Assembly (NCBI GenBank): GCA_008375315.1
Contig: CP032507.1
Location: forward strand, 1,663,001 to 1,727,000
Direction of reading: 5' to 3'
Source: Ectothiorhodospiraceae bacterium BW-2
GTDB taxonomy: Bacteria; Pseudomonadota; Gammaproteobacteria; Thiohalomonadales; Thiohalomonadaceae
DNA length: 64,000 nucleotides
How positions within the stretch are numbered: the stretch's first letter is position 1; every line of letters begins with the position of its first letter. The notes beneath the pieces were generated by a model that was not told where the DNA came from, searched no databases, and saw nothing but the letters and a program-made list of their open reading frames with translations. Positions 1-64,000 of this stretch are shown piece after piece. Both the position numbers and the translations under genes were made by a program.

Positions 1-27
1 CAGGGCAACTAACAGCGTATTCAACAT
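1..27 (-). CDS. ftsL: FtsL, cell division protein (first codons only)
   Basis: Only nine codons are inside the window, reading MLNTLLVAL on the minus strand from an ATG at 27-25. The identification rests on position: the start lies 5 bases after the rsmH stop, and the order mraZ-rsmH-ftsL is the conserved head of the dcw (division and cell wall) cluster. A short N-terminus running straight into a hydrophobic stretch fits FtsL, a small bitopic divisome protein that works with FtsB and FtsQ. The rest lies outside the window, so the sequence itself cannot confirm the family. Confidence 0.55.
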
Positions 28-32
28 GATCA

Positions 33-968
33 TCAGGCCACTAGCCTCTGTGCAACGCGCATTATCGCACTACGACTGCGCGGATTGGCCGCTATCTCAT
101 CGGCCTGAGGGCGCACCGCCTTGCCGATAATCTTCAGTTTAGGTTTAAGGGCGCTGACAGGTATCGGCAGATCGGGGGGGTAGTCGTCACCACGGGCCGC
201 TTGACGCATAAAGCGCTTAACTAGACGATCTTCGAGCGAGTGGAAACTGATCATCACCACTCTAGCCCCCTCGGCTAGTAGTGCTAGCAGTTGTGATAAG
301 AGCTGCTCTAACTGCTCTAGCTCACCGTTGATATAGATGCGAATCGCCTGAAATGAGCGAGTTGCAGGGTGTCTATCTCGCTCCCAACGGGGGTGGGCTG
401 CGGCGATAATTTTCGCCAGCAAGGTGGTGGTCTCAATCGGCCCCTCGCTCTCCCTGTAGCTGACAATCGCGCGGGCGATACGGTTCGCATAGCGCTCCTC
501 GCCATACTCTTTTAATACCTTTGCAATATCACTCCAAGTGGCGATAGCCAGCCACGCAGCAGCACTCTCGCCACGACTAGGATCCATACGCATATCGAGT
601 GGGGCTTCACCACGCCAGCTAAAGCCGCGATCTATCTCATCTAGCTGAGGAGAGGAGACCCCCAAATCGACCAAAATGCCATTCACCGCCCCCACGCGAC
701 GGCGCGTTAACTCCTCGCCTAGGCGGGAGAAGGGGGCGTGAATGATGGTAAAGCGGTTATCGCCACCGAAGTGGTGCTCGGCGTAGCGACACGCCTGCTG
801 ATCTTGATCCAGTGCCAGCAGCCGCCCCTCAGCCCCTAACTGCTCTAAAATCGCTCGACTATGGCCACCACGACCAAAAGTCGCATCGACATAGCAGCCA
901 TCGGCGCGAATCTGTAGCGCCCCGACCGCTTGAGACAACAGCACACTCTGATGCAGTGGCTGGCTCAT
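33..968 (-). CDS. rsmH: 16S rRNA (cytosine-1402-N4)-methyltransferase RsmH (MraW)
   Basis: RsmH methylates N4 of C1402 in the decoding centre of 16S rRNA using S-adenosylmethionine. The protein (311 aa, usual family length) shows the family hallmarks: YVDATFGRGGHS near the N-terminus (SAM site), DLGVSSPQLD, GFSWR...PLDMRMDP and VVMISFHSLEDR. An upstream in-frame start at 1040 would lie deep inside mraZ. I prefer the ATG at 968 because it gives the standard MSQPLHQSVLL start, has AGGAG about 10 nt upstream, and overlaps the mraZ stop as ATGA, which suggests translational coupling. It is the second gene of the dcw cluster, between mraZ and ftsL. Confidence 0.96.
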   Translation of the reverse strand: MSQPLHQSVLLSQAVGALQIRADGCYVDATFGRGGHSRAILEQLGAEGRLLALDQDQQACRYAEHHFGGDNRFTIIHAPFSRLGEELTRRRVGAVNGILVDLGVSSPQLDEIDRGFSWRGEAPLDMRMDPSRGESAAAWLAIATWSDIAKVLKEYGEERYANRIARAIVSYRESEGPIETTTLLAKIIAAAHPRWERDRHPATRSFQAIRIYINGELEQLEQLLSQLLALLAEGARVVMISFHSLEDRLVKRFMRQAARGDDYPPDLPIPVSALKPKLKIIGKAVRPQADEIAANPRSRSAIMRVAQRLVA

Positions 969-1429
969 ATCCCCAGCTCCTGTAGCTCCAGCGGGATTTC
1001 GGCGTACCCTAACTGAATCGTCTGCTGCCAGGTCTGACAACGCTCATCCCACATAGCGCTATCCCACAGCTCAAATTTTCGTCCCTGACCGATAAGCACG
1101 AGCTCCTTCTCCAAGAGCGCATGGCTGCGCAGCTTTTTCGGCAGCAATACCCGACCGTGGCTGTCCATTGCGACATCGGTCGCATTACCCAGCACGAGTC
1201 GTTTAATCATCGCACTACGACTATCCATAGTGGAGAGCCGATCCAGCTTCTGCTGAATAGGCTCCCACTCACTCAATGGATAGATAGCCAGACAACGCTC
1301 TACAACATCAACCGTAATAATTAAATTCCCCTCACAACAAGTCAGTAATAGGTCACGCCAGCGGGTAGGAATGGCAAGTCGCCCCTTGCCATCGAGATTT
1401 AACTCCGATACTCCTCGAAACAGCGCCAA
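965..1429 (-). CDS. mraZ: MraZ, transcriptional regulator of the dcw cluster
   Basis: MraZ is a ring-forming DNA-binding protein that represses its own operon in E. coli. Two AbrB/SpoVT-like half-domains are visible, around GKGRLAIPTRWR and SHGRVLLPKKLR. There is no ATG. The reading frame can begin at GTG 1444 or TTG 1429. TTG gives MALFRG..., 154 aa, matching the E. coli-type MFRG N-terminus, and it falls directly after the third MraZ operator repeat. GTG 1444 would place the protein start inside the operator, about 13 nt from the predicted transcription start. I therefore favour TTG 1429, without certainty. The stop overlaps the rsmH start by 4 bases. Confidence 0.9.
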   Translation of the reverse strand: MALFRGVSELNLDGKGRLAIPTRWRDLLLTCCEGNLIITVDVVERCLAIYPLSEWEPIQQKLDRLSTMDSRSAMIKRLVLGNATDVAMDSHGRVLLPKKLRSHALLEKELVLIGQGRKFELWDSAMWDERCQTWQQTIQLGYAEIPLELQELGI

Positions 1430-1454
1430 CCCACTATGCCCCACAAAAACCCAC
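1430..1454 (-). promoter_or_regulatory. MraZ operator: three GTGGG repeats
   Basis: On the minus strand, GTGGG occurs three times at exact 10-bp steps (1454-1450, 1444-1440, 1434-1430), i.e. GTGGG-N5-GTGGG-N5-GTGGG. This is the arrangement described for MraZ binding in E. coli (TGGGN repeats separated by 5 nt). It sits between the predicted transcription start and the preferred mraZ start codon, as in E. coli, and so predicts autoregulation. Confidence 0.85.
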
Positions 1455-1462
1455 TTTTTTGC

Positions 1463-1491
1463 ACTATAGAGGGAGAGCCGATGAGCGTCAA
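1463..1491 (-). promoter_or_regulatory. Sigma-70-type promoter of mraZ (Pmra)
   Basis: Minus strand: TTGACG (1491-1486), a 17-bp spacer, then TATAGT (1468-1463). Each hexamer is one base from consensus and the spacing is optimal. Transcription would begin near 1456, just before the first MraZ repeat. Confidence 0.75.
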
Positions 1492-1563
1492 GAGAGCGAG
1501 GTAATTATTGTGATAAAGTGTGCATAAGGTGTGGAAAATAGCCCCCCGCCACGGCTAAATAGG

Positions 1564-2463
1564 TCAGCGGAGGGGAGAGACGAGCGCTAATAGTCGCTGC
1601 ATGGTGGCGTAGGCCTGCTGGCCATAGCCGCCACCAAACATATTAAAGTGGTTTAATAGGTGGTAGAGGTGGTAGAGCGATTTACGGTAGCGATAGCCGC
1701 TATCGAGCGGAAAGTTGGCGTGGTAGGCGCTGTAGAAGGGGCTCGGTTGGGCACCAAACAGCTCGCTCATCGCTAGATCAGTTTCGTGATCGCCATAGTA
1801 GGTGGCCGGATCGAAGATAACCGGCTCTCCCTCCCGAGTAAAACCGATATTGCCCGACCAGAGATCGCCGTGTAGCAGCGAGGGGCGGACTCGATAGCCG
1901 TTAAAAAAAGTGGCTAACTGCTGCTTTAGCCTCTCACCCGCCACCAGCGCCGCTTGCGGCAGACCATGTTGGCCTGCTAGCTTGAGCTGATGACCTAGTC
2001 GCTGCTGACGGTAAAAGTTGATCCAGTCGCTATCGGGGTTATTTAGCTGCGGGGTTTCGCCAATGGTATTATCGCGAAACCAGCCATAGTCTTGTTGAGT
2101 CGCGGTCGCTAGGTGCATCGCCGCTAGCTGTTCGCCGAGCAGGGCCGGATCCCCCCTACCTCCAAGCGATAGCGCTTCGAGTACTAAAAAGGCCTGAGCG
2201 CCCGCCTCGCCATAGCAGAGCGGACGCGGTACCCGAACTGTTTTTGTCGCCGCGATCGCCTCTAATCCTGCCGCTTCAGCGATAAACATCTCAAGCCGGT
2301 GCGCCAAATTCAACTTAACAAACCAGCACTCCCCTCGCGCCCCCTCCAGCCGGTAGGCCGAGTTAATATCTCCCCCGGCGACACTCTGCTGCCGTTGCAA
2401 GGTGAACGACTCACCCGCGGCCGCTCTTATCGCCGCCTCAATCTCGGCCCATAGGGGAGGCAT
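1564..2463 (-). CDS. Fructosamine kinase family protein
   Basis: This 299-aa protein belongs to the fructosamine/ketosamine-3-kinase family (FN3K, bacterial YniA type), an aminoglycoside-phosphotransferase-like fold that phosphorylates sugars on glycated amines so that they fall off. Visible hallmarks are LLHGDLWSGNIG (catalytic Asp loop), VIFDPATYYGDHETDLAM (metal-binding Asp and family tail) and the C-terminal YRYRKSLYHLYHLLNHFNMFGGGY stretch near residue 260. Length is normal for the family. The ATG at 2463 is 3 bases after the stop of the upstream membrane-anchored gene, so the two are probably co-transcribed. The substrate cannot be told from sequence. Confidence 0.88.
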   Translation of the reverse strand: MPPLWAEIEAAIRAAAGESFTLQRQQSVAGGDINSAYRLEGARGECWFVKLNLAHRLEMFIAEAAGLEAIAATKTVRVPRPLCYGEAGAQAFLVLEALSLGGRGDPALLGEQLAAMHLATATQQDYGWFRDNTIGETPQLNNPDSDWINFYRQQRLGHQLKLAGQHGLPQAALVAGERLKQQLATFFNGYRVRPSLLHGDLWSGNIGFTREGEPVIFDPATYYGDHETDLAMSELFGAQPSPFYSAYHANFPLDSGYRYRKSLYHLYHLLNHFNMFGGGYGQQAYATMQRLLALVSPLR

Positions 2464-2466
2464 CGG

Positions 2467-2949
2467 TTACTCATTCCAAGTAGAGAAGGAGAAGCTGAGC
2501 AGAGTCGAGGGGTCACCCGCCGCTAACTCTACGACGGCAAGCCAATCCATCCGTTCACTGCTGCAAAGGGGTAACATAATCTGCCCACTTAGCCCCCCCT
2601 CTGGCTGTCGCTGTAGCCGAAATCGAGTCTGACCCATCTCCATATTGATACCGGTCAGGGTCACAATCGCACTCTCGCGCTCGGTGGGTATCGCGCTGCC
2701 GTTTAGAGTTAACTGTAGCGGTTTAAGTACTTGCAGCGGTTTGGGATTGAGATCGATAGCCACGCCCCCCTCCCCCTTCATAGCGGCATAGCAGACGGAG
2801 CCGGTCTCGAAGTGGCAGGCGACGATCTCGGTTGAGAGTAGAGGGGCTGGGGCTAAGGGGGAATGCGTCAAGAGTAACCCCCCTCCTGCCAGTGTCACTA
2901 GCAGTAACAGCACTATAGTTAGCCATTTATGCCAACGCTTTACTTTCAC
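2467..2949 (-). CDS. Unknown protein with one N-terminal membrane segment
   Basis: I do not recognise this family. The 160-aa product has a basic start (KVKRWHKW), one strongly hydrophobic segment (about residues 8-28, LTIVLLLLVTLAGGGLLL), then a soluble part of about 130 residues with scattered cysteines that would face the periplasm. The open frame extends to an ATG at 3012, but that would overlap the LOG gene by 52 bases. The GTG at 2949 is preceded at 7 nt by AGGTGAG and lies just after the LOG stop, so I chose it. It is the middle gene of a tight LOG/unknown/fructosamine-kinase run; no function can be inferred. Confidence 0.7.
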   Translation of the reverse strand: MKVKRWHKWLTIVLLLLVTLAGGGLLLTHSPLAPAPLLSTEIVACHFETGSVCYAAMKGEGGVAIDLNPKPLQVLKPLQLTLNGSAIPTERESAIVTLTGINMEMGQTRFRLQRQPEGGLSGQIMLPLCSSERMDWLAVVELAAGDPSTLLSFSFSTWNE

Positions 2950-2960
2950 TGTCAGCTCAC

Positions 2961-3734
2961 CTAAATCTCGATGCCATGAGGACGACAGATCTTCTCCAGA
3001 CACTGTAACCACTCCTCTTTCACTTCGCTGCCATATCGTTCACGCAGCTTCTCTAGGTTACCCTTATGGATCAGCTCTGCCTTTTGACGCCGATGGTTAA
3101 TCATGACCGCAACGATATGGTTAATATCGTCAGTGACTTCAATTAGATCAACATCTTGGGGTGAGATCACTTCGCGCTCAACTAATGTCGTTCTTATCCA
3201 TTCGACCAACCCTCCCCAAAAGGCGCTATCGTAGAGGATAATCGGCATACGGTAGATTTTGGCTGTCTGCACTAGGGTGAGTGACTCAAAAAACTCATCC
3301 AAAGTGCCAAAACCACCCGGCATGATGACATAACCGGTGGAGTATTTGACAAACATCACCTTACGGGCAAAAAAGTAGCGAAAGTTGAGCGAAATGTCTT
3401 GATAGGGGTTAGGCATCTGCTCAAATGGTAGTTCGATGTTGAGGCCGATGGAGTAACCGCTCCCCTTTTGGGCACCACGATTAGCCGCCTCCATAATGCC
3501 AGGCCCGCCCCCTGAGATCACTGAAAAGTTCTCTTGGCTTAATAGGTAGCCTAACTCCTCCGCCGCTCGATAAGTTGGCTCTTCATCTGCCGTTCGAGCA
3601 GAGCCGAAGATAGAGATGGCATATTTAATACCGTTAAGTTTATCAAACCCCTCAGTGAACTCACTTAAAATGCGAAATAGCCGCCACGACTCATCGCTCT
3701 GTAGATCTTCAATGGTAGGTCTCTTTTTAGGCAA
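2961..3734 (-). CDS. LOG family (TIGR00730) nucleotide 5'-monophosphate phosphoribohydrolase
   Basis: A 257-aa Rossmann-fold protein with the two LOG signatures: SGGGPGIMEAANRGA (about residues 75-90) and MPGGFGTLDEFFE (the PGGxGTxxE motif, about residues 137-149). Family members cleave nucleoside 5'-monophosphates to base and ribose 5-phosphate. Some produce cytokinins; bacterial ones are mostly nucleotide-salvage or stress enzymes. It is longer than the short ~190-aa LOG form, with an N-terminal extension of about 45 residues. It is followed closely by the unknown membrane-anchored gene and preceded by the CbbQ-type gene on the same strand. Confidence 0.88.
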   Translation of the reverse strand: MPKKRPTIEDLQSDESWRLFRILSEFTEGFDKLNGIKYAISIFGSARTADEEPTYRAAEELGYLLSQENFSVISGGGPGIMEAANRGAQKGSGYSIGLNIELPFEQMPNPYQDISLNFRYFFARKVMFVKYSTGYVIMPGGFGTLDEFFESLTLVQTAKIYRMPIILYDSAFWGGLVEWIRTTLVEREVISPQDVDLIEVTDDINHIVAVMINHRRQKAELIHKGNLEKLRERYGSEVKEEWLQCLEKICRPHGIEI

Positions 3735-3784
3735 GGACTGTCTCCTTTATCGCGCCCGCGCCTTAGATGGGGTAGGGGCTAAAG

Positions 3785-4585
3785 CTAAAAAATCGATGCC
3801 GATAGCTCGTCTATCGCCACCAGCATCTCGCTATCGTCAGTCAGTGCTTGGGCGATGGCACTATGACACGCCTCTACCGCCGACACGCCACTGGCTATCA
3901 GTTTAGCGGCATGAACTAGGAGTCGGGTGCTGGCCCCCTCATCCAAACCACTCCCTTTAAGATTACGGGTCATGAGGGCAAATTTAACTAGCTGCTGCGC
4001 CATGGTGGCATCTATCCCCGACTCGGTGGCGACAATGTCAGCCTCCAACTCGGCATTAGGGTAGTCAAACTCTAGCGCCACAAAGCGCTGCCGCGTACTC
4101 TGCTTCAGATCTTTTAAGACGCTCTGGTAACCTGGGTTATAGGAGACGGCTAGGGCAAAAGCGGCTCCCGCCTCCACCAGTTCGCCGCGCTTTTCAATCG
4201 GCAGTACTCGTCTGTCATCGGCTAACGGGTGGATGACTACCATGGTATCTTTACGCGCCTCGACAATTTCGTCCAGATAGCAGATAGCCCCCTCTCGTAC
4301 CGCTCTCGTTAAGGGGCCATCGATCCAGACCGTCTCCCCACCGCGAATGAGGTAGCGGCCTACTAGATCAGAGGCGGTGAGATCGTCGTGGCAGGAGACG
4401 GTGATGAGTGGTCGCTGCAATCGCCACGCCATATACTCCATAAAGCGGGTCTTACCGCAGCCAGTCGGCCCCTTTAGTAGCACGGGCAGACGGTTCGCAT
4501 AGGCCGACTCGAAGATGGCTACCTCGTTGCCAACCGGTGCGTAGTAGGGCTGTTGGTGAATCAGAAAATGGTCTATTGAATCCAC
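3785..4585 (-). CDS. CbbQ/NirQ/NorQ family AAA+ ATPase (MoxR group)
   Basis: A 266-aa AAA+ chaperone-type ATPase. Walker A is [10 protein letters not shown] (about residues 39-48), Walker B is [12 protein letters not shown], and the sensor region reads [10 protein letters not shown]. Relatives activate or assemble metalloenzymes such as Rubisco (CbbQ), NO reductase (NorQ) or gas vesicles (GvpN), usually with a VWA-domain partner (CbbO/NorD). Neither such a partner nor Rubisco or NO-reductase genes are in this window, so the client is unknown. The start is GTG, with AGGAGA 6 nt upstream. It follows the double-ferredoxin reductase by 14 bases, so the two probably form an operon. Confidence 0.85.
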
Positions 4586-4599
4586 AGTCTCTCCTAATT

Positions 4600-5907
4600 C
4601 TATTCGCTCTTTTGGGGGGCAGCTAGCTCGAAGGCGTCGGAGTAGCAGTGGTCGGCGCTCAGGCCATTGGCAACGAGCCTATCCCGCGCCGCGTGCACCA
4701 TACTGGGGTTACCGCAGGCGTAAACTTCGTAGCTGTTAAGATCGGATATCTCTTTAACCACCTGCTCCTGCACAAAACCGGTGCGCCCTTGCCAACCAGC
4801 TTCGGGGTTGGTCAATACCGGCCGATAGTGAAAATGGTCATAGCTCTGCTGCCACTTCTCTACTAGCTCGTGCATGTAGATCGCCTGCTGGTTATAGGCC
4901 CCCCAGTAGAGATAGATCGGGCGGGTTAGGCCTTCGGCCACTATATGCTCAAAAATCGCCTTCACCGGACCAAAACCGGTGCCGGTGACCAGAAAGATAA
5001 TCGGTCGTTCTGACTCTTCTCGTAGATAGAAGTTACCAAAGGGGCCTTCGATACGAATTATATCTCCTAGCTGTAGGGTATCGAACAGTCTATCGGTAAA
5101 TTTGCCATCGGGTACATGGCGAATATGGAACTCTAATAGCGCATCTTTATGGGGGGCATTGGCAATCGAAAAGGCGCGTCTCTGTTCATTATCGATAAGA
5201 AAATCGACATACTGTCCGGCCATATATTGCAGACGAACCTCTTCTGGAAGTTTTAATCCTAGCTGCATCACATCTTGACCTAAGCGCTTCATTAGCGCAA
5301 TTTTGGTCGGCATCTGCTCGACAGGTAGCGCGGCCCTCCCCTTTAGTTTGGCCCGCACGACCAGATCGCCCTTTGGTCGAGCCAAGCAGGCTAAAATTTT
5401 ATCTGTCGCAAAACTGCCATCTGGCTGCTCTAGTGCCCAAGGTTTGGTCGGATAGCTCACCTCGCCACTCACTATCTCTAACTCACAAGCACCGCAGTTG
5501 CCGCCACGACAGCCGTAGGGGAGGGGGATGCCGAGCCGAATCGCCGCATCGATCAGACTCTCGTCCGCTTCGACCCTGAACGCCTTGCCGCTAGGCTGGA
5601 GGACGACTTGATGAGCGCTCTCTTTGAGCGATAGAGCGCTAGGCAGCTTAAGCTCTAGTTTAAGATCACCTTTTGCTTCAGCAACGCAGGGTAACCCCTT
5701 TCCCTCTACTCGATCTTGCTCTGAGAGCGCCATCGGATCGTCACGATAGTCAATATCGCCCTCAATTTTACACTTACAGGCACCGCAGGCACCGCCACGA
5801 CAGCCGTGGGGGAGCGCAATACCCTGCCGTAGGGCGGCATCTAGCACCAGTTCGCCGCGATTCACTGTAAACTCTGTTCCGTCTGTGAGCGTTGCTTTAA
5901 ATGTCAT
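4600..5907 (-). CDS. NAD(P)H-dependent reductase with two tandem 2Fe-2S ferredoxin domains
   Basis: A 435-aa flavin/iron-sulfur electron-transfer protein. Residues 1-90 form a plant-type 2Fe-2S domain (C36, C41, C44 and a distal C74). About residues 100-195 form a second, similar domain ([15 protein letters not shown] with a distal Cys in [10 protein letters not shown]). Then come an FAD-binding segment ([12 protein letters not shown]) and an NAD-binding segment ([18 protein letters not shown]-terminal [10 protein letters not shown]). The reductase part resembles CDP-6-deoxy-delta-3,4-glucoseen reductase/oxygenase reductases, which normally carry one ferredoxin domain and are about 340 aa. 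The second ferredoxin is therefore an intragenic duplication or fusion. It lies directly upstream of the CbbQ-type gene; the electron acceptor is unknown. Confidence 0.88.
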
Positions 5908-6075
5908 TAAACCGTAACCTTTTTTTCAATACCTTCGCCAAAAAGTTGGGGATGGCAAGGGGCTATAGTGGTAAGCTTAGGTAGAATCAAAAACCAGCCA
6001 ACACATAGGAGCCTCTGCCCACGCCCGACATTATGCAACTTTTGAGCTGTTTGATCCACGCAGATTTAACCGATC

Positions 6076-7542
6076 TCAACGACGCCAGAAGACCGGAGTG
6101 AAGATGACCAACAGGGTAAATATCTCCAGTCTTCCTAGCAGCATGGCAAAACAGAGTACCCACTTCGCCGTATCGGAGAGGGTGCCGTAGTGGTAGCCGA
6201 CCTCACCATGCCCTGGCCCCATGTTGTTCATGCAAGCGGCGACCGCAGAAAAGGCGGTCACCTGATCCAGTCCGGTTGCCATCAATGTCAGCATCATCAT
6301 GCTAAATAGCGCAACATAGGTGGCCAAAAAACCCCATACCGCGCTAATCACCTTATCTGGCATCGGCTTGCCGCTTATCTTAATCGGGATCACTGCATTA
6401 GGGTGGATCAATTTTGCCACCTCCCGCTTGCCCTGCTTTAGTAGCAGCACAAACCGAATCACCTTCATGCCCCCTCCCGTTGAACCGGCACAGCCGCCAA
6501 TAAAACTGGCAAATAGGAGCAGTACCGGTAAAAAGCTAGGCCAGTTATGGTAGTCGCTGGTCGTAAAGCCGGTCGTGGTAGTCATGGAGACGGTCTGAAA
6601 TAGGCCATGTAGCGCCGATTCATACAATGAGTCGAAGTGACCGCTAAAGTAGAGATAACCAACGGTAATCACCCCCACCCCTAACAGCACCATAATATAG
6701 ACCTGCAACTCCTCATCCAGATGGTAGGGGGCGGTGGTACGGCCACGCCAAGCCATAAAATGGAGCGCAAAGTTGATCCCGGCCACGAACATAAAGATAA
6801 TCGCTACCACCTCAATCATTGGGGTATCGCTGTAGTAACCCATGCTGGCATCGTGGGTCGAAAAGCCGCCAATGGCCACAGTGGAGAAGCTGTGCCCTAT
6901 CGCATTAAACAGCGTCATGCCCGCCGCCCAGTAGGCTAGGGCGCAGGCGACAGTTAAGCCTAAATAGATATACCATAGCGCTTTGGCCGTTTCGGCGATT
7001 CGGGGGGTGAGGCGACTATCTTTCATCGGCCCGGGCGCTTCAGCCCGATAGAGCTGCATCCCGCCGATACCGAGCATCGGCATCACCGCTACCGCTAACA
7101 CCACAATCCCCATCCCCCCCAACCACTGTAGCTGCTGGCGATAGTAGAGAATCGAGTGGGGAAGTTGATCAATCGTAGTGATGACCGTCGCCCCAGTGGT
7201 GGTTAGCCCCGATACCGATTCAAATACCGCATCAGTCACCGACATATCAGGGATATCAATAGCGTGGTAGAAGATAAAGGGCAGCGCACCAAACAGGCTC
7301 AGTACCGTCCAAAAGAGCACCACCACCATAAAGCCATCTCGCAGACGCAGCTTTAACTTGACCCGACGCAGCGGCCAGTAGAGCAAAAAGCCACTCACTA
7401 GCGTCAACAGAAAGGTTTTAACAAAGGGAGGAATCGCCCCTTCGCTAAAGTAGATTAAGCCAACAAGCATAGGTGGTACCATCGTAAAGCTGAACAACAT
7501 CAGCAAGATACCGATAATTCGCATGACAACCTGACTATGCAT
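6076..7542 (-). CDS. trkH: Trk potassium uptake system membrane subunit TrkH
   Basis: A 488-aa polytopic membrane protein of the TrkH/KtrB family, the K+-translocating subunit of the Trk system. Pore-loop signatures with glycine filter residues are visible: GLTTTGATVITTI (about residues 111-123), AIGGFSTHD, TTTTGFTTSDYHNWP and MNNMGPGHGEVG, i.e. the four repeats of the SKT superfamily. Length is normal (E. coli 483 aa). It lies 22 bases downstream of trkA on the same strand, so the rsmB-trkA-trkH order suggests one operon. The 168 bases beyond its stop hold nothing I can identify. Confidence 0.95.
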   Translation of the reverse strand: MHSQVVMRIIGILLMLFSFTMVPPMLVGLIYFSEGAIPPFVKTFLLTLVSGFLLYWPLRRVKLKLRLRDGFMVVVLFWTVLSLFGALPFIFYHAIDIPDMSVTDAVFESVSGLTTTGATVITTIDQLPHSILYYRQQLQWLGGMGIVVLAVAVMPMLGIGGMQLYRAEAPGPMKDSRLTPRIAETAKALWYIYLGLTVACALAYWAAGMTLFNAIGHSFSTVAIGGFSTHDASMGYYSDTPMIEVVAIIFMFVAGINFALHFMAWRGRTTAPYHLDEELQVYIMVLLGVGVITVGYLYFSGHFDSLYESALHGLFQTVSMTTTTGFTTSDYHNWPSFLPVLLLFASFIGGCAGSTGGGMKVIRFVLLLKQGKREVAKLIHPNAVIPIKISGKPMPDKVISAVWGFLATYVALFSMMMLTLMATGLDQVTAFSAVAACMNNMGPGHGEVGYHYGTLSDTAKWVLCFAMLLGRLEIFTLLVIFTPVFWRR

Positions 7543-7564
7543 CGATGCGCCTTACCCTGTTTGA

Positions 7565-8938
7565 TTAGATGAAGATCGCATCGACCTGAAATAGCTCCTC
7601 CACCCGAGGTATCAGACTCTTCTCAACAACAAAGATGATGAGGTGATCTCCAGAGCGAATGACGGTATCGTGGTGCGGTACAATCACCTCGCTCTCTCGT
7701 ACAATTGAACTAATCACCGCTCCCGCTGGCAGACCGATAGCATCGACACGGCGATCAACCACCTTAGAGGAGCTGTTATCTCCATGGACAATCGCCTCAA
7801 TGGCCTCTGCAGCACCGCGGCGTAGCGAGTGGACATTGACCACATCCCCCCGCCGAATATGGGCTAAAAGGCTTCCAATGGTCGCCTGTTGAGGTGAGAT
7901 AGCGATATCGATCAGGCTACTTTCGACCAGATCAACATAGGCGGTACGGTTAATTAGCGCCATCACTCTACGCGCTTTAAGTCGTTTAGCTAGCATCGCC
8001 GAGAGGATATTGGCCTCATCATCATTCGTCAGGGCACAAAAGATATCGGTCTGATCGATATTCTCCTCTAGCAAAAGCTCCTCATCGGCGGCATTGCCGT
8101 GCAGTACAATAGTATTGCGTAGCTCTTCAGATAAGATACGGGTACGACTATAGCTACGATCAATTAACTTAATTTGGTAGTTGCGCTCTAGCGTCTGGGC
8201 TAATCTGCGACCGATATTTCCCCCACCGGCAATCATAATTCGCTTGACCGGTTTCTCTTTTTGGTGCAGCTCCTGCATGACTTTATGGATATCGCTACGC
8301 TTGGCAACAAAAAAGACCTCATCACCGGCATTAATTATCGTATGCCCCTTCGGTAAAATCGCCTGCTCATGGCGATAGATTGCCGCTAAGCGGGCGCTGG
8401 AGTTGGGCAGATGGTCGTGGAGATCGCGTAGCGGATGGCCGACCATCGGGCTATCGGAGAAGGCGCGAACCGCGACGAGCTGTAGCTCATTTTCGGCAAA
8501 ATCGAGCACCTGTAGCGCACCTGGAAACTCAATTAAGCGGTGAATGTAGTCGGTCACTAGCTGTTCGGGGCTAATGGTGACATCGATCGGTAGGGCGGGG
8601 GATTTAAATAGCTCTGGATATTGAAAATAGTCTCGTGAGCGCACTCTGGCAATTTTGGTCGGCGTGCGAAAGAGTGTCGATGTCACCTGACAGGCGATCA
8701 TGTTGACCTCGTCACTGTTGGTCACCGCAATCACCATATCGGCATCCTCAGCACCAGCAGAGCGTAACACTTCAGGGTGGGAGCAGGGGCCATGAATCGT
8801 CTTCAGATCCATCCTATCTTGTAATACGCTCAGCTTATCACTATCGACATCGACGACGGTAATATCGTTCGCCTCACTAGAGAGACTATTGGCCAGAGAG
8901 GTTCCAACCTGGCCGGCACCTAGGATAATAATCTTCAT
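7565..8938 (-). CDS. trkA: Trk system NAD-binding regulatory subunit TrkA
   Basis: A 457-aa cytoplasmic regulator of TrkH. It has two complete RCK halves: an N-terminal Rossmann domain beginning MKIIILGAGQVGTSLA with a TrkA_C domain, then a second Rossmann domain (RIMIAGGGNIGRRLAQTL, about residue 233) with its own TrkA_C. Length equals E. coli TrkA (458 aa). The ATG overlaps the rsmB stop as ATGA, and trkH follows 22 bases downstream. Nucleotide binding to the RCK domains controls K+ flux; the pairing of trkA and trkH here gives a complete minimal system. Confidence 0.95.
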   Translation of the reverse strand: MKIIILGAGQVGTSLANSLSSEANDITVVDVDSDKLSVLQDRMDLKTIHGPCSHPEVLRSAGAEDADMVIAVTNSDEVNMIACQVTSTLFRTPTKIARVRSRDYFQYPELFKSPALPIDVTISPEQLVTDYIHRLIEFPGALQVLDFAENELQLVAVRAFSDSPMVGHPLRDLHDHLPNSSARLAAIYRHEQAILPKGHTIINAGDEVFFVAKRSDIHKVMQELHQKEKPVKRIMIAGGGNIGRRLAQTLERNYQIKLIDRSYSRTRILSEELRNTIVLHGNAADEELLLEENIDQTDIFCALTNDDEANILSAMLAKRLKARRVMALINRTAYVDLVESSLIDIAISPQQATIGSLLAHIRRGDVVNVHSLRRGAAEAIEAIVHGDNSSSKVVDRRVDAIGLPAGAVISSIVRESEVIVPHHDTVIRSGDHLIIFVVEKSLIPRVEELFQVDAIFI

Positions 8939-10260
8939 AACGCCTGTTTTAGCAGTAGTGCGTAGTAGAACCCATCCATACCATACTCACCGGGGAAAAT
9001 CTGCCTACCATGGCCGATCTGCTCACCCCACGCCACCGCTACATTTTTAGACTGACAGTCGCGCTGTTGTGAGAGCCACCAGTGAATATTCTCCTCGTTC
9101 TCCTGCTTAAATAGCGAACAGGTGGCATAGAGCAGCCGCCCCCCCGGTTTAAGTAGCGGCCAAACTGCCGTTAAAATCGCCCGCTGTCGCGCCACCAAGA
9201 CGGCAATATCGCTCTCTCGTCGCAAATATTTAATATCGGGATGGCGCCGAATGACGCCGCTGGCCGAGCAGGGGAGATCAAGCAATATCGCATCAAAGTA
9301 TCGACCATCCCACCAACTGTCGGGATTAGCCGCATCCGCGACAACCACCTTGGCCTGAAAAGCGAGTCGGGAGAGGGTCTGCTCAATCCGCCGACAGCGC
9401 TCAGTCTCACTATCGAGTGCTAGCAACTCCAGTGTCGGTTCGAGCTCCATGAGGTGGGCGCTCTTCCCTCCAGGCGCGGCACAGGCATCTAAAATTCGCT
9501 CATACGGCTGCGGAGCCAGTAGTTCAGCAGCTAGCTGGGCAGCCCCATCCTGCACACTACAGCTACCGCTCTCAAAGCCAGGTAGCTGCTCAACCGCAAC
9601 TGGCTGTGACAGGCATAACGCATGAGCCGGTAGCAGCGGTTCAGAGAGGACGCCTACCTGCTGTAACTGCGCCTGATAAGCCTGCCGACTCTGGCGCTGC
9701 TGGTTGACCCGTAGCGTCATCGGCGGGCGCTGATTATTCCCCTCGACTATCTCCCGCCACCTCTTAGGCCACTGTCTCTGTAGCTGCTCTAGCCACCACT
9801 TAGGGTGGGCATAACACCACGCCGGCTCCGCCTGCAGCGCTGCGGTAAGGGCGGTTGACTCTCGTTGCCAGCGCCGTAGTAGGGCATTCACTACCCCCTT
9901 AGCCCACGGCTTTTTTAACTGGTTAGTGACTTTCACCGTCTCAGAGAGCACCGCATAGTCGGGTAGTGAGAGCTGCTGTAGTTGATAGAGCCCTAGCGCC
10001 AGCAGAATCTTAATATCGCTATCTTTCGCTTTGAGTGGCTTTTGTAGCAATCTGTCAATCACTAACACTAACCGAGGCCAGAAGCGCAGCACCCCGTAGC
10101 TCAACTCCTGTGCTAGCGGCCGCTCACTCTCAGTCAGGTGAGGGAGCTGCCGCTGTAGTACGGTGGTTAGCGACTCGCCGCCATACAGCACCGCTTTAAC
10201 CACCACCACGGCACCCAAACGGGCACTCTGCCCCCCAGCCCGACTCTCTATCGTCGGCAC
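8935..10260 (-). CDS. rsmB: 16S rRNA (cytosine-967-C5)-methyltransferase RsmB
   Basis: A 441-aa enzyme that makes m5C967 in 16S rRNA. The N-terminal NusB-like RNA-binding domain covers about residues 15-150. The catalytic domain shows the SAM site LDACAAPGGKSAHL, LLDLPCSASGVIRRHPDIK (the PC motif cysteine) and YATCSLFKQENE (the TCS catalytic cysteine). In many gammaproteobacteria rsmB follows def-fmt and precedes trkA; here fmt is absent and the gene follows soeC after 3 bases. The stop overlaps the trkA start. Confidence 0.95.
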   Translation of the reverse strand: MPTIESRAGGQSARLGAVVVVKAVLYGGESLTTVLQRQLPHLTESERPLAQELSYGVLRFWPRLVLVIDRLLQKPLKAKDSDIKILLALGLYQLQQLSLPDYAVLSETVKVTNQLKKPWAKGVVNALLRRWQRESTALTAALQAEPAWCYAHPKWWLEQLQRQWPKRWREIVEGNNQRPPMTLRVNQQRQSRQAYQAQLQQVGVLSEPLLPAHALCLSQPVAVEQLPGFESGSCSVQDGAAQLAAELLAPQPYERILDACAAPGGKSAHLMELEPTLELLALDSETERCRRIEQTLSRLAFQAKVVVADAANPDSWWDGRYFDAILLDLPCSASGVIRRHPDIKYLRRESDIAVLVARQRAILTAVWPLLKPGGRLLYATCSLFKQENEENIHWWLSQQRDCQSKNVAVAWGEQIGHGRQIFPGEYGMDGFYYALLLKQAL

Positions 10261-10263
10261 GAT

Positions 10264-11232
10264 TTAAATCGTCTGATAGTAGATATTTTGCGGATGGTTC
10301 GCTTGGGCAAAGAAGAGCCAACGCTCAAAGAGTAGCCCAAGATACTGCACCATAACAGCGGCGGTCATTAGATTCGACTGCCCTAGCTGCATCCCTAGCC
10401 ACAGCAGCAGTAGCGGCAAGAGGAAGGTTAATATCATCATCAGCCACTTAATTCTCTTGACCACCCCCCCTTTCACGCCATGAAAATATTCGCGAGTATT
10501 ATAGCAGCCGCCCATCATCCCCATCGCTTTTTGCTGAATTTGGCTATGGCGCACACCGATGGCGCTCTGTAGGGTCGATTTTGGCTTTAAGCGAGCGTTA
10601 CGAAACAGCGAGGCAAAGCGGGCAATCCACGCGATGGTGGTTATTAACATCGCAAAGTAGCCGTAGAAATAGACTAAATCCTGGGCATAGTTAGTCGCAT
10701 AGCTAGTGGCCAGCATAAACCCAGAGGCGGTACCGAGTAGGGTAAAGTTAATCACCGTTAACGGGGTAGCCCACTCCCGTAAAAAGCGGATACTAGCGTA
10801 GATCATAGCGGTGGCGATAAAGAGTAGAAATATCGCCGCTGAGGTGATTGCCCCCAAAATTAGGCTAATTTGGTTACCCAGCTCTCGCCCTAGCACTACC
10901 GGATTCCACTCCAGATAGTGAATCAGCGTGTAGAGCGCCACCAGCCCCATCACCAGCGGCAGAATAATGACCTCCCGCGATAGCCAGGAGGTGCGCCACT
11001 GCGATACGGCTCGCCACGCCCGCTCTGGATGGCCTAAATGGAAAAAGGAGGCGATGAGTCCGGCAATAAGCAGCAGCAGCGAAATCGCGCCACCCACGGC
11101 AAAAAATTGGTGGCGCTGCTCAGGAATGAGATTGACCGCAGCGTAGCTCTCGCCGGTATAGAGGGCTAAAAAGAGACCCTGTCCAAGACCTATCAGGGTA
11201 GTTAAAAAGATGACAGAAAAGGCGGGATGCAT
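10264..11232 (-). CDS. soeC: SoeC-like membrane anchor of a sulfite dehydrogenase (DmsC/NrfD type)
   Basis: A 322-aa integral membrane protein with about eight hydrophobic segments, starting MHPAFSVIFLTTLIGLGQGLFLALY, typical of DmsC-type anchors that pass electrons from sulfite to the quinone pool. The HPERAWRA stretch after the second helix is family-like. AGGAG lies about 9 nt before the ATG. It is 16 bases after soeB in a soeA-soeB-soeC run, the order and sizes known for the cytoplasmic SoeABC complex of purple sulfur bacteria. A polysulfide/thiosulfate or DMSO reductase anchor is the alternative; the partner subunits favour Soe. Confidence 0.85.
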   Translation of the reverse strand: MHPAFSVIFLTTLIGLGQGLFLALYTGESYAAVNLIPEQRHQFFAVGGAISLLLLIAGLIASFFHLGHPERAWRAVSQWRTSWLSREVIILPLVMGLVALYTLIHYLEWNPVVLGRELGNQISLILGAITSAAIFLLFIATAMIYASIRFLREWATPLTVINFTLLGTASGFMLATSYATNYAQDLVYFYGYFAMLITTIAWIARFASLFRNARLKPKSTLQSAIGVRHSQIQQKAMGMMGGCYNTREYFHGVKGGVVKRIKWLMMILTFLLPLLLLWLGMQLGQSNLMTAAVMVQYLGLLFERWLFFAQANHPQNIYYQTI

Positions 11233-11248
11233 GGTTAGTTCTCCTTGC

Positions 11249-11974
11249 TCAGAACATCCAGTCGTCGAGATTGGCCTCTTTAGTCGGCCCCTTGCGAATA
11301 TCCTCTTTTCGTAGCGGATTATCCGATCTAACTAGCTCATCCGCATGGATATGGAGTTCAGTTCTGCGCCTAGGCAGATAGTGGTTCGCCGGCTGGGTGC
11401 CCCACTCCGGCATTAGGGGGTACCCACCGCGCTCACGAATTGCGGTTGAGGCCTCGGAGTAGGGGTCATGAACATCGCCAAAAATACGGGCACTGGTTGG
11501 GCAGGCGAGTACACAGGCCGGACGCCGTTCGCTCTCGGGGAGTGAGTTATCGTAGAGTCTATCGACGCAGAGGGTGCACTTTTTCATCACCTGCTGCTTC
11601 TCATCCAGCTCCCTAGCGCCGTAGGGGCAGGCCCAAGAGCAATATTTACAGCCGATACACTTATCGTAATCGACCAGTACAATACCATCTTCGGCCCTTT
11701 TATAGCTCGCACCCGTCGGACAGACCGGCACACAGGGGGGGTCTTCACAGTGGAGACAGCTTTTCGGAAAGTGGATAGTCTCGGTCAGCGGAAACTCCCC
11801 TACCTCAAAGGTCTGTACCCGATTAAAAAAGGTGCCAGTCGGGTTATGGCCATAAGGGCTATCATCGAGCAGCGGCCCCGCCTCGCCGGAGGTGTTCCAC
11901 TCCTTGCAGGAGGTGACACAGGCGTGACAGCCGACACAGACATTGAGATCAATCACTAGCGCCAGTTGTGCCAT
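11249..11974 (-). CDS. soeB: SoeB-like 4x[4Fe-4S] electron-transfer subunit
   Basis: A 241-aa DmsB/PhsB-type ferredoxin subunit carrying four cysteine clusters: CVGCHACVTSCKEW (near residue 12), CLHCEDPPCVPVCPTGA, CIGCKYCSWACPYGA and CTLCVDR...PACVLACPT. It would pass electrons from the molybdenum subunit to SoeC. No signal peptide or Tat motif is seen, in keeping with a cytoplasmic enzyme. The ATG is 2 bases after the soeA stop and soeC follows, so the three are clearly co-transcribed. Confidence 0.9.
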   Translation of the reverse strand: MAQLALVIDLNVCVGCHACVTSCKEWNTSGEAGPLLDDSPYGHNPTGTFFNRVQTFEVGEFPLTETIHFPKSCLHCEDPPCVPVCPTGASYKRAEDGIVLVDYDKCIGCKYCSWACPYGARELDEKQQVMKKCTLCVDRLYDNSLPESERRPACVLACPTSARIFGDVHDPYSEASTAIRERGGYPLMPEWGTQPANHYLPRRRTELHIHADELVRSDNPLRKEDIRKGPTKEANLDDWMF

Positions 11975-11976
11975 CT

Positions 11977-14856
11977 CTACCCCTCCTTACCAAATAGTCC
12001 GGCGACATAGTTAAGCCAACTCCGTCGTCTGCCGGTTCCCGGTAGTTTTGGCATCGTCTCATAACGGGGGGCCGTTAGCGACGGCTCCCGACCATCGGCA
12101 GCATAGATCTGCACCCGTACGTCATACCACCCTGCCTGACCGGTCACCGGATCGGAATTCGATAGGTGTTCGCCGTCATATCCGGGCGGTAGCTCTTCTG
12201 AAATCACATGGTTAAGCAAAAATCCCTGCCGACTCTCATTGGCATTTGGGTCGAGATTCCAAGCACCACTCGCCTTGCCAATGGCGTTCCAAGTCCATAC
12301 TGTCCCTGGCTCAACCGCTTCAGAGTAGCGAGCCAGACAGCGTACTTTGCCATGCATCGATTCAACCCACATCCAGCCACCCTCTTCAATGCCGCGGCTG
12401 CGAGCCGTTTTAGGATGGAGGTAGAGGTAGTTATAGGTGTGGATCTGTCGTAACCACGCATTTTGTGAATCCCACGAGTGGTACATCGCCATCGGGCGCT
12501 GGGTCACGGCATTAAGCGGATAGGCGGCTTGATCGGTTAGCTGCGACTCTAGCGTCTCGTAGTAGAACGGCAGCGGATCAAAGTAGCGCTCCACCCGTGC
12601 TCGTAGCCGCTCTGGTGGCTGGCGCCCAAAGGTCTTACCCTGCGCTGCGAGGCGAAACTTCTGTAGTACCTCAGAGTAGATATGGATATTAATCGGCTCG
12701 GCATAGCGGGTCATACCATGCGCCTGTGCCCACTGTAGATAGCCCTGATTCCAGTTACGCATATATTGATAGGAGCGCGGCAGGTGGTAGTGAAACACAC
12801 AGTTATTCTTTTCATACATCTGCCACTGTGACGGATTCGGCTCCCCTTTAAGCGACTTCTGCCCCCCACTACCGCGCCAGCCTGCTAAAAAGCCGATACC
12901 GGAGCCAGGAGCGGTCTCAAAACGGGTCACAAAGTCGGGGTAGTTGCGATATTTACGCTCACCACTCTCATCGACAAAGATAGGTAGCTTTAAGCGACTC
13001 CCTAGCTCGATCAGCACCTCCTGAAACGGTTTACACTCACCGCTCGGGGGGAGCACTGGAATTCGTACCGAATCGACCGGGCCATCAAACTCTGAAATCG
13101 GCCTATCGAGCATCGACATCGCATCGTGTCGTTCCAGATAGCTAGTATCGGGCAGGACTAGATCGGCAAAGGCGACAGTCTCTGATTGAAAAGCGTCGGC
13201 AACGACAATGAAGGGGATCTTATATTCGCCATCCTCCCCCTTATCGTTCAACATCTGCCGTACCTTATCGGTATTCATGGTCGAGTTCCAAGCCATATTG
13301 GCCATAAACAGAAACAGAGTATCAATAGGGTAGGGATCGCCGCGCCAAGCGTTGGTGATGACATTGTGCATCAGACCGTGCACCGAGAGGGGGTACTCCC
13401 ATGAGAAGGCTTTATCGATTCGCACCGGCTCCCCTTGCTCATCGACAAAGAGATCATCAGGATCGGCCGGCCACCCTAGCGGCATCCCGTTCAATGGGGT
13501 ATTAGGCTGCACATCCTCAGGGGAGGTCGGGGTTTTAGGACAGGGGGGAATAGGCCGTGGAAAGGGCGCTTTATGACGAAAGCCACCTGGTCTATCGATC
13601 GTACCGAGCATGGTCATCAATATCGATAGCGCCCGAATGGTATGAAAGCCGTTAGAGTGGGCCGCTAGCCCCCGCATCGCGTGAAACGCCACCGGATTAC
13701 CATAGATGCGATCGTGATCGTTACCCCAGACATCGGTCCAGGCGATCGGTAGCTCGATCCGCTTATCGCGAGCGGTAATCCCCATCTCGTGCGCTAGACG
13801 GGTGATCGTCGCCGCCGGTATGCCGGTTATCGTCTCGGCCCACTCGGGGGTGTACTGCTCTAGCCGCTCACTTAGCAGGGCAAAGCTCGGTTTTACTCTC
13901 GTGCCGTCATCGAGCTGAAACTCGCCTAAAAGGTAGGGATCGCTGCCGGGAGTATGGGTCGAAATCGGTTGATCGAGCTCTCTATCCCACCAGAGCTTAT
14001 TTTGCGGATCAAAACAGCCCTCCTCTTCGGGTATTTCGGTACGAATAAACATCCCATACTCGGGGCTAGCGCTATCCATATTGACCAGTTCGGCGGCGTT
14101 GGTGTAGTTGATCAAAAAGTCGCGATCATAGAGACCTGTTTTTAGGAGGAGATGGCAGAGCGCTAGCAGCAGTGCTCCATCGCTCCCCGGCTTAATCGGC
14201 ACCCACTCATCGGCAATGGCCGAGTAGCCGGTTCGAATTGGATTGATGGAGATAAAGCGACCCCCATTGCGCTTAAACTGTGCTAGCGCAATCTTCATCG
14301 GGTTAGAGTGGTGATCTTCGGCGGTGCCTATCATGATAAATAGCTTCGCCCGCTCTAAATCTGGTCCACCGAACTCCCAAAATGAGCCACCGAGGGTGTA
14401 GATCATCCCAGCGGCCATATTGACCGAGCAGAAGCCGCCGTGGGCGGCATAGTTAGGGGTGCCAAAATTTTTAGCAAACATACCGGTCAGCGCCTGCATC
14501 TGATCACGACCGGTAAAAAGCGCTAGCCGTTTAGGATCGGTGGCGCGAATATGGCCTAACCGCTCCTCCAGCATACCGAACGCCTCCTCCCAGCTAATCG
14601 GTTCAAAGTCACCCTTGCCTCGCTCACTACCGGGTTTACGCTTTAGGGGGCGGGTTAGGCGAGCAGGGGAGTACTGTTTCATAATCCCCGATGCCCCCTT
14701 AGCGCAGATCACCCCCTGATTTAGTGGGTGTTCGGGATTTCCCTGAATATAACGCACCTCGCCATCGCGCAGCGTCACTCGAATGCCGCAGCGACAGGCA
14801 CACATATAGCAGGTAGTATTTTTGACTTCAATACGATCAGTTACAGCAATAGTCAT
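11977..14856 (-). CDS. soeA: SoeA-like molybdopterin subunit of sulfite dehydrogenase
   Basis: A 959-aa member of the DMSO-reductase family (Mo-bis-MGD). It opens with a [4Fe-4S] motif (C16, C19, C23, C51), followed by the molybdopterin oxidoreductase domains and a C-terminal dinucleotide-binding domain near residues 810-940. The frame stays open to 15159, but that would run through the dnaA start. The ATG at 14856, just before the cysteine motif, is the natural start. There is no twin-arginine signal, so it should act in the cytoplasm, as SoeABC does in oxidising sulfite to sulfate. The length and the BC partners fit Soe better than PhsA/PsrA (smaller, Tat-exported). It is divergent from dnaA. 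Confidence 0.87.
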   Translation of the reverse strand: MTIAVTDRIEVKNTTCYMCACRCGIRVTLRDGEVRYIQGNPEHPLNQGVICAKGASGIMKQYSPARLTRPLKRKPGSERGKGDFEPISWEEAFGMLEERLGHIRATDPKRLALFTGRDQMQALTGMFAKNFGTPNYAAHGGFCSVNMAAGMIYTLGGSFWEFGGPDLERAKLFIMIGTAEDHHSNPMKIALAQFKRNGGRFISINPIRTGYSAIADEWVPIKPGSDGALLLALCHLLLKTGLYDRDFLINYTNAAELVNMDSASPEYGMFIRTEIPEEEGCFDPQNKLWWDRELDQPISTHTPGSDPYLLGEFQLDDGTRVKPSFALLSERLEQYTPEWAETITGIPAATITRLAHEMGITARDKRIELPIAWTDVWGNDHDRIYGNPVAFHAMRGLAAHSNGFHTIRALSILMTMLGTIDRPGGFRHKAPFPRPIPPCPKTPTSPEDVQPNTPLNGMPLGWPADPDDLFVDEQGEPVRIDKAFSWEYPLSVHGLMHNVITNAWRGDPYPIDTLFLFMANMAWNSTMNTDKVRQMLNDKGEDGEYKIPFIVVADAFQSETVAFADLVLPDTSYLERHDAMSMLDRPISEFDGPVDSVRIPVLPPSGECKPFQEVLIELGSRLKLPIFVDESGERKYRNYPDFVTRFETAPGSGIGFLAGWRGSGGQKSLKGEPNPSQWQMYEKNNCVFHYHLPRSYQYMRNWNQGYLQWAQAHGMTRYAEPINIHIYSEVLQKFRLAAQGKTFGRQPPERLRARVERYFDPLPFYYETLESQLTDQAAYPLNAVTQRPMAMYHSWDSQNAWLRQIHTYNYLYLHPKTARSRGIEEGGWMWVESMHGKVRCLARYSEAVEPGTVWTWNAIGKASGAWNLDPNANESRQGFLLNHVISEELPPGYDGEHLSNSDPVTGQAGWYDVRVQIYAADGREPSLTAPRYETMPKLPGTGRRRSWLNYVAGLFGKEG

Positions 14857-14978
14857 GGCGACTCCAGAGTTGGCCAGTGCGGAACATTTTAACAATAAAC
14901 CCCCCGCATGGATATGGCCAAGATCAACTGTTTGCCCAATGAGGGCGGTAAAATCGGGATAAGTTTCTGCATAAAGCT

Positions 14979-14987
14979 GTGGATAAG
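14979..14987 (-). promoter_or_regulatory. DnaA box upstream of dnaA
   Basis: TGTGGATAA on the plus strand, the exact complement of the TTATCCACA box, 74 bases before the dnaA ATG in the 204-bp soeA-dnaA gap. A DnaA box here fits autoregulation of dnaA. Confidence 0.7.
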
Positions 14988-15060
14988 TCGGGAGAAGCGG
15001 GGTAAACTGACGCCCCTCCCCCCTGATAACGCCCCACTGACTAGGAGAGCAGATCACCCT

Positions 15061-16425
15061 ATGCAAATAGAAGCGGACGAGATATGGCAAAGCTGTCTGC
15101 AGCGGCTCAAATCGCTCTGTAGCGGTAGCGACTTTAACCTCTACCTCAACCCCCTCCAAGTCGAACTAAAGCAGACTCTCTTCTGCCTGTACGCCCCTAA
15201 CGATATCATTCGGGAGCAGGTGCAGAAGGTCTATGCCGCCCAAATACACCAATGCCTACAGAGCCACTCAGAGGAGCTGAAGCTACAGATCAGCGTCGGT
15301 AGCCTCAAAAAAGCGCCGCTACAGGAGGAGTTGCCCCTGCCTAAACCAAGGAGTGCTCAGCCTGCGGAGAGTGAAGCCACTCCGCAAGTCGCCAAAAGCA
15401 ACTTTAAAAGTAACTTAAACGACAACTATACCTTTGAACAGTTTGTCGAGGGTAAATCGAACCAGCTCGCGCGTGCGGCGGCGCTTCAGGTCGCCTCTAA
15501 TCCGGGAACCGCCTATAACCCGCTGTTTATCTACGGTAAAACCGGACTGGGCAAAACCCACCTGATGCACGCCATCGGTAATGCGATTAAAAAAGATAAC
15601 CCGAACAGCCGAGTCGTAGCGCTCTTTTCAGAGAAGTTTGTCCACGATATGGTCAACGGCTACCACCACGGTAAAATTGAAGAGTTCAAGCGCTACTACC
15701 GCACCCTTGATGCGCTGCTCATTGACGATATTCAGTTCTTTGCCGGCAAAGAGGGCTCCCAAGAGGAGTTTTTCCACACTTTTAATACGCTGCTAGAGGG
15801 GCAAAAGCAGATTGTGCTCACCTGTGATACGCTGCCACAGGGGGTGGAGAAGATCGATGATCGGCTCAAATCGCGTTTTAGTTGGGGGCTGACTATCTGT
15901 ATTGAACCGCCCGATCTTGAGACTCGGGTTGCCATCTTAAAGCGCAAAGCGGAGCGGCTCGGCTCGCTGCTGCCCGATGATGTTGCCTTCTTTATCGCTG
16001 AAAATGTGCGCTCGAATGTGCGTGATCTAGAGGGGGCTCTAAGCCGCGTTAACGCTAATGCTCAGTTTAGGGGAAAGAGTATCGCCCTAGAGTATGCACG
16101 GGAGGCGCTACGGGATCAGCTAGCGATCGCGGCTAAACAGGTCACCGTAGATAACATTCAGCGGGTGGTCGCGGGCTACTACCAAATTCGTGTCGCCGAT
16201 ATTCTCTCTAAAAACCGTACCCGCTCCGTTGCTCGTCCAAGACAGGTAGCTATGGCGCTAGCTAAGGAGCTAACCCGTCACAGCCTGCCCGAGCTCGGGC
16301 GGCTCTTCGGTGACCGAGATCACACGACCGTCATGCATGCTTGCAAACAGATCCATAAATTACGCCTAGAAGATCCAACCATTGAGGAGGATTACCACAA
16401 TCTGTTGAGTAAATTAACGACTTAA
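15061..16425 (+). CDS. dnaA: Chromosomal replication initiator DnaA
   Basis: A 454-aa initiator. Domain I covers about residues 1-85 (MQIEADEIWQSCLQRL...); a short linker follows; the AAA+ domain III carries Walker A GKTGLGKTH and Walker B LLIDDIQFF; domain IV ends with the DNA-binding signature GDRDHTTVMHACKQI. An upstream ATG at 14908 would add about 50 residues unlike any DnaA. The ATG at 15061 has AGGAGA about 11 nt upstream and gives the usual N-terminus. It is the first gene of dnaA-dnaN-recF-gyrB. Confidence 0.97.
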   Translation: MQIEADEIWQSCLQRLKSLCSGSDFNLYLNPLQVELKQTLFCLYAPNDIIREQVQKVYAAQIHQCLQSHSEELKLQISVGSLKKAPLQEELPLPKPRSAQPAESEATPQVAKSNFKSNLNDNYTFEQFVEGKSNQLARAAALQVASNPGTAYNPLFIYGKTGLGKTHLMHAIGNAIKKDNPNSRVVALFSEKFVHDMVNGYHHGKIEEFKRYYRTLDALLIDDIQFFAGKEGSQEEFFHTFNTLLEGQKQIVLTCDTLPQGVEKIDDRLKSRFSWGLTICIEPPDLETRVAILKRKAERLGSLLPDDVAFFIAENVRSNVRDLEGALSRVNANAQFRGKSIALEYAREALRDQLAIAAKQVTVDNIQRVVAGYYQIRVADILSKNRTRSVARPRQVAMALAKELTRHSLPELGRLFGDRDHTTVMHACKQIHKLRLEDPTIEEDYHNLLSKLTT

Positions 16426-16694
16426 CTGTGGATAAGATGTGAAGCGATGGGGATAGTGAACTTATCCCGATCTTATCCCACCCTATCCACACTCATAAGC
16501 GAGTAATAATACACAGCGATGGTTAAACTAACTAAATGAATTTAAACAAAAAAATTGACTTATCAACATATCAACAGCCCTAATAATAACAATAGGTATT
16601 AGATATATATAAACAATATTATTAATAATAGCCTGTGGATAGTGTGGATAAGGGTGTAGATAACTTTTGAATAACTTGTTAATAGGATAGAATC
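16426..16694 (+). other. Probable chromosomal origin oriC (dnaA-dnaN intergenic region)
   Basis: A 269-bp gap between dnaA and dnaN with clustered DnaA boxes. Perfect TGTGGATAA occurs at 16427-16435 and 16643-16651; near matches are at 16473-16481, 16483-16491 (CTATCCACA), 16634-16642 (TGTGGATAG) and 16655-16663 (TGTAGATAA). Between the two groups lies a strongly AT-rich stretch (about 16530-16630), a likely DNA-unwinding element. Its position between dnaA and dnaN is a classical origin site. Confidence 0.82.
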
Positions 16695-17846
16695 ATGCAA
16701 TTTACAATTTCTAAAGAGCGGCTATTACCGGCGCTACTCATGGTCAATGGGGTGATCCCCCGTAATCCGAAACAGCCCGCTTTAACCCACATGCTACTCA
16801 AAGTTGAGGGGGAGAAGCTGATATTAATCGGTACAGATCTTGATGTGCAGATTCAGACCTCAATCAGTGAGTTTAAGCCGCTTGTTGGTGAGGTAGCCTC
16901 TTTTACTCTTCCTTCGAGAAAATTAACTGATATCTGCCGTAATTTAGATGATAACTCTGATGTTAAGTTTGATATTGGTGAGAGTCGTACAATCATTCGT
17001 TCAGGAAGAAGTCGTTACACACTGACCCATCTGAGTGGTGAAAATTTTCCAGCTATGAAGAGCACTGCCGAAATGGCTCAGGATAGTGATACGACTTCAT
17101 TGCGGTTAACTCTTAAAGAGTCTGATGTTAGAAATCTGCTAGCTAAGACTCAATTCTGTATGGCGACCCAAGATGTCCGTAGCTATCTTAATGGGTTGAT
17201 GCTTGAATTTAATGCCCGACAGATTCATGCGGTCGCTACCGATGGCCATCGGTTAGCGGTCTATTCGATTGAGAATAGTAACCCGACCGATACGCTGCTC
17301 GATCGGCAAATTATTATTCCGCGCAAATCGGTAGCCGAGCTGTTTCGGCTGCTAGAGGAGGGGAGTGAGCAGCAGGTGACGCTAGAGTTGAGTGATAAAT
17401 CGTTTTCGCTCTACTTCGGTGCAAGTATCTTTACATCAGGATTGATCGATAGTCGCTATCCTGACTACGCTGATGTCATCCCTAAGGAGAGTGATAGCTC
17501 CCTCTATATGGTGGTGAACTCTGAAAAGCTGCGTAATTCACTCATTCGTGCCTCGGTACTCTCTAATGAGAAGTATCGCGGTATCCGTTTTACCCTTAGT
17601 GATAACCAGCTCTCGCTCACGATTAATAATATGGAGCAGGAGGAGGCGCAGGAGGATATGGGTGTTGAGTTTAATTCTGAACAGCCGTTTGAGATCGGTT
17701 TTAATATCTCCTATCTAATTGAGATTTTGAATGTGATTGGAAGTGGCGATGTGCTGTTTATGTTTCCTGATAGTGAGAGTACTTCGTTAATTACTCCTAA
17801 AGATAATACCCAGCTTAAATATGCCATTATGCCGATGCAGATATAG
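16695..17846 (+). CDS. dnaN: DNA polymerase III beta subunit (sliding clamp)
   Basis: A 383-aa clamp protein starting MQFTISKERLLPALLMVNGVI and ending YAIMPMQI, the typical DnaN termini. Three clamp folds are expected; ATDGHRLAVY near residue 180 and SRYPDYADVIP near residue 260 are family signatures. It is about 17 residues longer than E. coli DnaN, partly from an acidic insertion in the third domain (EQEEAQEDMG). It follows oriC and lies 19 bases before recF. It is the ring that tethers polymerase III and that Hda uses for regulatory inactivation of DnaA. Confidence 0.97.
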   Translation: MQFTISKERLLPALLMVNGVIPRNPKQPALTHMLLKVEGEKLILIGTDLDVQIQTSISEFKPLVGEVASFTLPSRKLTDICRNLDDNSDVKFDIGESRTIIRSGRSRYTLTHLSGENFPAMKSTAEMAQDSDTTSLRLTLKESDVRNLLAKTQFCMATQDVRSYLNGLMLEFNARQIHAVATDGHRLAVYSIENSNPTDTLLDRQIIIPRKSVAELFRLLEEGSEQQVTLELSDKSFSLYFGASIFTSGLIDSRYPDYADVIPKESDSSLYMVVNSEKLRNSLIRASVLSNEKYRGIRFTLSDNQLSLTINNMEQEEAQEDMGVEFNSEQPFEIGFNISYLIEILNVIGSGDVLFMFPDSESTSLITPKDNTQLKYAIMPMQI

Positions 17847-17865
17847 CGTTGGGCATTGAGAGTCG

Positions 17866-19053
17866 GTGGCGCAGATCTCCTCTCTCTATGGCTGCCACTT
17901 TCGTTCGCTGAAGGAGTTTAGCCTCACTCCGGCAGCGACACTCAATCTGATTGTCGGCGCGAACGGTAGTGGTAAATCGACGCTATTAGAGAGTATCGAA
18001 CTGTTAACCAGTGGTCGTAGCCATCTTACGCGACAGTTACGCCATCTAGTACAGCAGCCGCAACAACAGCCATTAATTAGCCGAGCTGAGTTGAAGGAGT
18101 CTAGGCAGGGGCGGCAGCAGCGGCTGGCGGTGAGGGTCGATCCGGTACAGCACTATCGATTACAAATCAAGCTAAATCAGCAGTTTATCTATCGTAGCTC
18201 GACTTTAGCTCAACATTTTCCTCATCTGCTGATTGCCCCTGAAACGCTGCAGTTGATCGATGGGCCACCGGAGTTGCGGCGCCGGTTTATGGATTGGTTA
18301 CTGTTTTATCTCCATTCTGGATATCAGCAGCTCTATAGCGATTACCGCCGGGCTCTGCGCCAACGAAATCAGCTTTTGAAGCAGAGAGATACTCACCAAC
18401 TTCGGTTTCATGATGCTGTTTGGGAGACTCTTTTAGCCGAAAAGGGGGAGCAGATTGCTCTGTTGCAGCAGCAAGTCCTTGAGCAGGTTTTGCAACAGTG
18501 TCGTAAGATAGTTAATCATATCGAGCTTGAGTTACCCGCAGCTGTGGCAACTCTGAGGGGGGAGGGGGTAGAGTTGGAGTATCAGCGTGGTTGGCCAGCA
18601 GGGAGAGAGTTACTGGAGATAATGCAGCAGCAGCAGCAGCACGATCTGTTGCGAGGCTTTAGCTCTCATGGCCCCCATCGTGCCGATTTTAAGTTGCGAA
18701 CGGTGCTAGCAACAGCAGCAGCAGCGACCCCCGCACGACAAGAGTGGCGTTCGGTAAGTGAGTACTGCTCTAGGGGAGAGAAGAAACGGCTCAATATTCT
18801 GCTGCTATTAGCTCAGCTCGGCTTAATGATAGAGAGGATTGGGGCTCAACCGATCGTGCTGGTGGATGATCTCTTTGCCGAGTTAGATCGCGATAATGGG
18901 GAGTGGCTGCTGCAACAGCTACGGCTAAGTGGTTTGCAGATATTTATGACGATGACCGATAGCGAGCTAGCGCGGCAGCTACTACAGCCTCAGCGAGGCG
19001 AGAAACTCTTTCATGTGCAACAGGGCACTGTTAGTGAGGTGGAAGTGGTATAA
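17866..19053 (+). CDS. recF: DNA repair and recombination protein RecF
   Basis: A 395-aa SMC-like ATPase. Walker A is GANGSGKSTLLE (about residues 31-42), the ABC signature region is SVSEYCSRGEKKRL, and Walker B is IVLVDDLFAELD. RecF loads RecA at gapped DNA with RecO and RecR. It is slightly longer than E. coli RecF (357 aa), with glutamine-rich insertions (QQPQQQP and a QQQQQ run). The start is GTG with only a weak ribosome binding site; the N-terminus ISSLYGCHFRSL fits the family. It lies between dnaN and gyrB. Confidence 0.93.
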   Translation: MAQISSLYGCHFRSLKEFSLTPAATLNLIVGANGSGKSTLLESIELLTSGRSHLTRQLRHLVQQPQQQPLISRAELKESRQGRQQRLAVRVDPVQHYRLQIKLNQQFIYRSSTLAQHFPHLLIAPETLQLIDGPPELRRRFMDWLLFYLHSGYQQLYSDYRRALRQRNQLLKQRDTHQLRFHDAVWETLLAEKGEQIALLQQQVLEQVLQQCRKIVNHIELELPAAVATLRGEGVELEYQRGWPAGRELLEIMQQQQQHDLLRGFSSHGPHRADFKLRTVLATAAAATPARQEWRSVSEYCSRGEKKRLNILLLLAQLGLMIERIGAQPIVLVDDLFAELDRDNGEWLLQQLRLSGLQIFMTMTDSELARQLLQPQRGEKLFHVQQGTVSEVEVV

Positions 19054-19065
19054 TTGGCTAACTAG

Positions 19066-21525
<2,460 letters not shown>

Positions 21526-21540
21526 TACCAAGTCTAGCTG

Positions 21541-23277
21541 CTACATTCGTTCAACGACTGCGATCCCAAGAAGTGAGAGGCCAACTTTAAGCGTTTGAGA
21601 AGAGCCGTGGCATAGTGCCAATCTAGCCTCGCGCACAGACTGATCCGCCTCTGTACTGATAGGACAACTTTCGTAAAAAGACATAAAATGTTTTGCAAGG
21701 GAGTAGAGGTAGTTACAGAGCAGATGGGGCATACCTGTATGCGCTACGGCTTCAACCGTTTCGGAGAAGCGAGTCAGGGAGACGGCAAGGGTGCGCTCAT
21801 TAGGATGTTGAAAAGAGTAATCGGCACTCAAATCGGCATCAGACGGGTTGTAATCTATTTTGCGAAAGATGCTTACTATACGGGTATAGGCATACTGTAG
21901 GTAGGGAGCGGTATTGCCTTCGAGTGAGAGCATCGATTGAAGGTCAAAAATATAGTCATTGGTTCGAGCTTTGGAGAGATCAGCATACTTCACGGCTCCA
22001 ATACCGATGGTATGAGCAAGCGCTCTCTTCTCGCTCTCTTCTAAGTCAGGATTTTTATCCTCGATAATACTAAGTGCCTGATGCTCGGCCTCGTTGAGTA
22101 GATCTAGTAGTTTTACCGTATCTCCTTGACGAGTCTTGAACGGTTTACCATCTTTTCCCATCATGGTGCCAAAGGGCATGTGTTCGAGGGAGGTTTGGGG
22201 CGGTAGAAAATCGGCATGTCGGGCAACTGCAAAGACCTGCTGTAGGTGTAGTGTCTGCCGAGAATCCACCACATATATTATTCGTTGCGCCTTGAGAACA
22301 TTGGCTCTATAGCGAATAGCTGCAAGATCGGTTGTTGAGTAGAGGAAGCCCCCATCCGATTTCTGCACGATGACGGGAACCACCTCATCGTTGTCGTTCT
22401 TAAACTCATCTAGGAAAACACACAGGGCACCTTCGGATTCTGTGATCAGATCTTTATGCCGTAGATCATCAATGACACGCGGTAAATCGTCATTATAGAA
22501 ACTCTCGGGAACGACATCTTCACGACGAAGCGAGACATCAAGCTTATCGTATATCTCTGCACAGTGTTCAATAGAGGTGGAGATAAAGCGCTGCCATAGA
22601 TCACGACACTTCCCATCCCCTTGTTGCAGGCGTACGGTAAATTCGCGTGCTTTTGTTTTAAAATCGGGGTCTTCATCGAAGCGACGCTTAGCGGCTCGAT
22701 AGAAGCCTTCAAGATCAGCGAGTGATCGTTCACCAGAGAACTGCTCGCACTCATCCAGATAGGCTATTAACATCCCAAATTGCGTGCCCCAGTCACCCAT
22801 GTGGTTGTGACGGATGACAGAGTGGCCGGTAAATTCGAGCACTTTGACAATCGTATCACCTATAATTGTGCTGCGTAGGTGGCCAACATGCATCTCCTTA
22901 GCGAGATTGGGATGGGAGTAATCGACAACAATTGGCGCAGAACTACTAGGGTGGGAAACCCCTAAGGAGGGGGAGTGCAACAGAGAAGAGAGGGTTGAGG
23001 TAATGAAAGCAGCCGTTAATTTAGCGTTAATGAAGCCAGCGCCCGCTATTTCAAAACAAATATCGGGGGCAAGTGGCTTGAGAGTATCGATAATTGCTTC
23101 GGCGAAGATGCGTGGGGGCTCTCCTCGTCTGTTGGCTTGAACTAGGGCAATGTTTGTTTGGTAATCACCGAAGCGCGGATTAGTCGCCTCTTTAAATGAG
23201 GTTGCATCATCAATAGAGATGGAAAACTGTTCCATTGCCGTAGCAAGAAGAGTGGAAAGGTGTGATTTTACATTCAT
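21541..23277 (-). CDS. argS: Arginyl-tRNA synthetase
   Basis: A 578-aa class I synthetase (E. coli 577 aa). The Add-1 tRNA-recognition domain is at the N-terminus, the HIGH-type motif appears as HVGHLRST, and the ArgS C-terminal DALR domain includes YLYSLAKHFMSFYESCPI. The canonical KMSK lysine is replaced as in most ArgS (GKPFKTRQGD). The frame remains open to 23394, but the ATG at 23277 has AGGG 8 nt upstream and gives the normal N-terminus MNVKSHLSTLL. It is divergent from pirin; the 255 bp between them hold no other gene I can support. Confidence 0.96.
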   Translation of the reverse strand: MNVKSHLSTLLATAMEQFSISIDDATSFKEATNPRFGDYQTNIALVQANRRGEPPRIFAEAIIDTLKPLAPDICFEIAGAGFINAKLTAAFITSTLSSLLHSPSLGVSHPSSSAPIVVDYSHPNLAKEMHVGHLRSTIIGDTIVKVLEFTGHSVIRHNHMGDWGTQFGMLIAYLDECEQFSGERSLADLEGFYRAAKRRFDEDPDFKTKAREFTVRLQQGDGKCRDLWQRFISTSIEHCAEIYDKLDVSLRREDVVPESFYNDDLPRVIDDLRHKDLITESEGALCVFLDEFKNDNDEVVPVIVQKSDGGFLYSTTDLAAIRYRANVLKAQRIIYVVDSRQTLHLQQVFAVARHADFLPPQTSLEHMPFGTMMGKDGKPFKTRQGDTVKLLDLLNEAEHQALSIIEDKNPDLEESEKRALAHTIGIGAVKYADLSKARTNDYIFDLQSMLSLEGNTAPYLQYAYTRIVSIFRKIDYNPSDADLSADYSFQHPNERTLAVSLTRFSETVEAVAHTGMPHLLCNYLYSLAKHFMSFYESCPISTEADQSVREARLALCHGSSQTLKVGLSLLGIAVVERM

Positions 23278-23532
23278 TTTAGACCCTTTAACAAACATAA
23301 AGTTTGAGGTTTGACTGACCAAATTCTGCCTGCTTAATTTCATTGCGGCTACGGCAGGAACAGTATCTTTCGTTGTAACACGATACAACCTCATTCTACC
23401 CTAAAATAGACATTGGAGTCACTATTGGGTATGGGGGCATAGGGAGGGTGATAGGAGGGGCTACGCTGCGGTTGCTCTATCCTATCAAGATGCCCATATT
23501 ACCTGTATCAATTAACTTTGGAGTCGAGTGAA

Positions 23533-24237
23533 ATGGTGACAGTACGAGCAGCAGCTAAGCGGGGTTATTTTGAAAATAGCTGGTTACAGAGTTATCACAG
23601 CTTCTCTTTTGGTGATTACTACGATGAGATGCAGATGGGATACTCTCTGTTACGGGTCATGAATGAGGATGTGATTGCGCCGGCGAGCGGGTTTCCGACT
23701 CATGGCCATCAGAATATGGAGATTGTTACCTACCTGCTCTCCGGTAGCTTAGAGCATAAAGATAGTATGGGTAATGGGAGTACCATCTACCCGGGTGAGG
23801 TGCAACGAATGTCGGCGGGGAGGGGGGTGACCCACTCCGAATATAACCCTTCAACCACCGATGAGACCCATCTCTTGCAGATTTGGCTACTGCCAAACCA
23901 GCGCAATATTGAGCCAGGATATGAGCAGAAACGGTTTGAGGACGAGGGGCGTAACCATCGTTGGCAGCTACTGGCCTCTCCAACGGGAGAGGAGGGAGCA
24001 GTGACTATCTATAGCGACACCCTGCTCTATGCGGCGCTACTCGATCCTAAGCGGGTGCTTGACTACTCATTCGCTAGCGATAGGGTCGGTTATCTTCAGC
24101 TCGCTTCGGGGGAGCTAATCGTGAATGGTGAGGCGTTATCGGCAGGCGATGGGGCGAGGCTATCAGCCGGCGAGAGGTTACAGCTACAGGGAGGAGGGGA
24201 GAGAGCCGAGCTGTTGCTGTTTGATCTCCCCCAATAA
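23533..24237 (+). CDS. Pirin family protein (bicupin)
   Basis: A 234-aa pirin. The N-terminal cupin metal site is conserved in GFPTHGHQNMEIVTYLLSGSLEHKDS (HxH...E) and GEVQRMSAGRGVTHSE (second His). The C-terminal cupin is shorter and less conserved. Bacterial pirins such as YhhW have quercetinase activity; the physiological role is unclear. The open frame starts with TTG at 23518, but the ATG at 23533, with GGAG about 10 nt upstream, gives the usual MVTVRAA start. It converges on plsC. Confidence 0.9.
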   Translation: MVTVRAAAKRGYFENSWLQSYHSFSFGDYYDEMQMGYSLLRVMNEDVIAPASGFPTHGHQNMEIVTYLLSGSLEHKDSMGNGSTIYPGEVQRMSAGRGVTHSEYNPSTTDETHLLQIWLLPNQRNIEPGYEQKRFEDEGRNHRWQLLASPTGEEGAVTIYSDTLLYAALLDPKRVLDYSFASDRVGYLQLASGELIVNGEALSAGDGARLSAGERLQLQGGGERAELLLFDLPQ

Positions 24238-24256
24238 TTTCGCGAGCGTCATAAGG

Positions 24257-24967
24257 CTATCCTATCCTGAGGCACTCCGCCTCAATCCACTCTTGAGCCT
24301 GTTGATTAATGGCAGCCGCTTTTTGGTCAGCTACAATCGGCGGGCCGATAGAGAGGGTAATGGTGCCGGGTTTTTTAATAAAGCTATCTTTAGGCCAAAA
24401 TTGGCCTGCATTGTGGGCTACCGGCACGACAGTGGTGCCGGTTTTGGCGGCTAACATCGCTCCCCCAATGGCATAGCGACTCTCTCGACTGCCGTAGGCA
24501 GTTCGAGTCCCCTCTGGAAAAACGACCAGCCAAATCCCCTGTTGCAATCGCTGCGCTCCCTGTTCTAACACCTGTTTTAACGCCTTTTTGCCCTCAGTTC
24601 GGTTGATAGCAACCGGTCGGGTCATGGCCAGTCCCCATCCGAAGAAGGGTAGCCACAGTAGTTCGCGTTTTAAGACCCAAGTCTGAGTTGGGAGAATCTG
24701 CTGCATGGCAATGGTCTCCCATGCCGATTGGTGTTTAGCTAAAATAATCGCGCTTTGCACTGTAGGGATATTCTCTCTACCGATAACTCTATAGTTGAGT
24801 TGACAGGTGACCTTTAACCAAAAGAGGGCAAAAATACTCCACCATCCTAACACCCGTCGTCGTAGTGAAAAGGGGAGTAGCCAACCGAGTGTGGTGGTTA
24901 AGAGGGTAAAAGGGATGGTAAACAGAGCTAAGCCGAGATAGAACAGCAGTGAACGAATGACAAGCAT
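24257..24967 (-). CDS. plsC: 1-acyl-sn-glycerol-3-phosphate acyltransferase (PlsC family)
   Basis: A 236-aa membrane-associated acyltransferase that would convert lysophosphatidic acid to phosphatidic acid. The catalytic HX4(D/E) box appears as KHQSAWE (about residue 76), and the substrate-binding motif is VVFPEGTRT. An N-terminal membrane segment (LLFYLGLALFTIPFTLLTTTLGWLLPF) is clear. It follows gmhB by 3 bases. The gmhB-plsC pairing is common in gammaproteobacteria (YaeB/OlsA neighbourhoods) and links it to lipid or LPS supply. Confidence 0.88.
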   Translation of the reverse strand: MLVIRSLLFYLGLALFTIPFTLLTTTLGWLLPFSLRRRVLGWWSIFALFWLKVTCQLNYRVIGRENIPTVQSAIILAKHQSAWETIAMQQILPTQTWVLKRELLWLPFFGWGLAMTRPVAINRTEGKKALKQVLEQGAQRLQQGIWLVVFPEGTRTAYGSRESRYAIGGAMLAAKTGTTVVPVAHNAGQFWPKDSFIKKPGTITLSIGPPIVADQKAAAINQQAQEWIEAECLRIG

Positions 24968-24970
24968 AGT

Positions 24971-25534
24971 TTAGGTGAAACCTCTATTTTTTAGAAGATG
25001 GTTAACATACTCCGCCAGATCACTAAACAGAGGGATCTGCCACTGTTGTAGGCGAAAGCTATAGTTCGCTATTGTACGCTCTCCTTTACCGCTACGCACC
25101 AAGGCGGTTTGGCAGCCCATGTTGCGTCCGGTTTCGATATCGCGCAGAGAATCTCCTACCGTTGGAATACCAATTAAGTTTTGGCGTTGAAAGTGGGCCG
25201 CTATCTGTTCAAATAGACCTATCTCTGGTTTACGGCAGTGGCATTTAGCTTCGGGAGCGTGGGGGCAGTAGGCGATATAGTCTATTTGGGCACCTAGTGG
25301 TTGCAGCAGTTGGGCTAGTTTGTGATGCATGGCTTCTAAAGTCTCAATACTATAGTAGCCTCGGCCAATGCCTGATTGATTGGTGGCGATAGCGATTTGA
25401 TATCCGGCTTGGTACAGTTTGGCGATTGCCTCTAGCGAGCCGGGGAGAGGGATAAACTCCTCTACGCTGCGGATGTAGTGATCGGAGTCGAGATTAATCA
25501 CTCCGTCGCGGTCAAGAATAATGAGATGTTTCAC
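24971..25534 (-). CDS. gmhB: D-glycero-beta-D-manno-heptose-1,7-bisphosphate 7-phosphatase
   Basis: A HAD-family phosphatase of the ADP-heptose (LPS inner core) pathway. The catalytic LDRDGVIN motif, ATNQSGIGRGYY, the zinc-binding CPHAPEAKCHCRKP cluster and VGDSLRDIETGRNMGC are all present. The frame is open to an ATG at 25606, but that adds 24 residues made partly from two translated parS-like palindromes (FHVEH, FHVKH). The GTG at 25534 gives MKHLIILDRDG, 187 aa, close to E. coli GmhB (191 aa). AGGA lies a rather distant 14 nt upstream, so the start is uncertain. Confidence 0.88.
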   Translation of the reverse strand: MKHLIILDRDGVINLDSDHYIRSVEEFIPLPGSLEAIAKLYQAGYQIAIATNQSGIGRGYYSIETLEAMHHKLAQLLQPLGAQIDYIAYCPHAPEAKCHCRKPEIGLFEQIAAHFQRQNLIGIPTVGDSLRDIETGRNMGCQTALVRSGKGERTIANYSFRLQQWQIPLFSDLAEYVNHLLKNRGFT

Positions 25535-25542
25535 GTGAAACC
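25527..25542 (-). promoter_or_regulatory. parS-like site 1
   Basis: Plus strand TGTTTCACGTGAAACC matches the bacterial parS consensus TGTTTCACGTGAAACA at 15 of 16 positions, including the perfect inner palindrome. ParB-CTP clamps load at such sites near oriC. It overlaps the likely gmhB GTG start and lies about 9 kb from the oriC candidate. Confidence 0.8.
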
Positions 25543-25589
25543 AGAGATTCCTTTGAGCTAGGGGGAGGGGGAGGTTAACCGGCAACCAA

Positions 25590-25605
25590 TGTTCCACATG
25601 AAACA
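25590..25605 (-). promoter_or_regulatory. parS-like site 2
   Basis: Plus strand TGTTCCACATGAAACA matches the parS consensus at 14 of 16 positions. It is 48 bases from site 1, between gmhB and the MazG-like gene. Paired parS sites close to the origin are usual; the parA and parB genes are not in this window. Confidence 0.65.
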
Positions 25606-25634
25606 TTGGTTACGGTATAGCGGGTGGGGGAGGG

Positions 25635-25961
25635 CTATTTAAATTCGGAGACGCGAATTCGGCCATTAATCATACGCGATTGGCGCTGATTAATCTTCTC
25701 CATCTTCTCCCAAAAGGCTTGGTTTAGATCAAAACCGGCGGAAATAGCGGTACCCATTAATAGAATCAGTAGATCAGCACTCTCTTCTGCTAGCTCCTCA
25801 ATCGGCTTGCCTTTGGTAACACAGGCGGCAATTTCGCCTAACTCCTCTGCCATTAGTGCCATGCGATAGGGGAGATCTTCACCGCCAGTGCCTTTAAAGT
25901 CGTGTTTATCGTGAAACGCCTGCACTGTAGCGAGCATAGCTTGGTATGAGTCTTGATTCAT
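25635..25961 (-). CDS. MazG-like nucleotide pyrophosphohydrolase family protein
   Basis: A 108-aa all-alpha NTP pyrophosphatase of the MazG/dUTPase superfamily. The metal-binding pattern is seen as MAEELGEIA (EExxE) followed by EELAEESADLLILLMG (ExxD). Short MazG-like enzymes hydrolyse non-canonical or excess nucleotides to monophosphates. It sits directly after glyS (no gap), so it may be the tail of the glyQ-glyS operon. The substrate cannot be predicted. Confidence 0.82.
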   Translation of the reverse strand: MNQDSYQAMLATVQAFHDKHDFKGTGGEDLPYRMALMAEELGEIAACVTKGKPIEELAEESADLLILLMGTAISAGFDLNQAFWEKMEKINQRQSRMINGRIRVSEFK

Positions 25962-28094
25962 TTAATTTACCTCCGCGGGTAGGGCTGCAATATCGGCGAC
26001 TTGACTAAAGAGTCGCTGTATATAGGAGAGTAGGGTGAGGCGGTTTTGGCGCACAGCGCTATCCTCTGCCATCACCATGACTTGATCAAAGAAGGGATCG
26101 ATGACCTCTTTTAGAGTTGCTAGCAGTGTTAACCCCTCGCTATAGGCTCGCTGTTGGAACAGTTGCTCTGCTACTGGTCCGAGTTGTTGTAGCTGTTGCC
26201 ATAGCTGTTGCTCTTCGGGGTGCTGAAACAGATCGGCATGAATGGGGGCGCTCTCATGGGTAAGGTCGTGGCCGTTTTTACGCAGAATATTACTAATGCG
26301 CTTATTGGCTGCGGCTAGGGCTGCGGCTTGGGGTTGCTGCTGAAATCTCTTTACCGCTTCAATACGATGGGCAATATCGAGCGGTTCAGGTGGGGAGAGG
26401 GCAATGACCGCCTCGGTAATAGCGCTATCGATACCCTGTTCGCTAAAGTAGCCGTTACAGCGCTCTAAAATATAGTGAAAGCACTCGGTGACGACTTCGC
26501 TAGAGGCTAGGCGGCTAACGATGACTGGTTCATCTAGCTGTTGCTGGTAGAGCGTGGCGGCGTGCTGTAACAGAGTATAGATATTGAGCGGTAGTTGTCG
26601 TTCAATGGTTAGTCGTAGCAGGGCTAAGGCGGCTCGCCGCAGGGCGAAGGGATCTTTAGTCCCGCTCGGTTTTTGACCAATAGCGAAGATACCTACTAGA
26701 GTATCGATGCGATCTGCTATCGCTAGGGCGGTGCCTAACTCCCCCTGCGGTAGGGTATCGCCGGCATGGCGCGGGAGATAGATCTCATTCATCGCTGCGG
26801 CAACGGTTGTAGGGATTCCCTCGGCTACGGCATAGTGGCGACCCATCACTCCCTGTAGTTCAGGAAATTCGCCGACCATATCGGTAAGTAGATCACATTG
26901 ACAGAGTCGTGCCGCCTGTTGCGCCTCTTTAACAGGAAGTTTGAGTTCGGTCGCGAGTCGAGCCATTAGTTGTTGTAGTCGCTCTGATTTGGCTTTGAGA
27001 GTGCCTAGCTGCTGTTGAAAAATAATGCTGTCGAGTGCCTCATAGCGACTATCGAGCGTGCTCTTTTGATCTTGCTGCCAGAAGAAGGCGGCATCGGCGA
27101 GGCGAGGACGAATCACTCGCTCATTGCCCTGCTGTACTAGGTGTGGTTGGCGGCTGCTAATATTGCTAATGGTAATAAATTTCGCCAGTAGCTTGCCCCT
27201 ATCATCAATAAGATGAAAATATTTTTGGTGCCCTTTCATCGCGGAGATAAGGCACTCAGCGGGGATACGCAGAAACTCAGGATCAAAGCTACCGACAACA
27301 GCGGTAGGCCACTCGACCATGGCGGTCACTTCATCGAGTAGATCGGGGTCAATGACTGCTCTGCCCCCAGCGGTCGTTGCGGCCTGTTCAATCTGGTGGC
27401 GGATCTGTTCACGGCGCTGTTCAAAATCGGCAACGACAAAGGCGTGTTGTAGCGAGGGGAGGTAGTCAGCGCTGGAGTTTAGCTCAATGGCGGCAGGAGC
27501 CATAAAGCGGTGGCCAAAGGTAACTCTATTAGAGTGTTGCGCTAGTAGCTCTATCGGAATGATCTTTTCACCATAGAGCACGGTTAGCCAGTGTACCGGC
27601 CGGACAAATTCGGCCTTTAAGTCGCCCCAGCGCATCCGTTTCGGGATCGGTAGCAGGTTAACTGCCTGTTCGATAACTTGGGGGAGTCGTTGTGCGAGCG
27701 ATTGGCCTGGCTGTTGAGTGCGATAGAGTAACCAGCTCCCTTTGGGGGTCTGAATCTGCTCTAACTGCTCTGGAGGAACGCCGCAGGAGTGGGCAAAGCC
27801 GAGTAGCGCTTTGGTCGGTTTACCTTGACTATCGTAGGCCGCTTTTAGGGCGGGGCCGCGCCGCTCAACGCTCTGATCTGGCTGTTGGCCGCTAACGGCA
27901 GTGACAATAACAGCTAATCGGCGCGGAGTGGCATAGCTATGAATCGCTTTAAAGGGGAGTCGAAGCTGCTCTAACTGGGTGCCGATAGCGTCGCTAAAGG
28001 CGCGACTCAATCTGTTTAGCGCTTTGGGGGGTAGCTCTTCGGTACCGATCTCAATTAATAGATCGGGTGGGGAGGGGGGCATTGTCGTGCTCAT
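25962..28094 (-). CDS. glyS: Glycyl-tRNA synthetase beta subunit
   Basis: A 710-aa beta subunit of the bacterial alpha2beta2 glycyl-tRNA synthetase. The N-terminus DLLIEIGTEELPPKAL and the internal signatures EVTAMVEWPTAVVGSFD, FLRIPAECLISAMKGHQKYF and ADRIDTLVGIFAIGQKPSGTKDPFALRRAALA are diagnostic. The C-terminal DALR-type anticodon-binding region follows. Length is near E. coli GlyS (689 aa). It lies immediately after glyQ with a 1-base gap, as usual. Confidence 0.96.
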   Translation of the reverse strand: MSTTMPPSPPDLLIEIGTEELPPKALNRLSRAFSDAIGTQLEQLRLPFKAIHSYATPRRLAVIVTAVSGQQPDQSVERRGPALKAAYDSQGKPTKALLGFAHSCGVPPEQLEQIQTPKGSWLLYRTQQPGQSLAQRLPQVIEQAVNLLPIPKRMRWGDLKAEFVRPVHWLTVLYGEKIIPIELLAQHSNRVTFGHRFMAPAAIELNSSADYLPSLQHAFVVADFEQRREQIRHQIEQAATTAGGRAVIDPDLLDEVTAMVEWPTAVVGSFDPEFLRIPAECLISAMKGHQKYFHLIDDRGKLLAKFITISNISSRQPHLVQQGNERVIRPRLADAAFFWQQDQKSTLDSRYEALDSIIFQQQLGTLKAKSERLQQLMARLATELKLPVKEAQQAARLCQCDLLTDMVGEFPELQGVMGRHYAVAEGIPTTVAAAMNEIYLPRHAGDTLPQGELGTALAIADRIDTLVGIFAIGQKPSGTKDPFALRRAALALLRLTIERQLPLNIYTLLQHAATLYQQQLDEPVIVSRLASSEVVTECFHYILERCNGYFSEQGIDSAITEAVIALSPPEPLDIAHRIEAVKRFQQQPQAAALAAANKRISNILRKNGHDLTHESAPIHADLFQHPEEQQLWQQLQQLGPVAEQLFQQRAYSEGLTLLATLKEVIDPFFDQVMVMAEDSAVRQNRLTLLSYIQRLFSQVADIAALPAEVN

Positions 28095-28095
28095 A

Positions 28096-29055
28096 TTAGC
28101 GGTTTACCTCATTCGTATTAGCAGTGGCCATCTTGGATAACATCGGGAAACCGAGCCTCTCTCGGGCGGCGTAGTAGCTCTCAGCGACCTGACGAGAGAG
28201 GGTGCGCACTCTAAGAATATAGCGCTGTCGCTCAGTAACCGAGATGGCGTGGCGGGCGTCGAGTAGGTTAAAGGTATGAGAGGCTTTAAGTACCATCTCA
28301 TAGGCGGGTAGCGGTAGTTCGGCAGCGATGAGGCTGTTCGACTCAGCTTCATAGAGATCAAACAGGCGCAGCAGTTCAGTGACATTGGCGTGATCGAAGT
28401 TATAGTGTGACTGCTCTACCTCGTTTTGGTGGTAGATATTGCCGTAGCTCACCGCACCGGCAGGGCCATGGTGGGTCCAGGTGAGATCGTAAACCGATTC
28501 GACCCCTTGTAGATACATTGCAATACGCTCTAAGCCGTAGGTGATCTCACCGGTTACCGGACGGCAGTCGAGGCCACCGACCTGTTGAAAATAGGTAAAT
28601 TGGGTCACCTCCATGCCGTTAAGCCAGACCTCCCAACCTAGTCCCCAGGCACCGAGAGTGGGGGATTCCCAGTTATCCTCGACAAAGCGAATATCGTGAT
28701 CGAGCGGATCGATACCGAGCAGCCGCAGCGAGTCAAGATAGAGCTGCTGAATATCGAGTGGCGAAGGTTTAATCACCACCTGAAACTGATAGTAGTGCTG
28801 TAGGCGGTTAGGATTGTCGCCATAGCGGCCATCGGTCGGTCGGCGAGAGGGCTGAACATAGGCCGATGCCCATGGCTCTGGCCCGATGGAGCGCAGAAAG
28901 GTTGCCGGATGAAAAGTACCGGCACCGACCTCCAGATCGAGCGGTTGTAGAATAACGCACCCCTGTTTGGCCCAGTAGTCCTGTAGGGCAAGAATTAATC
29001 CCTGAAAGGTTGAGATATCAAATGGTGTAGTAGCAGTTGCAGACAACAGAGTCAC
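28096..29055 (-). CDS. glyQ: Glycyl-tRNA synthetase alpha subunit
   Basis: A 319-aa class II catalytic subunit. The N-terminal [39 protein letters not shown] and [27 protein letters not shown] are the family fingerprint; E. coli GlyQ is 303 aa. It forms the tetramer with GlyS encoded just downstream. The 73 bases between it and hda probably hold its promoter, but I could not place clear hexamers. Confidence 0.96.
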
Positions 29056-29128
29056 CTTCTGTGTTGGTTAAAGAAAAAAGAGTGACGCTATTATACCTTG
29101 AACAGGCTGGCGATGTGGTTTGGTAACT

Positions 29129-29824
29129 TTAAGTCTGGAGCAGATGCTGTTTGATAAAGGGGATAGTCAGCCGTCGCTGTGTTGCTAGCGAAGCGTAGTC
29201 GAGATCATCCATCAGCCGAAACAGCTTTGTGGTATCGCGAGAGATATGTTTGAGCAGATAGTGGCCGACCTGCGGGCTCATTGAGAGCCCCTGATCCTGA
29301 GCCCGTAGCTGTAACGCTTCGATTAAGGCCGCCTCATCCATCGGTTGCAGTTGATAGACAGGTCCCCAGCGCCAGCGGGAGAGGAGATCGTTTAACTGCC
29401 ACTGGCTCTCTTCAGGGGGGTGGCGATCGGCGACTAGCAGACGGTGGTGGTTGTGGCGTAGCTGGTTAAAGAGGTGGAACAGGCTCTCCTCCCACAAGGT
29501 GGTCGCGGCGAACGAGACCGAGTCGATAGCGACCAGATCGATCTGATCACAACCGCGCAGAATCTCCACCCCCAGTGCCATAATCTGTTCTAGTGGCAGA
29601 TAGATAGAGCGGACGCCCTGCTGACTCGCCTGTTGACACATCGCCTGTAACAGATGGCTCTTGCCACAGCCCGCCTCTCCCCAGATAAAGAGCGACTTAG
29701 CCGACTGCTTGCGATAGAGCTGATTAAACAGTTCGTGATTAGCGCCTATCACAAAATTATGCAGGGTAAAGCTAGGGCGTAGCTGCACATTGAGCGGTGG
29801 TTGAGGGTAGCGCTGAGTCGTCAT
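29129..29824 (-). CDS. hda: Hda, regulatory inactivator of DnaA
   Basis: A 231-aa DnaA paralogue consisting mainly of an AAA+ domain. Walker A is GEAGCGKSHLL (about residues 50-60), Walker B is DLVAIDSV, and the arginine-bearing SRDTTKLFRLMDDLD matches Hda/DnaA sensor regions. Hda with the DNA-loaded clamp stimulates ATP hydrolysis by DnaA. The N-terminal clamp-binding motif, normally QL(P/S)L, reads QPPL here. Its ATG overlaps the stop of the PerM-family gene, and DUF2066 lies further upstream, a common gammaproteobacterial neighbourhood. Confidence 0.9.
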   Translation of the reverse strand: MTTQRYPQPPLNVQLRPSFTLHNFVIGANHELFNQLYRKQSAKSLFIWGEAGCGKSHLLQAMCQQASQQGVRSIYLPLEQIMALGVEILRGCDQIDLVAIDSVSFAATTLWEESLFHLFNQLRHNHHRLLVADRHPPEESQWQLNDLLSRWRWGPVYQLQPMDEAALIEALQLRAQDQGLSMSPQVGHYLLKHISRDTTKLFRLMDDLDYASLATQRRLTIPFIKQHLLQT

Positions 29825-30879
29825 GGGGCCAGATACCAGCTACTATTAAGATAGGCTCGACTACCGTGGCGTAACCAGACGGCCAGCACAGCTGTGACCG
29901 GCAGGGCAAGCAGAATTCCCCAAAAACCGAACAGCTCACCGCCAGCCATAATGGCAAACAGTACCAGTACCGGATGGAGACCGAGTTTATCCCCCAATAA
30001 CCAAGGAGTGAGGAAGAAGCCCTCAATTAGCTGCGCGATGCTGAAAACGGCGACAATTGAGAGCAGTGGTGTCCAGTCGTGGAACTGGAGTAGCGCCGCG
30101 ATACTCGCTAGCGCAATACCGACGATAAAACCAAGATAGGGGGCGATACTCACCAGACCGGCAACCATGCCGATAAGGAGTGAGAACTCTAGCCCCACCC
30201 ACCACAGACCGATAGAGTAGATGGTGCCGAGCAGCATGGCGACCAACAATTGGCCGCGAAAGAAGGCACCGAGCATACTATCCGACTCCTGCATCAGTTT
30301 GACCACTGTAGGATGGATAGGGCGGGGGATCCAGCGAGCGAGAAAGGCGATCCAAATATCCCAATCGCGTAACATATAGAAGGTGACCAGCGGCAGTAGC
30401 AGCAGATTGGTAACCCAATAGATGAGCGCCATACCTGAGCCGGAGATGAGAGCAAAGATCGAGCTAAAGGCCTGCCCAGTCTGCTCTATATTTGGTTTTA
30501 ACTGATTGAGCAGGCTATTGAGCGAAAATAGCTCCTCATCGACCGGAATCCATTGGGTTAATACCGGTATCCAGTGGTTTTGAAAGTAGCTGATATACTC
30601 TGGAATGCGTGCTAGCAGAATCGCTAGCTGCTGCTGTAGCAGTGGCACAATAACGAGCAGAATCCCTAGGCTAATCACCGAAATGGCGGCAAAGACGATA
30701 GTCACTGAACGGGTGCGGGAGAGTGGACGCCTCTCTAGCTTGTCAACTAGCGGATCGCCGATATAGGCCAATAACATACCGATTAAAAAGGGGGGCAGAA
30801 TCGGCATCAATAGCGAGCCAATGAGCCATAACAGCGTGAGTGTAAGTAGCAGCAGTAGCGATATTTTGAGTCGAAGCAT
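29821..30879 (-). CDS. AI-2E family (PerM-type) transporter
   Basis: A 352-aa membrane protein of the PF01594 family with about seven or eight hydrophobic segments, including the N-terminal pair (LLLLLTLTLLWLIGSLLMPILPPFLIGMLLAYIGDPLVDKL) and the C-terminal GGELFGFWGILLALPVTAVLAVWLRH signature. Members are assigned to autoinducer-2 export or Na+/H+ antiport, but most roles, including that of PerM, are unproven. It is co-transcribed with hda (4-base overlap) and follows the DUF2066 gene by 14 bases. Confidence 0.88.
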   Translation of the reverse strand: MLRLKISLLLLLTLTLLWLIGSLLMPILPPFLIGMLLAYIGDPLVDKLERRPLSRTRSVTIVFAAISVISLGILLVIVPLLQQQLAILLARIPEYISYFQNHWIPVLTQWIPVDEELFSLNSLLNQLKPNIEQTGQAFSSIFALISGSGMALIYWVTNLLLLPLVTFYMLRDWDIWIAFLARWIPRPIHPTVVKLMQESDSMLGAFFRGQLLVAMLLGTIYSIGLWWVGLEFSLLIGMVAGLVSIAPYLGFIVGIALASIAALLQFHDWTPLLSIVAVFSIAQLIEGFFLTPWLLGDKLGLHPVLVLFAIMAGGELFGFWGILLALPVTAVLAVWLRHGSRAYLNSSWYLAP

Positions 30880-30893
30880 AACGCAGAACCGAA

Positions 30894-31976
30894 TTAGCGC
30901 AGACGATAGTTTAGATCGGCACTCGGCAGCTCGACAGAGCGCTCGTCACCATAGAGGGGAGGGGGATAGTTACTATCGACGGTTAACAGTTCACCTAAAT
31001 CGATTAGCTGTTCGATGTTGCGTCGATCCCCTTTAGGAGTCAGCATAAACTGTAGAGTATCGCCACTAATCTGCTCTAAAGAGAGCTGCTTAACGGCATT
31101 GAGCTGCTGTAGATAGTTGAAGATGCGCACATAGTGCTCAAACTGCGCCACCCCACTCACCTGTAGCCGTAGGGACTCACTCTCTCCGCCGAGCCGAAAG
31201 GCGAGCTGGCGGCCGAGGCGATCGGCAAGTTGATGAATAGTGTGACCGATTAACGCACTAGGAGAGCTAGCACGACTCTGCCATCTCTCGCTATTGTGCC
31301 CCTCCTGCTGTAGCTGCAAGTTAATCTGCCACTGTTCACCGACCGGACGAAGATAGCCTTGCAAAATAAGCTGCGCCCCCTCGTTAGCGGCAATCTGCTC
31401 CATCCGACTATCGATAGTGCGTTGAATTGTGGCTACCGAGATAGCGCGGGTGTTGCTGTCGGTCAGATTAGGTAGCACCACGGGCAGACCCCGTTCGGTA
31501 GCTGTGTCGGTTAGCAGCTCCTTCGCTAGACCGGTATCGAAGCGATCCACTAAAGTGAGCTGCCCCGACTCACCGACCACTAGCCAGATCATAATCAGCG
31601 GTCGAGTGACTCCCCAGTAGGGGAGGCCTGTGGTGCGAATCAGCCGCTCAATGGTGATTGGATCGAACTCTACCCACAACTCGGTTCCGCCCCCTAAGCG
31701 GCTGCGATAGCTATACTGTTGGACATAGGTTGAGGCACGCAAGAGCTCACTATTGAGCAGATCACTGTTCGGTAGGGTACGCAGGCCGGTCATTCGTTGC
31801 AGTACCTGTTGCAGGGCCTGTTTTAGAGCCGCTTGCCGCTCCTGCTCACTCTGGGTGGCGACATAGATGGCGCTCTGATAGAGCTCTGGCATATTAACAG
31901 CCTGGAGTTGACACGGCATCAGGACGAGTAGTGTCAGTAGCAGAACGTAATAGCGGTGGTCTGTTGGGCGGAACAA
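30894..31976 (-). CDS. DUF2066 domain-containing exported protein
   Basis: A protein of about 360 aa matching the DUF2066 family, usually encoded beside perM/hda/purM and of unknown function. The recognisable start of the mature part is LYQSAIYVATQSEQERQAALKQALQQVLQRMTG. The open frame reaches an ATG at 32087, but the residues added there do not look like a protein start. TTG at 31976, with AGAGGG 8 nt upstream, gives a short basic segment and a signal-peptide-like core (YYVLLLTLLVLMPCQLQA), so I prefer it. Periplasmic location is inferred. Confidence 0.78.
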   Translation of the reverse strand: MFRPTDHRYYVLLLTLLVLMPCQLQAVNMPELYQSAIYVATQSEQERQAALKQALQQVLQRMTGLRTLPNSDLLNSELLRASTYVQQYSYRSRLGGGTELWVEFDPITIERLIRTTGLPYWGVTRPLIMIWLVVGESGQLTLVDRFDTGLAKELLTDTATERGLPVVLPNLTDSNTRAISVATIQRTIDSRMEQIAANEGAQLILQGYLRPVGEQWQINLQLQQEGHNSERWQSRASSPSALIGHTIHQLADRLGRQLAFRLGGESESLRLQVSGVAQFEHYVRIFNYLQQLNAVKQLSLEQISGDTLQFMLTPKGDRRNIEQLIDLGELLTVDSNYPPPLYGDERSVELPSADLNYRLR

Positions 31977-32175
31977 GTGGCTTACCCTCTTATCAGTGGA
32001 TATTGTGAGTTCAATGGTATTGATAACTGAGAGGTGATTATAGCCTATTCTCTCGCAATTTAGAGAATATGTGATCCAATTCCCCAACGAGTGTGACTTA
32101 GGTGCCGTTTTTTTAGCGCTAATGTCGCTATGCTATAGCGTATAGAGTGACCGTTACCGTTATGGAGTAGAAGCT

Positions 32176-33480
32176 ATGTCCGTTCCAGCAAAAATTCGTG
32201 AATATTTACTACAGCAGCCGGGGACTTTTCGCGCCATCAGTCGTGAACAGATCGATCCTGAGGCCCACATTCAAGTCCACTTAGCGAGAGCAGGGCGCAA
32301 CTATCTTCTGCTGCTGACCCGTTTAGGTCATCAGCCCGATATGGCGCGGCTCTCTGAGCTGCTAAAGCGGCGGGTTGACAAAGTAGAGAGTGGTGAGGCT
32401 CTGCCCGATACCATCGACCATTTGGAGCATATTCCGCCGCTGCCCCATCTGCTCAATCTGCAAGGGATTATCGATCCGGAGGTGCTATCGCTTGGTCGGC
32501 TCAGTTTTGATGCCGGTGATGGTCAACATGCGATTCGTACTACCTTGGCCGATTTTAAACGGCTGTTACAAAACCGAATTAAGGTGGCCACTCTAGTTCG
32601 CTATGGTGAGAGCGAGACCGGACTTGGGGTCAATATGATCGATGCGATTCGCGACTGTGAAGCGTTACCGCCCTTCCCTAAGCTAGCCCGAGATATTTTG
32701 CAGCTACGAAACAATCCGTACGCCTCGGCATCCGAATTAGCTGCCGTAGTGGAGCAAGATCCGGCAATGGCGATTCAAATTATCCGCTATGCCAATAACC
32801 CCCTCTTCGCGAGCGCCGATGAGGTGACCTCAATCGAACGGGCGATTGTCGCCTTAGGGTATGAGTTTGTACTCAATTTAGCGCTGGGGTTGGCGATGGG
32901 ACAGTCGATGGCGATGCCGCGCAGTGGCAGACTAGGAGCAGAGGCGTTTTGGGAGCACGCGCTAGCGACAGCAACACTGACCCGACTACTCATACAGGCG
33001 ATGCCCTATAGCGAACGGCCAGCGGCAGATACCGGCTATCTTGCCGGACTTTTACACAATATCGGTCTGCTCTATATGGGTCACCATCAGCCTAAAGCCT
33101 ATGAGCGGTTGATGCAGGTTTGGGGTGGGCAGTCGCAGCTAGCACTAACCGATATCGAAAATGCACTGTTCGGTGTCGATCATACCCTGATTGGCAATGC
33201 TCTATTAACCGCTTGGCAGCTAGAGGGGGATCTAATTGAAGTTATTACACACCACCACGATGTCGGCTATCGAACTGCTAGCCTCTACACCCGACTGGTT
33301 ACCTTAGCGACGGATCTACTGCGCTACCACTATCAGCTGGGAGATGGCGCGATGTTGCAAATTGAGAGTGAGCGCTGGGAGTCACTACAGATTAGTCATG
33401 AAGCGATAGAGCAGATATTAGCGACAATAGAGCAGGAGCTACCCTATCTCAATGCGATGGCGACACAGCTAGCGGCATGA
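32176..33480 (+). CDS. HDOD domain protein with an N-terminal YbaK-like deacylase domain
   Basis: A 434-aa protein. The N-terminal part (about residues 1-150) resembles the YbaK/prolyl-tRNA-editing fold. The C-terminal part (about residues 165-380) is an HDOD domain (LPPFPKLARDILQLRNNPYASASELAAVVEQDPAMAIQIIRYANNPLF), with YLAGLLHNIGLLYMGHH and ITHHHDVGY matching its usual histidines. HDOD proteins take part in signalling and often lack phosphodiesterase activity. This architecture occurs in other gammaproteobacteria. It stands alone; the tRNA-Leu gene follows it. Confidence 0.82.
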   Translation: MSVPAKIREYLLQQPGTFRAISREQIDPEAHIQVHLARAGRNYLLLLTRLGHQPDMARLSELLKRRVDKVESGEALPDTIDHLEHIPPLPHLLNLQGIIDPEVLSLGRLSFDAGDGQHAIRTTLADFKRLLQNRIKVATLVRYGESETGLGVNMIDAIRDCEALPPFPKLARDILQLRNNPYASASELAAVVEQDPAMAIQIIRYANNPLFASADEVTSIERAIVALGYEFVLNLALGLAMGQSMAMPRSGRLGAEAFWEHALATATLTRLLIQAMPYSERPAADTGYLAGLLHNIGLLYMGHHQPKAYERLMQVWGGQSQLALTDIENALFGVDHTLIGNALLTAWQLEGDLIEVITHHHDVGYRTASLYTRLVTLATDLLRYHYQLGDGAMLQIESERWESLQISHEAIEQILATIEQELPYLNAMATQLAA

Positions 33481-33495
33481 ATTCGCTTTCGCCAG

Positions 33496-33523
33496 TTGCG
33501 CTTTTACGCGGGTGTGCTAACAT
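33496..33523 (+). promoter_or_regulatory. Promoter of tRNA-Leu
   Basis: TTGCGC (33496-33501), a 16-bp spacer and TAACAT (33518-33523), ending 18 bases before the tRNA 5' end. The hexamers are near consensus and the position is right for a tRNA transcript. Confidence 0.55.
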
Positions 33524-33541
33524 ACCGAACTGTTGAGTGCC

Positions 33542-33628
33542 GCCTGGGTGGCGAAATTGGTAGACGCAGCAGACTCAAAATCTGCCGGTGGTAACACCGT
33601 GTCGGTTCGACTCCGACCCTAGGCACCA
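33542..33628 (+). tRNA. tRNA-Leu (anticodon CAA)
   Basis: An 87-nt tRNA with a long variable arm. The acceptor arm GCCTGGG pairs with CCTAGGC (one G-U), the discriminator is A and CCA is encoded. The anticodon stem GCAGA/TCTGC encloses loop CTCAAAA with CAA at the anticodon, reading UUG codons. The variable arm is CGGTGGTAACACCG, and the T loop TTCGACT follows the usual pattern. All of this is typical of a class II leucine tRNA. Confidence 0.95.
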
Positions 33629-33651
33629 GATTGACTCTTTTTTCCCTTACG

Positions 33652-33673
33652 GACGCCCCTTGGCGTCTTTTTT
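33652..33673 (+). terminator. Rho-independent terminator after tRNA-Leu
   Basis: GACGCC-CCTT-GGCGTC forms a perfect 6-bp stem with a 4-base loop, followed directly by six T residues (33668-33673). It ends the tRNA-Leu transcript 24 bases beyond CCA. Confidence 0.85.
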
Positions 33674-33739
33674 ATCGTCCGAATAAAAGCCAGATAACTC
33701 TGCCGCTATAAAAAAAATCGGATTAATTTATCCAAGCCT

Positions 33740-33768
33740 TTGTTTTGCAGCGAAAACTCATTTATGAT
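33740..33768 (+). promoter_or_regulatory. Promoter of aroK-aroB
   Basis: TTGTTT (33740-33745), a 17-bp spacer and TATGAT (33763-33768), about 30 bases before the aroK start. Each hexamer has at most two mismatches to the sigma-70 consensus. Confidence 0.6.
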
Positions 33769-33797
33769 GTCCTCGTTTTAGCGAAAGGGGCTGAATT

Positions 33798-34334
33798 TTG
33801 CCAATGATGCAACAAAATATCTTTTTGGTCGGGCCAATGGGGGCGGGCAAGAGTACCATCGGGCGCCAGCTAGCCTATACGCTTAATGTGCCGTTTAGGG
33901 ACTGTGATCATGAAATTATCAATCGTACCGGTGCCTCCATTCCGCTCATCTTTGAGTTAGAGGGTGAGGAGGGGTTTCGTCGGCGCGAGAGTGAGATGCT
34001 TGATGAGTTGACACAACTCTCAGAGGTGGTGATGGCCACGGGAGGGGGGGCAGTACTTAAAGAGCAGAATCGACAACTATTGCGATCACGCGGGGTGGTT
34101 ATCTATCTCTACGCCTCGCAGGAGCAGCTCTATCAGCGGACTTGTCGTGATAGAAATCGGCCACTGTTACAGACCGACAACCCGCGTCAAAAAATTGCTG
34201 AACTGCTAGAGCAGCGTGATCCACTCTATCGTCAGGTGGCGGATCTTATTGTTCATACGGAAGAGCGTTCGGTAAGAAGTGTGGTAAAAGAGGTAGTGGC
34301 CCGTCTAAGGCGGGAGTTACAGATTATCGACTGA
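33798..34334 (+). CDS. aroK: Shikimate kinase
   Basis: A 178-aa P-loop kinase that phosphorylates shikimate in aromatic amino acid biosynthesis. The N-terminus NIFLVGPMGAGKSTIGRQLA (Walker A) and LEGEEGFRRRE, ATGGGAVL and RDRNRPLLQ are the family signatures. Three starts are possible: TTG 33798, ATG 33804 and ATG 33807. AAAGGGG ends 7 nt before the TTG, which favours that codon; the product differs by only two or three residues. It is followed by aroB, as in E. coli. Confidence 0.95.
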   Translation: MPMMQQNIFLVGPMGAGKSTIGRQLAYTLNVPFRDCDHEIINRTGASIPLIFELEGEEGFRRRESEMLDELTQLSEVVMATGGGAVLKEQNRQLLRSRGVVIYLYASQEQLYQRTCRDRNRPLLQTDNPRQKIAELLEQRDPLYRQVADLIVHTEERSVRSVVKEVVARLRRELQIID

Positions 34335-34386
34335 AGTGGCAGCGATAGGTAGATCATTGGGATTATCAAGGAGCTATTAACAGAGA

Positions 34387-35460
34387 ATGGAGAGATTAAC
34401 GGTCGATTTGGGGAGTCGTAGCTACCCCATCCATATTGGTGCCGGGTTAATTGACCAGAGTGAGCTATTTACCCCTCACATTCATGGACGCCAAGTGTTG
34501 GTTGTCAGTAATGAGACAGTCGCCCCACTCTACTTGCAACGACTACTCAATACGCTACAGGGGTTGAGTGTCGCTAGTGTGGTGCTACCTGATGGGGAGC
34601 CGTATAAAAATCTTGAGGTATTAAACCAAATTTACGATGCTCTGCTCCAGTTACGCTTTGATAGGCGTTGTACCTTAGTTGCTCTCGGAGGGGGGGTGAT
34701 TGGTGATATGGCGGGGTTTGCCGCAGCGACCTATCAGCGTGGAGTTAATTTTATTCAGGTACCGACCACACTACTCTCCCAAGTTGACTCTTCGGTCGGG
34801 GGCAAGACTGGGGTTAACCACCCACTCGGCAAGAATATGATTGGAGCCTTCTACCAGCCGCAGTGTGTGGTGGCCGATACCGAGACGCTCAATACGCTAG
34901 ACGATCGGCAGCTTAGTGCCGGTCTAGCCGAAGTGATTAAGTATGGTCTGATTAACGACTGGCCCTTTTTTGAGTGGTTAGAGCAGGCTATGGTATCGCT
35001 ACGGCAGCGTGATTCGGCGGCACTCTCCTATGCGATTGAGCGCTCTTGTCGGGATAAGGCAGCCATTGTTAGTGCCGATGAGCGCGAGAGTGATCAGCGG
35101 GCACTCCTCAATCTCGGCCACACTTTTGGTCATGCCATAGAGACCGGTATGGGGTATGGCGAGTGGCTACATGGTGAGGCAATTGGTGCTGGAATGGTAT
35201 TAGCAGCTAAATTGTCGCACACCCTAGGCTGGATTGACGCCGAGGCGGTTGGGCGGGTAGAGCGGCTACTCACTGCGGCAGGGGTGCCGACTCGACCCCC
35301 ACCAGAGCTCACCGCCGGACAGTTTTTGCAACACATGGCGGTGGATAAGAAGGTTCAGGATGGTCAATTACGGCTAGTTTTAATGGCCCAACTGGGTCAG
35401 GCAAAAATTGTCACCGATATCGATACGACCCTAATTCGGCAGGTTATTGGAGGGTGTTAG
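34387..35460 (+). CDS. aroB: 3-dehydroquinate synthase
   Basis: A 357-aa NAD- and metal-dependent enzyme (E. coli 362 aa) that cyclises DAHP to 3-dehydroquinate. Signatures include [58 protein letters not shown] and [11 protein letters not shown]; the zinc-ligand histidines lie in the last motif and in the following [10 protein letters not shown]. It is the second gene of aroK-aroB; the WGR and DamX-like genes follow on the same strand. Confidence 0.96.
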
Positions 35461-35517
35461 TTTAATTGGTAGGCAGGCACCTTTGTCAGGCAACTACTTC
35501 GGAGTGTGTGAATTTAT

Positions 35518-35787
35518 ATGCGCATCTATATGCAGACCCGTCCCGATGAGGGTAACCAGCTCCGCTTCTACCAGCTACAGCTACAGCGAGATATGTTTGG
35601 CGGCTGGAGTATGATTCGTGAGTGGGGCGTACAGGGTAGCTCAGGTACGGTTAAGCGAACCCACTTCGATGAGTTTGATAAAGCACTCGCCGCGATGATG
35701 AAGCTGCGTAGTACCCAACTTAAACGCGGTTACTATTTAATGTTTGTCAATGGCGATCTGCCAGAACTGCGCGACATGGGAAGCTGA
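35518..35787 (+). CDS. Small WGR domain protein
   Basis: An 89-aa protein made of little more than one WGR domain. The eponymous motif is in MIREWGVQGSSGTVK (about residues 32-46). Beta-strand-rich flanks and a C-terminal helix (DEFDKALAAMMKLRSTQLKRGY) fit the fold, which in larger proteins binds nucleic acids (PARP, MolR). Stand-alone versions are common and of unknown role. It lies between aroB (57-base gap) and the DamX-like gene (3-base gap), so it may be co-transcribed with the latter. Confidence 0.82.
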   Translation: MRIYMQTRPDEGNQLRFYQLQLQRDMFGGWSMIREWGVQGSSGTVKRTHFDEFDKALAAMMKLRSTQLKRGYYLMFVNGDLPELRDMGS

Positions 35788-35790
35788 TCG

Positions 35791-37674
35791 ATGAGTAGTG
35801 ACGCCTTTTTTGTGACAGAGGCGCAGGAACAGCAGCTTGATCTGTTAACCCATCTGATTCAATTCGGGGATGAGGTGTTGATTGTGACAGGTGAGGAGGG
35901 TAGCGGTAAAACGACCCTTATGGCTAGAATTGAGCAGCGGCTCCAGACGCGCTGGTCGATCTGCTGTCACGATGCTTTAGCCGAACCGCTCCTATCGCAG
36001 CTATTTCCCCATATCGCCTCGGCGGCTCGTTTCGATGATAGCACCTCTGATCCGGAGCATTTGATTGCCGATTTTCAGCACCACTTAAGCCACACTTTTG
36101 AGCAGGACAGCTTGCTAGTTATGGTCGATAGCGCCGAACAGTTAGAGGGGGATGCGCTACAGGCGCTACTCTATCTCGCTTCGCTGCAACACGATGGCAC
36201 CGCTCTGATTCGGGTGGTGCTGATAGCGCTGCCCGATCTCAAATTACGGCTAATGCAGCCTGAGTTGGCCCCTTTATCAAAAAAGAGTCGTCTGCTGAGC
36301 ATCGATCCTATCGCATCTAACCAGATAGAGCCCTTTATTCAGTTTCTACAGCAGCAGGGGAGGATAGAGCAGCTCCCCGATGCAAAACTGTTGCGCCAAA
36401 TTATTCGCCGTAGTCGCGGTAACCCGCAGCAGATTCTGTTGCAGTTACAGTTACCGCAGATCGCCTCGGCAGCGGGAGTGGGGATAGGGTGGCCTTGGAT
36501 TGGGGGAGTAGCGGTGGTGATTGTGACCCTCTCGGCGCTTTTATGGGTCGATTTTGGCCAGCTAGCGACCGATACAGCACCAAAAACAGCGCCCTCTGAG
36601 GGTCGGGTGGAGCTAAAACCAGAGAGCGAAACTCGTCCCGATGAGCCCTTCTATCCTAATGAGTTAGCTCGTCAATTGGCGCAGCAGCAGCTAGCAGAGG
36701 AGCCAGTCAGGGCGCTGGTTGAACCGAGGCCGCTACTACCACCAGCGGCCGAACAGCCATTGATGGCTGAAGAGGATCGCGTTACCCCAGCACAAGAGCG
36801 CCGTCCCGATACTTCGGTCGCAGTAGCGCAGGAGCCGTTGCAGGTAGAAAATAGCGAGATAGATAGCTTAGAACCCTCTGCTGTGTCACCTGAGCCTGTG
36901 GTAACAGTGACCGACCCAGAACCAGAACCAGAACCAGAGCCTTTAGTGGCGACTGAGGAGGTGGGTGAGGTAGGGGGCGAGAGCGAGAATAACGCAGACT
37001 GGTTAGCCTCTCAGCCGCCACAAAACTACACAATTCAACTTATTGCGTTAAGCGATGCGAGTGCGATAACTCGTTTTGTGCAGGAGCGAGGGCTCCAAGG
37101 GGAGTTGGTTGAGGTGACGACAACAAAAAATAGTCGCCCACTCTATACCCTGATTGAGGGTAGCTATCGAGATCGCGCTGCGGCGATGGCGGCCGTTACC
37201 AAGCTGCCACAGGGAATATCTACCTGGGTGAGAACTCTGGAGAGCCTACAGAGCCAGGCGTCGCAGAGCCGTCACCTAACTAGCCCTGTCGCACCGAAGC
37301 GAGTGGCGGGTGAGAGAGAGGAGGGGGGGCAAACGACAACAGAGAGGCAGGCCGCTGATCCCATTCAGAGCCGCGATGTGGCTTGGCTATGGAGTCAGCA
37401 GCCAGATCTATTTACGATTCAGCTCATTAGTAGCAGTGAACGAGAGAGGTTGGAGCAGTTTGCCCGACAATACGATTTGGCTACAGAGGCGGTGATTATT
37501 GCCACAAAACGGGAGCAGAGAGCGTGGTACCAGCTCTTTTATGGCACCTATACCAGCCGTAGCGAGGCGTTAGTGGCGATAGGTTTGATGGCCGATGAGC
37601 TACAGAGGAGTCGCCCATGGGTTAGGAGTTATGGGGCGGTGCAGGAGGATATGGGCGCGGATAGCGCTAACTGA
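35791..37674 (+). CDS. DamX-like protein: AAA ATPase, one membrane span and two SPOR domains
   Basis: A 627-aa protein. Residues 1-220 form an ExeA/DamX-like P-loop domain (Walker A TGEEGSGKTTL; DSAEQ as degenerate Walker B). A membrane span follows (about residues 233-253, GGVAVVIVTLSALLWV), then an acidic, Pro/Glu-rich linker including EPEPEPEP. There are two SPOR domains, about residues 410-485 (NYTIQLIALSD) and 540-615 (LFTIQLISSSE). SPOR domains bind denuded septal peptidoglycan. The aroK-aroB-damX position matches E. coli; E. coli DamX has one SPOR domain. Confidence 0.85.
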   Translation: MSSDAFFVTEAQEQQLDLLTHLIQFGDEVLIVTGEEGSGKTTLMARIEQRLQTRWSICCHDALAEPLLSQLFPHIASAARFDDSTSDPEHLIADFQHHLSHTFEQDSLLVMVDSAEQLEGDALQALLYLASLQHDGTALIRVVLIALPDLKLRLMQPELAPLSKKSRLLSIDPIASNQIEPFIQFLQQQGRIEQLPDAKLLRQIIRRSRGNPQQILLQLQLPQIASAAGVGIGWPWIGGVAVVIVTLSALLWVDFGQLATDTAPKTAPSEGRVELKPESETRPDEPFYPNELARQLAQQQLAEEPVRALVEPRPLLPPAAEQPLMAEEDRVTPAQERRPDTSVAVAQEPLQVENSEIDSLEPSAVSPEPVVTVTDPEPEPEPEPLVATEEVGEVGGESENNADWLASQPPQNYTIQLIALSDASAITRFVQERGLQGELVEVTTTKNSRPLYTLIEGSYRDRAAAMAAVTKLPQGISTWVRTLESLQSQASQSRHLTSPVAPKRVAGEREEGGQTTTERQAADPIQSRDVAWLWSQQPDLFTIQLISSSERERLEQFARQYDLATEAVIIATKREQRAWYQLFYGTYTSRSEALVAIGLMADELQRSRPWVRSYGAVQEDMGADSAN

Positions 37675-37747
37675 GGGGGGAGGGCTTTCTTTAGGGAGCG
37701 ATTGCCACTATGCTAATACGCCTTTTTAAGCATGGCGTACTGATAAA

Positions 37748-38737
37748 ATGGTGAAAATAGGTTCCTATAGCCTCTCAAATCAACTGCTGTTAGCTCCGAT
37801 GGCTGGTGTGACAGATCGCCCGTTTCGTCAGCTCTGTCGTCGCCTCGGTGCCGGCATGGCGGTCTCGGAGATGGTCTCCTCTAACTCGCTGTTATGGGGT
37901 AGCGATAAGACTCTGCGCAGAGCCGACCATCGTGGTGAGGAGGATCCTCGCTCGGTGCAGATTATGGGTGCCGATCCGGCCATGATGGCCGAAGCTGCGC
38001 GTTATAATGGCGATAACGGGGCGCAAATTATCGATATCAATATGGGCTGTCCGGCGAAAAAGGTCTGCCAGGTGGCGGCAGGATCGGCACTATTGAGAGA
38101 TGAACGGCTGGTTGAGTCGATTTTGACCGCCGTGGTTAAAGCGGTGCCTGAACTACCGGTCACCTTGAAGATTCGTACCGGTTGGGATAGAGAGAGCCGT
38201 AATGCGGTGACTATTGGCAAAATGGCCGAACAGTGCGGCATTCAGGCGCTGGCGATTCATGGTCGTACCCGTGCGGATGGCTATCGGGGTGAGGCCGAAT
38301 ATGAGACCATCGCCAAGGTGAAGGCGGCTGTTGCCATGCCAATTATCGCTAATGGAGATATCACAACCCCAGAGAGGGCGCGGCAGGTACTCGACTATAC
38401 TGCCGCCGATGCGATTATGGTGGGGCGGGCAGCGCAGGGGCGGCCATGGATATTTCGCGAAATAGATCACTACCTTCGCACTGGCGAGAGGCTGCCTGAG
38501 CCCGATTTAAACGAGATAGAGAGCCTGCTTACCGACCATCTACGCAATTTATACGCCTTTTATGGCGACTATACCGGCGTGCGTATGGCTCGCAAACATA
38601 TTAGCTGGTACACCAAAGGGCAGCGTCATGGCGCCGCTTTTCGACAGGCGGTCAATCGGGTCGAGAGTCGTGAGGCGCAGCTAGAGATGGTGGCTCGCTT
38701 CTTTGCGCAGCTACAGCAGCAGGAGCAGGCGGCATGA
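37748..38737 (+). CDS. dusB: tRNA-dihydrouridine synthase B
   Basis: A 329-aa FMN-dependent TIM-barrel enzyme that reduces uridines in the tRNA D-loop. Seen are LAPMAGVTDRPFR, NMGCPAKKV (with the catalytic cysteine), TLKIRTGWD, ALAIHGRTRADGY and IANGDITTPERA. Length is normal (E. coli 321 aa). The stop overlaps the fis start as ATGA; dusB-fis is a conserved pair whose expression is linked through the shared transcript. Confidence 0.96.
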   Translation: MVKIGSYSLSNQLLLAPMAGVTDRPFRQLCRRLGAGMAVSEMVSSNSLLWGSDKTLRRADHRGEEDPRSVQIMGADPAMMAEAARYNGDNGAQIIDINMGCPAKKVCQVAAGSALLRDERLVESILTAVVKAVPELPVTLKIRTGWDRESRNAVTIGKMAEQCGIQALAIHGRTRADGYRGEAEYETIAKVKAAVAMPIIANGDITTPERARQVLDYTAADAIMVGRAAQGRPWIFREIDHYLRTGERLPEPDLNEIESLLTDHLRNLYAFYGDYTGVRMARKHISWYTKGQRHGAAFRQAVNRVESREAQLEMVARFFAQLQQQEQAA

Positions 38738-38985
38738 GCGAGTGCAGTGCCTCCCCCGATTCAACCCTCAACGGCGATGTTAAACAGGCGCTACTGCGTT
38801 ACTTCGATTCACTGGAGGGGCAGGATCCAATCAACCTCTACAACATGTTTTTAGGCGAGGTAGAGAGGCCGCTGCTAGAGTTTGTGATGGCGCACACCAG
38901 AGGTAACCAGAGCCATGCAGCAGCGATTCTCGGCCTAAATCGCGCCACCTTGCGTAAAAAATTGAAACTCTATCAACTGCTCTAG
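38734..38985 (+). CDS. fis: Nucleoid-associated protein Fis
   Basis: An 83-aa DNA-bending regulator (E. coli 98 aa). The C-terminal helix-turn-helix GNQSHAAAILGLNRATLRKKLKLY is nearly invariant, and the dimerisation region VERPLLEFVMAHTRGN precedes it. The N-terminus is somewhat shorter than in E. coli. It is translationally coupled to dusB. In many gammaproteobacteria purH follows; here about 15.8 kb of biosynthetic genes intervene. Confidence 0.95.
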   Translation: MSECSASPDSTLNGDVKQALLRYFDSLEGQDPINLYNMFLGEVERPLLEFVMAHTRGNQSHAAAILGLNRATLRKKLKLYQLL

Positions 38986-38998
38986 CTCCGCTTCTCCC

Positions 38999-39027
38999 TT
39001 GTTTCTCACTCTAGGTTATGGCACAAT
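38999..39027 (+). promoter_or_regulatory. Candidate promoter of the NRPS-PKS gene array
   Basis: TTGTTT (38999-39004), a 17-bp spacer and CACAAT (39022-39027), about 90 bases before the megasynthase start in the 136-bp fis-NRPS gap. The -35 is good and the -10 moderate (4 of 6). No terminator for dusB-fis is visible here, so read-through is also possible. Confidence 0.35.
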
Positions 39028-39121
39028 GCCGCGCCATTAAGGGTACGGTCGTGTTGAGATGAGCGAATTGCCTGGAAACCGCTATGAGCCATTTTGATTT
39101 AGGTTTTTAGGAGCAGTGACA

Positions 39122-42100
39122 TTGCGTCAAGAGATAAGCGATACGAGGTGGAGCCTCTCCAGCCATGAGAGCTCCGTGCCCCGCATTTTTGAGTATATTG
39201 CGCAGAGATTACCCCAGCAGACGGCGGTTTTTCACGATAACCAACCCCTTAGCTACGATGGGCTCAATCGCCAAGCGAACCGTTTAGCTCACTATCTCAT
39301 CGCAACCGGTCTTCCCCCAGGTACCCCTATTGCGGTCAGTCTTGAAAAGTCACATCATGCGGTAGTCGCCTTTATGGCGGTGCTGAAGGCCGGTGCGACC
39401 TATCTGCCCTTAGATCCTGACTACCCGATTGACCGAATTAACTATATTCTTGATGATACATCAGCGCCCATCTTATTGATAAATAAACAAAAAGAGGCAG
39501 CGCTAGCGGCAGCTAAAACCCGTGTAATCGACTATGAGACCCTTGCGCCGGCGCTTCTATCGTATCCAGAGAGCAACCCGAGCCGTCCTGTCGGAGCCAC
39601 AGACTTCTCCTACATCATCTATACCTCCGGCACTACCGGTCAACCTAAGGGTATCCGCCTGACTCAGCAAACTTTGGTAAATCTCATCGCCTTTCAAACG
39701 CGCGATAGAGGCTCTAAACCCGACCTTCGAGTGAGCCAGTTTGCCAGTTTCAGTTTTGATGTCTCCCTCCAAGAGCTCTGCTACACCCTGACTAACGGCT
39801 ATACGCTCTATGTTGTTCCGTTAGCGGTAAGACGCTCTACGATGGAGTATGCCCACTATCTCATCGGCCACCGTATCACCTCGCTGTTTATTACCACCAG
39901 TATGCTGGAGCTACTAGCAGAGGCGATGTTGGCTATACAGCCAGAGGCGCTCGCCTTAAGCGAAATATTTGTCTCTGGTGAGACCCTTAAAATTACCCCC
40001 ACCATTCGCCGCCTCTTTTTACGCTACCCCGATATCACCCTTATCAATCAGTATGGCCCCTCTGAGTCTCATGTCATGCTGAGTTATACCCTGCCAAAGG
40101 GGGCGGAGAGTTGGGAAGATTACCCCCCTTTAGGCTGCGCTATCCCCCATTTTGAGACCTATGTTCTCAACGACGAGCGAAAACCACTCTCGGTCAATGA
40201 GATCGGCGAACTCTACATTAGCGGCATCGGCTTAAGCGCCGGCTATATCAATCGCCCTGAACTGACTGCCGAAAAATTTGGCCCCAACCCCTTCAACAGC
40301 GCACCGGGTTATGAGCGCCTCTATCAGACCGGTGATTTAGTCCAGTGGCGTAGTGACGGCTATCTACAACACATGGGTCGGCGTGACTTTCAGGTCAAAA
40401 TTCGCGGCTTTAGAATTGAGTTACAGGAGATAGAGAGCGTTATTGACGCTTATGACGGCGTTAAGCAGGCGGTGGTGTTGGTTAAAGATCGCAATCACGA
40501 CCTCGATCAGCTCAACCACTCATCAATCACTCTCTATCTTGTCGGCTACTTTGTGGCCGATACGAAGCTCAATAAAGACGATCTATTCGCCTTACTGCAA
40601 AGCAAGCTGCCCGACTATATGGTGCCTAATTTTTTAGTTCAGGTTGATCAAATCCCCCTAACCCATAATCTTAAAGTTGATCGAAAAAAGCTACTTGCGA
40701 TCGATGAGAACGAACCCTCGCAACCGGGCGCAACCTCGACTGCCATCACCGATCCGCAACATCGTACCATTGCCGCGATTTGGAGTCGGCTACTTAATCT
40801 ACCTCTTGAAAAGCTCGATAGCCACAGCAGCTTCTTCCACTTTGGCGGCAACAGTCTGCTAACGATGCGGTTAGCTAATGAACTTGCAGCCACTTTCCAG
40901 ACCCGTATTCCTATTGCGCTCATCTATGAACACAACAGCATTGCTGCTTTAGCAACAGCGATTGACGCTATCTCGGAGGCACCGCCCCCCATTGCCGCTA
41001 TCGATAGGCACGAAAAGGGTGATAGACCGCGCCTCTCTTTTGCCCAAGAGCGGCTATGGTTTATTGAGAAGTATGAAGAGGGTACCGCACTCTATAACAT
41101 TCCGATTATCTACACCCTAAGGGCAGATGTCGGGCTCGCGCCCCTAGAACAGGCGATTAAAAAGATTATCTCACGCCATGAGAGTTTAAGAACACTTATT
41201 CGGCAGGATCGGGCCGGTGAGAGCTATCAACAGGTGGTTACTGGTGATCTACTCACGATCGAAAAGGTGCAGCTCGACTCTCTTACCGACTTAAACCAAG
41301 CACTAAAACACGACGCGCACTATCTCTTTAATCTACAGCGGGAGCTACCCATACGGCTTAAATTTTATGCCGTAACCGAGACTAAAGAGCACTATCTGCT
41401 GCTGCTGTTTCACCACATTGCGACCGACGGCTGGTCGATTGAGCTCTTTATGCAGGAGCTGCTCATCGCCTACCGCCACTATAGCGATCCCTCTTCTCCA
41501 ACCGATGAGCCCAACCTACCCGCTCTGCCGCTGCAGTATAGCGATTTTGCCTTATGGCAACGCCACTACCTAAGCGGGCCACTGTTAGAGAAGCAGCTCG
41601 ACTTTTGGCGTCAACGACTCAACGATTTTGAGACGCTTAACCTCATTACCGACGCCCCCCGTCCCGAACGGGTCGATTACCGTGGCGCAGCGCTCGGTTT
41701 TGAGCTCGACCAGGCTCGTAGTGATGCCTTAAGAGATCGCGCCAAGGCGCTAGAGGTGAGCCTCTACAGCCTACTAATGGCCGCTTTTCTATTAATGCTA
41801 AGGCTTTTTAGCCACCAAAAAGATATCGTCATCGGTCTGCCGATCTCGAACCGCCACTATCACGAAATAGAGAATTTAATCGGCTTCTTCGTTAATAGCC
41901 TGCCGTTACGGCTAGTTATCGACGATAACAGCAGCAGCACTGACTATATTCAAACTGTTCACCGAGAGCTATTAGCCCTGCAACTGCATCAAGATATTCC
42001 GTTTGAGTATCTGATTAAATCGCTCAATATCGCCAAAGATTCGAGTCGCCACCCGCTATTTCAAGTGATGTTTGGCTTGCAAAACTTTGCCGATAACCTA

Positions 42101-45100
42101 TTCGGTCTCTCCTCTGAGCCTAAGAGCGACGACAAAGATCCCCCTCTAGTACCGTACAGAGGCTCCGTTCCACTCTACGATAGCGCCAAGTTTGATTTAA
42201 CTGTTTTTGTTAACGATAGCGGTGCTAACCTTTCGGTAATCTTTAATTACGCCACCGCGCTGTTTACACCGGCGACCATTAACAGCTATATGGACTCTTT
42301 TGAACAGCTGTTAACCCGTTTCGCAGCGCCTGTCTGTTGCACTCTTGCCACCTTAGACTATATTACCCCAGAGCAGCTTCAGCAGATAACGGTCGATTGG
42401 AACCGTGGTGCGCGTGTTACCCCCTTTCGGCAAACGGTTGACCACCTCTTCACCGAACAGGTCAAACAGCAGGGCGATCGCATCGCCCTCTGCTATCAAC
42501 ACCACACGCTCACCTACCAACAGCTCGATAGCTATGCCAATCAGTTAGCTAACTACCTACAACAGCAGCATCACATCGGCGCGAATGATCGGGTGGCGCT
42601 ATTTCTCCACCCTAGTCAAGCGCTTTACATCGCCATTTGGGCGATCTTAAAGGCAGGTGCCGCCTATGTCCCTATCGATTTACGCTATCCTGAAGATCGT
42701 ATCGCCTATATTTTAGCCGATACTGGTGCCACTTTAGTGCTGGTCGATCAGCGCTCGCGCGAGCAGCTCGACTCTATTGATGATGGCATAACCCGACTTA
42801 CCCTTGATGCGCCTGAGGTAGAACAGGCCTATCGCCAAGCCCCCTCTAGCACGCCGACGCCACACCACTCCCCCGATAGCCTAGCCTATATTATCTACAC
42901 CTCCGGCACCACCGGCCAACCTAAAGGGGTGATGGTTCCCCATCGAAGCGTTGTTGCCTTCTGTCAAGCGGATAACTACTGCCAAATTGATCAACACAAC
43001 AGCGTGTTAGGTTACTCTAGCCACGCCTTTGATGGCAGCGTGTTCGATATTTTTGTCACCCTCACCCGGGGTGCAAAACTGGTTGCCATTCATAGCGATA
43101 CCCTGCTCGACGCCGCCGCGCTAACCGAGGTGATCTCGCAACACCACATCGATACCCTATTTATCACCTCGGCACTCTTTGTCAACTATGCTGAACTCAA
43201 ACAGCGCAACCCACTGCTGGCCATTAAAAATATCCTCTTTGGGGGGGAGAAGGTCAGTCCCGACAAAATTAGCGACTTTCTTAACTATAGTCGCCACACC
43301 AACCTCATTCATGTCTATGGCCCAACCGAAACGATTGTCTTTGCCACCTTTGCCCCGTTAACTCTCGATAATGTCGCGGCGCTACCTATCGGTAAACCGC
43401 TCGCTGATAAAAAACTCTATCTCCTCAACGAACAGTTGCAGCCTCTACCCGCAGGTGCCGTTGGTGAACTCTATATCTCTGGGCTCAGTCTAGCGCAGGG
43501 CTACCTGAATCAGGCCAGTTTTACCCAAGATAAATTTATTCCTAATCCGTTTCAAACGGCTGAAGAGGCCGCGCAGGGGCTATATGCCACCCTCTATAAA
43601 ACTGGCGATCTAGTCCGCTATCTGCCCAATGGTGATATTCAATATATTGCCCGCAACGACTCCCAAGTCAAAATTCGAGGCTATCGCATCGAATTAGAGG
43701 AGATTGAGCAGGTATTAAACAGCTATCCCGGCGTAGAGCAGGTGGTGGTGCTCGCTAAAGGCAGCTCTGGTGCCAAACAGCTAGTTGCCTACCTGCAACT
43801 CAACCAGACTCGGCCAACCGAACCGCCCCTTGATGGAGCAGAGCTGCTCGCCTTTGCCCAACAGCGACTGGCCGAATATATGGTGCCACGCCAGTTTGCC
43901 GTGGTCGATAAGATTCCGGTGAACACCAATGGTAAAATCGATAAAAAACGGCTCTTGGATCTAGCGACCGAACCGCTCACCCGCCCCAAAACCTTCATCG
44001 CACCAAAGAGCCACTACGAGACGCTCCTCTCTAGCCTCTGGCAACGCATCCTATCGCAGCCACAGATTAGCATCAGCGATAATTTTTTTGATCTCGGTGG
44101 TAACTCCATCCTACTCGCGCAGATGCACGCTGCGCTACCCGATGAGATAAGAGCAAAAATAAAGATTATCGATCTATTCAAATATCCGACTATTGCCGCC
44201 ATTAGCCAATTTCTAACCGAGCCGAAGCCAACCCCCCCCCCTCCTAGCGCCACGACACAAACGCATCAACGGGATGATATTGCCATTATCGGCATGGCGG
44301 GGCGCTTTCCTGGCGCTGACTCGATTGAAGAGCTATGGCAAAATTTAATCGCCGGCAGAGAGTCGATCACCTTCTATACCAAAGAGGAGCTACTCGCGGC
44401 GGGCGTTGACGCAACACTCATCAACCACCCTAACTATGTCGCAGCCCAAGGGGTATTGAGCGATATTCAACACTTTGATGCCGATTTTTTCGGCTATTCA
44501 CCGCGTGAAGCGACTCTTATCGATCCACAACAGCGGCTCTTTCTAGCCTGCGCCTACCACGCCCTCGAAGCGGCCGGTTACGACAATCCCGATCAACAGC
44601 GTGGCCCTATCGCCCTCTATGCGGCTGTGGGGCGCAATCGCTATCTAGCCGACCATTTGAGTGAGCCGGGGGCTGACGATCCAGTCGGTCAATACCAGCT
44701 ACTATTAGGCAACGGTGCCGACTTTCTAGCGACTCGTGTCGCCTACAAACTCAACTTAACTGGCCCGGCGATCACCGTCCAAACCGCCTGCTCTAGCTCC
44801 TTGGTGGCGGTACATCAGGCCTGCCTTGCGCTCAAAGCGGGCGATTGTGATCTTGCCATGGCAGGAGGGGTCTCGCTACAGGCGGTCGATAAACAGGGCT
44901 ATCTCTATGAAGCCGATATGATTGGCAGCTCAGATGGCCACTGTCGCGCCTTTGACGCGGCGGCGGACGGCACCCTTGGTGGTCAAGGGGTAGCGGTTGT
45001 GGTATTAAAGCGGCTCTCTCAGGCGTTAGCCGATAGCGATCCTATCTTAGCCGTCATTAAAGGGCACGCCATCAATAATGACGGCAGTACCAAAATCGGC

Positions 45101-48025
45101 TTTACCGCACCTAGCATTCAGGGACAGGCCGAGGTTATTCGCAGCGCCATCGCCCGAGCCGGCATTGCCCCCGAAACCCTCTCCTATATCGAAGCGCACG
45201 GTACCGGCACCAAATTGGGCGATCCTATCGAAATCGAGGCACTAAAAACCGCCTTTGCCGCCGATCCAAGCCAAGGGCAGTTCTGCGCCATCGGCTCTCT
45301 GAAACCCAATATCGGCCATCTCGATGCCGCATCGGGGGTGGCAGGCTTGATTAAAGCGACCCTCTCGCTACACCACAAGGCGCTAGCCCCCACGATCCAC
45401 TACCAGCAGAGTAATGAGAAGATCGACTTCTCCACCACCCCCTTCTATGTCTCAACCGACTATCGCCCATGGCCCGAGGGGGCTACCCCCAGAAGAGCCG
45501 GAGTCAGCGCCTTTGGCCTAGGGGGAACCAATGCCCATGTCGTACTAGAAGAGAGCCCGTCCCCCCTCAATCCACCGCCGCCACCGCCGCTAGAACGAGA
45601 CTATCCAATCTGGTTCTCGGCCCACACTCCCAGCGCACTCGCGGCGCGACAGCGGCAGCTGCTGGCTTATTTAACCGAGCATCCCGACACTGTCATACGC
45701 GATTTTAGCTACACCCTACAGCTAAAACGGCGCCACTTTAAGTTTGCCAGCTATGTTGTCGCCCAAACAGTGGATAGCGCCATCACAGCGCTTAAAGCGA
45801 CCGACTCACGCCCGCCAATTGAGTGCCGCACGAGCCCCCCTCGCGCCATTGTCTTTATGTTCCCAGGACAGGGATCGCAATATGTCGCCATGGGGGCGGC
45901 GCTCTATCGGCAACAGCCCTATTTTCGTCAACAAGTTGATCACTGTTTTGAATTAATACCGGCTCACACTACCGATTTTACCTTAGAGGATATCTTTACT
46001 AACGCCGAAAGGCTCCACCAAACCGCCTATACCCAGCCGGCGCTCTTTATCATTTCGTATGCCCTTGCCCGATATCTTATCCATATTGGCGTTAAACCTA
46101 ATGCGATGATTGGGCACAGTATTGGCGAATATGTCGCCGCCACCCTTAGCGGCCTCTTTACCCTAAAAGATGCCCTCTATTTAGTCACCCAACGCGCAAG
46201 GCTACTACAGCGCCTGCCCCAGGGAGCGATGTTGTCGATCCTGCTCCCTAGTGACGATCTCCCCCGTGATGCGCTAGCGTTGGCTCAACGACTCGATCTC
46301 GACATCGCAGCCATCAATGACCGCCAAAGTCTGGTGCTCTCAGGCTCCCTAGCTCAAATCGACAGCGCCATCGGCTACCTCAACGAAAACGATATTAGCT
46401 ATAAACGACTACCGGTCACCCGTGCGTTTCACTCGCGAATGGTAGAGGCGATCCTGCCTGACTTTGAACAGGTTTTAAGCCAAATCGATCTAGCGACAGC
46501 GACCCTTCCCTTTATCTCCAACCTAAGCGGCACACTCCATACGCCACAGACACTTAGCTCACGCCACTACTGGATCGATCATCTGCGCCACACGGTTAAG
46601 TTTGCCGACGGTCTCACCCACCTATTAACGATGCTAGGGGAGAGCGAGAGCCTCTTTTTAGAGGTCGGCGCAGGAGAGGTACTCACCCGTTCGGGGAGGC
46701 GAACACACCCCAACGCCACCCTGCTAGCAACCCTCGGCAGCGATAACAACCGGCTACACCCCCTACTAGAGACGCTACTACAGCTACAGGCTGGGGGGGT
46801 TAAACTTAACTGGGAGGCCTACTATCCCGACGGTGCCGCTTATCTACCCCTACCTAGCTACCCCTTTGAGAGCAAACCGTTTTGGATTACCAAACAGGTG
46901 TCAGCGTCCACGATACCCGATTCGGAACCGAGCGCCCCGACCGCACCACCAGCGCCGGAGGCCTCTGCTAGCTCCCCCCTCAAAGAGCAGCTTCGATCGA
47001 TTTGGCGCGACTATCTTGGCCATGCCACGATTGGCGATGATGATAACTTTTTCGATCTAGGGGGCGATTCACTACTAGCGATACGAATTGTTAGCCGTAT
47101 TAAGAGCAGACTAGCGTGTGAGCTGGCGCTAGCCGATCTCTTCGATAAACCGACGCTTCGTGCCCTAGCGCAACACATTGAACCGCAGTGGGCTAGCCAG
47201 AGAGCGATAAGCAACGACTCATCCCCCCTAGTGCAGCTACAGCAGGCAGCAGATAGCGATAAAACGCTCTTTTTAATTCACGCCGCAGATGGCTACCTGT
47301 TGAGTTATCGCCCCTTGATTGAGGCGCTTGGTGCTAGCTATACCCTCTATGGCCTACAGAACCCCTATCTGGAGCAGACCAACCCTAAACTCGCCCCCCT
47401 TAACTGTATCGAAACGATTGCCACCGCCTACCGTGAGGCGATAGAGAGGGTCGCCCCTGACGGAAAGTATCATCTCATCGGTTTCTCTTTAGGTGGCCTT
47501 ATCGCCTATGAGATAGCGCAGCAGTTGACTCGAAGCGGAAAAAGTGTCGCGCTCTTGACTCTAATTGATGTTATCAGACCCGACCACCCCTTTGCCAATA
47601 CCCAGAGCTGTGATGCGATCTTATTAGATATTGTGCAGCTCTTGAGCCGCAAGGCGATCTCCTTTGAGCAATTTGCCCCCCTATCCGCTAATGAGCGGGC
47701 CGCCCTTATCGTCGAAACGATTGGGCTTGAGGGGTTAAATCATGACCGAAAAGTAGCGATTTATAACCAAATGAGACACTACAGCGAGGCGATTGCCGCC
47801 TATCAAACCGCGCCCTATCGCGGAAAAGTGCTCTTTTTTAATGCCCAGCAGCGCTTTGCAGGTTACGAACAGTTCGCCCTTGATGAGACTTGGCGCGACA
47901 GCATCGAACCTGAACTCGCTGTGTACGATATACCCGGCGATCATCTTTCCATGCTCACCCCTCCTCATGTTGCCGATATCGTGCACCACTTTGAATACCA
48001 CTATCGCCTTGCTAATCCCAAGTAA
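39122..48025 (+). CDS. Hybrid NRPS-PKS megasynthase (A-T-C-A-T-KS-AT-T-TE)
   Basis: A protein of about 2967 aa that is a complete assembly line. In order: A1 (about 20-520; YTSGTTGQPKG near 165), T1 (GGNS near 575), C (about 635-1080; HHIATDGWS near 765), A2 (about 1105-1610), T2 (GGNS near 1660), KS (about 1720-2145; catalytic TACSSS Cys near 1890, EAHGTGT and KPNIGH histidines near 2026 and 2066), malonyl-type AT (GHSIGEY near 2335, RAFHS near 2435), T3 (GGDS near 2652) and TE (GFSLGG near 2790). There is no KR, DH, ER, MT or E domain. The A1 pocket code, aligned by eye to GrsA, is DVQFFSQVMK (proline-like DVQ); A2 gives DGFFLGVVFK (isoleucine-like). TTG 39122 is 8 nt after AGGAG; GTG 39116 is too close to it. 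Confidence 0.93.
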   Translation: MRQEISDTRWSLSSHESSVPRIFEYIAQRLPQQTAVFHDNQPLSYDGLNRQANRLAHYLIATGLPPGTPIAVSLEKSHHAVVAFMAVLKAGATYLPLDPDYPIDRINYILDDTSAPILLINKQKEAALAAAKTRVIDYETLAPALLSYPESNPSRPVGATDFSYIIYTSGTTGQPKGIRLTQQTLVNLIAFQTRDRGSKPDLRVSQFASFSFDVSLQELCYTLTNGYTLYVVPLAVRRSTMEYAHYLIGHRITSLFITTSMLELLAEAMLAIQPEALALSEIFVSGETLKITPTIRRLFLRYPDITLINQYGPSESHVMLSYTLPKGAESWEDYPPLGCAIPHFETYVLNDERKPLSVNEIGELYISGIGLSAGYINRPELTAEKFGPNPFNSAPGYERLYQTGDLVQWRSDGYLQHMGRRDFQVKIRGFRIELQEIESVIDAYDGVKQAVVLVKDRNHDLDQLNHSSITLYLVGYFVADTKLNKDDLFALLQSKLPDYMVPNFLVQVDQIPLTHNLKVDRKKLLAIDENEPSQPGATSTAITDPQHRTIAAIWSRLLNLPLEKLDSHSSFFHFGGNSLLTMRLANELAATFQTRIPIALIYEHNSIAALATAIDAISEAPPPIAAIDRHEKGDRPRLSFAQERLWFIEKYEEGTALYNIPIIYTLRADVGLAPLEQAIKKIISRHESLRTLIRQDRAGESYQQVVTGDLLTIEKVQLDSLTDLNQALKHDAHYLFNLQRELPIRLKFYAVTETKEHYLLLLFHHIATDGWSIELFMQELLIAYRHYSDPSSPTDEPNLPALPLQYSDFALWQRHYLSGPLLEKQLDFWRQRLNDFETLNLITDAPRPERVDYRGAALGFELDQARSDALRDRAKALEVSLYSLLMAAFLLMLRLFSHQKDIVIGLPISNRHYHEIENLIGFFVNSLPLRLVIDDNSSSTDYIQTVHRELLALQLHQDIPFEYLIKSLNIAKDSSRHPLFQVMFGLQNFADNLFGLSSEPKSDDKDPPLVPYRGSVPLYDSAKFDLTVFVNDSGANLSVIFNYATALFTPATINSYMDSFEQLLTRFAAPVCCTLATLDYITPEQLQQITVDWNRGARVTPFRQTVDHLFTEQVKQQGDRIALCYQHHTLTYQQLDSYANQLANYLQQQHHIGANDRVALFLHPSQALYIAIWAILKAGAAYVPIDLRYPEDRIAYILADTGATLVLVDQRSREQLDSIDDGITRLTLDAPEVEQAYRQAPSSTPTPHHSPDSLAYIIYTSGTTGQPKGVMVPHRSVVAFCQADNYCQIDQHNSVLGYSSHAFDGSVFDIFVTLTRGAKLVAIHSDTLLDAAALTEVISQHHIDTLFITSALFVNYAELKQRNPLLAIKNILFGGEKVSPDKISDFLNYSRHTNLIHVYGPTETIVFATFAPLTLDNVAALPIGKPLADKKLYLLNEQLQPLPAGAVGELYISGLSLAQGYLNQASFTQDKFIPNPFQTAEEAAQGLYATLYKTGDLVRYLPNGDIQYIARNDSQVKIRGYRIELEEIEQVLNSYPGVEQVVVLAKGSSGAKQLVAYLQLNQTRPTEPPLDGAELLAFAQQRLAEYMVPRQFAVVDKIPVNTNGKIDKKRLLDLATEPLTRPKTFIAPKSHYETLLSSLWQRILSQPQISISDNFFDLGGNSILLAQMHAALPDEIRAKIKIIDLFKYPTIAAISQFLTEPKPTPPPPSATTQTHQRDDIAIIGMAGRFPGADSIEELWQNLIAGRESITFYTKEELLAAGVDATLINHPNYVAAQGVLSDIQHFDADFFGYSPREATLIDPQQRLFLACAYHALEAAGYDNPDQQRGPIALYAAVGRNRYLADHLSEPGADDPVGQYQLLLGNGADFLATRVAYKLNLTGPAITVQTACSSSLVAVHQACLALKAGDCDLAMAGGVSLQAVDKQGYLYEADMIGSSDGHCRAFDAAADGTLGGQGVAVVVLKRLSQALADSDPILAVIKGHAINNDGSTKIGFTAPSIQGQAEVIRSAIARAGIAPETLSYIEAHGTGTKLGDPIEIEALKTAFAADPSQGQFCAIGSLKPNIGHLDAASGVAGLIKATLSLHHKALAPTIHYQQSNEKIDFSTTPFYVSTDYRPWPEGATPRRAGVSAFGLGGTNAHVVLEESPSPLNPPPPPPLERDYPIWFSAHTPSALAARQRQLLAYLTEHPDTVIRDFSYTLQLKRRHFKFASYVVAQTVDSAITALKATDSRPPIECRTSPPRAIVFMFPGQGSQYVAMGAALYRQQPYFRQQVDHCFELIPAHTTDFTLEDIFTNAERLHQTAYTQPALFIISYALARYLIHIGVKPNAMIGHSIGEYVAATLSGLFTLKDALYLVTQRARLLQRLPQGAMLSILLPSDDLPRDALALAQRLDLDIAAINDRQSLVLSGSLAQIDSAIGYLNENDISYKRLPVTRAFHSRMVEAILPDFEQVLSQIDLATATLPFISNLSGTLHTPQTLSSRHYWIDHLRHTVKFADGLTHLLTMLGESESLFLEVGAGEVLTRSGRRTHPNATLLATLGSDNNRLHPLLETLLQLQAGGVKLNWEAYYPDGAAYLPLPSYPFESKPFWITKQVSASTIPDSEPSAPTAPPAPEASASSPLKEQLRSIWRDYLGHATIGDDDNFFDLGGDSLLAIRIVSRIKSRLACELALADLFDKPTLRALAQHIEPQWASQRAISNDSSPLVQLQQAADSDKTLFLIHAADGYLLSYRPLIEALGASYTLYGLQNPYLEQTNPKLAPLNCIETIATAYREAIERVAPDGKYHLIGFSLGGLIAYEIAQQLTRSGKSVALLTLIDVIRPDHPFANTQSCDAILLDIVQLLSRKAISFEQFAPLSANERAALIVETIGLEGLNHDRKVAIYNQMRHYSEAIAAYQTAPYRGKVLFFNAQQRFAGYEQFALDETWRDSIEPELAVYDIPGDHLSMLTPPHVADIVHHFEYHYRLANPK

Positions 48026-48068
48026 CCGATAGTTTTAACCCTCTATTTACCTTTTGGAGAGCTGTTCT

Positions 48069-48512
48069 ATGCCAAGCTTTATTGATAGCGATATTGAATT
48101 TATTACCAACCTCTATAAATCATTTCATGACATAGTAGGCGGTAAAAACATTCCTGATTTCTACCAGGTGATTCATCCTGACGCAGAGATTAAGTTCAAT
48201 AATGAAACTTATGACTGTGATGAGTGTGTTAGCCTAATGAATGATTTCTGTGCAGCCACCCAATCAATGGAGGTGACAGTTGTCAAGCCAATTGAGTGCA
48301 TCAATGAAGCAGAGCGCACTTATGTGGCTCTCTCTAGTTGGGCCATTGAGTCGCTATCGGGAAGTGGCAAAGTCGATTGCCCGATGTTGGCGATTATCTC
48401 TATTAAAGATAACAAGATCATTCAAGCTAGAGAAGTCATTAATATGGGTGGCGGCTTAAATCGCTTCTTAATAGATGATATTACCGTTAAAAAAGAGGCG
48501 TTAGCGCGTTAA
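48069..48512 (+). CDS. NTF2/SnoaL-like protein 1 of the NRPS-PKS array
   Basis: A 147-aa protein with the look of an NTF2-like/SnoaL fold: an N-terminal helix (DIEFITNLYKSFHDIVGG), HPDAEIKFNNETYD, then strand-rich TYVALSSWAIESL and IKDNKIIQAREVINMGGG. Such folds serve as cyclases, isomerases or ligand binders. The ATG at 48069 has GGAGAG 8 nt upstream; a TTG at 48054 is less likely. It lies 43 bases after the megasynthase. The next gene is a paralogue (shared GGKNIPDF/GGNIPDF and FNN motifs). A role in processing the product is inferred from position only. Confidence 0.72.
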   Translation: MPSFIDSDIEFITNLYKSFHDIVGGKNIPDFYQVIHPDAEIKFNNETYDCDECVSLMNDFCAATQSMEVTVVKPIECINEAERTYVALSSWAIESLSGSGKVDCPMLAIISIKDNKIIQAREVINMGGGLNRFLIDDITVKKEALAR

Positions 48513-48578
48513 TATCCGCCTAAGCCAATTGTTTATATCTTACACTATTTCAAAGCGACAACGACCGGAGATAACCCG

Positions 48579-48989
48579 ATGATGAGCGAACTTGAATTTA
48601 TTAAATCCCTCTATCTACCCTACAATCAAGTCAAAGCAGGAGGGAATATTCCCGACTTCTCTGACACCATTGATGAAGCGGCTGAAATCACCTTTAATAA
48701 CTGGACGCATAACCGCCAGCAGACTTTAGATTTTATCGACGCTTTTTGTAAAAAGATGCAGTCGATTCAAGTGGAAATCGCCGAAGTTAGCTGTCTTAAT
48801 GAGGCGACCAGTACCTACGTTATCCTATCGAACTGGGATCTAGAGCTGATACAGAGCCCTGGCAACCACTCGATCTGTCCAATGATGGAGTTAATTACCC
48901 TCAAAGGGGGACGCATTATTAAAACAGCCGGCGTCATGCATGCTGTTGGGGAAGTGAGTCAACTCCTCGCCTCAGGGGATATCGACTAA
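48579..48989 (+). CDS. NTF2/SnoaL-like protein 2 of the NRPS-PKS array
   Basis: A 136-aa paralogue of the preceding gene, sharing the plan ELEFIKSLY...GGNIPDF...AEITFNNWTH...FIDAFCKKMQSIQVE...ATSTYVILSNWDLELI...CPMMELITLKGGRIIKTAGVM. The two differ widely outside these motifs, so the duplication is old or their tasks differ. Two adjacent ATGs (48579, 48582) could start it, with CCGGAG upstream. A heterodimer or two sequential isomerase/cyclase steps are possible; nothing in the sequence decides. Confidence 0.7.
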   Translation: MMSELEFIKSLYLPYNQVKAGGNIPDFSDTIDEAAEITFNNWTHNRQQTLDFIDAFCKKMQSIQVEIAEVSCLNEATSTYVILSNWDLELIQSPGNHSICPMMELITLKGGRIIKTAGVMHAVGEVSQLLASGDID

Positions 48990-49026
48990 TATCCCTCTGT
49001 CACAGCTAAAACGGGTAGAAGCTATC

Positions 49027-50322
49027 ATGGAATCAGAACTATTTGATGTTATCGTTATCGGTGCTGGTCTTGCGGGGCTAACAGCCGCAACGCGCTGCCA
49101 GCAAGCGGGGCTAAAAGTCGGACTGCTAGAGCAGTTGAATCGTGTAGGCGGTCTATGTGGCACCTACCAGCGCGAGGGGTATGAGTTTGTTATCGGCTGT
49201 AATGAGTTTGGTTCCAGTTTAGAGCGCGAAATGGTCGCGCTAGGGGTCGATATTAAATTTAAAGCCCCCAACACCCGCTTTACTTTCGAGTCGAAAAGCT
49301 ACCAATTTCCGCTGAAACCCCTTGCGCTAGCCGGTATGCTAAAACATACTTTTGATATCCAACGCTTTTTAAAAGCGTGCAAACAGCCCGAAAATAGCGC
49401 CCGATCCTTAGATGAGATTGTCAGCCAAACGGTCAAAAATCGCACCTTAGCCCAACTCATTCTCTCTTTTGCTTACCCCTCGGCGATTACCCCTGCTCGA
49501 CTCAGCGTAGCCAAATTTTTAGAGATGTTCTCTAAAGAGCTCAATTACGACTACCAAAACTCCCGTATTCCTATCGGTGGGCCACAACATTTAGCCGATC
49601 AGATCGCCGCCCGTTTTACCGCGATCGGTGGTCAGCTATGGTTAGAGAGGCGGGTCGAGGCGGTAGAGTATGCCGAGGGGATCCATAATGTGGCTACTAG
49701 TAACGGTAACTATCGTGCTAAACAGCTTATCTCTAGCGAAGCGAGGCAAGATCGCTTCCCTGACGGGGCGGTAGAGGGACTGTCACTCAACACGCTCCAT
49801 CTAGCACTCAAAAAGAGCTTCCCTTACCCACAAGGGATGCACACCCTCGCCTATTTTCCACCCGATATCACCGGCTGGATGAGTCAAATGGATCAGGGGC
49901 AGCTCCCCGATGCCTTCGGTTTTCACCTCTTTTGTAGCGATCTGCCACCTAAGGATGAGTACTATAGTGTCAACCTCTACTGCACCGCACCGCGTCACAT
50001 GGAGGATATGGCACCGGCAGCACAGCAACAGATGGAGTCGTTTATCCTTAACCATATCGAACGGCTACTACCGGGGGTTAACGATGCGATTCTCTACAAA
50101 ACATTTATCACCCCTGCCGATTTCTACCAACAGCACCATCTAAAGAGTCTCGTCACTCCCTATATTGTTGAACACAATATGACTAAACCCGATAGCTACG
50201 ATTCTGAGAGGGCGATTTACTATATCGGCAATAGCCTCTATCCACCGGGTGAGCACGCTTGTGGTGCCGTACTCTGTGCTAGCCAAGCTGCGACTCGTCT
50301 TATTGAGACGCAAGCTAGTTAA
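49027..50322 (+). CDS. FAD-dependent oxidoreductase (phytoene desaturase/amine oxidase-like)
   Basis: A 431-aa flavoprotein. The N-terminal dinucleotide-binding motif is VIVIGAGLAGLTAATRCQQAGLKVGLLEQLNRVGGLCGTY (GxGxxG near residues 12-17, then the GG doublet). A C-terminal FAD-binding segment follows (AIYYIGNSLYPPGEHACGAVLCASQAATRL). It resembles carotenoid-desaturase-like NAD(P)/FAD oxidoreductases of unknown substrate. In the array it may dehydrogenate the peptide or the polyketide-derived part of the product; this is inferred from context. Gaps to its neighbours are 37 bases on both sides. Confidence 0.82.
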   Translation: MESELFDVIVIGAGLAGLTAATRCQQAGLKVGLLEQLNRVGGLCGTYQREGYEFVIGCNEFGSSLEREMVALGVDIKFKAPNTRFTFESKSYQFPLKPLALAGMLKHTFDIQRFLKACKQPENSARSLDEIVSQTVKNRTLAQLILSFAYPSAITPARLSVAKFLEMFSKELNYDYQNSRIPIGGPQHLADQIAARFTAIGGQLWLERRVEAVEYAEGIHNVATSNGNYRAKQLISSEARQDRFPDGAVEGLSLNTLHLALKKSFPYPQGMHTLAYFPPDITGWMSQMDQGQLPDAFGFHLFCSDLPPKDEYYSVNLYCTAPRHMEDMAPAAQQQMESFILNHIERLLPGVNDAILYKTFITPADFYQQHHLKSLVTPYIVEHNMTKPDSYDSERAIYYIGNSLYPPGEHACGAVLCASQAATRLIETQAS

Positions 50323-50359
50323 GATAATTGAATGTAATTTGATATAAGTTAATCTGACG

Positions 50360-52447
50360 ATGATAGTTCACCTTGCCCTATTTGGTTATCTCTGCCTCTC
50401 CGGCTATCGCGCTATAGAGAAAAAGAGGGGAAGTAAGGAGGGCTCCCTTCTGAGTAGTGATAGCCTAAAAGAGCAGATAGCAGACAATGAGAAGGGATTT
50501 TATGATAAGCAGATGCTACAGATGTACGATAGTGCTAAAAACGATAGTGATGGCAATATCTCAACTAAAATAGCGCAAGATAACTTCGATGCTGTCAATA
50601 ATCGTGAGATAAAGAGCGCAGCTATTGCCTTAGCGCTAGCGGCGGCTACGCCACTCTCTCCCCTCTTCGCTATCGCCTCTCTCCCCTTTATTCTCTATGC
50701 TAGCAGGCGGGTCATTAAAGAGAGTTTTGATCTAGCCAAAAAGGGGCAGTTCCGTGTCGAGACCATTATTAGTACCATTATTATCGGCACGCTGCTGCTT
50801 GGCCAACTCTTTATCGCTAGCTTTGCCACGCTACTCTATAAGCTCTCACTTAAGCTCACCTCCAAGATTATTCATCAGTCCAAACAGCAGCTAACCGAAA
50901 CCCTGCTTCAGACCCCCGAGTCGGTCTGGATTTTAGTCGATGGCGCTGAAGTTAGTCTCCCTTTTAACGATATTGAGATCGGCCATATCGTAGTCGTTCA
51001 CGCTGGCGATACGGTACCGGTTGATGGCCTCATTGAGTCGGGTATGGCCACTATCGACCAACATATTCTCACCGGTGAGTCGATTCCGGTAGAAAAAACA
51101 GTCGGTGATGAGGTCTTTGCCATGACACTCATCCTCTCTGGCAAGCTACATATCAAAGTCAACTGCCGTACCTCTGAGAGTAATGCGGCTAAAATTACCC
51201 AGCTACTTAATCAGACCGCCGACTTTAAATCGGGGGTACAACTCCAGGCTGAAACACTATCGGGTAAACTGGTTAACCCCGTTATCGGCACTAGCCTTGT
51301 CGCTATGCCGCTGGTCGGCTTCGGTGGTGCTTTAGGTATTTTGGCCTGCCATCCGGGGAACTCACTGATCGGTATCGCCCCGATTACCACCCTTAAACAT
51401 ATCTCTGCCGCTTCGAAACAGGGGATATTGATTAAGGATGGCCGTACTCTAGAGCTACTAAAAAGTGTCGATACGGTGGTGTTTGATAAAACCGGCACCC
51501 TAACCGATGAGCAGCCCTATGTCGGGCAGATCCACTGCTTTACTGAGCTATCGCAAAACGAGGTACTACGACTAGCTGCAGCGGCCGAATTTAAGCAGAC
51601 CCACCCTTTAGCTAAGGCGATTTTAGCTGCGGCACGGCAGCGTGAGCTGACTTGGCCTGCCCCAAATGAGTGCGAATATCGCCTCGGTTACGGTCTCATT
51701 GTTGTCGTTGACGGTGTCACCGTACGACTAGGCAGCCGCCGCTTTATGGTTGCAGAGAGAGTCGCCATACCGCCAGAGTTAGCCCCGCTAGAGGAGCAGA
51801 GCCATACGGCAGGTACCAGTCTGGTTCTAGTCGCGGTGGCCGACCAGCTAGTGGCGGCGATTGAGCTACGCCCTTCGCTGCGTCCTGAAGCAAAGCGCGT
51901 TATAACCGAGCTAAAACGCCGTAAAACTGTGGCTCAGATCTATATTATCTCCGGCGATGGCGAGACTGCCACCCGCGAGCTGGCTAAAACATTAGGGGTT
52001 GATGGCTATTTCGCCGAAATATTGCCCCAAAACAAGGCCGCCATTATTCAACAGCTACAGCAGCAGGGGCGCAGTGTCTGCTTTGTCGGTGACGGCATTA
52101 ACGATGCCATTGCACTGAAACGGGCGCAAGTTTCGGTATCGCTAGCAGGAGCCTCTAAAATCGCGACCGACACTGCCCAAGTTGTACTACTCGATAGGGG
52201 GATTGAGCACCTAACCTCACTCTTTGAACTTGCCGATCACCTAAATAAAAAGATGGATCGTCTCTTTAAAATAATGTTAACGCCATCACTTATGGGTGCC
52301 TCTAGTGTCCTCTTTTTAGGTACTGGTGTTACCGCTGTGCTCTACCTCTGTAGTCTCGGCATGATAGCCTCTATTGGCTATGTACTGCTGCCGTTACCTA
52401 AACAGCTAACTCCACCTAAAAATAGAACACTACCCCAGCTTGATTAA
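50360..52447 (+). CDS. P1B-like P-type ATPase lacking the CPC metal motif
   Basis: A 695-aa P-type ATPase. Present are the actuator loop LTGESIPVEK, the phosphorylation site DKTGTLTDE (D376), the HP signature QTHPLAKAIL of P1B pumps, and the hinge VGDGINDAIALKRA. There is no N-terminal heavy-metal-binding domain; the first 80 residues hold a short hydrophobic start and a polar stretch. In the membrane helix where P1B pumps have CPC, this one reads ACHPGNSLIGIAP, so PGN replaces CPC with Cys-His just before. The ion is therefore unpredictable. Its place in the array suggests export, self-protection or metal supply linked to the product. Confidence 0.85.
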   Translation: MIVHLALFGYLCLSGYRAIEKKRGSKEGSLLSSDSLKEQIADNEKGFYDKQMLQMYDSAKNDSDGNISTKIAQDNFDAVNNREIKSAAIALALAAATPLSPLFAIASLPFILYASRRVIKESFDLAKKGQFRVETIISTIIIGTLLLGQLFIASFATLLYKLSLKLTSKIIHQSKQQLTETLLQTPESVWILVDGAEVSLPFNDIEIGHIVVVHAGDTVPVDGLIESGMATIDQHILTGESIPVEKTVGDEVFAMTLILSGKLHIKVNCRTSESNAAKITQLLNQTADFKSGVQLQAETLSGKLVNPVIGTSLVAMPLVGFGGALGILACHPGNSLIGIAPITTLKHISAASKQGILIKDGRTLELLKSVDTVVFDKTGTLTDEQPYVGQIHCFTELSQNEVLRLAAAAEFKQTHPLAKAILAAARQRELTWPAPNECEYRLGYGLIVVVDGVTVRLGSRRFMVAERVAIPPELAPLEEQSHTAGTSLVLVAVADQLVAAIELRPSLRPEAKRVITELKRRKTVAQIYIISGDGETATRELAKTLGVDGYFAEILPQNKAAIIQQLQQQGRSVCFVGDGINDAIALKRAQVSVSLAGASKIATDTAQVVLLDRGIEHLTSLFELADHLNKKMDRLFKIMLTPSLMGASSVLFLGTGVTAVLYLCSLGMIASIGYVLLPLPKQLTPPKNRTLPQLD

Positions 52448-52485
52448 AGCCTTTTTTATGCCACAACTTTTAGAGAAACTATTTT

Positions 52486-53334
52486 ATGTTTTCAAAATGC
52501 CTTGGAAAATTTCCACTCGATATAGACAACCTCTATGCCGATTTAGCCCAGCTACATGAATCAGACTATATTCCTGCCTATTCAGAATATACTATCGGTT
52601 CATGGCGTACCGCTATTTTAATGAATCAAGAGGGTGATTCGAGTAGCGGTGAAGTAATAGAGTATGCTGGCTCCGCTCAAGCGACACCTCTGGCTAAAAA
52701 ATTACCCCATATTATGCAGGTGCTTAGCGAGACTTTTAATATGGCGACAATTAAGTTAGCCCGTATTGCGACCATTAAAAAGTATGGTCTTATTCTGCCC
52801 CATATCGATTTCGTCACCTTCTCCAAACCGTGTAAACGGTATAATATCGCCCTTATCTCTAATGACAGATGTATTAGTATTGAGGAGCAGACCGCCTATA
52901 GTATGCGTTCGGGAGAAATTTGGGATTTAGATGCGACCCATCCCCATAGCGCCGCTAACTTCTCTGATGAAGATAGAGTGTCGCTAATTATCGATTTAGA
53001 GCCCATAGATAACGAAAAAGACTATTTTAACCATCCCGATAAGCTAGCTGCGGCAGAGCCGATCCGCTTTATCGAGCGTGAGCCTCTTCCTGCCGAACTC
53101 AAGGAGCACTACTTAGCGCTAGCGGCACTAATGACTCGCCATAACTACAGAGATATTTTGGCGATGGTAGCCAAACTCCCCTTCTTGTGGCAGATGGAGT
53201 TAACCGATGTTTTTGAGATTACACAGCAGATCTGTCATCGTTCCGGTGATAGGCTTTTAATCGATAATATCGCCAAAACTAAACATGCCTTTTTACACGA
53301 AAGAGCCACCGATCCTGTCTCTGGTATTCTGTAA
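52486..53334 (+). CDS. Fe(II)/2-oxoglutarate dioxygenase of the L-proline cis-4-hydroxylase type
   Basis: A 282-aa member of the aspartyl/asparaginyl beta-hydroxylase superfamily. The iron ligands are in LPHIDF (HxD, near residue 107) and THPHSA (distal His, near residue 158); the 2-oxoglutarate-binding Arg is in DRVSLIIDL. From memory, it lines up over its full length, including the C-terminal helical domain (NYRDILAMVAKLPF...ICHRSGDRLLID), with the rhizobial L-proline cis-4-hydroxylase. That enzyme acts on free proline. This fits the proline-like code of the first A domain and suggests supply of hydroxyproline to the megasynthase. The exact substrate is an inference. Confidence 0.8.
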   Translation: MFSKCLGKFPLDIDNLYADLAQLHESDYIPAYSEYTIGSWRTAILMNQEGDSSSGEVIEYAGSAQATPLAKKLPHIMQVLSETFNMATIKLARIATIKKYGLILPHIDFVTFSKPCKRYNIALISNDRCISIEEQTAYSMRSGEIWDLDATHPHSAANFSDEDRVSLIIDLEPIDNEKDYFNHPDKLAAAEPIRFIEREPLPAELKEHYLALAALMTRHNYRDILAMVAKLPFLWQMELTDVFEITQQICHRSGDRLLIDNIAKTKHAFLHERATDPVSGIL

Positions 53335-53366
53335 CATCCATTAGTATATTAACGGAGCTTTTAGCG

Positions 53367-54737
53367 ATGAGTGCTACTCAGTTAACTATTTTGGCGGCTA
53401 TTGTCAGCTATTTTGTCGCCATGATTATTATCGGTATTATGGCAAGCCGCCATCAGAGTCATAGTGGCTTTGTTATCGGCTCTCGTGATGTGGGCTATAT
53501 TCCAACTATCGGTTCACTCTCCTCTTCGTTTCGTGATGGCATGGGAGTTATCTTTTGGGTCGGTTTTGGTGCCTCAGTCGGTTATGGTGGGATATGGGTC
53601 TTTATCGGTGTTGTCGCAGCTCTGTTAGTCTATGCCTTTATCGGGCCGAGGGCACGACAGTTAGCCGCACAACAGGACTATATTACTATCGGTGAGATGA
53701 TTCGCGCCCGCTCCGGCAGCCTTACCGAACGCTTTAGTGCGGCAATTATTGTCTGCTTCGCCTTAATGGTGATTGCCATCCAGCTCCATGTTGCCGGCAA
53801 CCTCTTCTCAATGGTATTGGGGATCGCTCCTTGGATCGGGGTCTTCTCCGTTGCCATTGTCGTCGGCTTCTACCTCTTTTGGGGTGGCTATAGCACCGTC
53901 GTCAAGACCGATGCGGTACAATTTTTTATTATCTTATCGCTGCTATTTATGCCGCTCTTTTTAGAGCCGACAGAGGCGATGTTCCATTTCGATACTATTT
54001 GGGCATTAGAGACAGAGACGATTATCGCCTTTAATTTAATCGGCTTTTTCTATGTTTTAAGCTCTGCTGATACTTGGCAGCGGATCTTCTCGGCTCGAAA
54101 TACCCGCGTGATCTACTTCTCTTTTCCGCTATCGGGCGTCGCGCTGCTGATTATCACTTTAGGGCTTATCTTTCTTGGCATGCTCGCTAGACCCCATTTA
54201 GGTGAGGTGATCGATACCAATACAGTCTTTTATGAGATCTTTAAAGGCGACTATCTCTCTCCCCTCCTACAGGCCTATATTGCGGTGGTTGTGATGGCTA
54301 TCTGTATGTCAACACTCGATACAATGTGTTATCTCACCGCAGCCACCATCGCTAAAAACCACACTCCAGCACACCTAACTGCAACACGCGATAGCTATGT
54401 TAACTTTTCACAAAAGGTGATGCTTCTCACGCTTGTCGCCATGAGTTTAGTGACCCTCACCATTAGCGATCTGCTGCTATTTGCTTTTAGTGCGGCTAGC
54501 CTGCTCTTTATCTTATCTCCGCTCTATCTCTTTACGGTATTTAACCTCCCCAAAGTGCGTAACGATAAAACCGATCGGCTGATGACACTGGCTATCGCGA
54601 TGAGCGCAATCATCTATCTTTATATGTTCTCAGCCGGCCACTTTGAGCGAGCGATTTTAACCCTAGTTCCAGTGGCAATCTCAACGGTACTAACTAGTGT
54701 TGCGATCTATTTTGGTAATATAAATAATCAGGAGTAA
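53367..54737 (+). CDS. Sodium:solute symporter family protein
   Basis: A 456-aa SSS-family transporter with about 12-13 hydrophobic segments. The first helices (IVSYFVAMIIIGIMASRHQSHSGFVIGSRDVGYIPTIGSLSSSF) and GYSTVVKTDAVQFFIILSLL (the sodium-site region) are typical. Family members carry proline (PutP), pantothenate, sugars or other solutes. The neighbouring hydroxylase makes proline uptake attractive, but transport or export of the product cannot be excluded. It ends 9 bases before purH, and its last codons supply the purH ribosome binding site. Confidence 0.82.
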   Translation: MSATQLTILAAIVSYFVAMIIIGIMASRHQSHSGFVIGSRDVGYIPTIGSLSSSFRDGMGVIFWVGFGASVGYGGIWVFIGVVAALLVYAFIGPRARQLAAQQDYITIGEMIRARSGSLTERFSAAIIVCFALMVIAIQLHVAGNLFSMVLGIAPWIGVFSVAIVVGFYLFWGGYSTVVKTDAVQFFIILSLLFMPLFLEPTEAMFHFDTIWALETETIIAFNLIGFFYVLSSADTWQRIFSARNTRVIYFSFPLSGVALLIITLGLIFLGMLARPHLGEVIDTNTVFYEIFKGDYLSPLLQAYIAVVVMAICMSTLDTMCYLTAATIAKNHTPAHLTATRDSYVNFSQKVMLLTLVAMSLVTLTISDLLLFAFSAASLLFILSPLYLFTVFNLPKVRNDKTDRLMTLAIAMSAIIYLYMFSAGHFERAILTLVPVAISTVLTSVAIYFGNINNQE

Positions 54738-54746
54738 ACCGAATCT

Positions 54747-56312
54747 ATGCGAACCATCAAACGAGCCCTTGTTAGCGTCTCTGATAAGAGTGGTATTGTC
54801 GAATTTTGCCGTCAGTTACAGCAGCAGCAGGTGGAGATCCTCTCTACCGGAGGAACAGCTAAACTGCTAGCAGAGAGTGGCGTTAAAGTGGTCGAGGTCT
54901 CAGACTATACCGCCTTTCCAGAGATGATGGCAGGACGAGTCAAGACACTACACCCGAAAATTCATGGGGGTATTTTAGCTCGACGAGGAGTCGATGAGGC
55001 GATTGCCGCCGAGCACGGTATCGGTTTTATCGATCTAGTGGTGGTCAACCTCTATCCGTTTGAACAGACGGTCGCTAATCCTGACTGCACTCTGGCCGAT
55101 GCGATTGAGAATATCGATATTGGCGGTCCGACTATGCTCAGAGCGGCAGCGAAAAACCATGCCGATGTCACCGTAGTGGTCGATAGTGGTGACTATGAGC
55201 CGCTGCTGCAGGAGTTAGCTGAGCTAGGCGGTGTGAGTCGTGAGAGCCGCTATCGGCTAGCGGTTAAAACCTTTGAGCACACCGCAGCTTATGATGGGGC
55301 GATTGCTAACTATCTCGGTGCTCATCACTCTAGCGGCGAGGCTGAGACTTTTGGTTCGACCTTTACGATGCAGTTTCACAAAGTTCAGGCGATGCGCTAT
55401 GGTGAAAATCCGCACCAGCTCGGGGCCTTCTATCGTGAAGCCCACCCCGCTATCGGTACCATTGCCACCGCCGAACAGCGACAGGGTAAAGAGCTATCGT
55501 ATAACAATATTGCCGATACCGATGCGGCGCTAGAGTGCGTGAAACAGTTTGATAGCGCCCCGACCTGTGTGATTGTTAAACACGCTAACCCTTGCGGGGT
55601 CGCGACGGGTGCGACACTGCTAGAGGCATATCATCGTGCCTACGCTACCGATCCGGAGTCGGCCTTTGGCGGTATTATCGCCTTTAATGGCGAGCTTGAT
55701 GGTGAGACAGCGGCAGCGATTGTAGCGCGACAGTTTGTGGAGGTGATTATCGCTCCAACAGTGTCGCCGGCGGCGATCGAGGCGGTAGCGGGCAAAAAAA
55801 ATATTCGTCTGCTACAGTGTGGGCAGTGGAGTCGTGGCGTCTCGGACGGATTTGACTTTAAACGGGTCAATGGTGGTCTGCTGCTACAGCAGCGCGATAG
55901 TGGTATGGTAGCGGCGGCTGATTTAAAGCTGGTTACTCGGCGTCAACCCGACGAGGGCGAGCTGGCCGATCTGCTCTTCACTTGGCGAGTGGCTAAATTT
56001 GTCAAATCGAATGCGATTGTTTATGGCCATCATGGGCAGACGATTGGCGTCGGTGCAGGCCAGATGAGTCGGGTAAACTCAGCTCGAATCGCCGCGATTA
56101 AGGCCGAACAGGCTGGTTTAGAGGTGGCGGGGAGCGTGATGGCGTCAGATGCCTTCTTTCCGTTTCGTGACGGTATCGATAACGCCGCTGCTGCCGGAAT
56201 TCGAGCGGTGATTCAGCCAGGGGGTTCGATGCGCGATGAGGAGGTGATCGCCGCTGCTGATGAGCACGATATAGCGATGCTCTTTACCGGTATGCGCCAT
56301 TTCCGTCACTGA
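54747..56312 (+). CDS. purH: Bifunctional AICAR formyltransferase/IMP cyclohydrolase
   Basis: A 521-aa enzyme for the last two steps of IMP synthesis. The MGS-like IMP cyclohydrolase domain lies at the N-terminus ([48 protein letters not shown]). The AICAR transformylase domain follows ([30 protein letters not shown]-terminal [19 protein letters not shown]). It follows the symporter by 9 bases and may be partly expressed from the biosynthetic transcript. In relatives it usually follows fis directly; purD, often next, is absent here. Confidence 0.97.
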
Positions 56313-56343
56313 GGAGCCGCAGGCCGCTGAGATAATGGCCCCC

Positions 56344-56384
56344 AAAAAGGCCATCAATTTTCTGCGCTAGTGATGGCCTTTTAT
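56344..56384 (+). terminator. Rho-independent terminator after purH
   Basis: AAAAAGGCCATCA (56344-56356) pairs with TGATGGCCTTTT (56371-56382), giving a stem of about 12 bp around a 14-base loop and ending in a T run. It can work in both directions and closes the purH transcript. Confidence 0.75.
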
Positions 56385-56472
56385 GGATTAAAATAGACGC
56401 AAAACCAGCGATAGGTGTTGTTTTGCAATGATTTTTTTGAATTTAATGACCATAGTAATGGTTATGTTGAAG

Positions 56473-56630
56473 GGCCTTGTTCATCTCTTCGTCAGCTCCC
56501 CTCCACCCCTTTCCCGCTGGGAGAGGCGGAGAGGGAAGGCGAGGTAATCATGCCTCATGAAGGTGACGAGACGATGAACAAGACCCGGGTTTCGTAGGGG
56601 CGGGTTTGAAACCCGCCCCTACACGCCGTG
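56473..56630 (+). repeat. 158-bp composite repeat, copy 1 (inverted relative to copy 2)
   Basis: The unit begins GGCCTTGTTCATC and ends CACGCCGTG. It contains a 115-bp MITE-like part (56472-56586) with imperfect terminal inverted repeats (GGGCCTTGTTCATC and GGGTCTTGTTCATC read inward), then a 29-bp palindrome at 56594-56622 built on GTAGGGGCGGGTTT. The same 158 bases occur in reverse orientation at 60939-61096 with about six differences (roughly 96% identity by eye). No coding is seen here. The surrounding gene-free stretch 56313-56863 also holds the purH terminator and the 91-bp element listed separately. Confidence 0.9.
56594..56622. repeat. 29-bp G/C-rich palindrome
   Basis: GTAGGGGCGGGTTT followed by its reverse complement around a single central base. 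It would form a very stable hairpin. The same palindrome recurs at 60947-60975 in the inverted copy. Similar hairpins are widespread REP-like repeats in bacterial genomes. Confidence 0.85.
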
Positions 56631-56716
56631 GATTACCGGAAGAGATGGTCGTTTAAAAAGCACGGTTTGAATCACACTTGGTTGGAGGGGCATCATAGAA
56701 ACCGCAAGCCTGACGG

Positions 56717-56807
56717 GTAACCGTTCACGCTCCCTGCTAATTTTACCCCTCACCCCAACCCTCTCCCGCTGGGAGAGGGAGATTAAGGAGGGAGAGTGAA
56801 CGGTTAC
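56717..56807. mobile_element. 91-bp MITE-like element
   Basis: The ends are imperfect inverted repeats of about 22 bp: GTAACCGTTCACGCTCCCT at the left and, read inward from the right, GTAACCGTTCACTCTCCCT. The centre carries CTCTCCCGCTGGGAGAG, itself a hairpin. It has no coding capacity. I see no target duplication, so the mobile-element call rests on structure alone. Confidence 0.55.
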
Positions 56808-56863
56808 GATATGTTTTAGATACCCGAACGCTGGAAGAGGTATTTTTATAGGAGCCTAAGATA

Positions 56864-57316
56864 ATGGAGTGGTCAGAAGTTATTGATAACCCGATGCTTG
56901 CTAACTTACCGTTTAAGATTGAGCTAACTCGGTTTGGGCAGTTACTGATGAGTCCGGCTTCGAACGAGCATGGGCGAATTCAAAGTCGTTTAAGCGCAAA
57001 ATTTTTGCGTAAACCGGGAGGTGAAGTCATTACCGAATGTTCAATTCAAACGACCAACGGGATTAAAGTGGCGGATGTTGCATGGCTATCTGAAGCCTTT
57101 GTGTCGAAGTACGGCTTTACAACACCCTACCCTAAGGCACCCGAGTTGTGCGTTGAAATTATATCCCCATCCAATTCGATGGAAGAGATGCGAGAGAAGA
57201 TTCAGCTCTATCTCGAAGCAGGGGCAATAGAGGTGTGGCTTGTGCGGGGGCTTGATGATATTCAGATATTTAATGCAGCAGGTGAAGCAGGGTATTCGCA
57301 ATACTTTTCGGTATAG
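56864..57316 (+). CDS. Uma2/DUF820 family endonuclease-like protein
   Basis: A 150-aa protein of the Uma2 family (PD-(D/E)XK fold). Seen are the N-terminal YELI-like region (FKIELTRFGQLLMSPASNEHGRIQSRL), the acidic VADVAWLS and PELCVEIISPSNSMEEMREKIQLYLEAGAIEVWLV, which hold the D...ExK-like core residues. Full family members have about 185-195 aa, so this one is rather short at both ends. The function is unknown; such genes multiply in cyanobacteria and filamentous sulfur bacteria. AGGAG precedes the ATG. It lies between a MITE-like element and the ParA-HypA chimera, inside the inverted-repeat-bounded block. Confidence 0.82.
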   Translation: MEWSEVIDNPMLANLPFKIELTRFGQLLMSPASNEHGRIQSRLSAKFLRKPGGEVITECSIQTTNGIKVADVAWLSEAFVSKYGFTTPYPKAPELCVEIISPSNSMEEMREKIQLYLEAGAIEVWLVRGLDDIQIFNAAGEAGYSQYFSV

Positions 57317-57320
57317 ATAG

Positions 57321-57590
57321 AATAAAACATGCACACAAATTGAAGCCATTTGGAATCAGCAGGAATCAGGATCGACTATTTATCAGTGTATAAAACCATT
57401 GACTGGTGTTGGCGACATTGTCGAGCCGATTCTTCAGAATATTGCAACCGAGCTGTATCTTCTGCCTGGCGATTTAAATCTCTCCGGCTATGAAGAGGCC
57501 TTATCTGCCGAATGGCCCAACAGCATGGGTGATAATAATCTCTACCGCCCTATGCGAATACTTAGTTCCTTCTGGCAGGTGATGCAGATG
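57321..57590 (+). pseudogene. ParA-family ATPase fragment
   Basis: The open frame from 57321 reads TQIEAIWNQQESGSTIYQCIKPL...VGDIVEP...ELYLLPGDLNLSGYEEALSAEWPN...RILSSFWQVMQM. This is the middle of a ParA-family ATPase of the kind with a TIY...GTGDI...LWLLPGDL...FEDxLS pattern. The N-terminal Walker A part and the C-terminal third are missing. The fragment starts right after the Uma2 stop and runs in frame into HypA-like sequence near 57590. It is a relic of a rearrangement rather than a working gene. Confidence 0.7.
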
Positions 57591-57899
57591 TCTGTTCAAA
57601 ACCCCATCGGTTATCTCTGCCAGCAACATAGCACTCAGGTGGAGCTCTCAATCGGCCCCCTCTCCGGCGTGGAACTGGAGCTACTGCAACACGCCTTCCC
57701 TATCGCTGCTGCCGGTAGCTGTGCCGCCACAGCCTGCTTGACCATAACCACCGCAGCGGTCACAATCTACTGCCCTGAGTGTGACCAAACGACAATCGTT
57801 GCCCCTAACCGGCTGCTCTGCCCCCACTGTGGTAACTGGCAGACCCAACTAAAAGCGGGCGATGAGCTGATTTTACAACGCGTAGAACTGGAGGATTAA
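57399..57899 (+). CDS. Chimeric ORF: ParA fragment fused to N-terminally truncated HypA
   Basis: A 166-residue open frame (TTG at 57399). About the last 100 residues are HypA: QVELSIGPLSGVELELLQHAFPIAAAG, then the zinc motif CPEC...CPHC and the tail GDELILQRVELED. HypA delivers nickel to [NiFe]-hydrogenase with HypB. Its nickel site is the N-terminal Met-His-Glu, which is absent here: the first 62 residues are ParA-family sequence. If an internal ATG (57576 or 57582) is used, the product starts MQM or MSV and still lacks His2 and Glu3. It is followed by hypB after 2 bases. It is probably non-functional in nickel delivery, though the zinc domain is intact. Confidence 0.75.
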   Translation: MTGVGDIVEPILQNIATELYLLPGDLNLSGYEEALSAEWPNSMGDNNLYRPMRILSSFWQVMQMSVQNPIGYLCQQHSTQVELSIGPLSGVELELLQHAFPIAAAGSCAATACLTITTAAVTIYCPECDQTTIVAPNRLLCPHCGNWQTQLKAGDELILQRVELED

Positions 57900-57901
57900 C
57901 C

Positions 57902-58714
57902 ATGTGCGATACCTGCGGCTGTAACATTACCCCGGCCAACCGCCATCTGGTCGAAGCCGGAGGCAGACACGCCTACACCGGTAGCGGCAGAGAGTCGGTT
58001 GAAGTGCTGCAAAACCTGCTAAGTGAGAACGACCATCAGGCAGCACATAACCGCCACCATCTGCAACAGCACGGCGTGGTAGCGATTAACCTTATGTCCT
58101 CCCCCGGCTCCGGTAAGACCGCACTGCTGGAACAGACCGCCGCACGACTCGGTAAAGAGCTGAAAATGGCGGTGATTGTCGGCGATCTGGAGACCGAAAA
58201 TGATGCCGCCCGGCTGCGACGCCACGGGATTGAAGCGATTCAAATCTCAACCGGCAGCGCCTGCCACCTCGATGCCCACATGGTGCATCAGGCACTGCAC
58301 CAGCTCGATTTAAGCCAAATTGAGCTACTGTTTATCGAAAATGTTGGTAACTTAGTCTGTCCCGCCAGCTTCGATCTGGGTCACCACCACAATGTTACTC
58401 TGCTTTCGACTACCGAGGGGGATGATAAACCGGCCAAATATCCGGTGATGTTTCGCAGTGCCGATCTAATACTAATCACTAAAAGCGACCTGTTACCGCT
58501 ATTAGATGACTTTTCGCCCGAAGCAGCCACCAATCAGCTACGACAGCTCGCCAATCCCGCCCCGGTGATTGAACTCTCGGCTAAAAGTGGTGCCGGGCTG
58601 GATCACTGGTTTGAATGGTTACAGCAGCAGCGACAACAGCGCCAGCCAGAAACAGCCCTTCCGCCACACGACCACACTCACCCCCATTCTCACCCTCACC
58701 ACAGCCACAGCTAA
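57902..58714 (+). CDS. hypB: Hydrogenase maturation nickel GTPase HypB
   Basis: A 270-aa GTPase that inserts nickel into [NiFe]-hydrogenase. It has the N-terminal high-affinity nickel site (C2, C5, C7), Walker A MSSPGSGKTALL (about residues 65-76), VGDLETENDAARL, STGSACHLDAHMV (metal site at the dimer interface), ENVGNLVCPASFDLG and ITKSDLL (the guanine-specific NKxD position). A histidine-rich tail ends the protein (HDHTHPHSHPHHSHS), a nickel-storage feature that is usually N-terminal. All key residues appear intact. hypD follows after 6 bases. Confidence 0.95.
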   Translation: MCDTCGCNITPANRHLVEAGGRHAYTGSGRESVEVLQNLLSENDHQAAHNRHHLQQHGVVAINLMSSPGSGKTALLEQTAARLGKELKMAVIVGDLETENDAARLRRHGIEAIQISTGSACHLDAHMVHQALHQLDLSQIELLFIENVGNLVCPASFDLGHHHNVTLLSTTEGDDKPAKYPVMFRSADLILITKSDLLPLLDDFSPEAATNQLRQLANPAPVIELSAKSGAGLDHWFEWLQQQRQQRQPETALPPHDHTHPHSHPHHSHS

Positions 58715-58720
58715 CCCAAA

Positions 58721-59788
58721 ATGGCAACGCCAAAAGAGTGGTTGCGCCGTATCGGCCAGCTACAACCTGAACCGGTTAAGATTATGAATGTCTGTGGCGG
58801 CCATGAGCGCGCCATCACCCAAGCGGGTTTGCGTTCAATCCTGCCCGATACCATTGAACTAATCCCCGGCCCCGGCTGCCCCGTCTGCATCTGTCCGGAG
58901 GAGGCGATTGTTGAAGCGATTGATCTGGCACTCAACCAGCCAATAACACTAGTCGCCTTCGGGGATATGTTACGGGTGCCGGTAAATGGCAAAAAGGGTG
59001 AAGTCAACTCATTAGAGCAGGCTCGCGCTGCCGGCGGCGATATCCGGCCGATTGCCACACCGCAGGAGGCGGTTCAACTAGCCAAAGCAGAGCCACAGCG
59101 GCCGGTTATCTTCTTTGTCGCCGGTTTTGAGACCACCTTAGCCCCGGTAGCCGCGATGGTGGCAGAAGGGATCCCCGATAATCTGCTACTCCTTCTAGCC
59201 GGACGACGCACCTGGCCGGCGGTTGATCTACTATTAAACTCCCCGCCGGTGCAGTTTGATGCCCTGATCGCCCCAGGTCATGTCGCCACCGTTATGGGAG
59301 CCGATGAGTGGCAGTTTGTCGTCACAGCGCACCAGATCCCGACCGCAGTGAGCGGCTTTACCCCGGAGTCGCTGTTAGCGGGTTTCTATTCGGTAATTCG
59401 TCAACGCCAGCAACAGCGACTATTTGTCGATAACTGCTATGGCGAACTGGTTAATCCCGATGGCAATCGCCGGGCACAGCAGTGGTTAAATCAGGTATTT
59501 GATATCGTCGATGCAAACTGGCGCGGCATCGGCACCATTGCCGCTTCCGGCTACGCCTTAAAACCAGCGCTACGCCACCATGACGCGCGTCACCACTATC
59601 CCACCCCACCGCAACAGCGCCGCCGCGCCGGTGAAATGCCCCCCGGCTGCGACTGTGCTGCCGTGGTTTTAGGGCAGAAGCGGCCAAATCAGTGCCGCCT
59701 CTACGCGAAAGCGTGTACTCCTCGTACCCCGGTCGGCCCCTGCATGGTCTCGGATGAGGGTGCTTGTCGGATTTGGTGGTCTGGATAA
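58721..59788 (+). CDS. hypD: Hydrogenase maturation factor HypD
   Basis: A 355-aa [4Fe-4S] protein that, with HypC and HypE, builds the Fe(CN)2CO group of [NiFe]-hydrogenases. Signatures are IMNVCGGHE (near residue 20), LIPGPGCPVCICP, FFVAGFETT, ISGxx-like VTAHQIPTAVSGFTPESLL, and the C-terminal MPPGCDCAAVVLGQKRPNQCRLYAKACTPRTPVGPCMVSDEGAC with the cluster cysteines. The C-terminal end is slightly short compared with E. coli (373 aa). hypC, which normally precedes it, is missing, as are hypE, hypF and hydrogenase subunits within this window. Confidence 0.95.
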   Translation: MATPKEWLRRIGQLQPEPVKIMNVCGGHERAITQAGLRSILPDTIELIPGPGCPVCICPEEAIVEAIDLALNQPITLVAFGDMLRVPVNGKKGEVNSLEQARAAGGDIRPIATPQEAVQLAKAEPQRPVIFFVAGFETTLAPVAAMVAEGIPDNLLLLLAGRRTWPAVDLLLNSPPVQFDALIAPGHVATVMGADEWQFVVTAHQIPTAVSGFTPESLLAGFYSVIRQRQQQRLFVDNCYGELVNPDGNRRAQQWLNQVFDIVDANWRGIGTIAASGYALKPALRHHDARHHYPTPPQQRRRAGEMPPGCDCAAVVLGQKRPNQCRLYAKACTPRTPVGPCMVSDEGACRIWWSG

Positions 59789-59839
59789 ATGAGCGATAGC
59801 TTCAATCCGAAAATGGTTAGATTCTCATGAGGTTAAACC

Positions 59840-60181
59840 ATGAATATAATGGAAGTTGATGCTCATAGAGCAAAAATAGCGTATGACCCCGATATCGATA
59901 TGTTCAGAGGCGAGATATTAGGCTTAAACGGAGGTGCCGATTTTTATGGCACTAATCCGGAAGAACTGAAGCGGGAATTCAAAAAATCGCTACAGATATT
60001 TCTACAGGAGTGCCAAGAGAGAGGCATCCCCCCCTATAAAGAGTACTCCGGACGCTTTAACTTAACTATCCCCCCCAAACTCCACCAAGAGATTGCCACA
60101 CGCGCTAATGTCGAGCAAAAGAGTATCAATCAATGGCTGACCGATACTCTGCAAGAAATAATCCAACAGCAACACAATTAA
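59840..60181 (+). CDS. HicB-like antitoxin family protein
   Basis: A 113-aa protein of the HicB group. The N-terminal partial RNase-H-like fold (AKIAYDPDIDMFRGEILGLNGGADFYGTNPEELKREFKKSLQIFLQECQERG) is followed by a ribbon-helix-helix (YSGRFNLTIPPKLHQEIATRANVEQKSINQWLTDTLQ) for DNA binding. GAGG lies 7 nt before the ATG. No HicA toxin ORF is visible on either side, so it is a solitary HicB, common for this COG4226-like subgroup. The glutamine amidotransferase gene follows after 4 bases. Confidence 0.82.
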   Translation: MNIMEVDAHRAKIAYDPDIDMFRGEILGLNGGADFYGTNPEELKREFKKSLQIFLQECQERGIPPYKEYSGRFNLTIPPKLHQEIATRANVEQKSINQWLTDTLQEIIQQQHN

Positions 60182-60185
60182 TACC

Positions 60186-60872
60186 ATGCCCCAAGCACTG
60201 ATACTACAACATGTTCCGTTTGAAGGCGCCGGCTCAATTGAGTCATGGCTCAATACACACCACTACAGCGTGCACTACTGTCAACTCTACAACGGCGATC
60301 CCCTGCCCGATCCTGACACTATTGACCTGCTCATCATCATGGGCGGGCCGATGAGCGTTAACGATGAAGCGGACTACCCTTGGCTTGCTGATGAAAAGCT
60401 CTTTATCGCCACGGCAATTCAGATGGCAGTTCCGACACTCGGGATATGTTTGGGAGCTCAACTCATTGCCAATGCCCTCGGCGCAGCGGTCTACCTTAAC
60501 CCGGTGAAAGAGATCGGTTGGTTTAAGGTTAACGCCGTCGCCTCCACACTGCCACTACCACCGCAATTTAACGCGTTTCACTGGCATGGTGAGACATTTG
60601 ACCTGCCACCGGGAAGTCAACATATCGCCCGCTCCAGCCACTGCCTGAATCAGGGCTTTAGCCTCGGTGATCGCGTTATCGGGCTGCAGTTTCATCTCGA
60701 AACCACCCCCGAATCGGCCACGGCGCTAATTGAAAACTGTCGTGATGAATTAAACGAAAGCGATACCATTCAATCTGAAACCGCCATTTTAGCTGCTCCG
60801 GCGAGCCACTATCAGCAGATGAATCAGATTATGGCTGCGCTGTTAGGCCGTTTAACATCATCTGTTCCTTAA
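60186..60872 (+). CDS. Class I glutamine amidotransferase domain protein (GMP synthase-like)
   Basis: A 228-aa stand-alone GATase. The nucleophile elbow is LGICLGAQLIAN (catalytic Cys), and the triad His and Glu lie in IGLQFHLETTPE. MGGPMSVNDEADYPWL near residue 52 is typical of the YfeJ/GuaA-like subfamily. It lacks a synthetase domain, so the ammonia acceptor is unknown; relatives hydrolyse gamma-glutamyl compounds. It is the last gene inside the inverted-repeat-bounded block. Confidence 0.88.
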   Translation: MPQALILQHVPFEGAGSIESWLNTHHYSVHYCQLYNGDPLPDPDTIDLLIIMGGPMSVNDEADYPWLADEKLFIATAIQMAVPTLGICLGAQLIANALGAAVYLNPVKEIGWFKVNAVASTLPLPPQFNAFHWHGETFDLPPGSQHIARSSHCLNQGFSLGDRVIGLQFHLETTPESATALIENCRDELNESDTIQSETAILAAPASHYQQMNQIMAALLGRLTSSVP

Positions 60873-60938
60873 GCGTACACCGCCTATCCTCTTAACGGTG
60901 AGGTTTTATTCGCCCTCAGCGGAACGGGATAGCAAGCC

Positions 60939-61096
60939 CACGGCGTGTAGGGGCGGGTTTCAAACCCGCCCCTACGAAACCCGGGCATTGTTCATCGTCT
61001 CGTCACCCTCATGAGGCATGATTTCCTCGCCTTCCCTCTCCGCCTCTCCCAGTGGGAAGGGGGTGGAGGGGAGCTGACGAAGAGATGAACAAGGCC
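60939..61096 (-). repeat. 158-bp composite repeat, copy 2 (inverted)
   Basis: The reverse complement of 56473-56630, of identical length and with about six substitutions. Two of these fall exactly at the end of the inner MITE-like part, where AAGACCC in copy 1 is AATGCCC here. It contains the same 29-bp palindrome (60947-60975). Together the copies bracket 56631-60938. The remaining gene-free sequence in 60873-61356 shows no coding I can support. Confidence 0.9.
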
Positions 61097-61356
61097 GGTA
61101 AGCGCAAGAGCTGGCTATACGGAATTCAACAACCATAACCGGGGCGATGGCTGATCGAGCAAACTAATGGAAAAATTTTTTAATACCAAAGGATCGATGA
61201 GCTGTAGCGTTTTGCCTACAAATGGCAACATAATCGAGCACTATGCTGATACCGGTCGCGGAGAGAGTTGCCTAGTGGTCGGCTTCTCTAACAGGGGTAA
61301 ACCGATACACACTGGTTACTTGCTCGGTTTGCAACGCTTTAGGATGGGGGTAATTG

Positions 61357-61429
61357 AGCCACCTGCCAGATTCGAACTGGCGACCCGCTGCTTACGAAGC
61401 AGACGCTCTACCGACTGAGCTAAGGTGGC
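61357..61429 (-). tRNA. tRNA-Thr (anticodon CGU)
   Basis: Minus strand. The acceptor arm GCCACCT pairs perfectly with AGGTGGC. The D arm is GCTC...GAGC, the anticodon stem CTGC/GCAG encloses loop TTCGTAA with CGT (reads ACG), and the T arm is GCCAG-TTCGAAT-CTGGC. The discriminator base is T and the next genomic bases are CAA, so the CCA end is not encoded and must be added. wrbA lies just upstream on the same strand. Confidence 0.93.
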
Positions 61430-61436
61430 TGAGCGG

Positions 61437-62105
<669 letters not shown>

Positions 62106-62135
62106 TCATAACGCATGTAGTGGGGGTCGTCGTGG

Positions 62136-62705
62136 CTACCCCTGTTTTTGTAGCAGCAGCCAGTGGGGAGGAGGGCGTCGGGTCGCTTCGGGTTTAAGTG
62201 AGTATCGCTGTGTGAGTGACGCTGTGCACTGTAGCCAGTTAACTACCGCTCGCGCCTCTAGTTCCCCCTCTCTATGACCGCGATAGAGCATAATGGATAG
62301 ATATCCTTCCGGTTTTAAAAGTTGCAGACTCTGCTCTAATGCCGCTAGGGTCGTGTTCGCCTCAGTGGTATAGCGCCTCTCTGATCTAGGACGGTAGCCG
62401 AGATTAAACATAATCAGCGCAACTCGACCGAGCATCTCTGCGCTTAGTACGGCAACCATATCGGCATGAGTGTGGCAAAAGAGCGTCACCCGATGGAGCG
62501 GCTGCCGAGCTAACTGCTGTTGTAGCGCTGTAATGGCGCTGTTATCAACATCGAAACCAACTACCTGCCCTTGAGTACCGCACTGTTGTGCTAGAAAGAG
62601 GGTATCGTGGCCATTACCTACTGTCGCATCAATGACAGTGGCGTCGGGCGATAGCAGCGGCGCTAACTGCTGCTGCGCCAGCGCTGTTAGAGGTAGATAG
62701 GCGAT
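62136..62705 (-). CDS. YtqB-like SAM-dependent methyltransferase with a non-standard start
   Basis: A class I methyltransferase of about 190 aa. The SAM motif VIDATVGNGHDTLFLAQ and VVGFDVDNSAITAL lie upstream of the first conventional start (GTG 62489). LIMFNLGYRPRS and the end RPPPHWLLLQKQG match YtqB/MraW-like rRNA methyltransferases. The frame is open from within metF, yet between the preceding in-frame stop and the SAM motif I find no ATG, GTG or TTG, only ATA, ATC and CTG. The ATC at 62705 gives a normal-length protein and is used here as a tentative start. A sequence error is the alternative explanation. Confidence 0.75.
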   Translation of the reverse strand: MAYLPLTALAQQQLAPLLSPDATVIDATVGNGHDTLFLAQQCGTQGQVVGFDVDNSAITALQQQLARQPLHRVTLFCHTHADMVAVLSAEMLGRVALIMFNLGYRPRSERRYTTEANTTLAALEQSLQLLKPEGYLSIMLYRGHREGELEARAVVNWLQCTASLTQRYSLKPEATRRPPPHWLLLQKQG

Positions 62706-62710
62706 TGGAG

Positions 62711-63541
62711 CTAACTCTGAAGGTGACGGTGGATATATTCCGTCGGGCCAACCTGATTCATCGTATAAAAATGGAGTCCCGGCGCTCCTAGCTCCAGTAG
62801 CTGCTGACAGAGCTGGAGGGTGAAATCGAGCCCAAACTGGCGTAGTGAGCTAAGATCATCGCCGTAACTCTCCAGTTTCAGTCGCAGCCAGCGCGGAATT
62901 TCAGCCCCACATATAGCCGAAAATCGGGCTAGCTGCTTAATATTGGTGACCGGCATGATGCCAGGATAGATCGGAACGGTAATGCCGCGTTGGTGGCAGC
63001 TATCGAGAAAGTGGCGATAGGCATCGACATTGTAGAAGTACTGGGTAATCGCTGAGTCGGCACCGGCTGCGACCTTTTGGGCAAAATAGTCTAAATCGGC
63101 CTCGGCACTAACCGCCTGCGGGTGAAACTCGGGGTAGGCGGCGACCTCAATCGTAAAGTGTTGACCATGCCGTTGGCGAATAAACTCTACCAGTTCGTTC
63201 GCATGGTTTAGCTCGCCAGTGTCGCGCATGCCTGAGGGCATATCGCCACGAAGGGCGACGATGCGGGTCACGCCCATCTCAACATAGCGCTGTAGTAGTT
63301 TGGCGATATCGTCACGGCTGGCACCGATACAGGAGAGGTGGGGGGCGGTATCGAGACCGGCTGCGAGCATCTCGCTAACCGTCTCTATCGTACCGTGTTG
63401 GGTACTGCCACCGGCTCCGAAGGTGACCGATACATAGGCTGGCTTAAGCTGCTGTAGCTGCTGGCGAGTCTGCTGTAGTGTCTGTTTGGCTTCAGCGCTC
63501 TTTGGGGGGAAAAATTCAAAACTAAATTGGGGTTGAGTCAT
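62711..63541 (-). CDS. metF: 5,10-methylenetetrahydrofolate reductase
   Basis: A 276-aa flavoprotein TIM barrel that makes 5-methyltetrahydrofolate for methionine synthesis. Seen are FSFEFFPPKS (active-site Glu), FGAGGSTQHGTIETV, HLSCIGASRDDI, IVALRGDMP and AADSAITQYFYNVDAY. The C-terminus LHFYTMNQVGPT is typical. It lies 70 bases after ahcY on the same strand, so both serve the methyl cycle (SAH removal and methyl donor supply). The methyltransferase reading frame begins inside its 3' end. Confidence 0.96.
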   Translation of the reverse strand: MTQPQFSFEFFPPKSAEAKQTLQQTRQQLQQLKPAYVSVTFGAGGSTQHGTIETVSEMLAAGLDTAPHLSCIGASRDDIAKLLQRYVEMGVTRIVALRGDMPSGMRDTGELNHANELVEFIRQRHGQHFTIEVAAYPEFHPQAVSAEADLDYFAQKVAAGADSAITQYFYNVDAYRHFLDSCHQRGITVPIYPGIMPVTNIKQLARFSAICGAEIPRWLRLKLESYGDDLSSLRQFGLDFTLQLCQQLLELGAPGLHFYTMNQVGPTEYIHRHLQS

Positions 63542-63560
63542 GGCTCACTCCGTAACAGAG

Positions 63561-63598
63561 CTCCCCGCTATCAAAATAGGTAGCTTGATAGCGGGGAG
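63561..63598 (-). promoter_or_regulatory. Perfect 14-bp hairpin between ahcY and metF
   Basis: CTCCCCGCTATCAA (63561-63574) and its exact complement TTGATAGCGGGGAG (63585-63598) enclose a 10-base loop in the 70-bp ahcY-metF gap. In transcript direction no T run follows, so it is not a typical terminator. It could protect the ahcY 3' end or attenuate metF. Confidence 0.6.
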
Positions 63599-63611
63599 AG
63601 GCGATTAAAAA

Positions 63612-64000
63612 TTAGTAGCGATAGTGGTTCGGTTTATAGGGGCCGTCTGGGCTGACGCCAATATAGTCGGCCTGATAGTCGCTCAGTCGAGTCAAATTGG
63701 CACCAATTTTTTGCAGGTGGAGCCGCGCTACCTCCTCATCCAGATGTTTTGGCAGAGTATAGACCTGATTTTGGTACTCATCCCCTTTAGTCCACAGTTC
63801 GATCTGGGCCAGTGTCTGGTTAGTAAACGAGTTAGACATCACAAAACTGGGGTGGCCGGTGGCGCAGCCTAGGTTAACCAGTCGCCCTTTAGCTAGCAGA
63901 ATAATACGCTTACCATCGGCAAAGATAACATGATCGACCTGCGGCTTAATCTCATCCCACTGGCACTTCTCCTCTAAAGAGGCGACATCAATCTCATTAT
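63612..64000 (-). CDS. ahcY: Adenosylhomocysteinase (C-terminal part; runs off the window)
   Basis: The last 128 codons or so of S-adenosylhomocysteine hydrolase. The visible part contains [101 protein letters not shown], the standard C-terminus with Lys-Tyr residues that contact NAD. It removes SAH formed by methylation reactions. It is upstream of metF in a probable methyl-cycle operon; its start and any leader lie outside the window. Confidence 0.96.

What the first reader, a model, noticed from the sequence alone, without database searches (positions are those of the whole stretch)
39122..54737. An NRPS-PKS biosynthetic cluster sits between fis and purH
In many gammaproteobacteria dusB-fis is followed directly by purH. 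Here seven same-strand genes with gaps of 32-66 bases occupy that junction: a one-protein NRPS-PKS, two NTF2-like proteins, an FAD oxidoreductase, a P-type ATPase, a proline-hydroxylase-like dioxygenase and a sodium symporter. I know of no described cluster with this set. The close spacing down to purH (9 bases) suggests that purine synthesis may share its transcript.
Basis: partly seen in the sequence, partly recalled or inferred. Interest (0 to 1): 0.85.

Follow-up and report, generated by a model that had tools for sequence, protein, structure and literature searches.

The report
Peptide-polyketide gene cluster with odd pump
A bacterial genome carries an apparently undescribed gene cluster, probably for a small proline-containing peptide-polyketide, wedged into a conserved housekeeping spot, and one of its genes belongs to a family of pumps that look like metal pumps but lack the usual metal-gripping site and often sit beside small-molecule pathway genes.

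Summary
Seven same-strand genes (39116-54737) lie between fis and purH. The first encodes one A-T-C-A-T-KS-AT-T-TE megasynthase (2969 aa) with all searched catalytic motifs. In relatives fis precedes purH directly (25 of 29 loci; 24 with a 35-227 bp gap), so this looks like a lineage-specific insertion. purH's likely ribosome site lies in the last codons of the symporter gene, so purH probably depends on the cluster transcript (inferred). Hand-read codes suggest proline, then isoleucine, then malonate. The FAD gene had no match (E 1e-20) in 368 other genomes of the class.

The surprise is the "heavy-metal" P-type ATPase. It belongs to a clade with a P-type core but no CPx metal motif (0 of 55 in the set read). 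In another family of the same class 33 of 42 genomes have it, 29 of them in several copies. Its operon-linked neighbours there are often biosynthetic: methyltransferases in 11 of 36; among 46 control genes no methyltransferase family reached two members. NRPS/PKS neighbours are enriched in the first sample (post hoc) but only weakly in the second (4 of 40 against 1 of 40). Best reading: a pump for the pathway's product or an intermediate; cargo untested.

The parts
37748..38985 (+). dusB and fis (overlapping by 4 bp), the left flank
   Evidence: ORFs; same pair upstream of purH in relatives
38986..39115 (+). 130-bp gap; ends in TTTTTAGGAGCA before the NRPS start, similar by eye to purH leaders of some relatives (e.g. 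ATCTTTTTGGGGAACTGCA in L032), so it may be the old purH leader
   Evidence: sequence; similarity judged by eye
39116..48025 (+). NRPS-PKS megasynthase, 2969 aa, A-T-C-A-T-KS-AT-T-TE; no KR/DH/ER or second condensation-type domain in Pfam
   Evidence: Pfam; motifs HHIATDG, two A3, three T, TACSSSL, EAHGTGT, NIGH, GHSIGEY, RAFHS, GFSLGG
48054..48512 (+). NTF2/SnoaL-like protein 1
   Evidence: no family hit; fold match of a low-confidence model
48579..48989 (+). NTF2/SnoaL-like protein 2, paralogue of protein 1
   Evidence: 36% identity over 129 columns
49027..50322 (+). FAD oxidoreductase of the amine oxidase / phytoene desaturase superfamily
   Evidence: PF01593 above cut-off; with solved structures mainly the N-terminal Rossmann part aligns
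50360..52447 (+). P-type ATPase of a CPx-less clade (M4 reads ACHPGNS where CPC sits in P1B pumps)
52486..53334 (+). Fe(II)/2-oxoglutarate dioxygenase like L-proline cis-4-hydroxylase; H-x-D and distal H aligned
   Evidence: 4p7w E 1.2e-41, 1e5r E 3.2e-31
53367..54737 (+). sodium:solute symporter family protein (weak resemblance to PutP/PanF)
   Evidence: PF00474 35.2 bits, cut-off 22.8; TIGR02121 61.8 bits, cut-off 515.5
54747..56312 (+). purH, the only match in the genome; likely Shine-Dalgarno AGGAG lies in the symporter's last codons

Best explanation
This is a seven-gene biosynthetic operon that inserted between fis and purH. Shown: gene content and order, assembly-line motifs, the empty junction in most relatives read, ATPase family membership. 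Inferred: the dioxygenase hydroxylates proline (free or carrier-bound); module 1 (A-T) loads a proline-type residue; module 2 (C-A-T) adds an isoleucine-type residue; the KS-AT-T module adds one malonyl unit without reducing it, giving an aminoacyl-aminoacyl-beta-keto thioester; the TE releases it, plausibly by cyclisation to a tetramate or pyrrolopyrazinone; the FAD enzyme oxidises it and the NTF2 pair isomerises, cyclises or dehydrates it. The symporter imports a precursor such as proline or moves the product. The CPx-less P-type ATPase spends ATP to move the product or an intermediate, not a heavy metal. purH is co-transcribed, so the operon is probably expressed during growth.
For: Domains and motifs. 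A1 residues read DVQFFSQVMK and A2 DGFFLGVVFK, by hand with the alignments as a check; the numbering and the resemblance to proline and isoleucine codes are recalled. Nearest solved relatives of the dioxygenase are proline hydroxylases. fis upstream of purH in 25 of 29 loci read. ATPase: core motifs kept, CPx absent; a branch with 100% local support holds the 76 CPx-less rows apart from two CPC ATPases and two other P-type ATPases; operon-linked neighbours in family f33 are often biosynthetic against controls, as are neighbours in a phylum sample. G+C of six insert genes is lower than that of 39 other window ORFs of 150 aa or more, P 0.0025.
Against: No chemistry, transcript or transport data. 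Specificity codes were read by hand and A1 is only a partial match. No orthologous cluster turned up in the sets searched, so there is no comparative support for the pathway. NRPS/PKS proximity of the ATPase family was weak in the second sample (4 of 40 against 1 of 40 control loci). Several operon-linked neighbours of the ATPases are not biosynthetic or have no Pfam hit. The G+C-skew difference was not significant (P 0.15). The FAD model failed (pLDDT 34.4).
Confidence: 0.55

Rival explanations
1. The product is a metallophore and the ATPase exports or imports a metal (or a metal-loaded complex) through an unusual non-CPx site.
For: The ATPase passes the TIGR01525 heavy-metal subfamily cut-off (391 against 346.25 bits) and keeps the HP motif of P1B pumps. 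A heavy-metal P-type ATPase is listed in the lusichelin metallophore cluster (PMC12210259, one passage seen). The window's own site holds a Cys and a His (ACHPGNS).
Against: No fixed Cys/His pattern replaces CPC: the pattern search finds CPx in 0 of 55 family members and the site varies. Family neighbours scanned are mostly enzymes such as methyltransferases and PLP enzymes. No salicylate, hydroxamate or thiazoline machinery is seen among the seven genes.
Confidence: 0.2
2. The ATPase moves an ordinary ion (Ca, Mg, K, H) that the pathways need or that balances transport of the product.
For: CtpE, of a formerly uncharacterised P-type ATPase family, is reported to be a calcium importer (PMC5615198, start of abstract seen).
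Against: The site varies between subclades although the cytosolic core is well conserved, which is not expected of one conserved ion site; many copies per genome.
Confidence: 0.25
3. The operon is a decaying or chance assembly: an NRPS-PKS next to unrelated transporters and enzymes, with purH separately transcribed from a promoter inside the symporter gene.
For: No second genome with the set was found; a sigma-70-like match lies at 54700-54728, though such matches are at chance level (22 found, 19.5 expected).
Against: All seven frames and all searched megasynthase motifs are intact, same strand, short gaps.
Confidence: 0.12

Closest known systems
NRPS-PKS hybrids of the type aminoacyl-malonyl-TE (tetramate or pyrrolizidine makers such as the pyreudione synthetase; recalled, not compared here)
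   Same: amino acid modules followed by one non-reducing KS-AT-T and a terminal TE
   Different: starts with an A-T loading module instead of a fatty acyl C domain; accessory FAD, twin NTF2, P-type ATPase, symporter set
L-proline cis-4-hydroxylase (4p7w) and the proline hydroxylase 1e5r
   Same: near full-length alignment, H-x-D and distal H aligned
   Different: sequence distant; below the TIGR04531 cut-off (129 against 300 bits); substrate untested
P1B-type heavy-metal ATPases (4umv zinc ATPase, CopA)
   Same: motifs TGES, DKTGT, HP, GDGIND
   Different: no CPx in M4, no HMA metal-binding domain reported by Pfam, separate clade
SnoaL/IdmH/TerC-like NTF2-fold proteins
   Same: predicted fold
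   Different: no sequence match to a named family; model of low confidence
FUPA families of functionally uncharacterised P-type ATPases
   Same: P-type ATPases without a known cargo (passages on FUPA 24 seen in PMC3573892)
   Different: whether this clade equals a numbered FUPA family could not be tested; FUPA 24 is described there as about twice the usual length

Membership tests
NRPS-PKS hybrid biosynthetic gene cluster | A, C, T and KS, AT, T domains with catalytic motifs in one assembly line | tested here: met
NRPS-PKS hybrid biosynthetic gene cluster | release domain | tested here: met
   TE with GFSLGG and a downstream GDH
NRPS-PKS hybrid biosynthetic gene cluster | makes a product | not testable with these tools
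   needs metabolomics
P1B heavy-metal ATPase | P-type ATPase core motifs and HP motif | tested here: met
P1B heavy-metal ATPase | CPx-type metal site in transmembrane helix M4 | tested here: not met
   window reads ACHPGNS; pattern search 0 of 55 family members; two ATPases with CPC in the same alignment (L097 and a second ATPase of L084)
P1B heavy-metal ATPase | groups with CPx ATPases in a tree | tested here: not met
   branch of 76 CPx-less rows with 100% local support, FastTree only, few outside rows
L-proline hydroxylase | Asp_Arg_Hydrox fold with Pro_3_hydrox_C and iron ligands | tested here: met
L-proline hydroxylase | activity on proline | not testable with these tools
   needs assay
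NTF2/SnoaL-like cyclase | NTF2 cone fold | tested here: inconclusive
   pLDDT 58.6, Foldseek top hits NTF2/SnoaL
known cluster in MIBiG | same domain order and accessory set | not tested
   MIBiG/antiSMASH not available

The most novel reading that the evidence does not exclude
A clade of P-type ATPases related to heavy-metal pumps has lost the metal site and become a versatile set of ATP-driven transporters for small organic metabolites, each copy diversified at the cargo site and carried in the operon of the pathway it serves; the fis-purH NRPS-PKS cluster is one such pairing.
Probability: 0.38. Interest if true: 0.88.

Novelty: new variant of a known kind. Interest (0 to 1): 0.62.

Why it matters
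If the ATPase reading is right, P-type pumps, known mainly for ions, lipids and polyamines (recalled), would include a large bacterial group devoted to pathway products, and the gene would be a handle for finding unknown small-molecule pathways that lack NRPS or PKS genes. The wiring of a biosynthetic operon into the transcript of a purine-synthesis gene would also be an unusual way to keep a cluster expressed.

Tried and rejected
Identity of the strain: the magnetotactic strain BW-2 was a guess; its published length (4,103,727 bp, PMC6940282, whole text seen) does not equal this genome (4,074,140 bp), and 16S was not found in the held copy, so no name is claimed.

Origin of the cluster: the FAD protein was searched in 369 class genomes (own only at E 1e-20), 42 genomes of family f33 (none at 1e-15; the tool warns that an empty answer shows nothing without a known positive), plasmids (none at 1e-15) and genome contigs (a pattern scan for close relatives; one hit over 42 residues at 43%). 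NTF2 protein 1 in 398 phylum genomes: the own two copies plus one marginal hit over residues 74-129 (E 0.006); plasmids none. No full-length match of the megasynthase among the other 55 relatives searched at E 1e-50. In plasmids 18 of 1147 matching records cover at least 80% of it in one place, all under 60% identity and several as separate NRPS and PKS genes; their accessory genes were not examined. The second large NRPS of the genome is not a copy of this cluster.

The AlphaFold model of the FAD protein failed (pLDDT 34.4) and was not searched. Two plasmid ATPase hits were looked at: Gloeothece lies by HMA2 and DUF5132 genes, Methylobacterium by no obvious biosynthetic gene; neither was pursued, nor was it tested whether they belong to the clade.

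NRPS/PKS enrichment of the ATPase family: first sample 4 of 19 within 5 kb against 0.45 expected, P 0.0008; at 10 kb P 0.004, at 20 kb P 0.02, but the idea came from the same data. Second sample 4 of 40 against 1 of 40 control loci, the controls holding less sequence, 439 against 611 kb. So the NRPS link alone is not firmly established. The methyltransferase count in the second sample was also noticed in the data it is drawn from. The clustering of the NRPS-near label on the tree (8 changes, shuffled mean 11.4, 0-1 of 500 shuffles as low) partly reflects near-copies such as L112/L113. One row (a P-type ATPase with a PEGLP site in L087) was mislabelled and corrected. Not every family member has a perfect core: a second ATPase in L154 reads DKTSA at the phosphorylation motif, L096 reads DKSGT.

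Full report
Observation. The seven genes are present as described, on the + strand, with short gaps. The first encodes a 2969-residue protein that Pfam reads as AMP-binding, carrier, Condensation, AMP-binding, carrier, ketosynthase, acyltransferase, carrier, thioesterase. The searched catalytic motifs are present: C domain HHIATDG, two A3 and two A5 motifs, three carrier motifs, KS TACSSSL/EAHGTGT/NIGH, AT GHSIGEY with AFHS (malonyl type by a recalled rule), TE GFSLGG. No reductive PKS domain was found in Pfam.

Junction. purH was found in 49 of 56 genomes searched; loci were returned for 30, one being the window's own. Of the other 29, fis lies upstream of purH in 25, at 35-227 bp in 24 and 1029 bp in one (a few purH starts are estimated); of the remaining four, one starts at a contig end (L046) and three have no fis in the stretch held (L037, L045, L056). 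Within the window's own family the count is 14 of 17. So a 15.6-kb insertion appears to have separated the pair in this lineage. The 130 bp after fis ends in a leader that resembles, by eye, purH leaders of some relatives. purH now starts 9 bp after the symporter stop, and the plausible ribosome site (AGGAG) overlaps the symporter's last codons. Terminator-like matches are at chance level in the region (17 found, 15.9 expected) and none lies in the SSS-purH gap. The genome has one purH match. Co-transcription is therefore likely but inferred. Six of the seven insert genes (the 136-aa one was below the length limit) have lower G+C than 39 other window ORFs of 150 aa or more (P 0.0025), while G+C skew does not differ significantly (P 0.15).

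Chemistry. Read by hand, with the alignments to linear gramicidin synthetase as a check, the specificity positions are DVQFFSQVMK (A1) and DGFFLGVVFK (A2). By recalled codes A1 is proline-like in part and A2 is close to isoleucine codes. The dioxygenase aligns over nearly its full length with L-proline cis-4-hydroxylase 4p7w (E 1.2e-41) and with 1e5r (E 3.2e-31). The twin small proteins are paralogues with a probable NTF2/SnoaL fold. The FAD protein has superfamily matches only.

Rarity. Searches for the FAD protein and the first NTF2 protein found no convincing orthologue outside this genome in the sets used. The megasynthase has no full-length match in the other 55 relatives searched.

The ATPase. 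It passes the cut-off of the general heavy-metal model TIGR01525. It keeps the cytosolic motifs but has ACHPGNS where P1B pumps have CPC. In 369 class genomes, ten including the own one have a match at E up to 1e-70 (at most three candidates scored per genome); of 21 places besides the query, 20 are 35-46% identical and lack CPx, and one (33%, L097) has CPC. With a profile of 13 members, 398 phylum genomes show a gap: 785-906 bits in six genomes and 410 bits for the next, a different P-type ATPase. In family f33, 33 of 42 genomes have it at E up to 1e-150, 29 of them two or more times, up to 20 matches in one assembly. The pattern search finds CPx in none of 55 members in the loci. In a FastTree tree the 76 CPx-less rows lie behind one branch with 100% local support, apart from two CPC ATPases and two other P-type ATPases. 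The window protein groups with L078, L142, L144 and L151; the first three read HP at the site, as the window does.

Neighbours. First sample: 4 of 19 loci (a tandem pair counted once, own window left out) lie within 5 kb of an NRPS C domain or modular PKS marker, 0.45 expected (post hoc). Phylum sample outside the class: of seven listed places, two overlap by 4 bp an A-methyltransferase-carrier-reductase gene, one lies two genes from an A-reductase gene, and two adjoin a carbamoyltransferase gene (Pfam for L110, by eye for L111); one (L115) has no obvious biosynthetic neighbour. Second sample, family f33: 40 places picked by hand down the list, mostly away from contig starts, one per contig save one contig with two, G032 and G177 left out, before their neighbours were seen; 4 of 40 lie near A/C/KS against 1 of 40 neighbouring-contig controls. 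Of 37 operon-linked neighbours (same strand, gap under 200 bp) in that sample, one was left out of the count because it is itself an ATPase of the family; another, a 167-aa ORF in L125, may be the broken-off start of one (by eye; one search shows no significant match). Of the 36, 11 carry a SAM methyltransferase domain; three carry an aminotransferase domain, two of these fused to a methyltransferase; others are a PLP decarboxylase, DapB, an adenylosuccinate synthetase type, an NAD synthase type, an epimerase, a thioesterase and a glyoxalase type. Against the reading, others are a TauE exporter, a histidine kinase, an amidase, Maf, a nucleoside hydrolase and MoaF-type proteins, and several have no Pfam hit (30 scanned singly; all 36 tallied). 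Of 46 random operon-linked control genes no methyltransferase family reached two members; families with one member are not all printed (25 of 72 shown). Homologous loci (L120/L141, L137/L146) are not independent. The second ATPase of L079 groups with L112/L113 from another class, all beside NRPS-type genes, which suggests that pump and pathway can travel together.

Reading. A pump that keeps its motor, varies its cargo site between subclades, multiplies in genomes and often sits in operons with differing biosynthetic enzymes is best explained as a carrier of the pathway's own small molecules. Metal or ordinary-ion transport remains possible; CtpE shows that an uncharacterised P-type family can turn out to carry calcium (PMC5615198, abstract start seen). 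No paper describing this family appeared in the listings of searches of an open-access library; subscription papers and TCDB were not available.

Verdict. The cluster is real, apparently undescribed, and a new variant of a known kind; the pump family is the part worth following.

Noticed in passing
L009:7038-15554 (- strand; own genome, about 1.135-1.144 Mb): A second large NRPS (2838 aa) with an embedded sulfotransferase-like stretch (by eye) sits a few genes from tuf, secE, nusG and rplK-like genes (by eye), again a biosynthetic gene near housekeeping genes.
   Followed up: no
L096:9150-14270 (own genome, about 3.70 Mb): Another CPx-less ATPase of the own genome lies in a same-strand run with an acyl-CoA dehydrogenase and an FkbH-like protein (by eye; Pfam gave only a weak phosphatase match), perhaps another unknown pathway.
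   Followed up: partly
L081, L083, L152: EgtD-like histidine methyltransferase genes (Pfam-confirmed for L152, by eye for the other two) lie directly upstream of a CPx-less ATPase in three genomes.
   Followed up: partly
L086:5104-8858: Genes that look by eye like carboxynorspermidine decarboxylase and dehydrogenase precede a CPx-less ATPase.
   Followed up: no
window 56864-58714: purH is followed by a Uma2-like ORF and hypA/hypB-like ORFs (by eye); purD was not seen next to it.
   Followed up: no
L112, L113 and L079: NRPS-type genes and the same ATPase subclade occur together in two different classes, suggesting joint transfer.
   Followed up: partly
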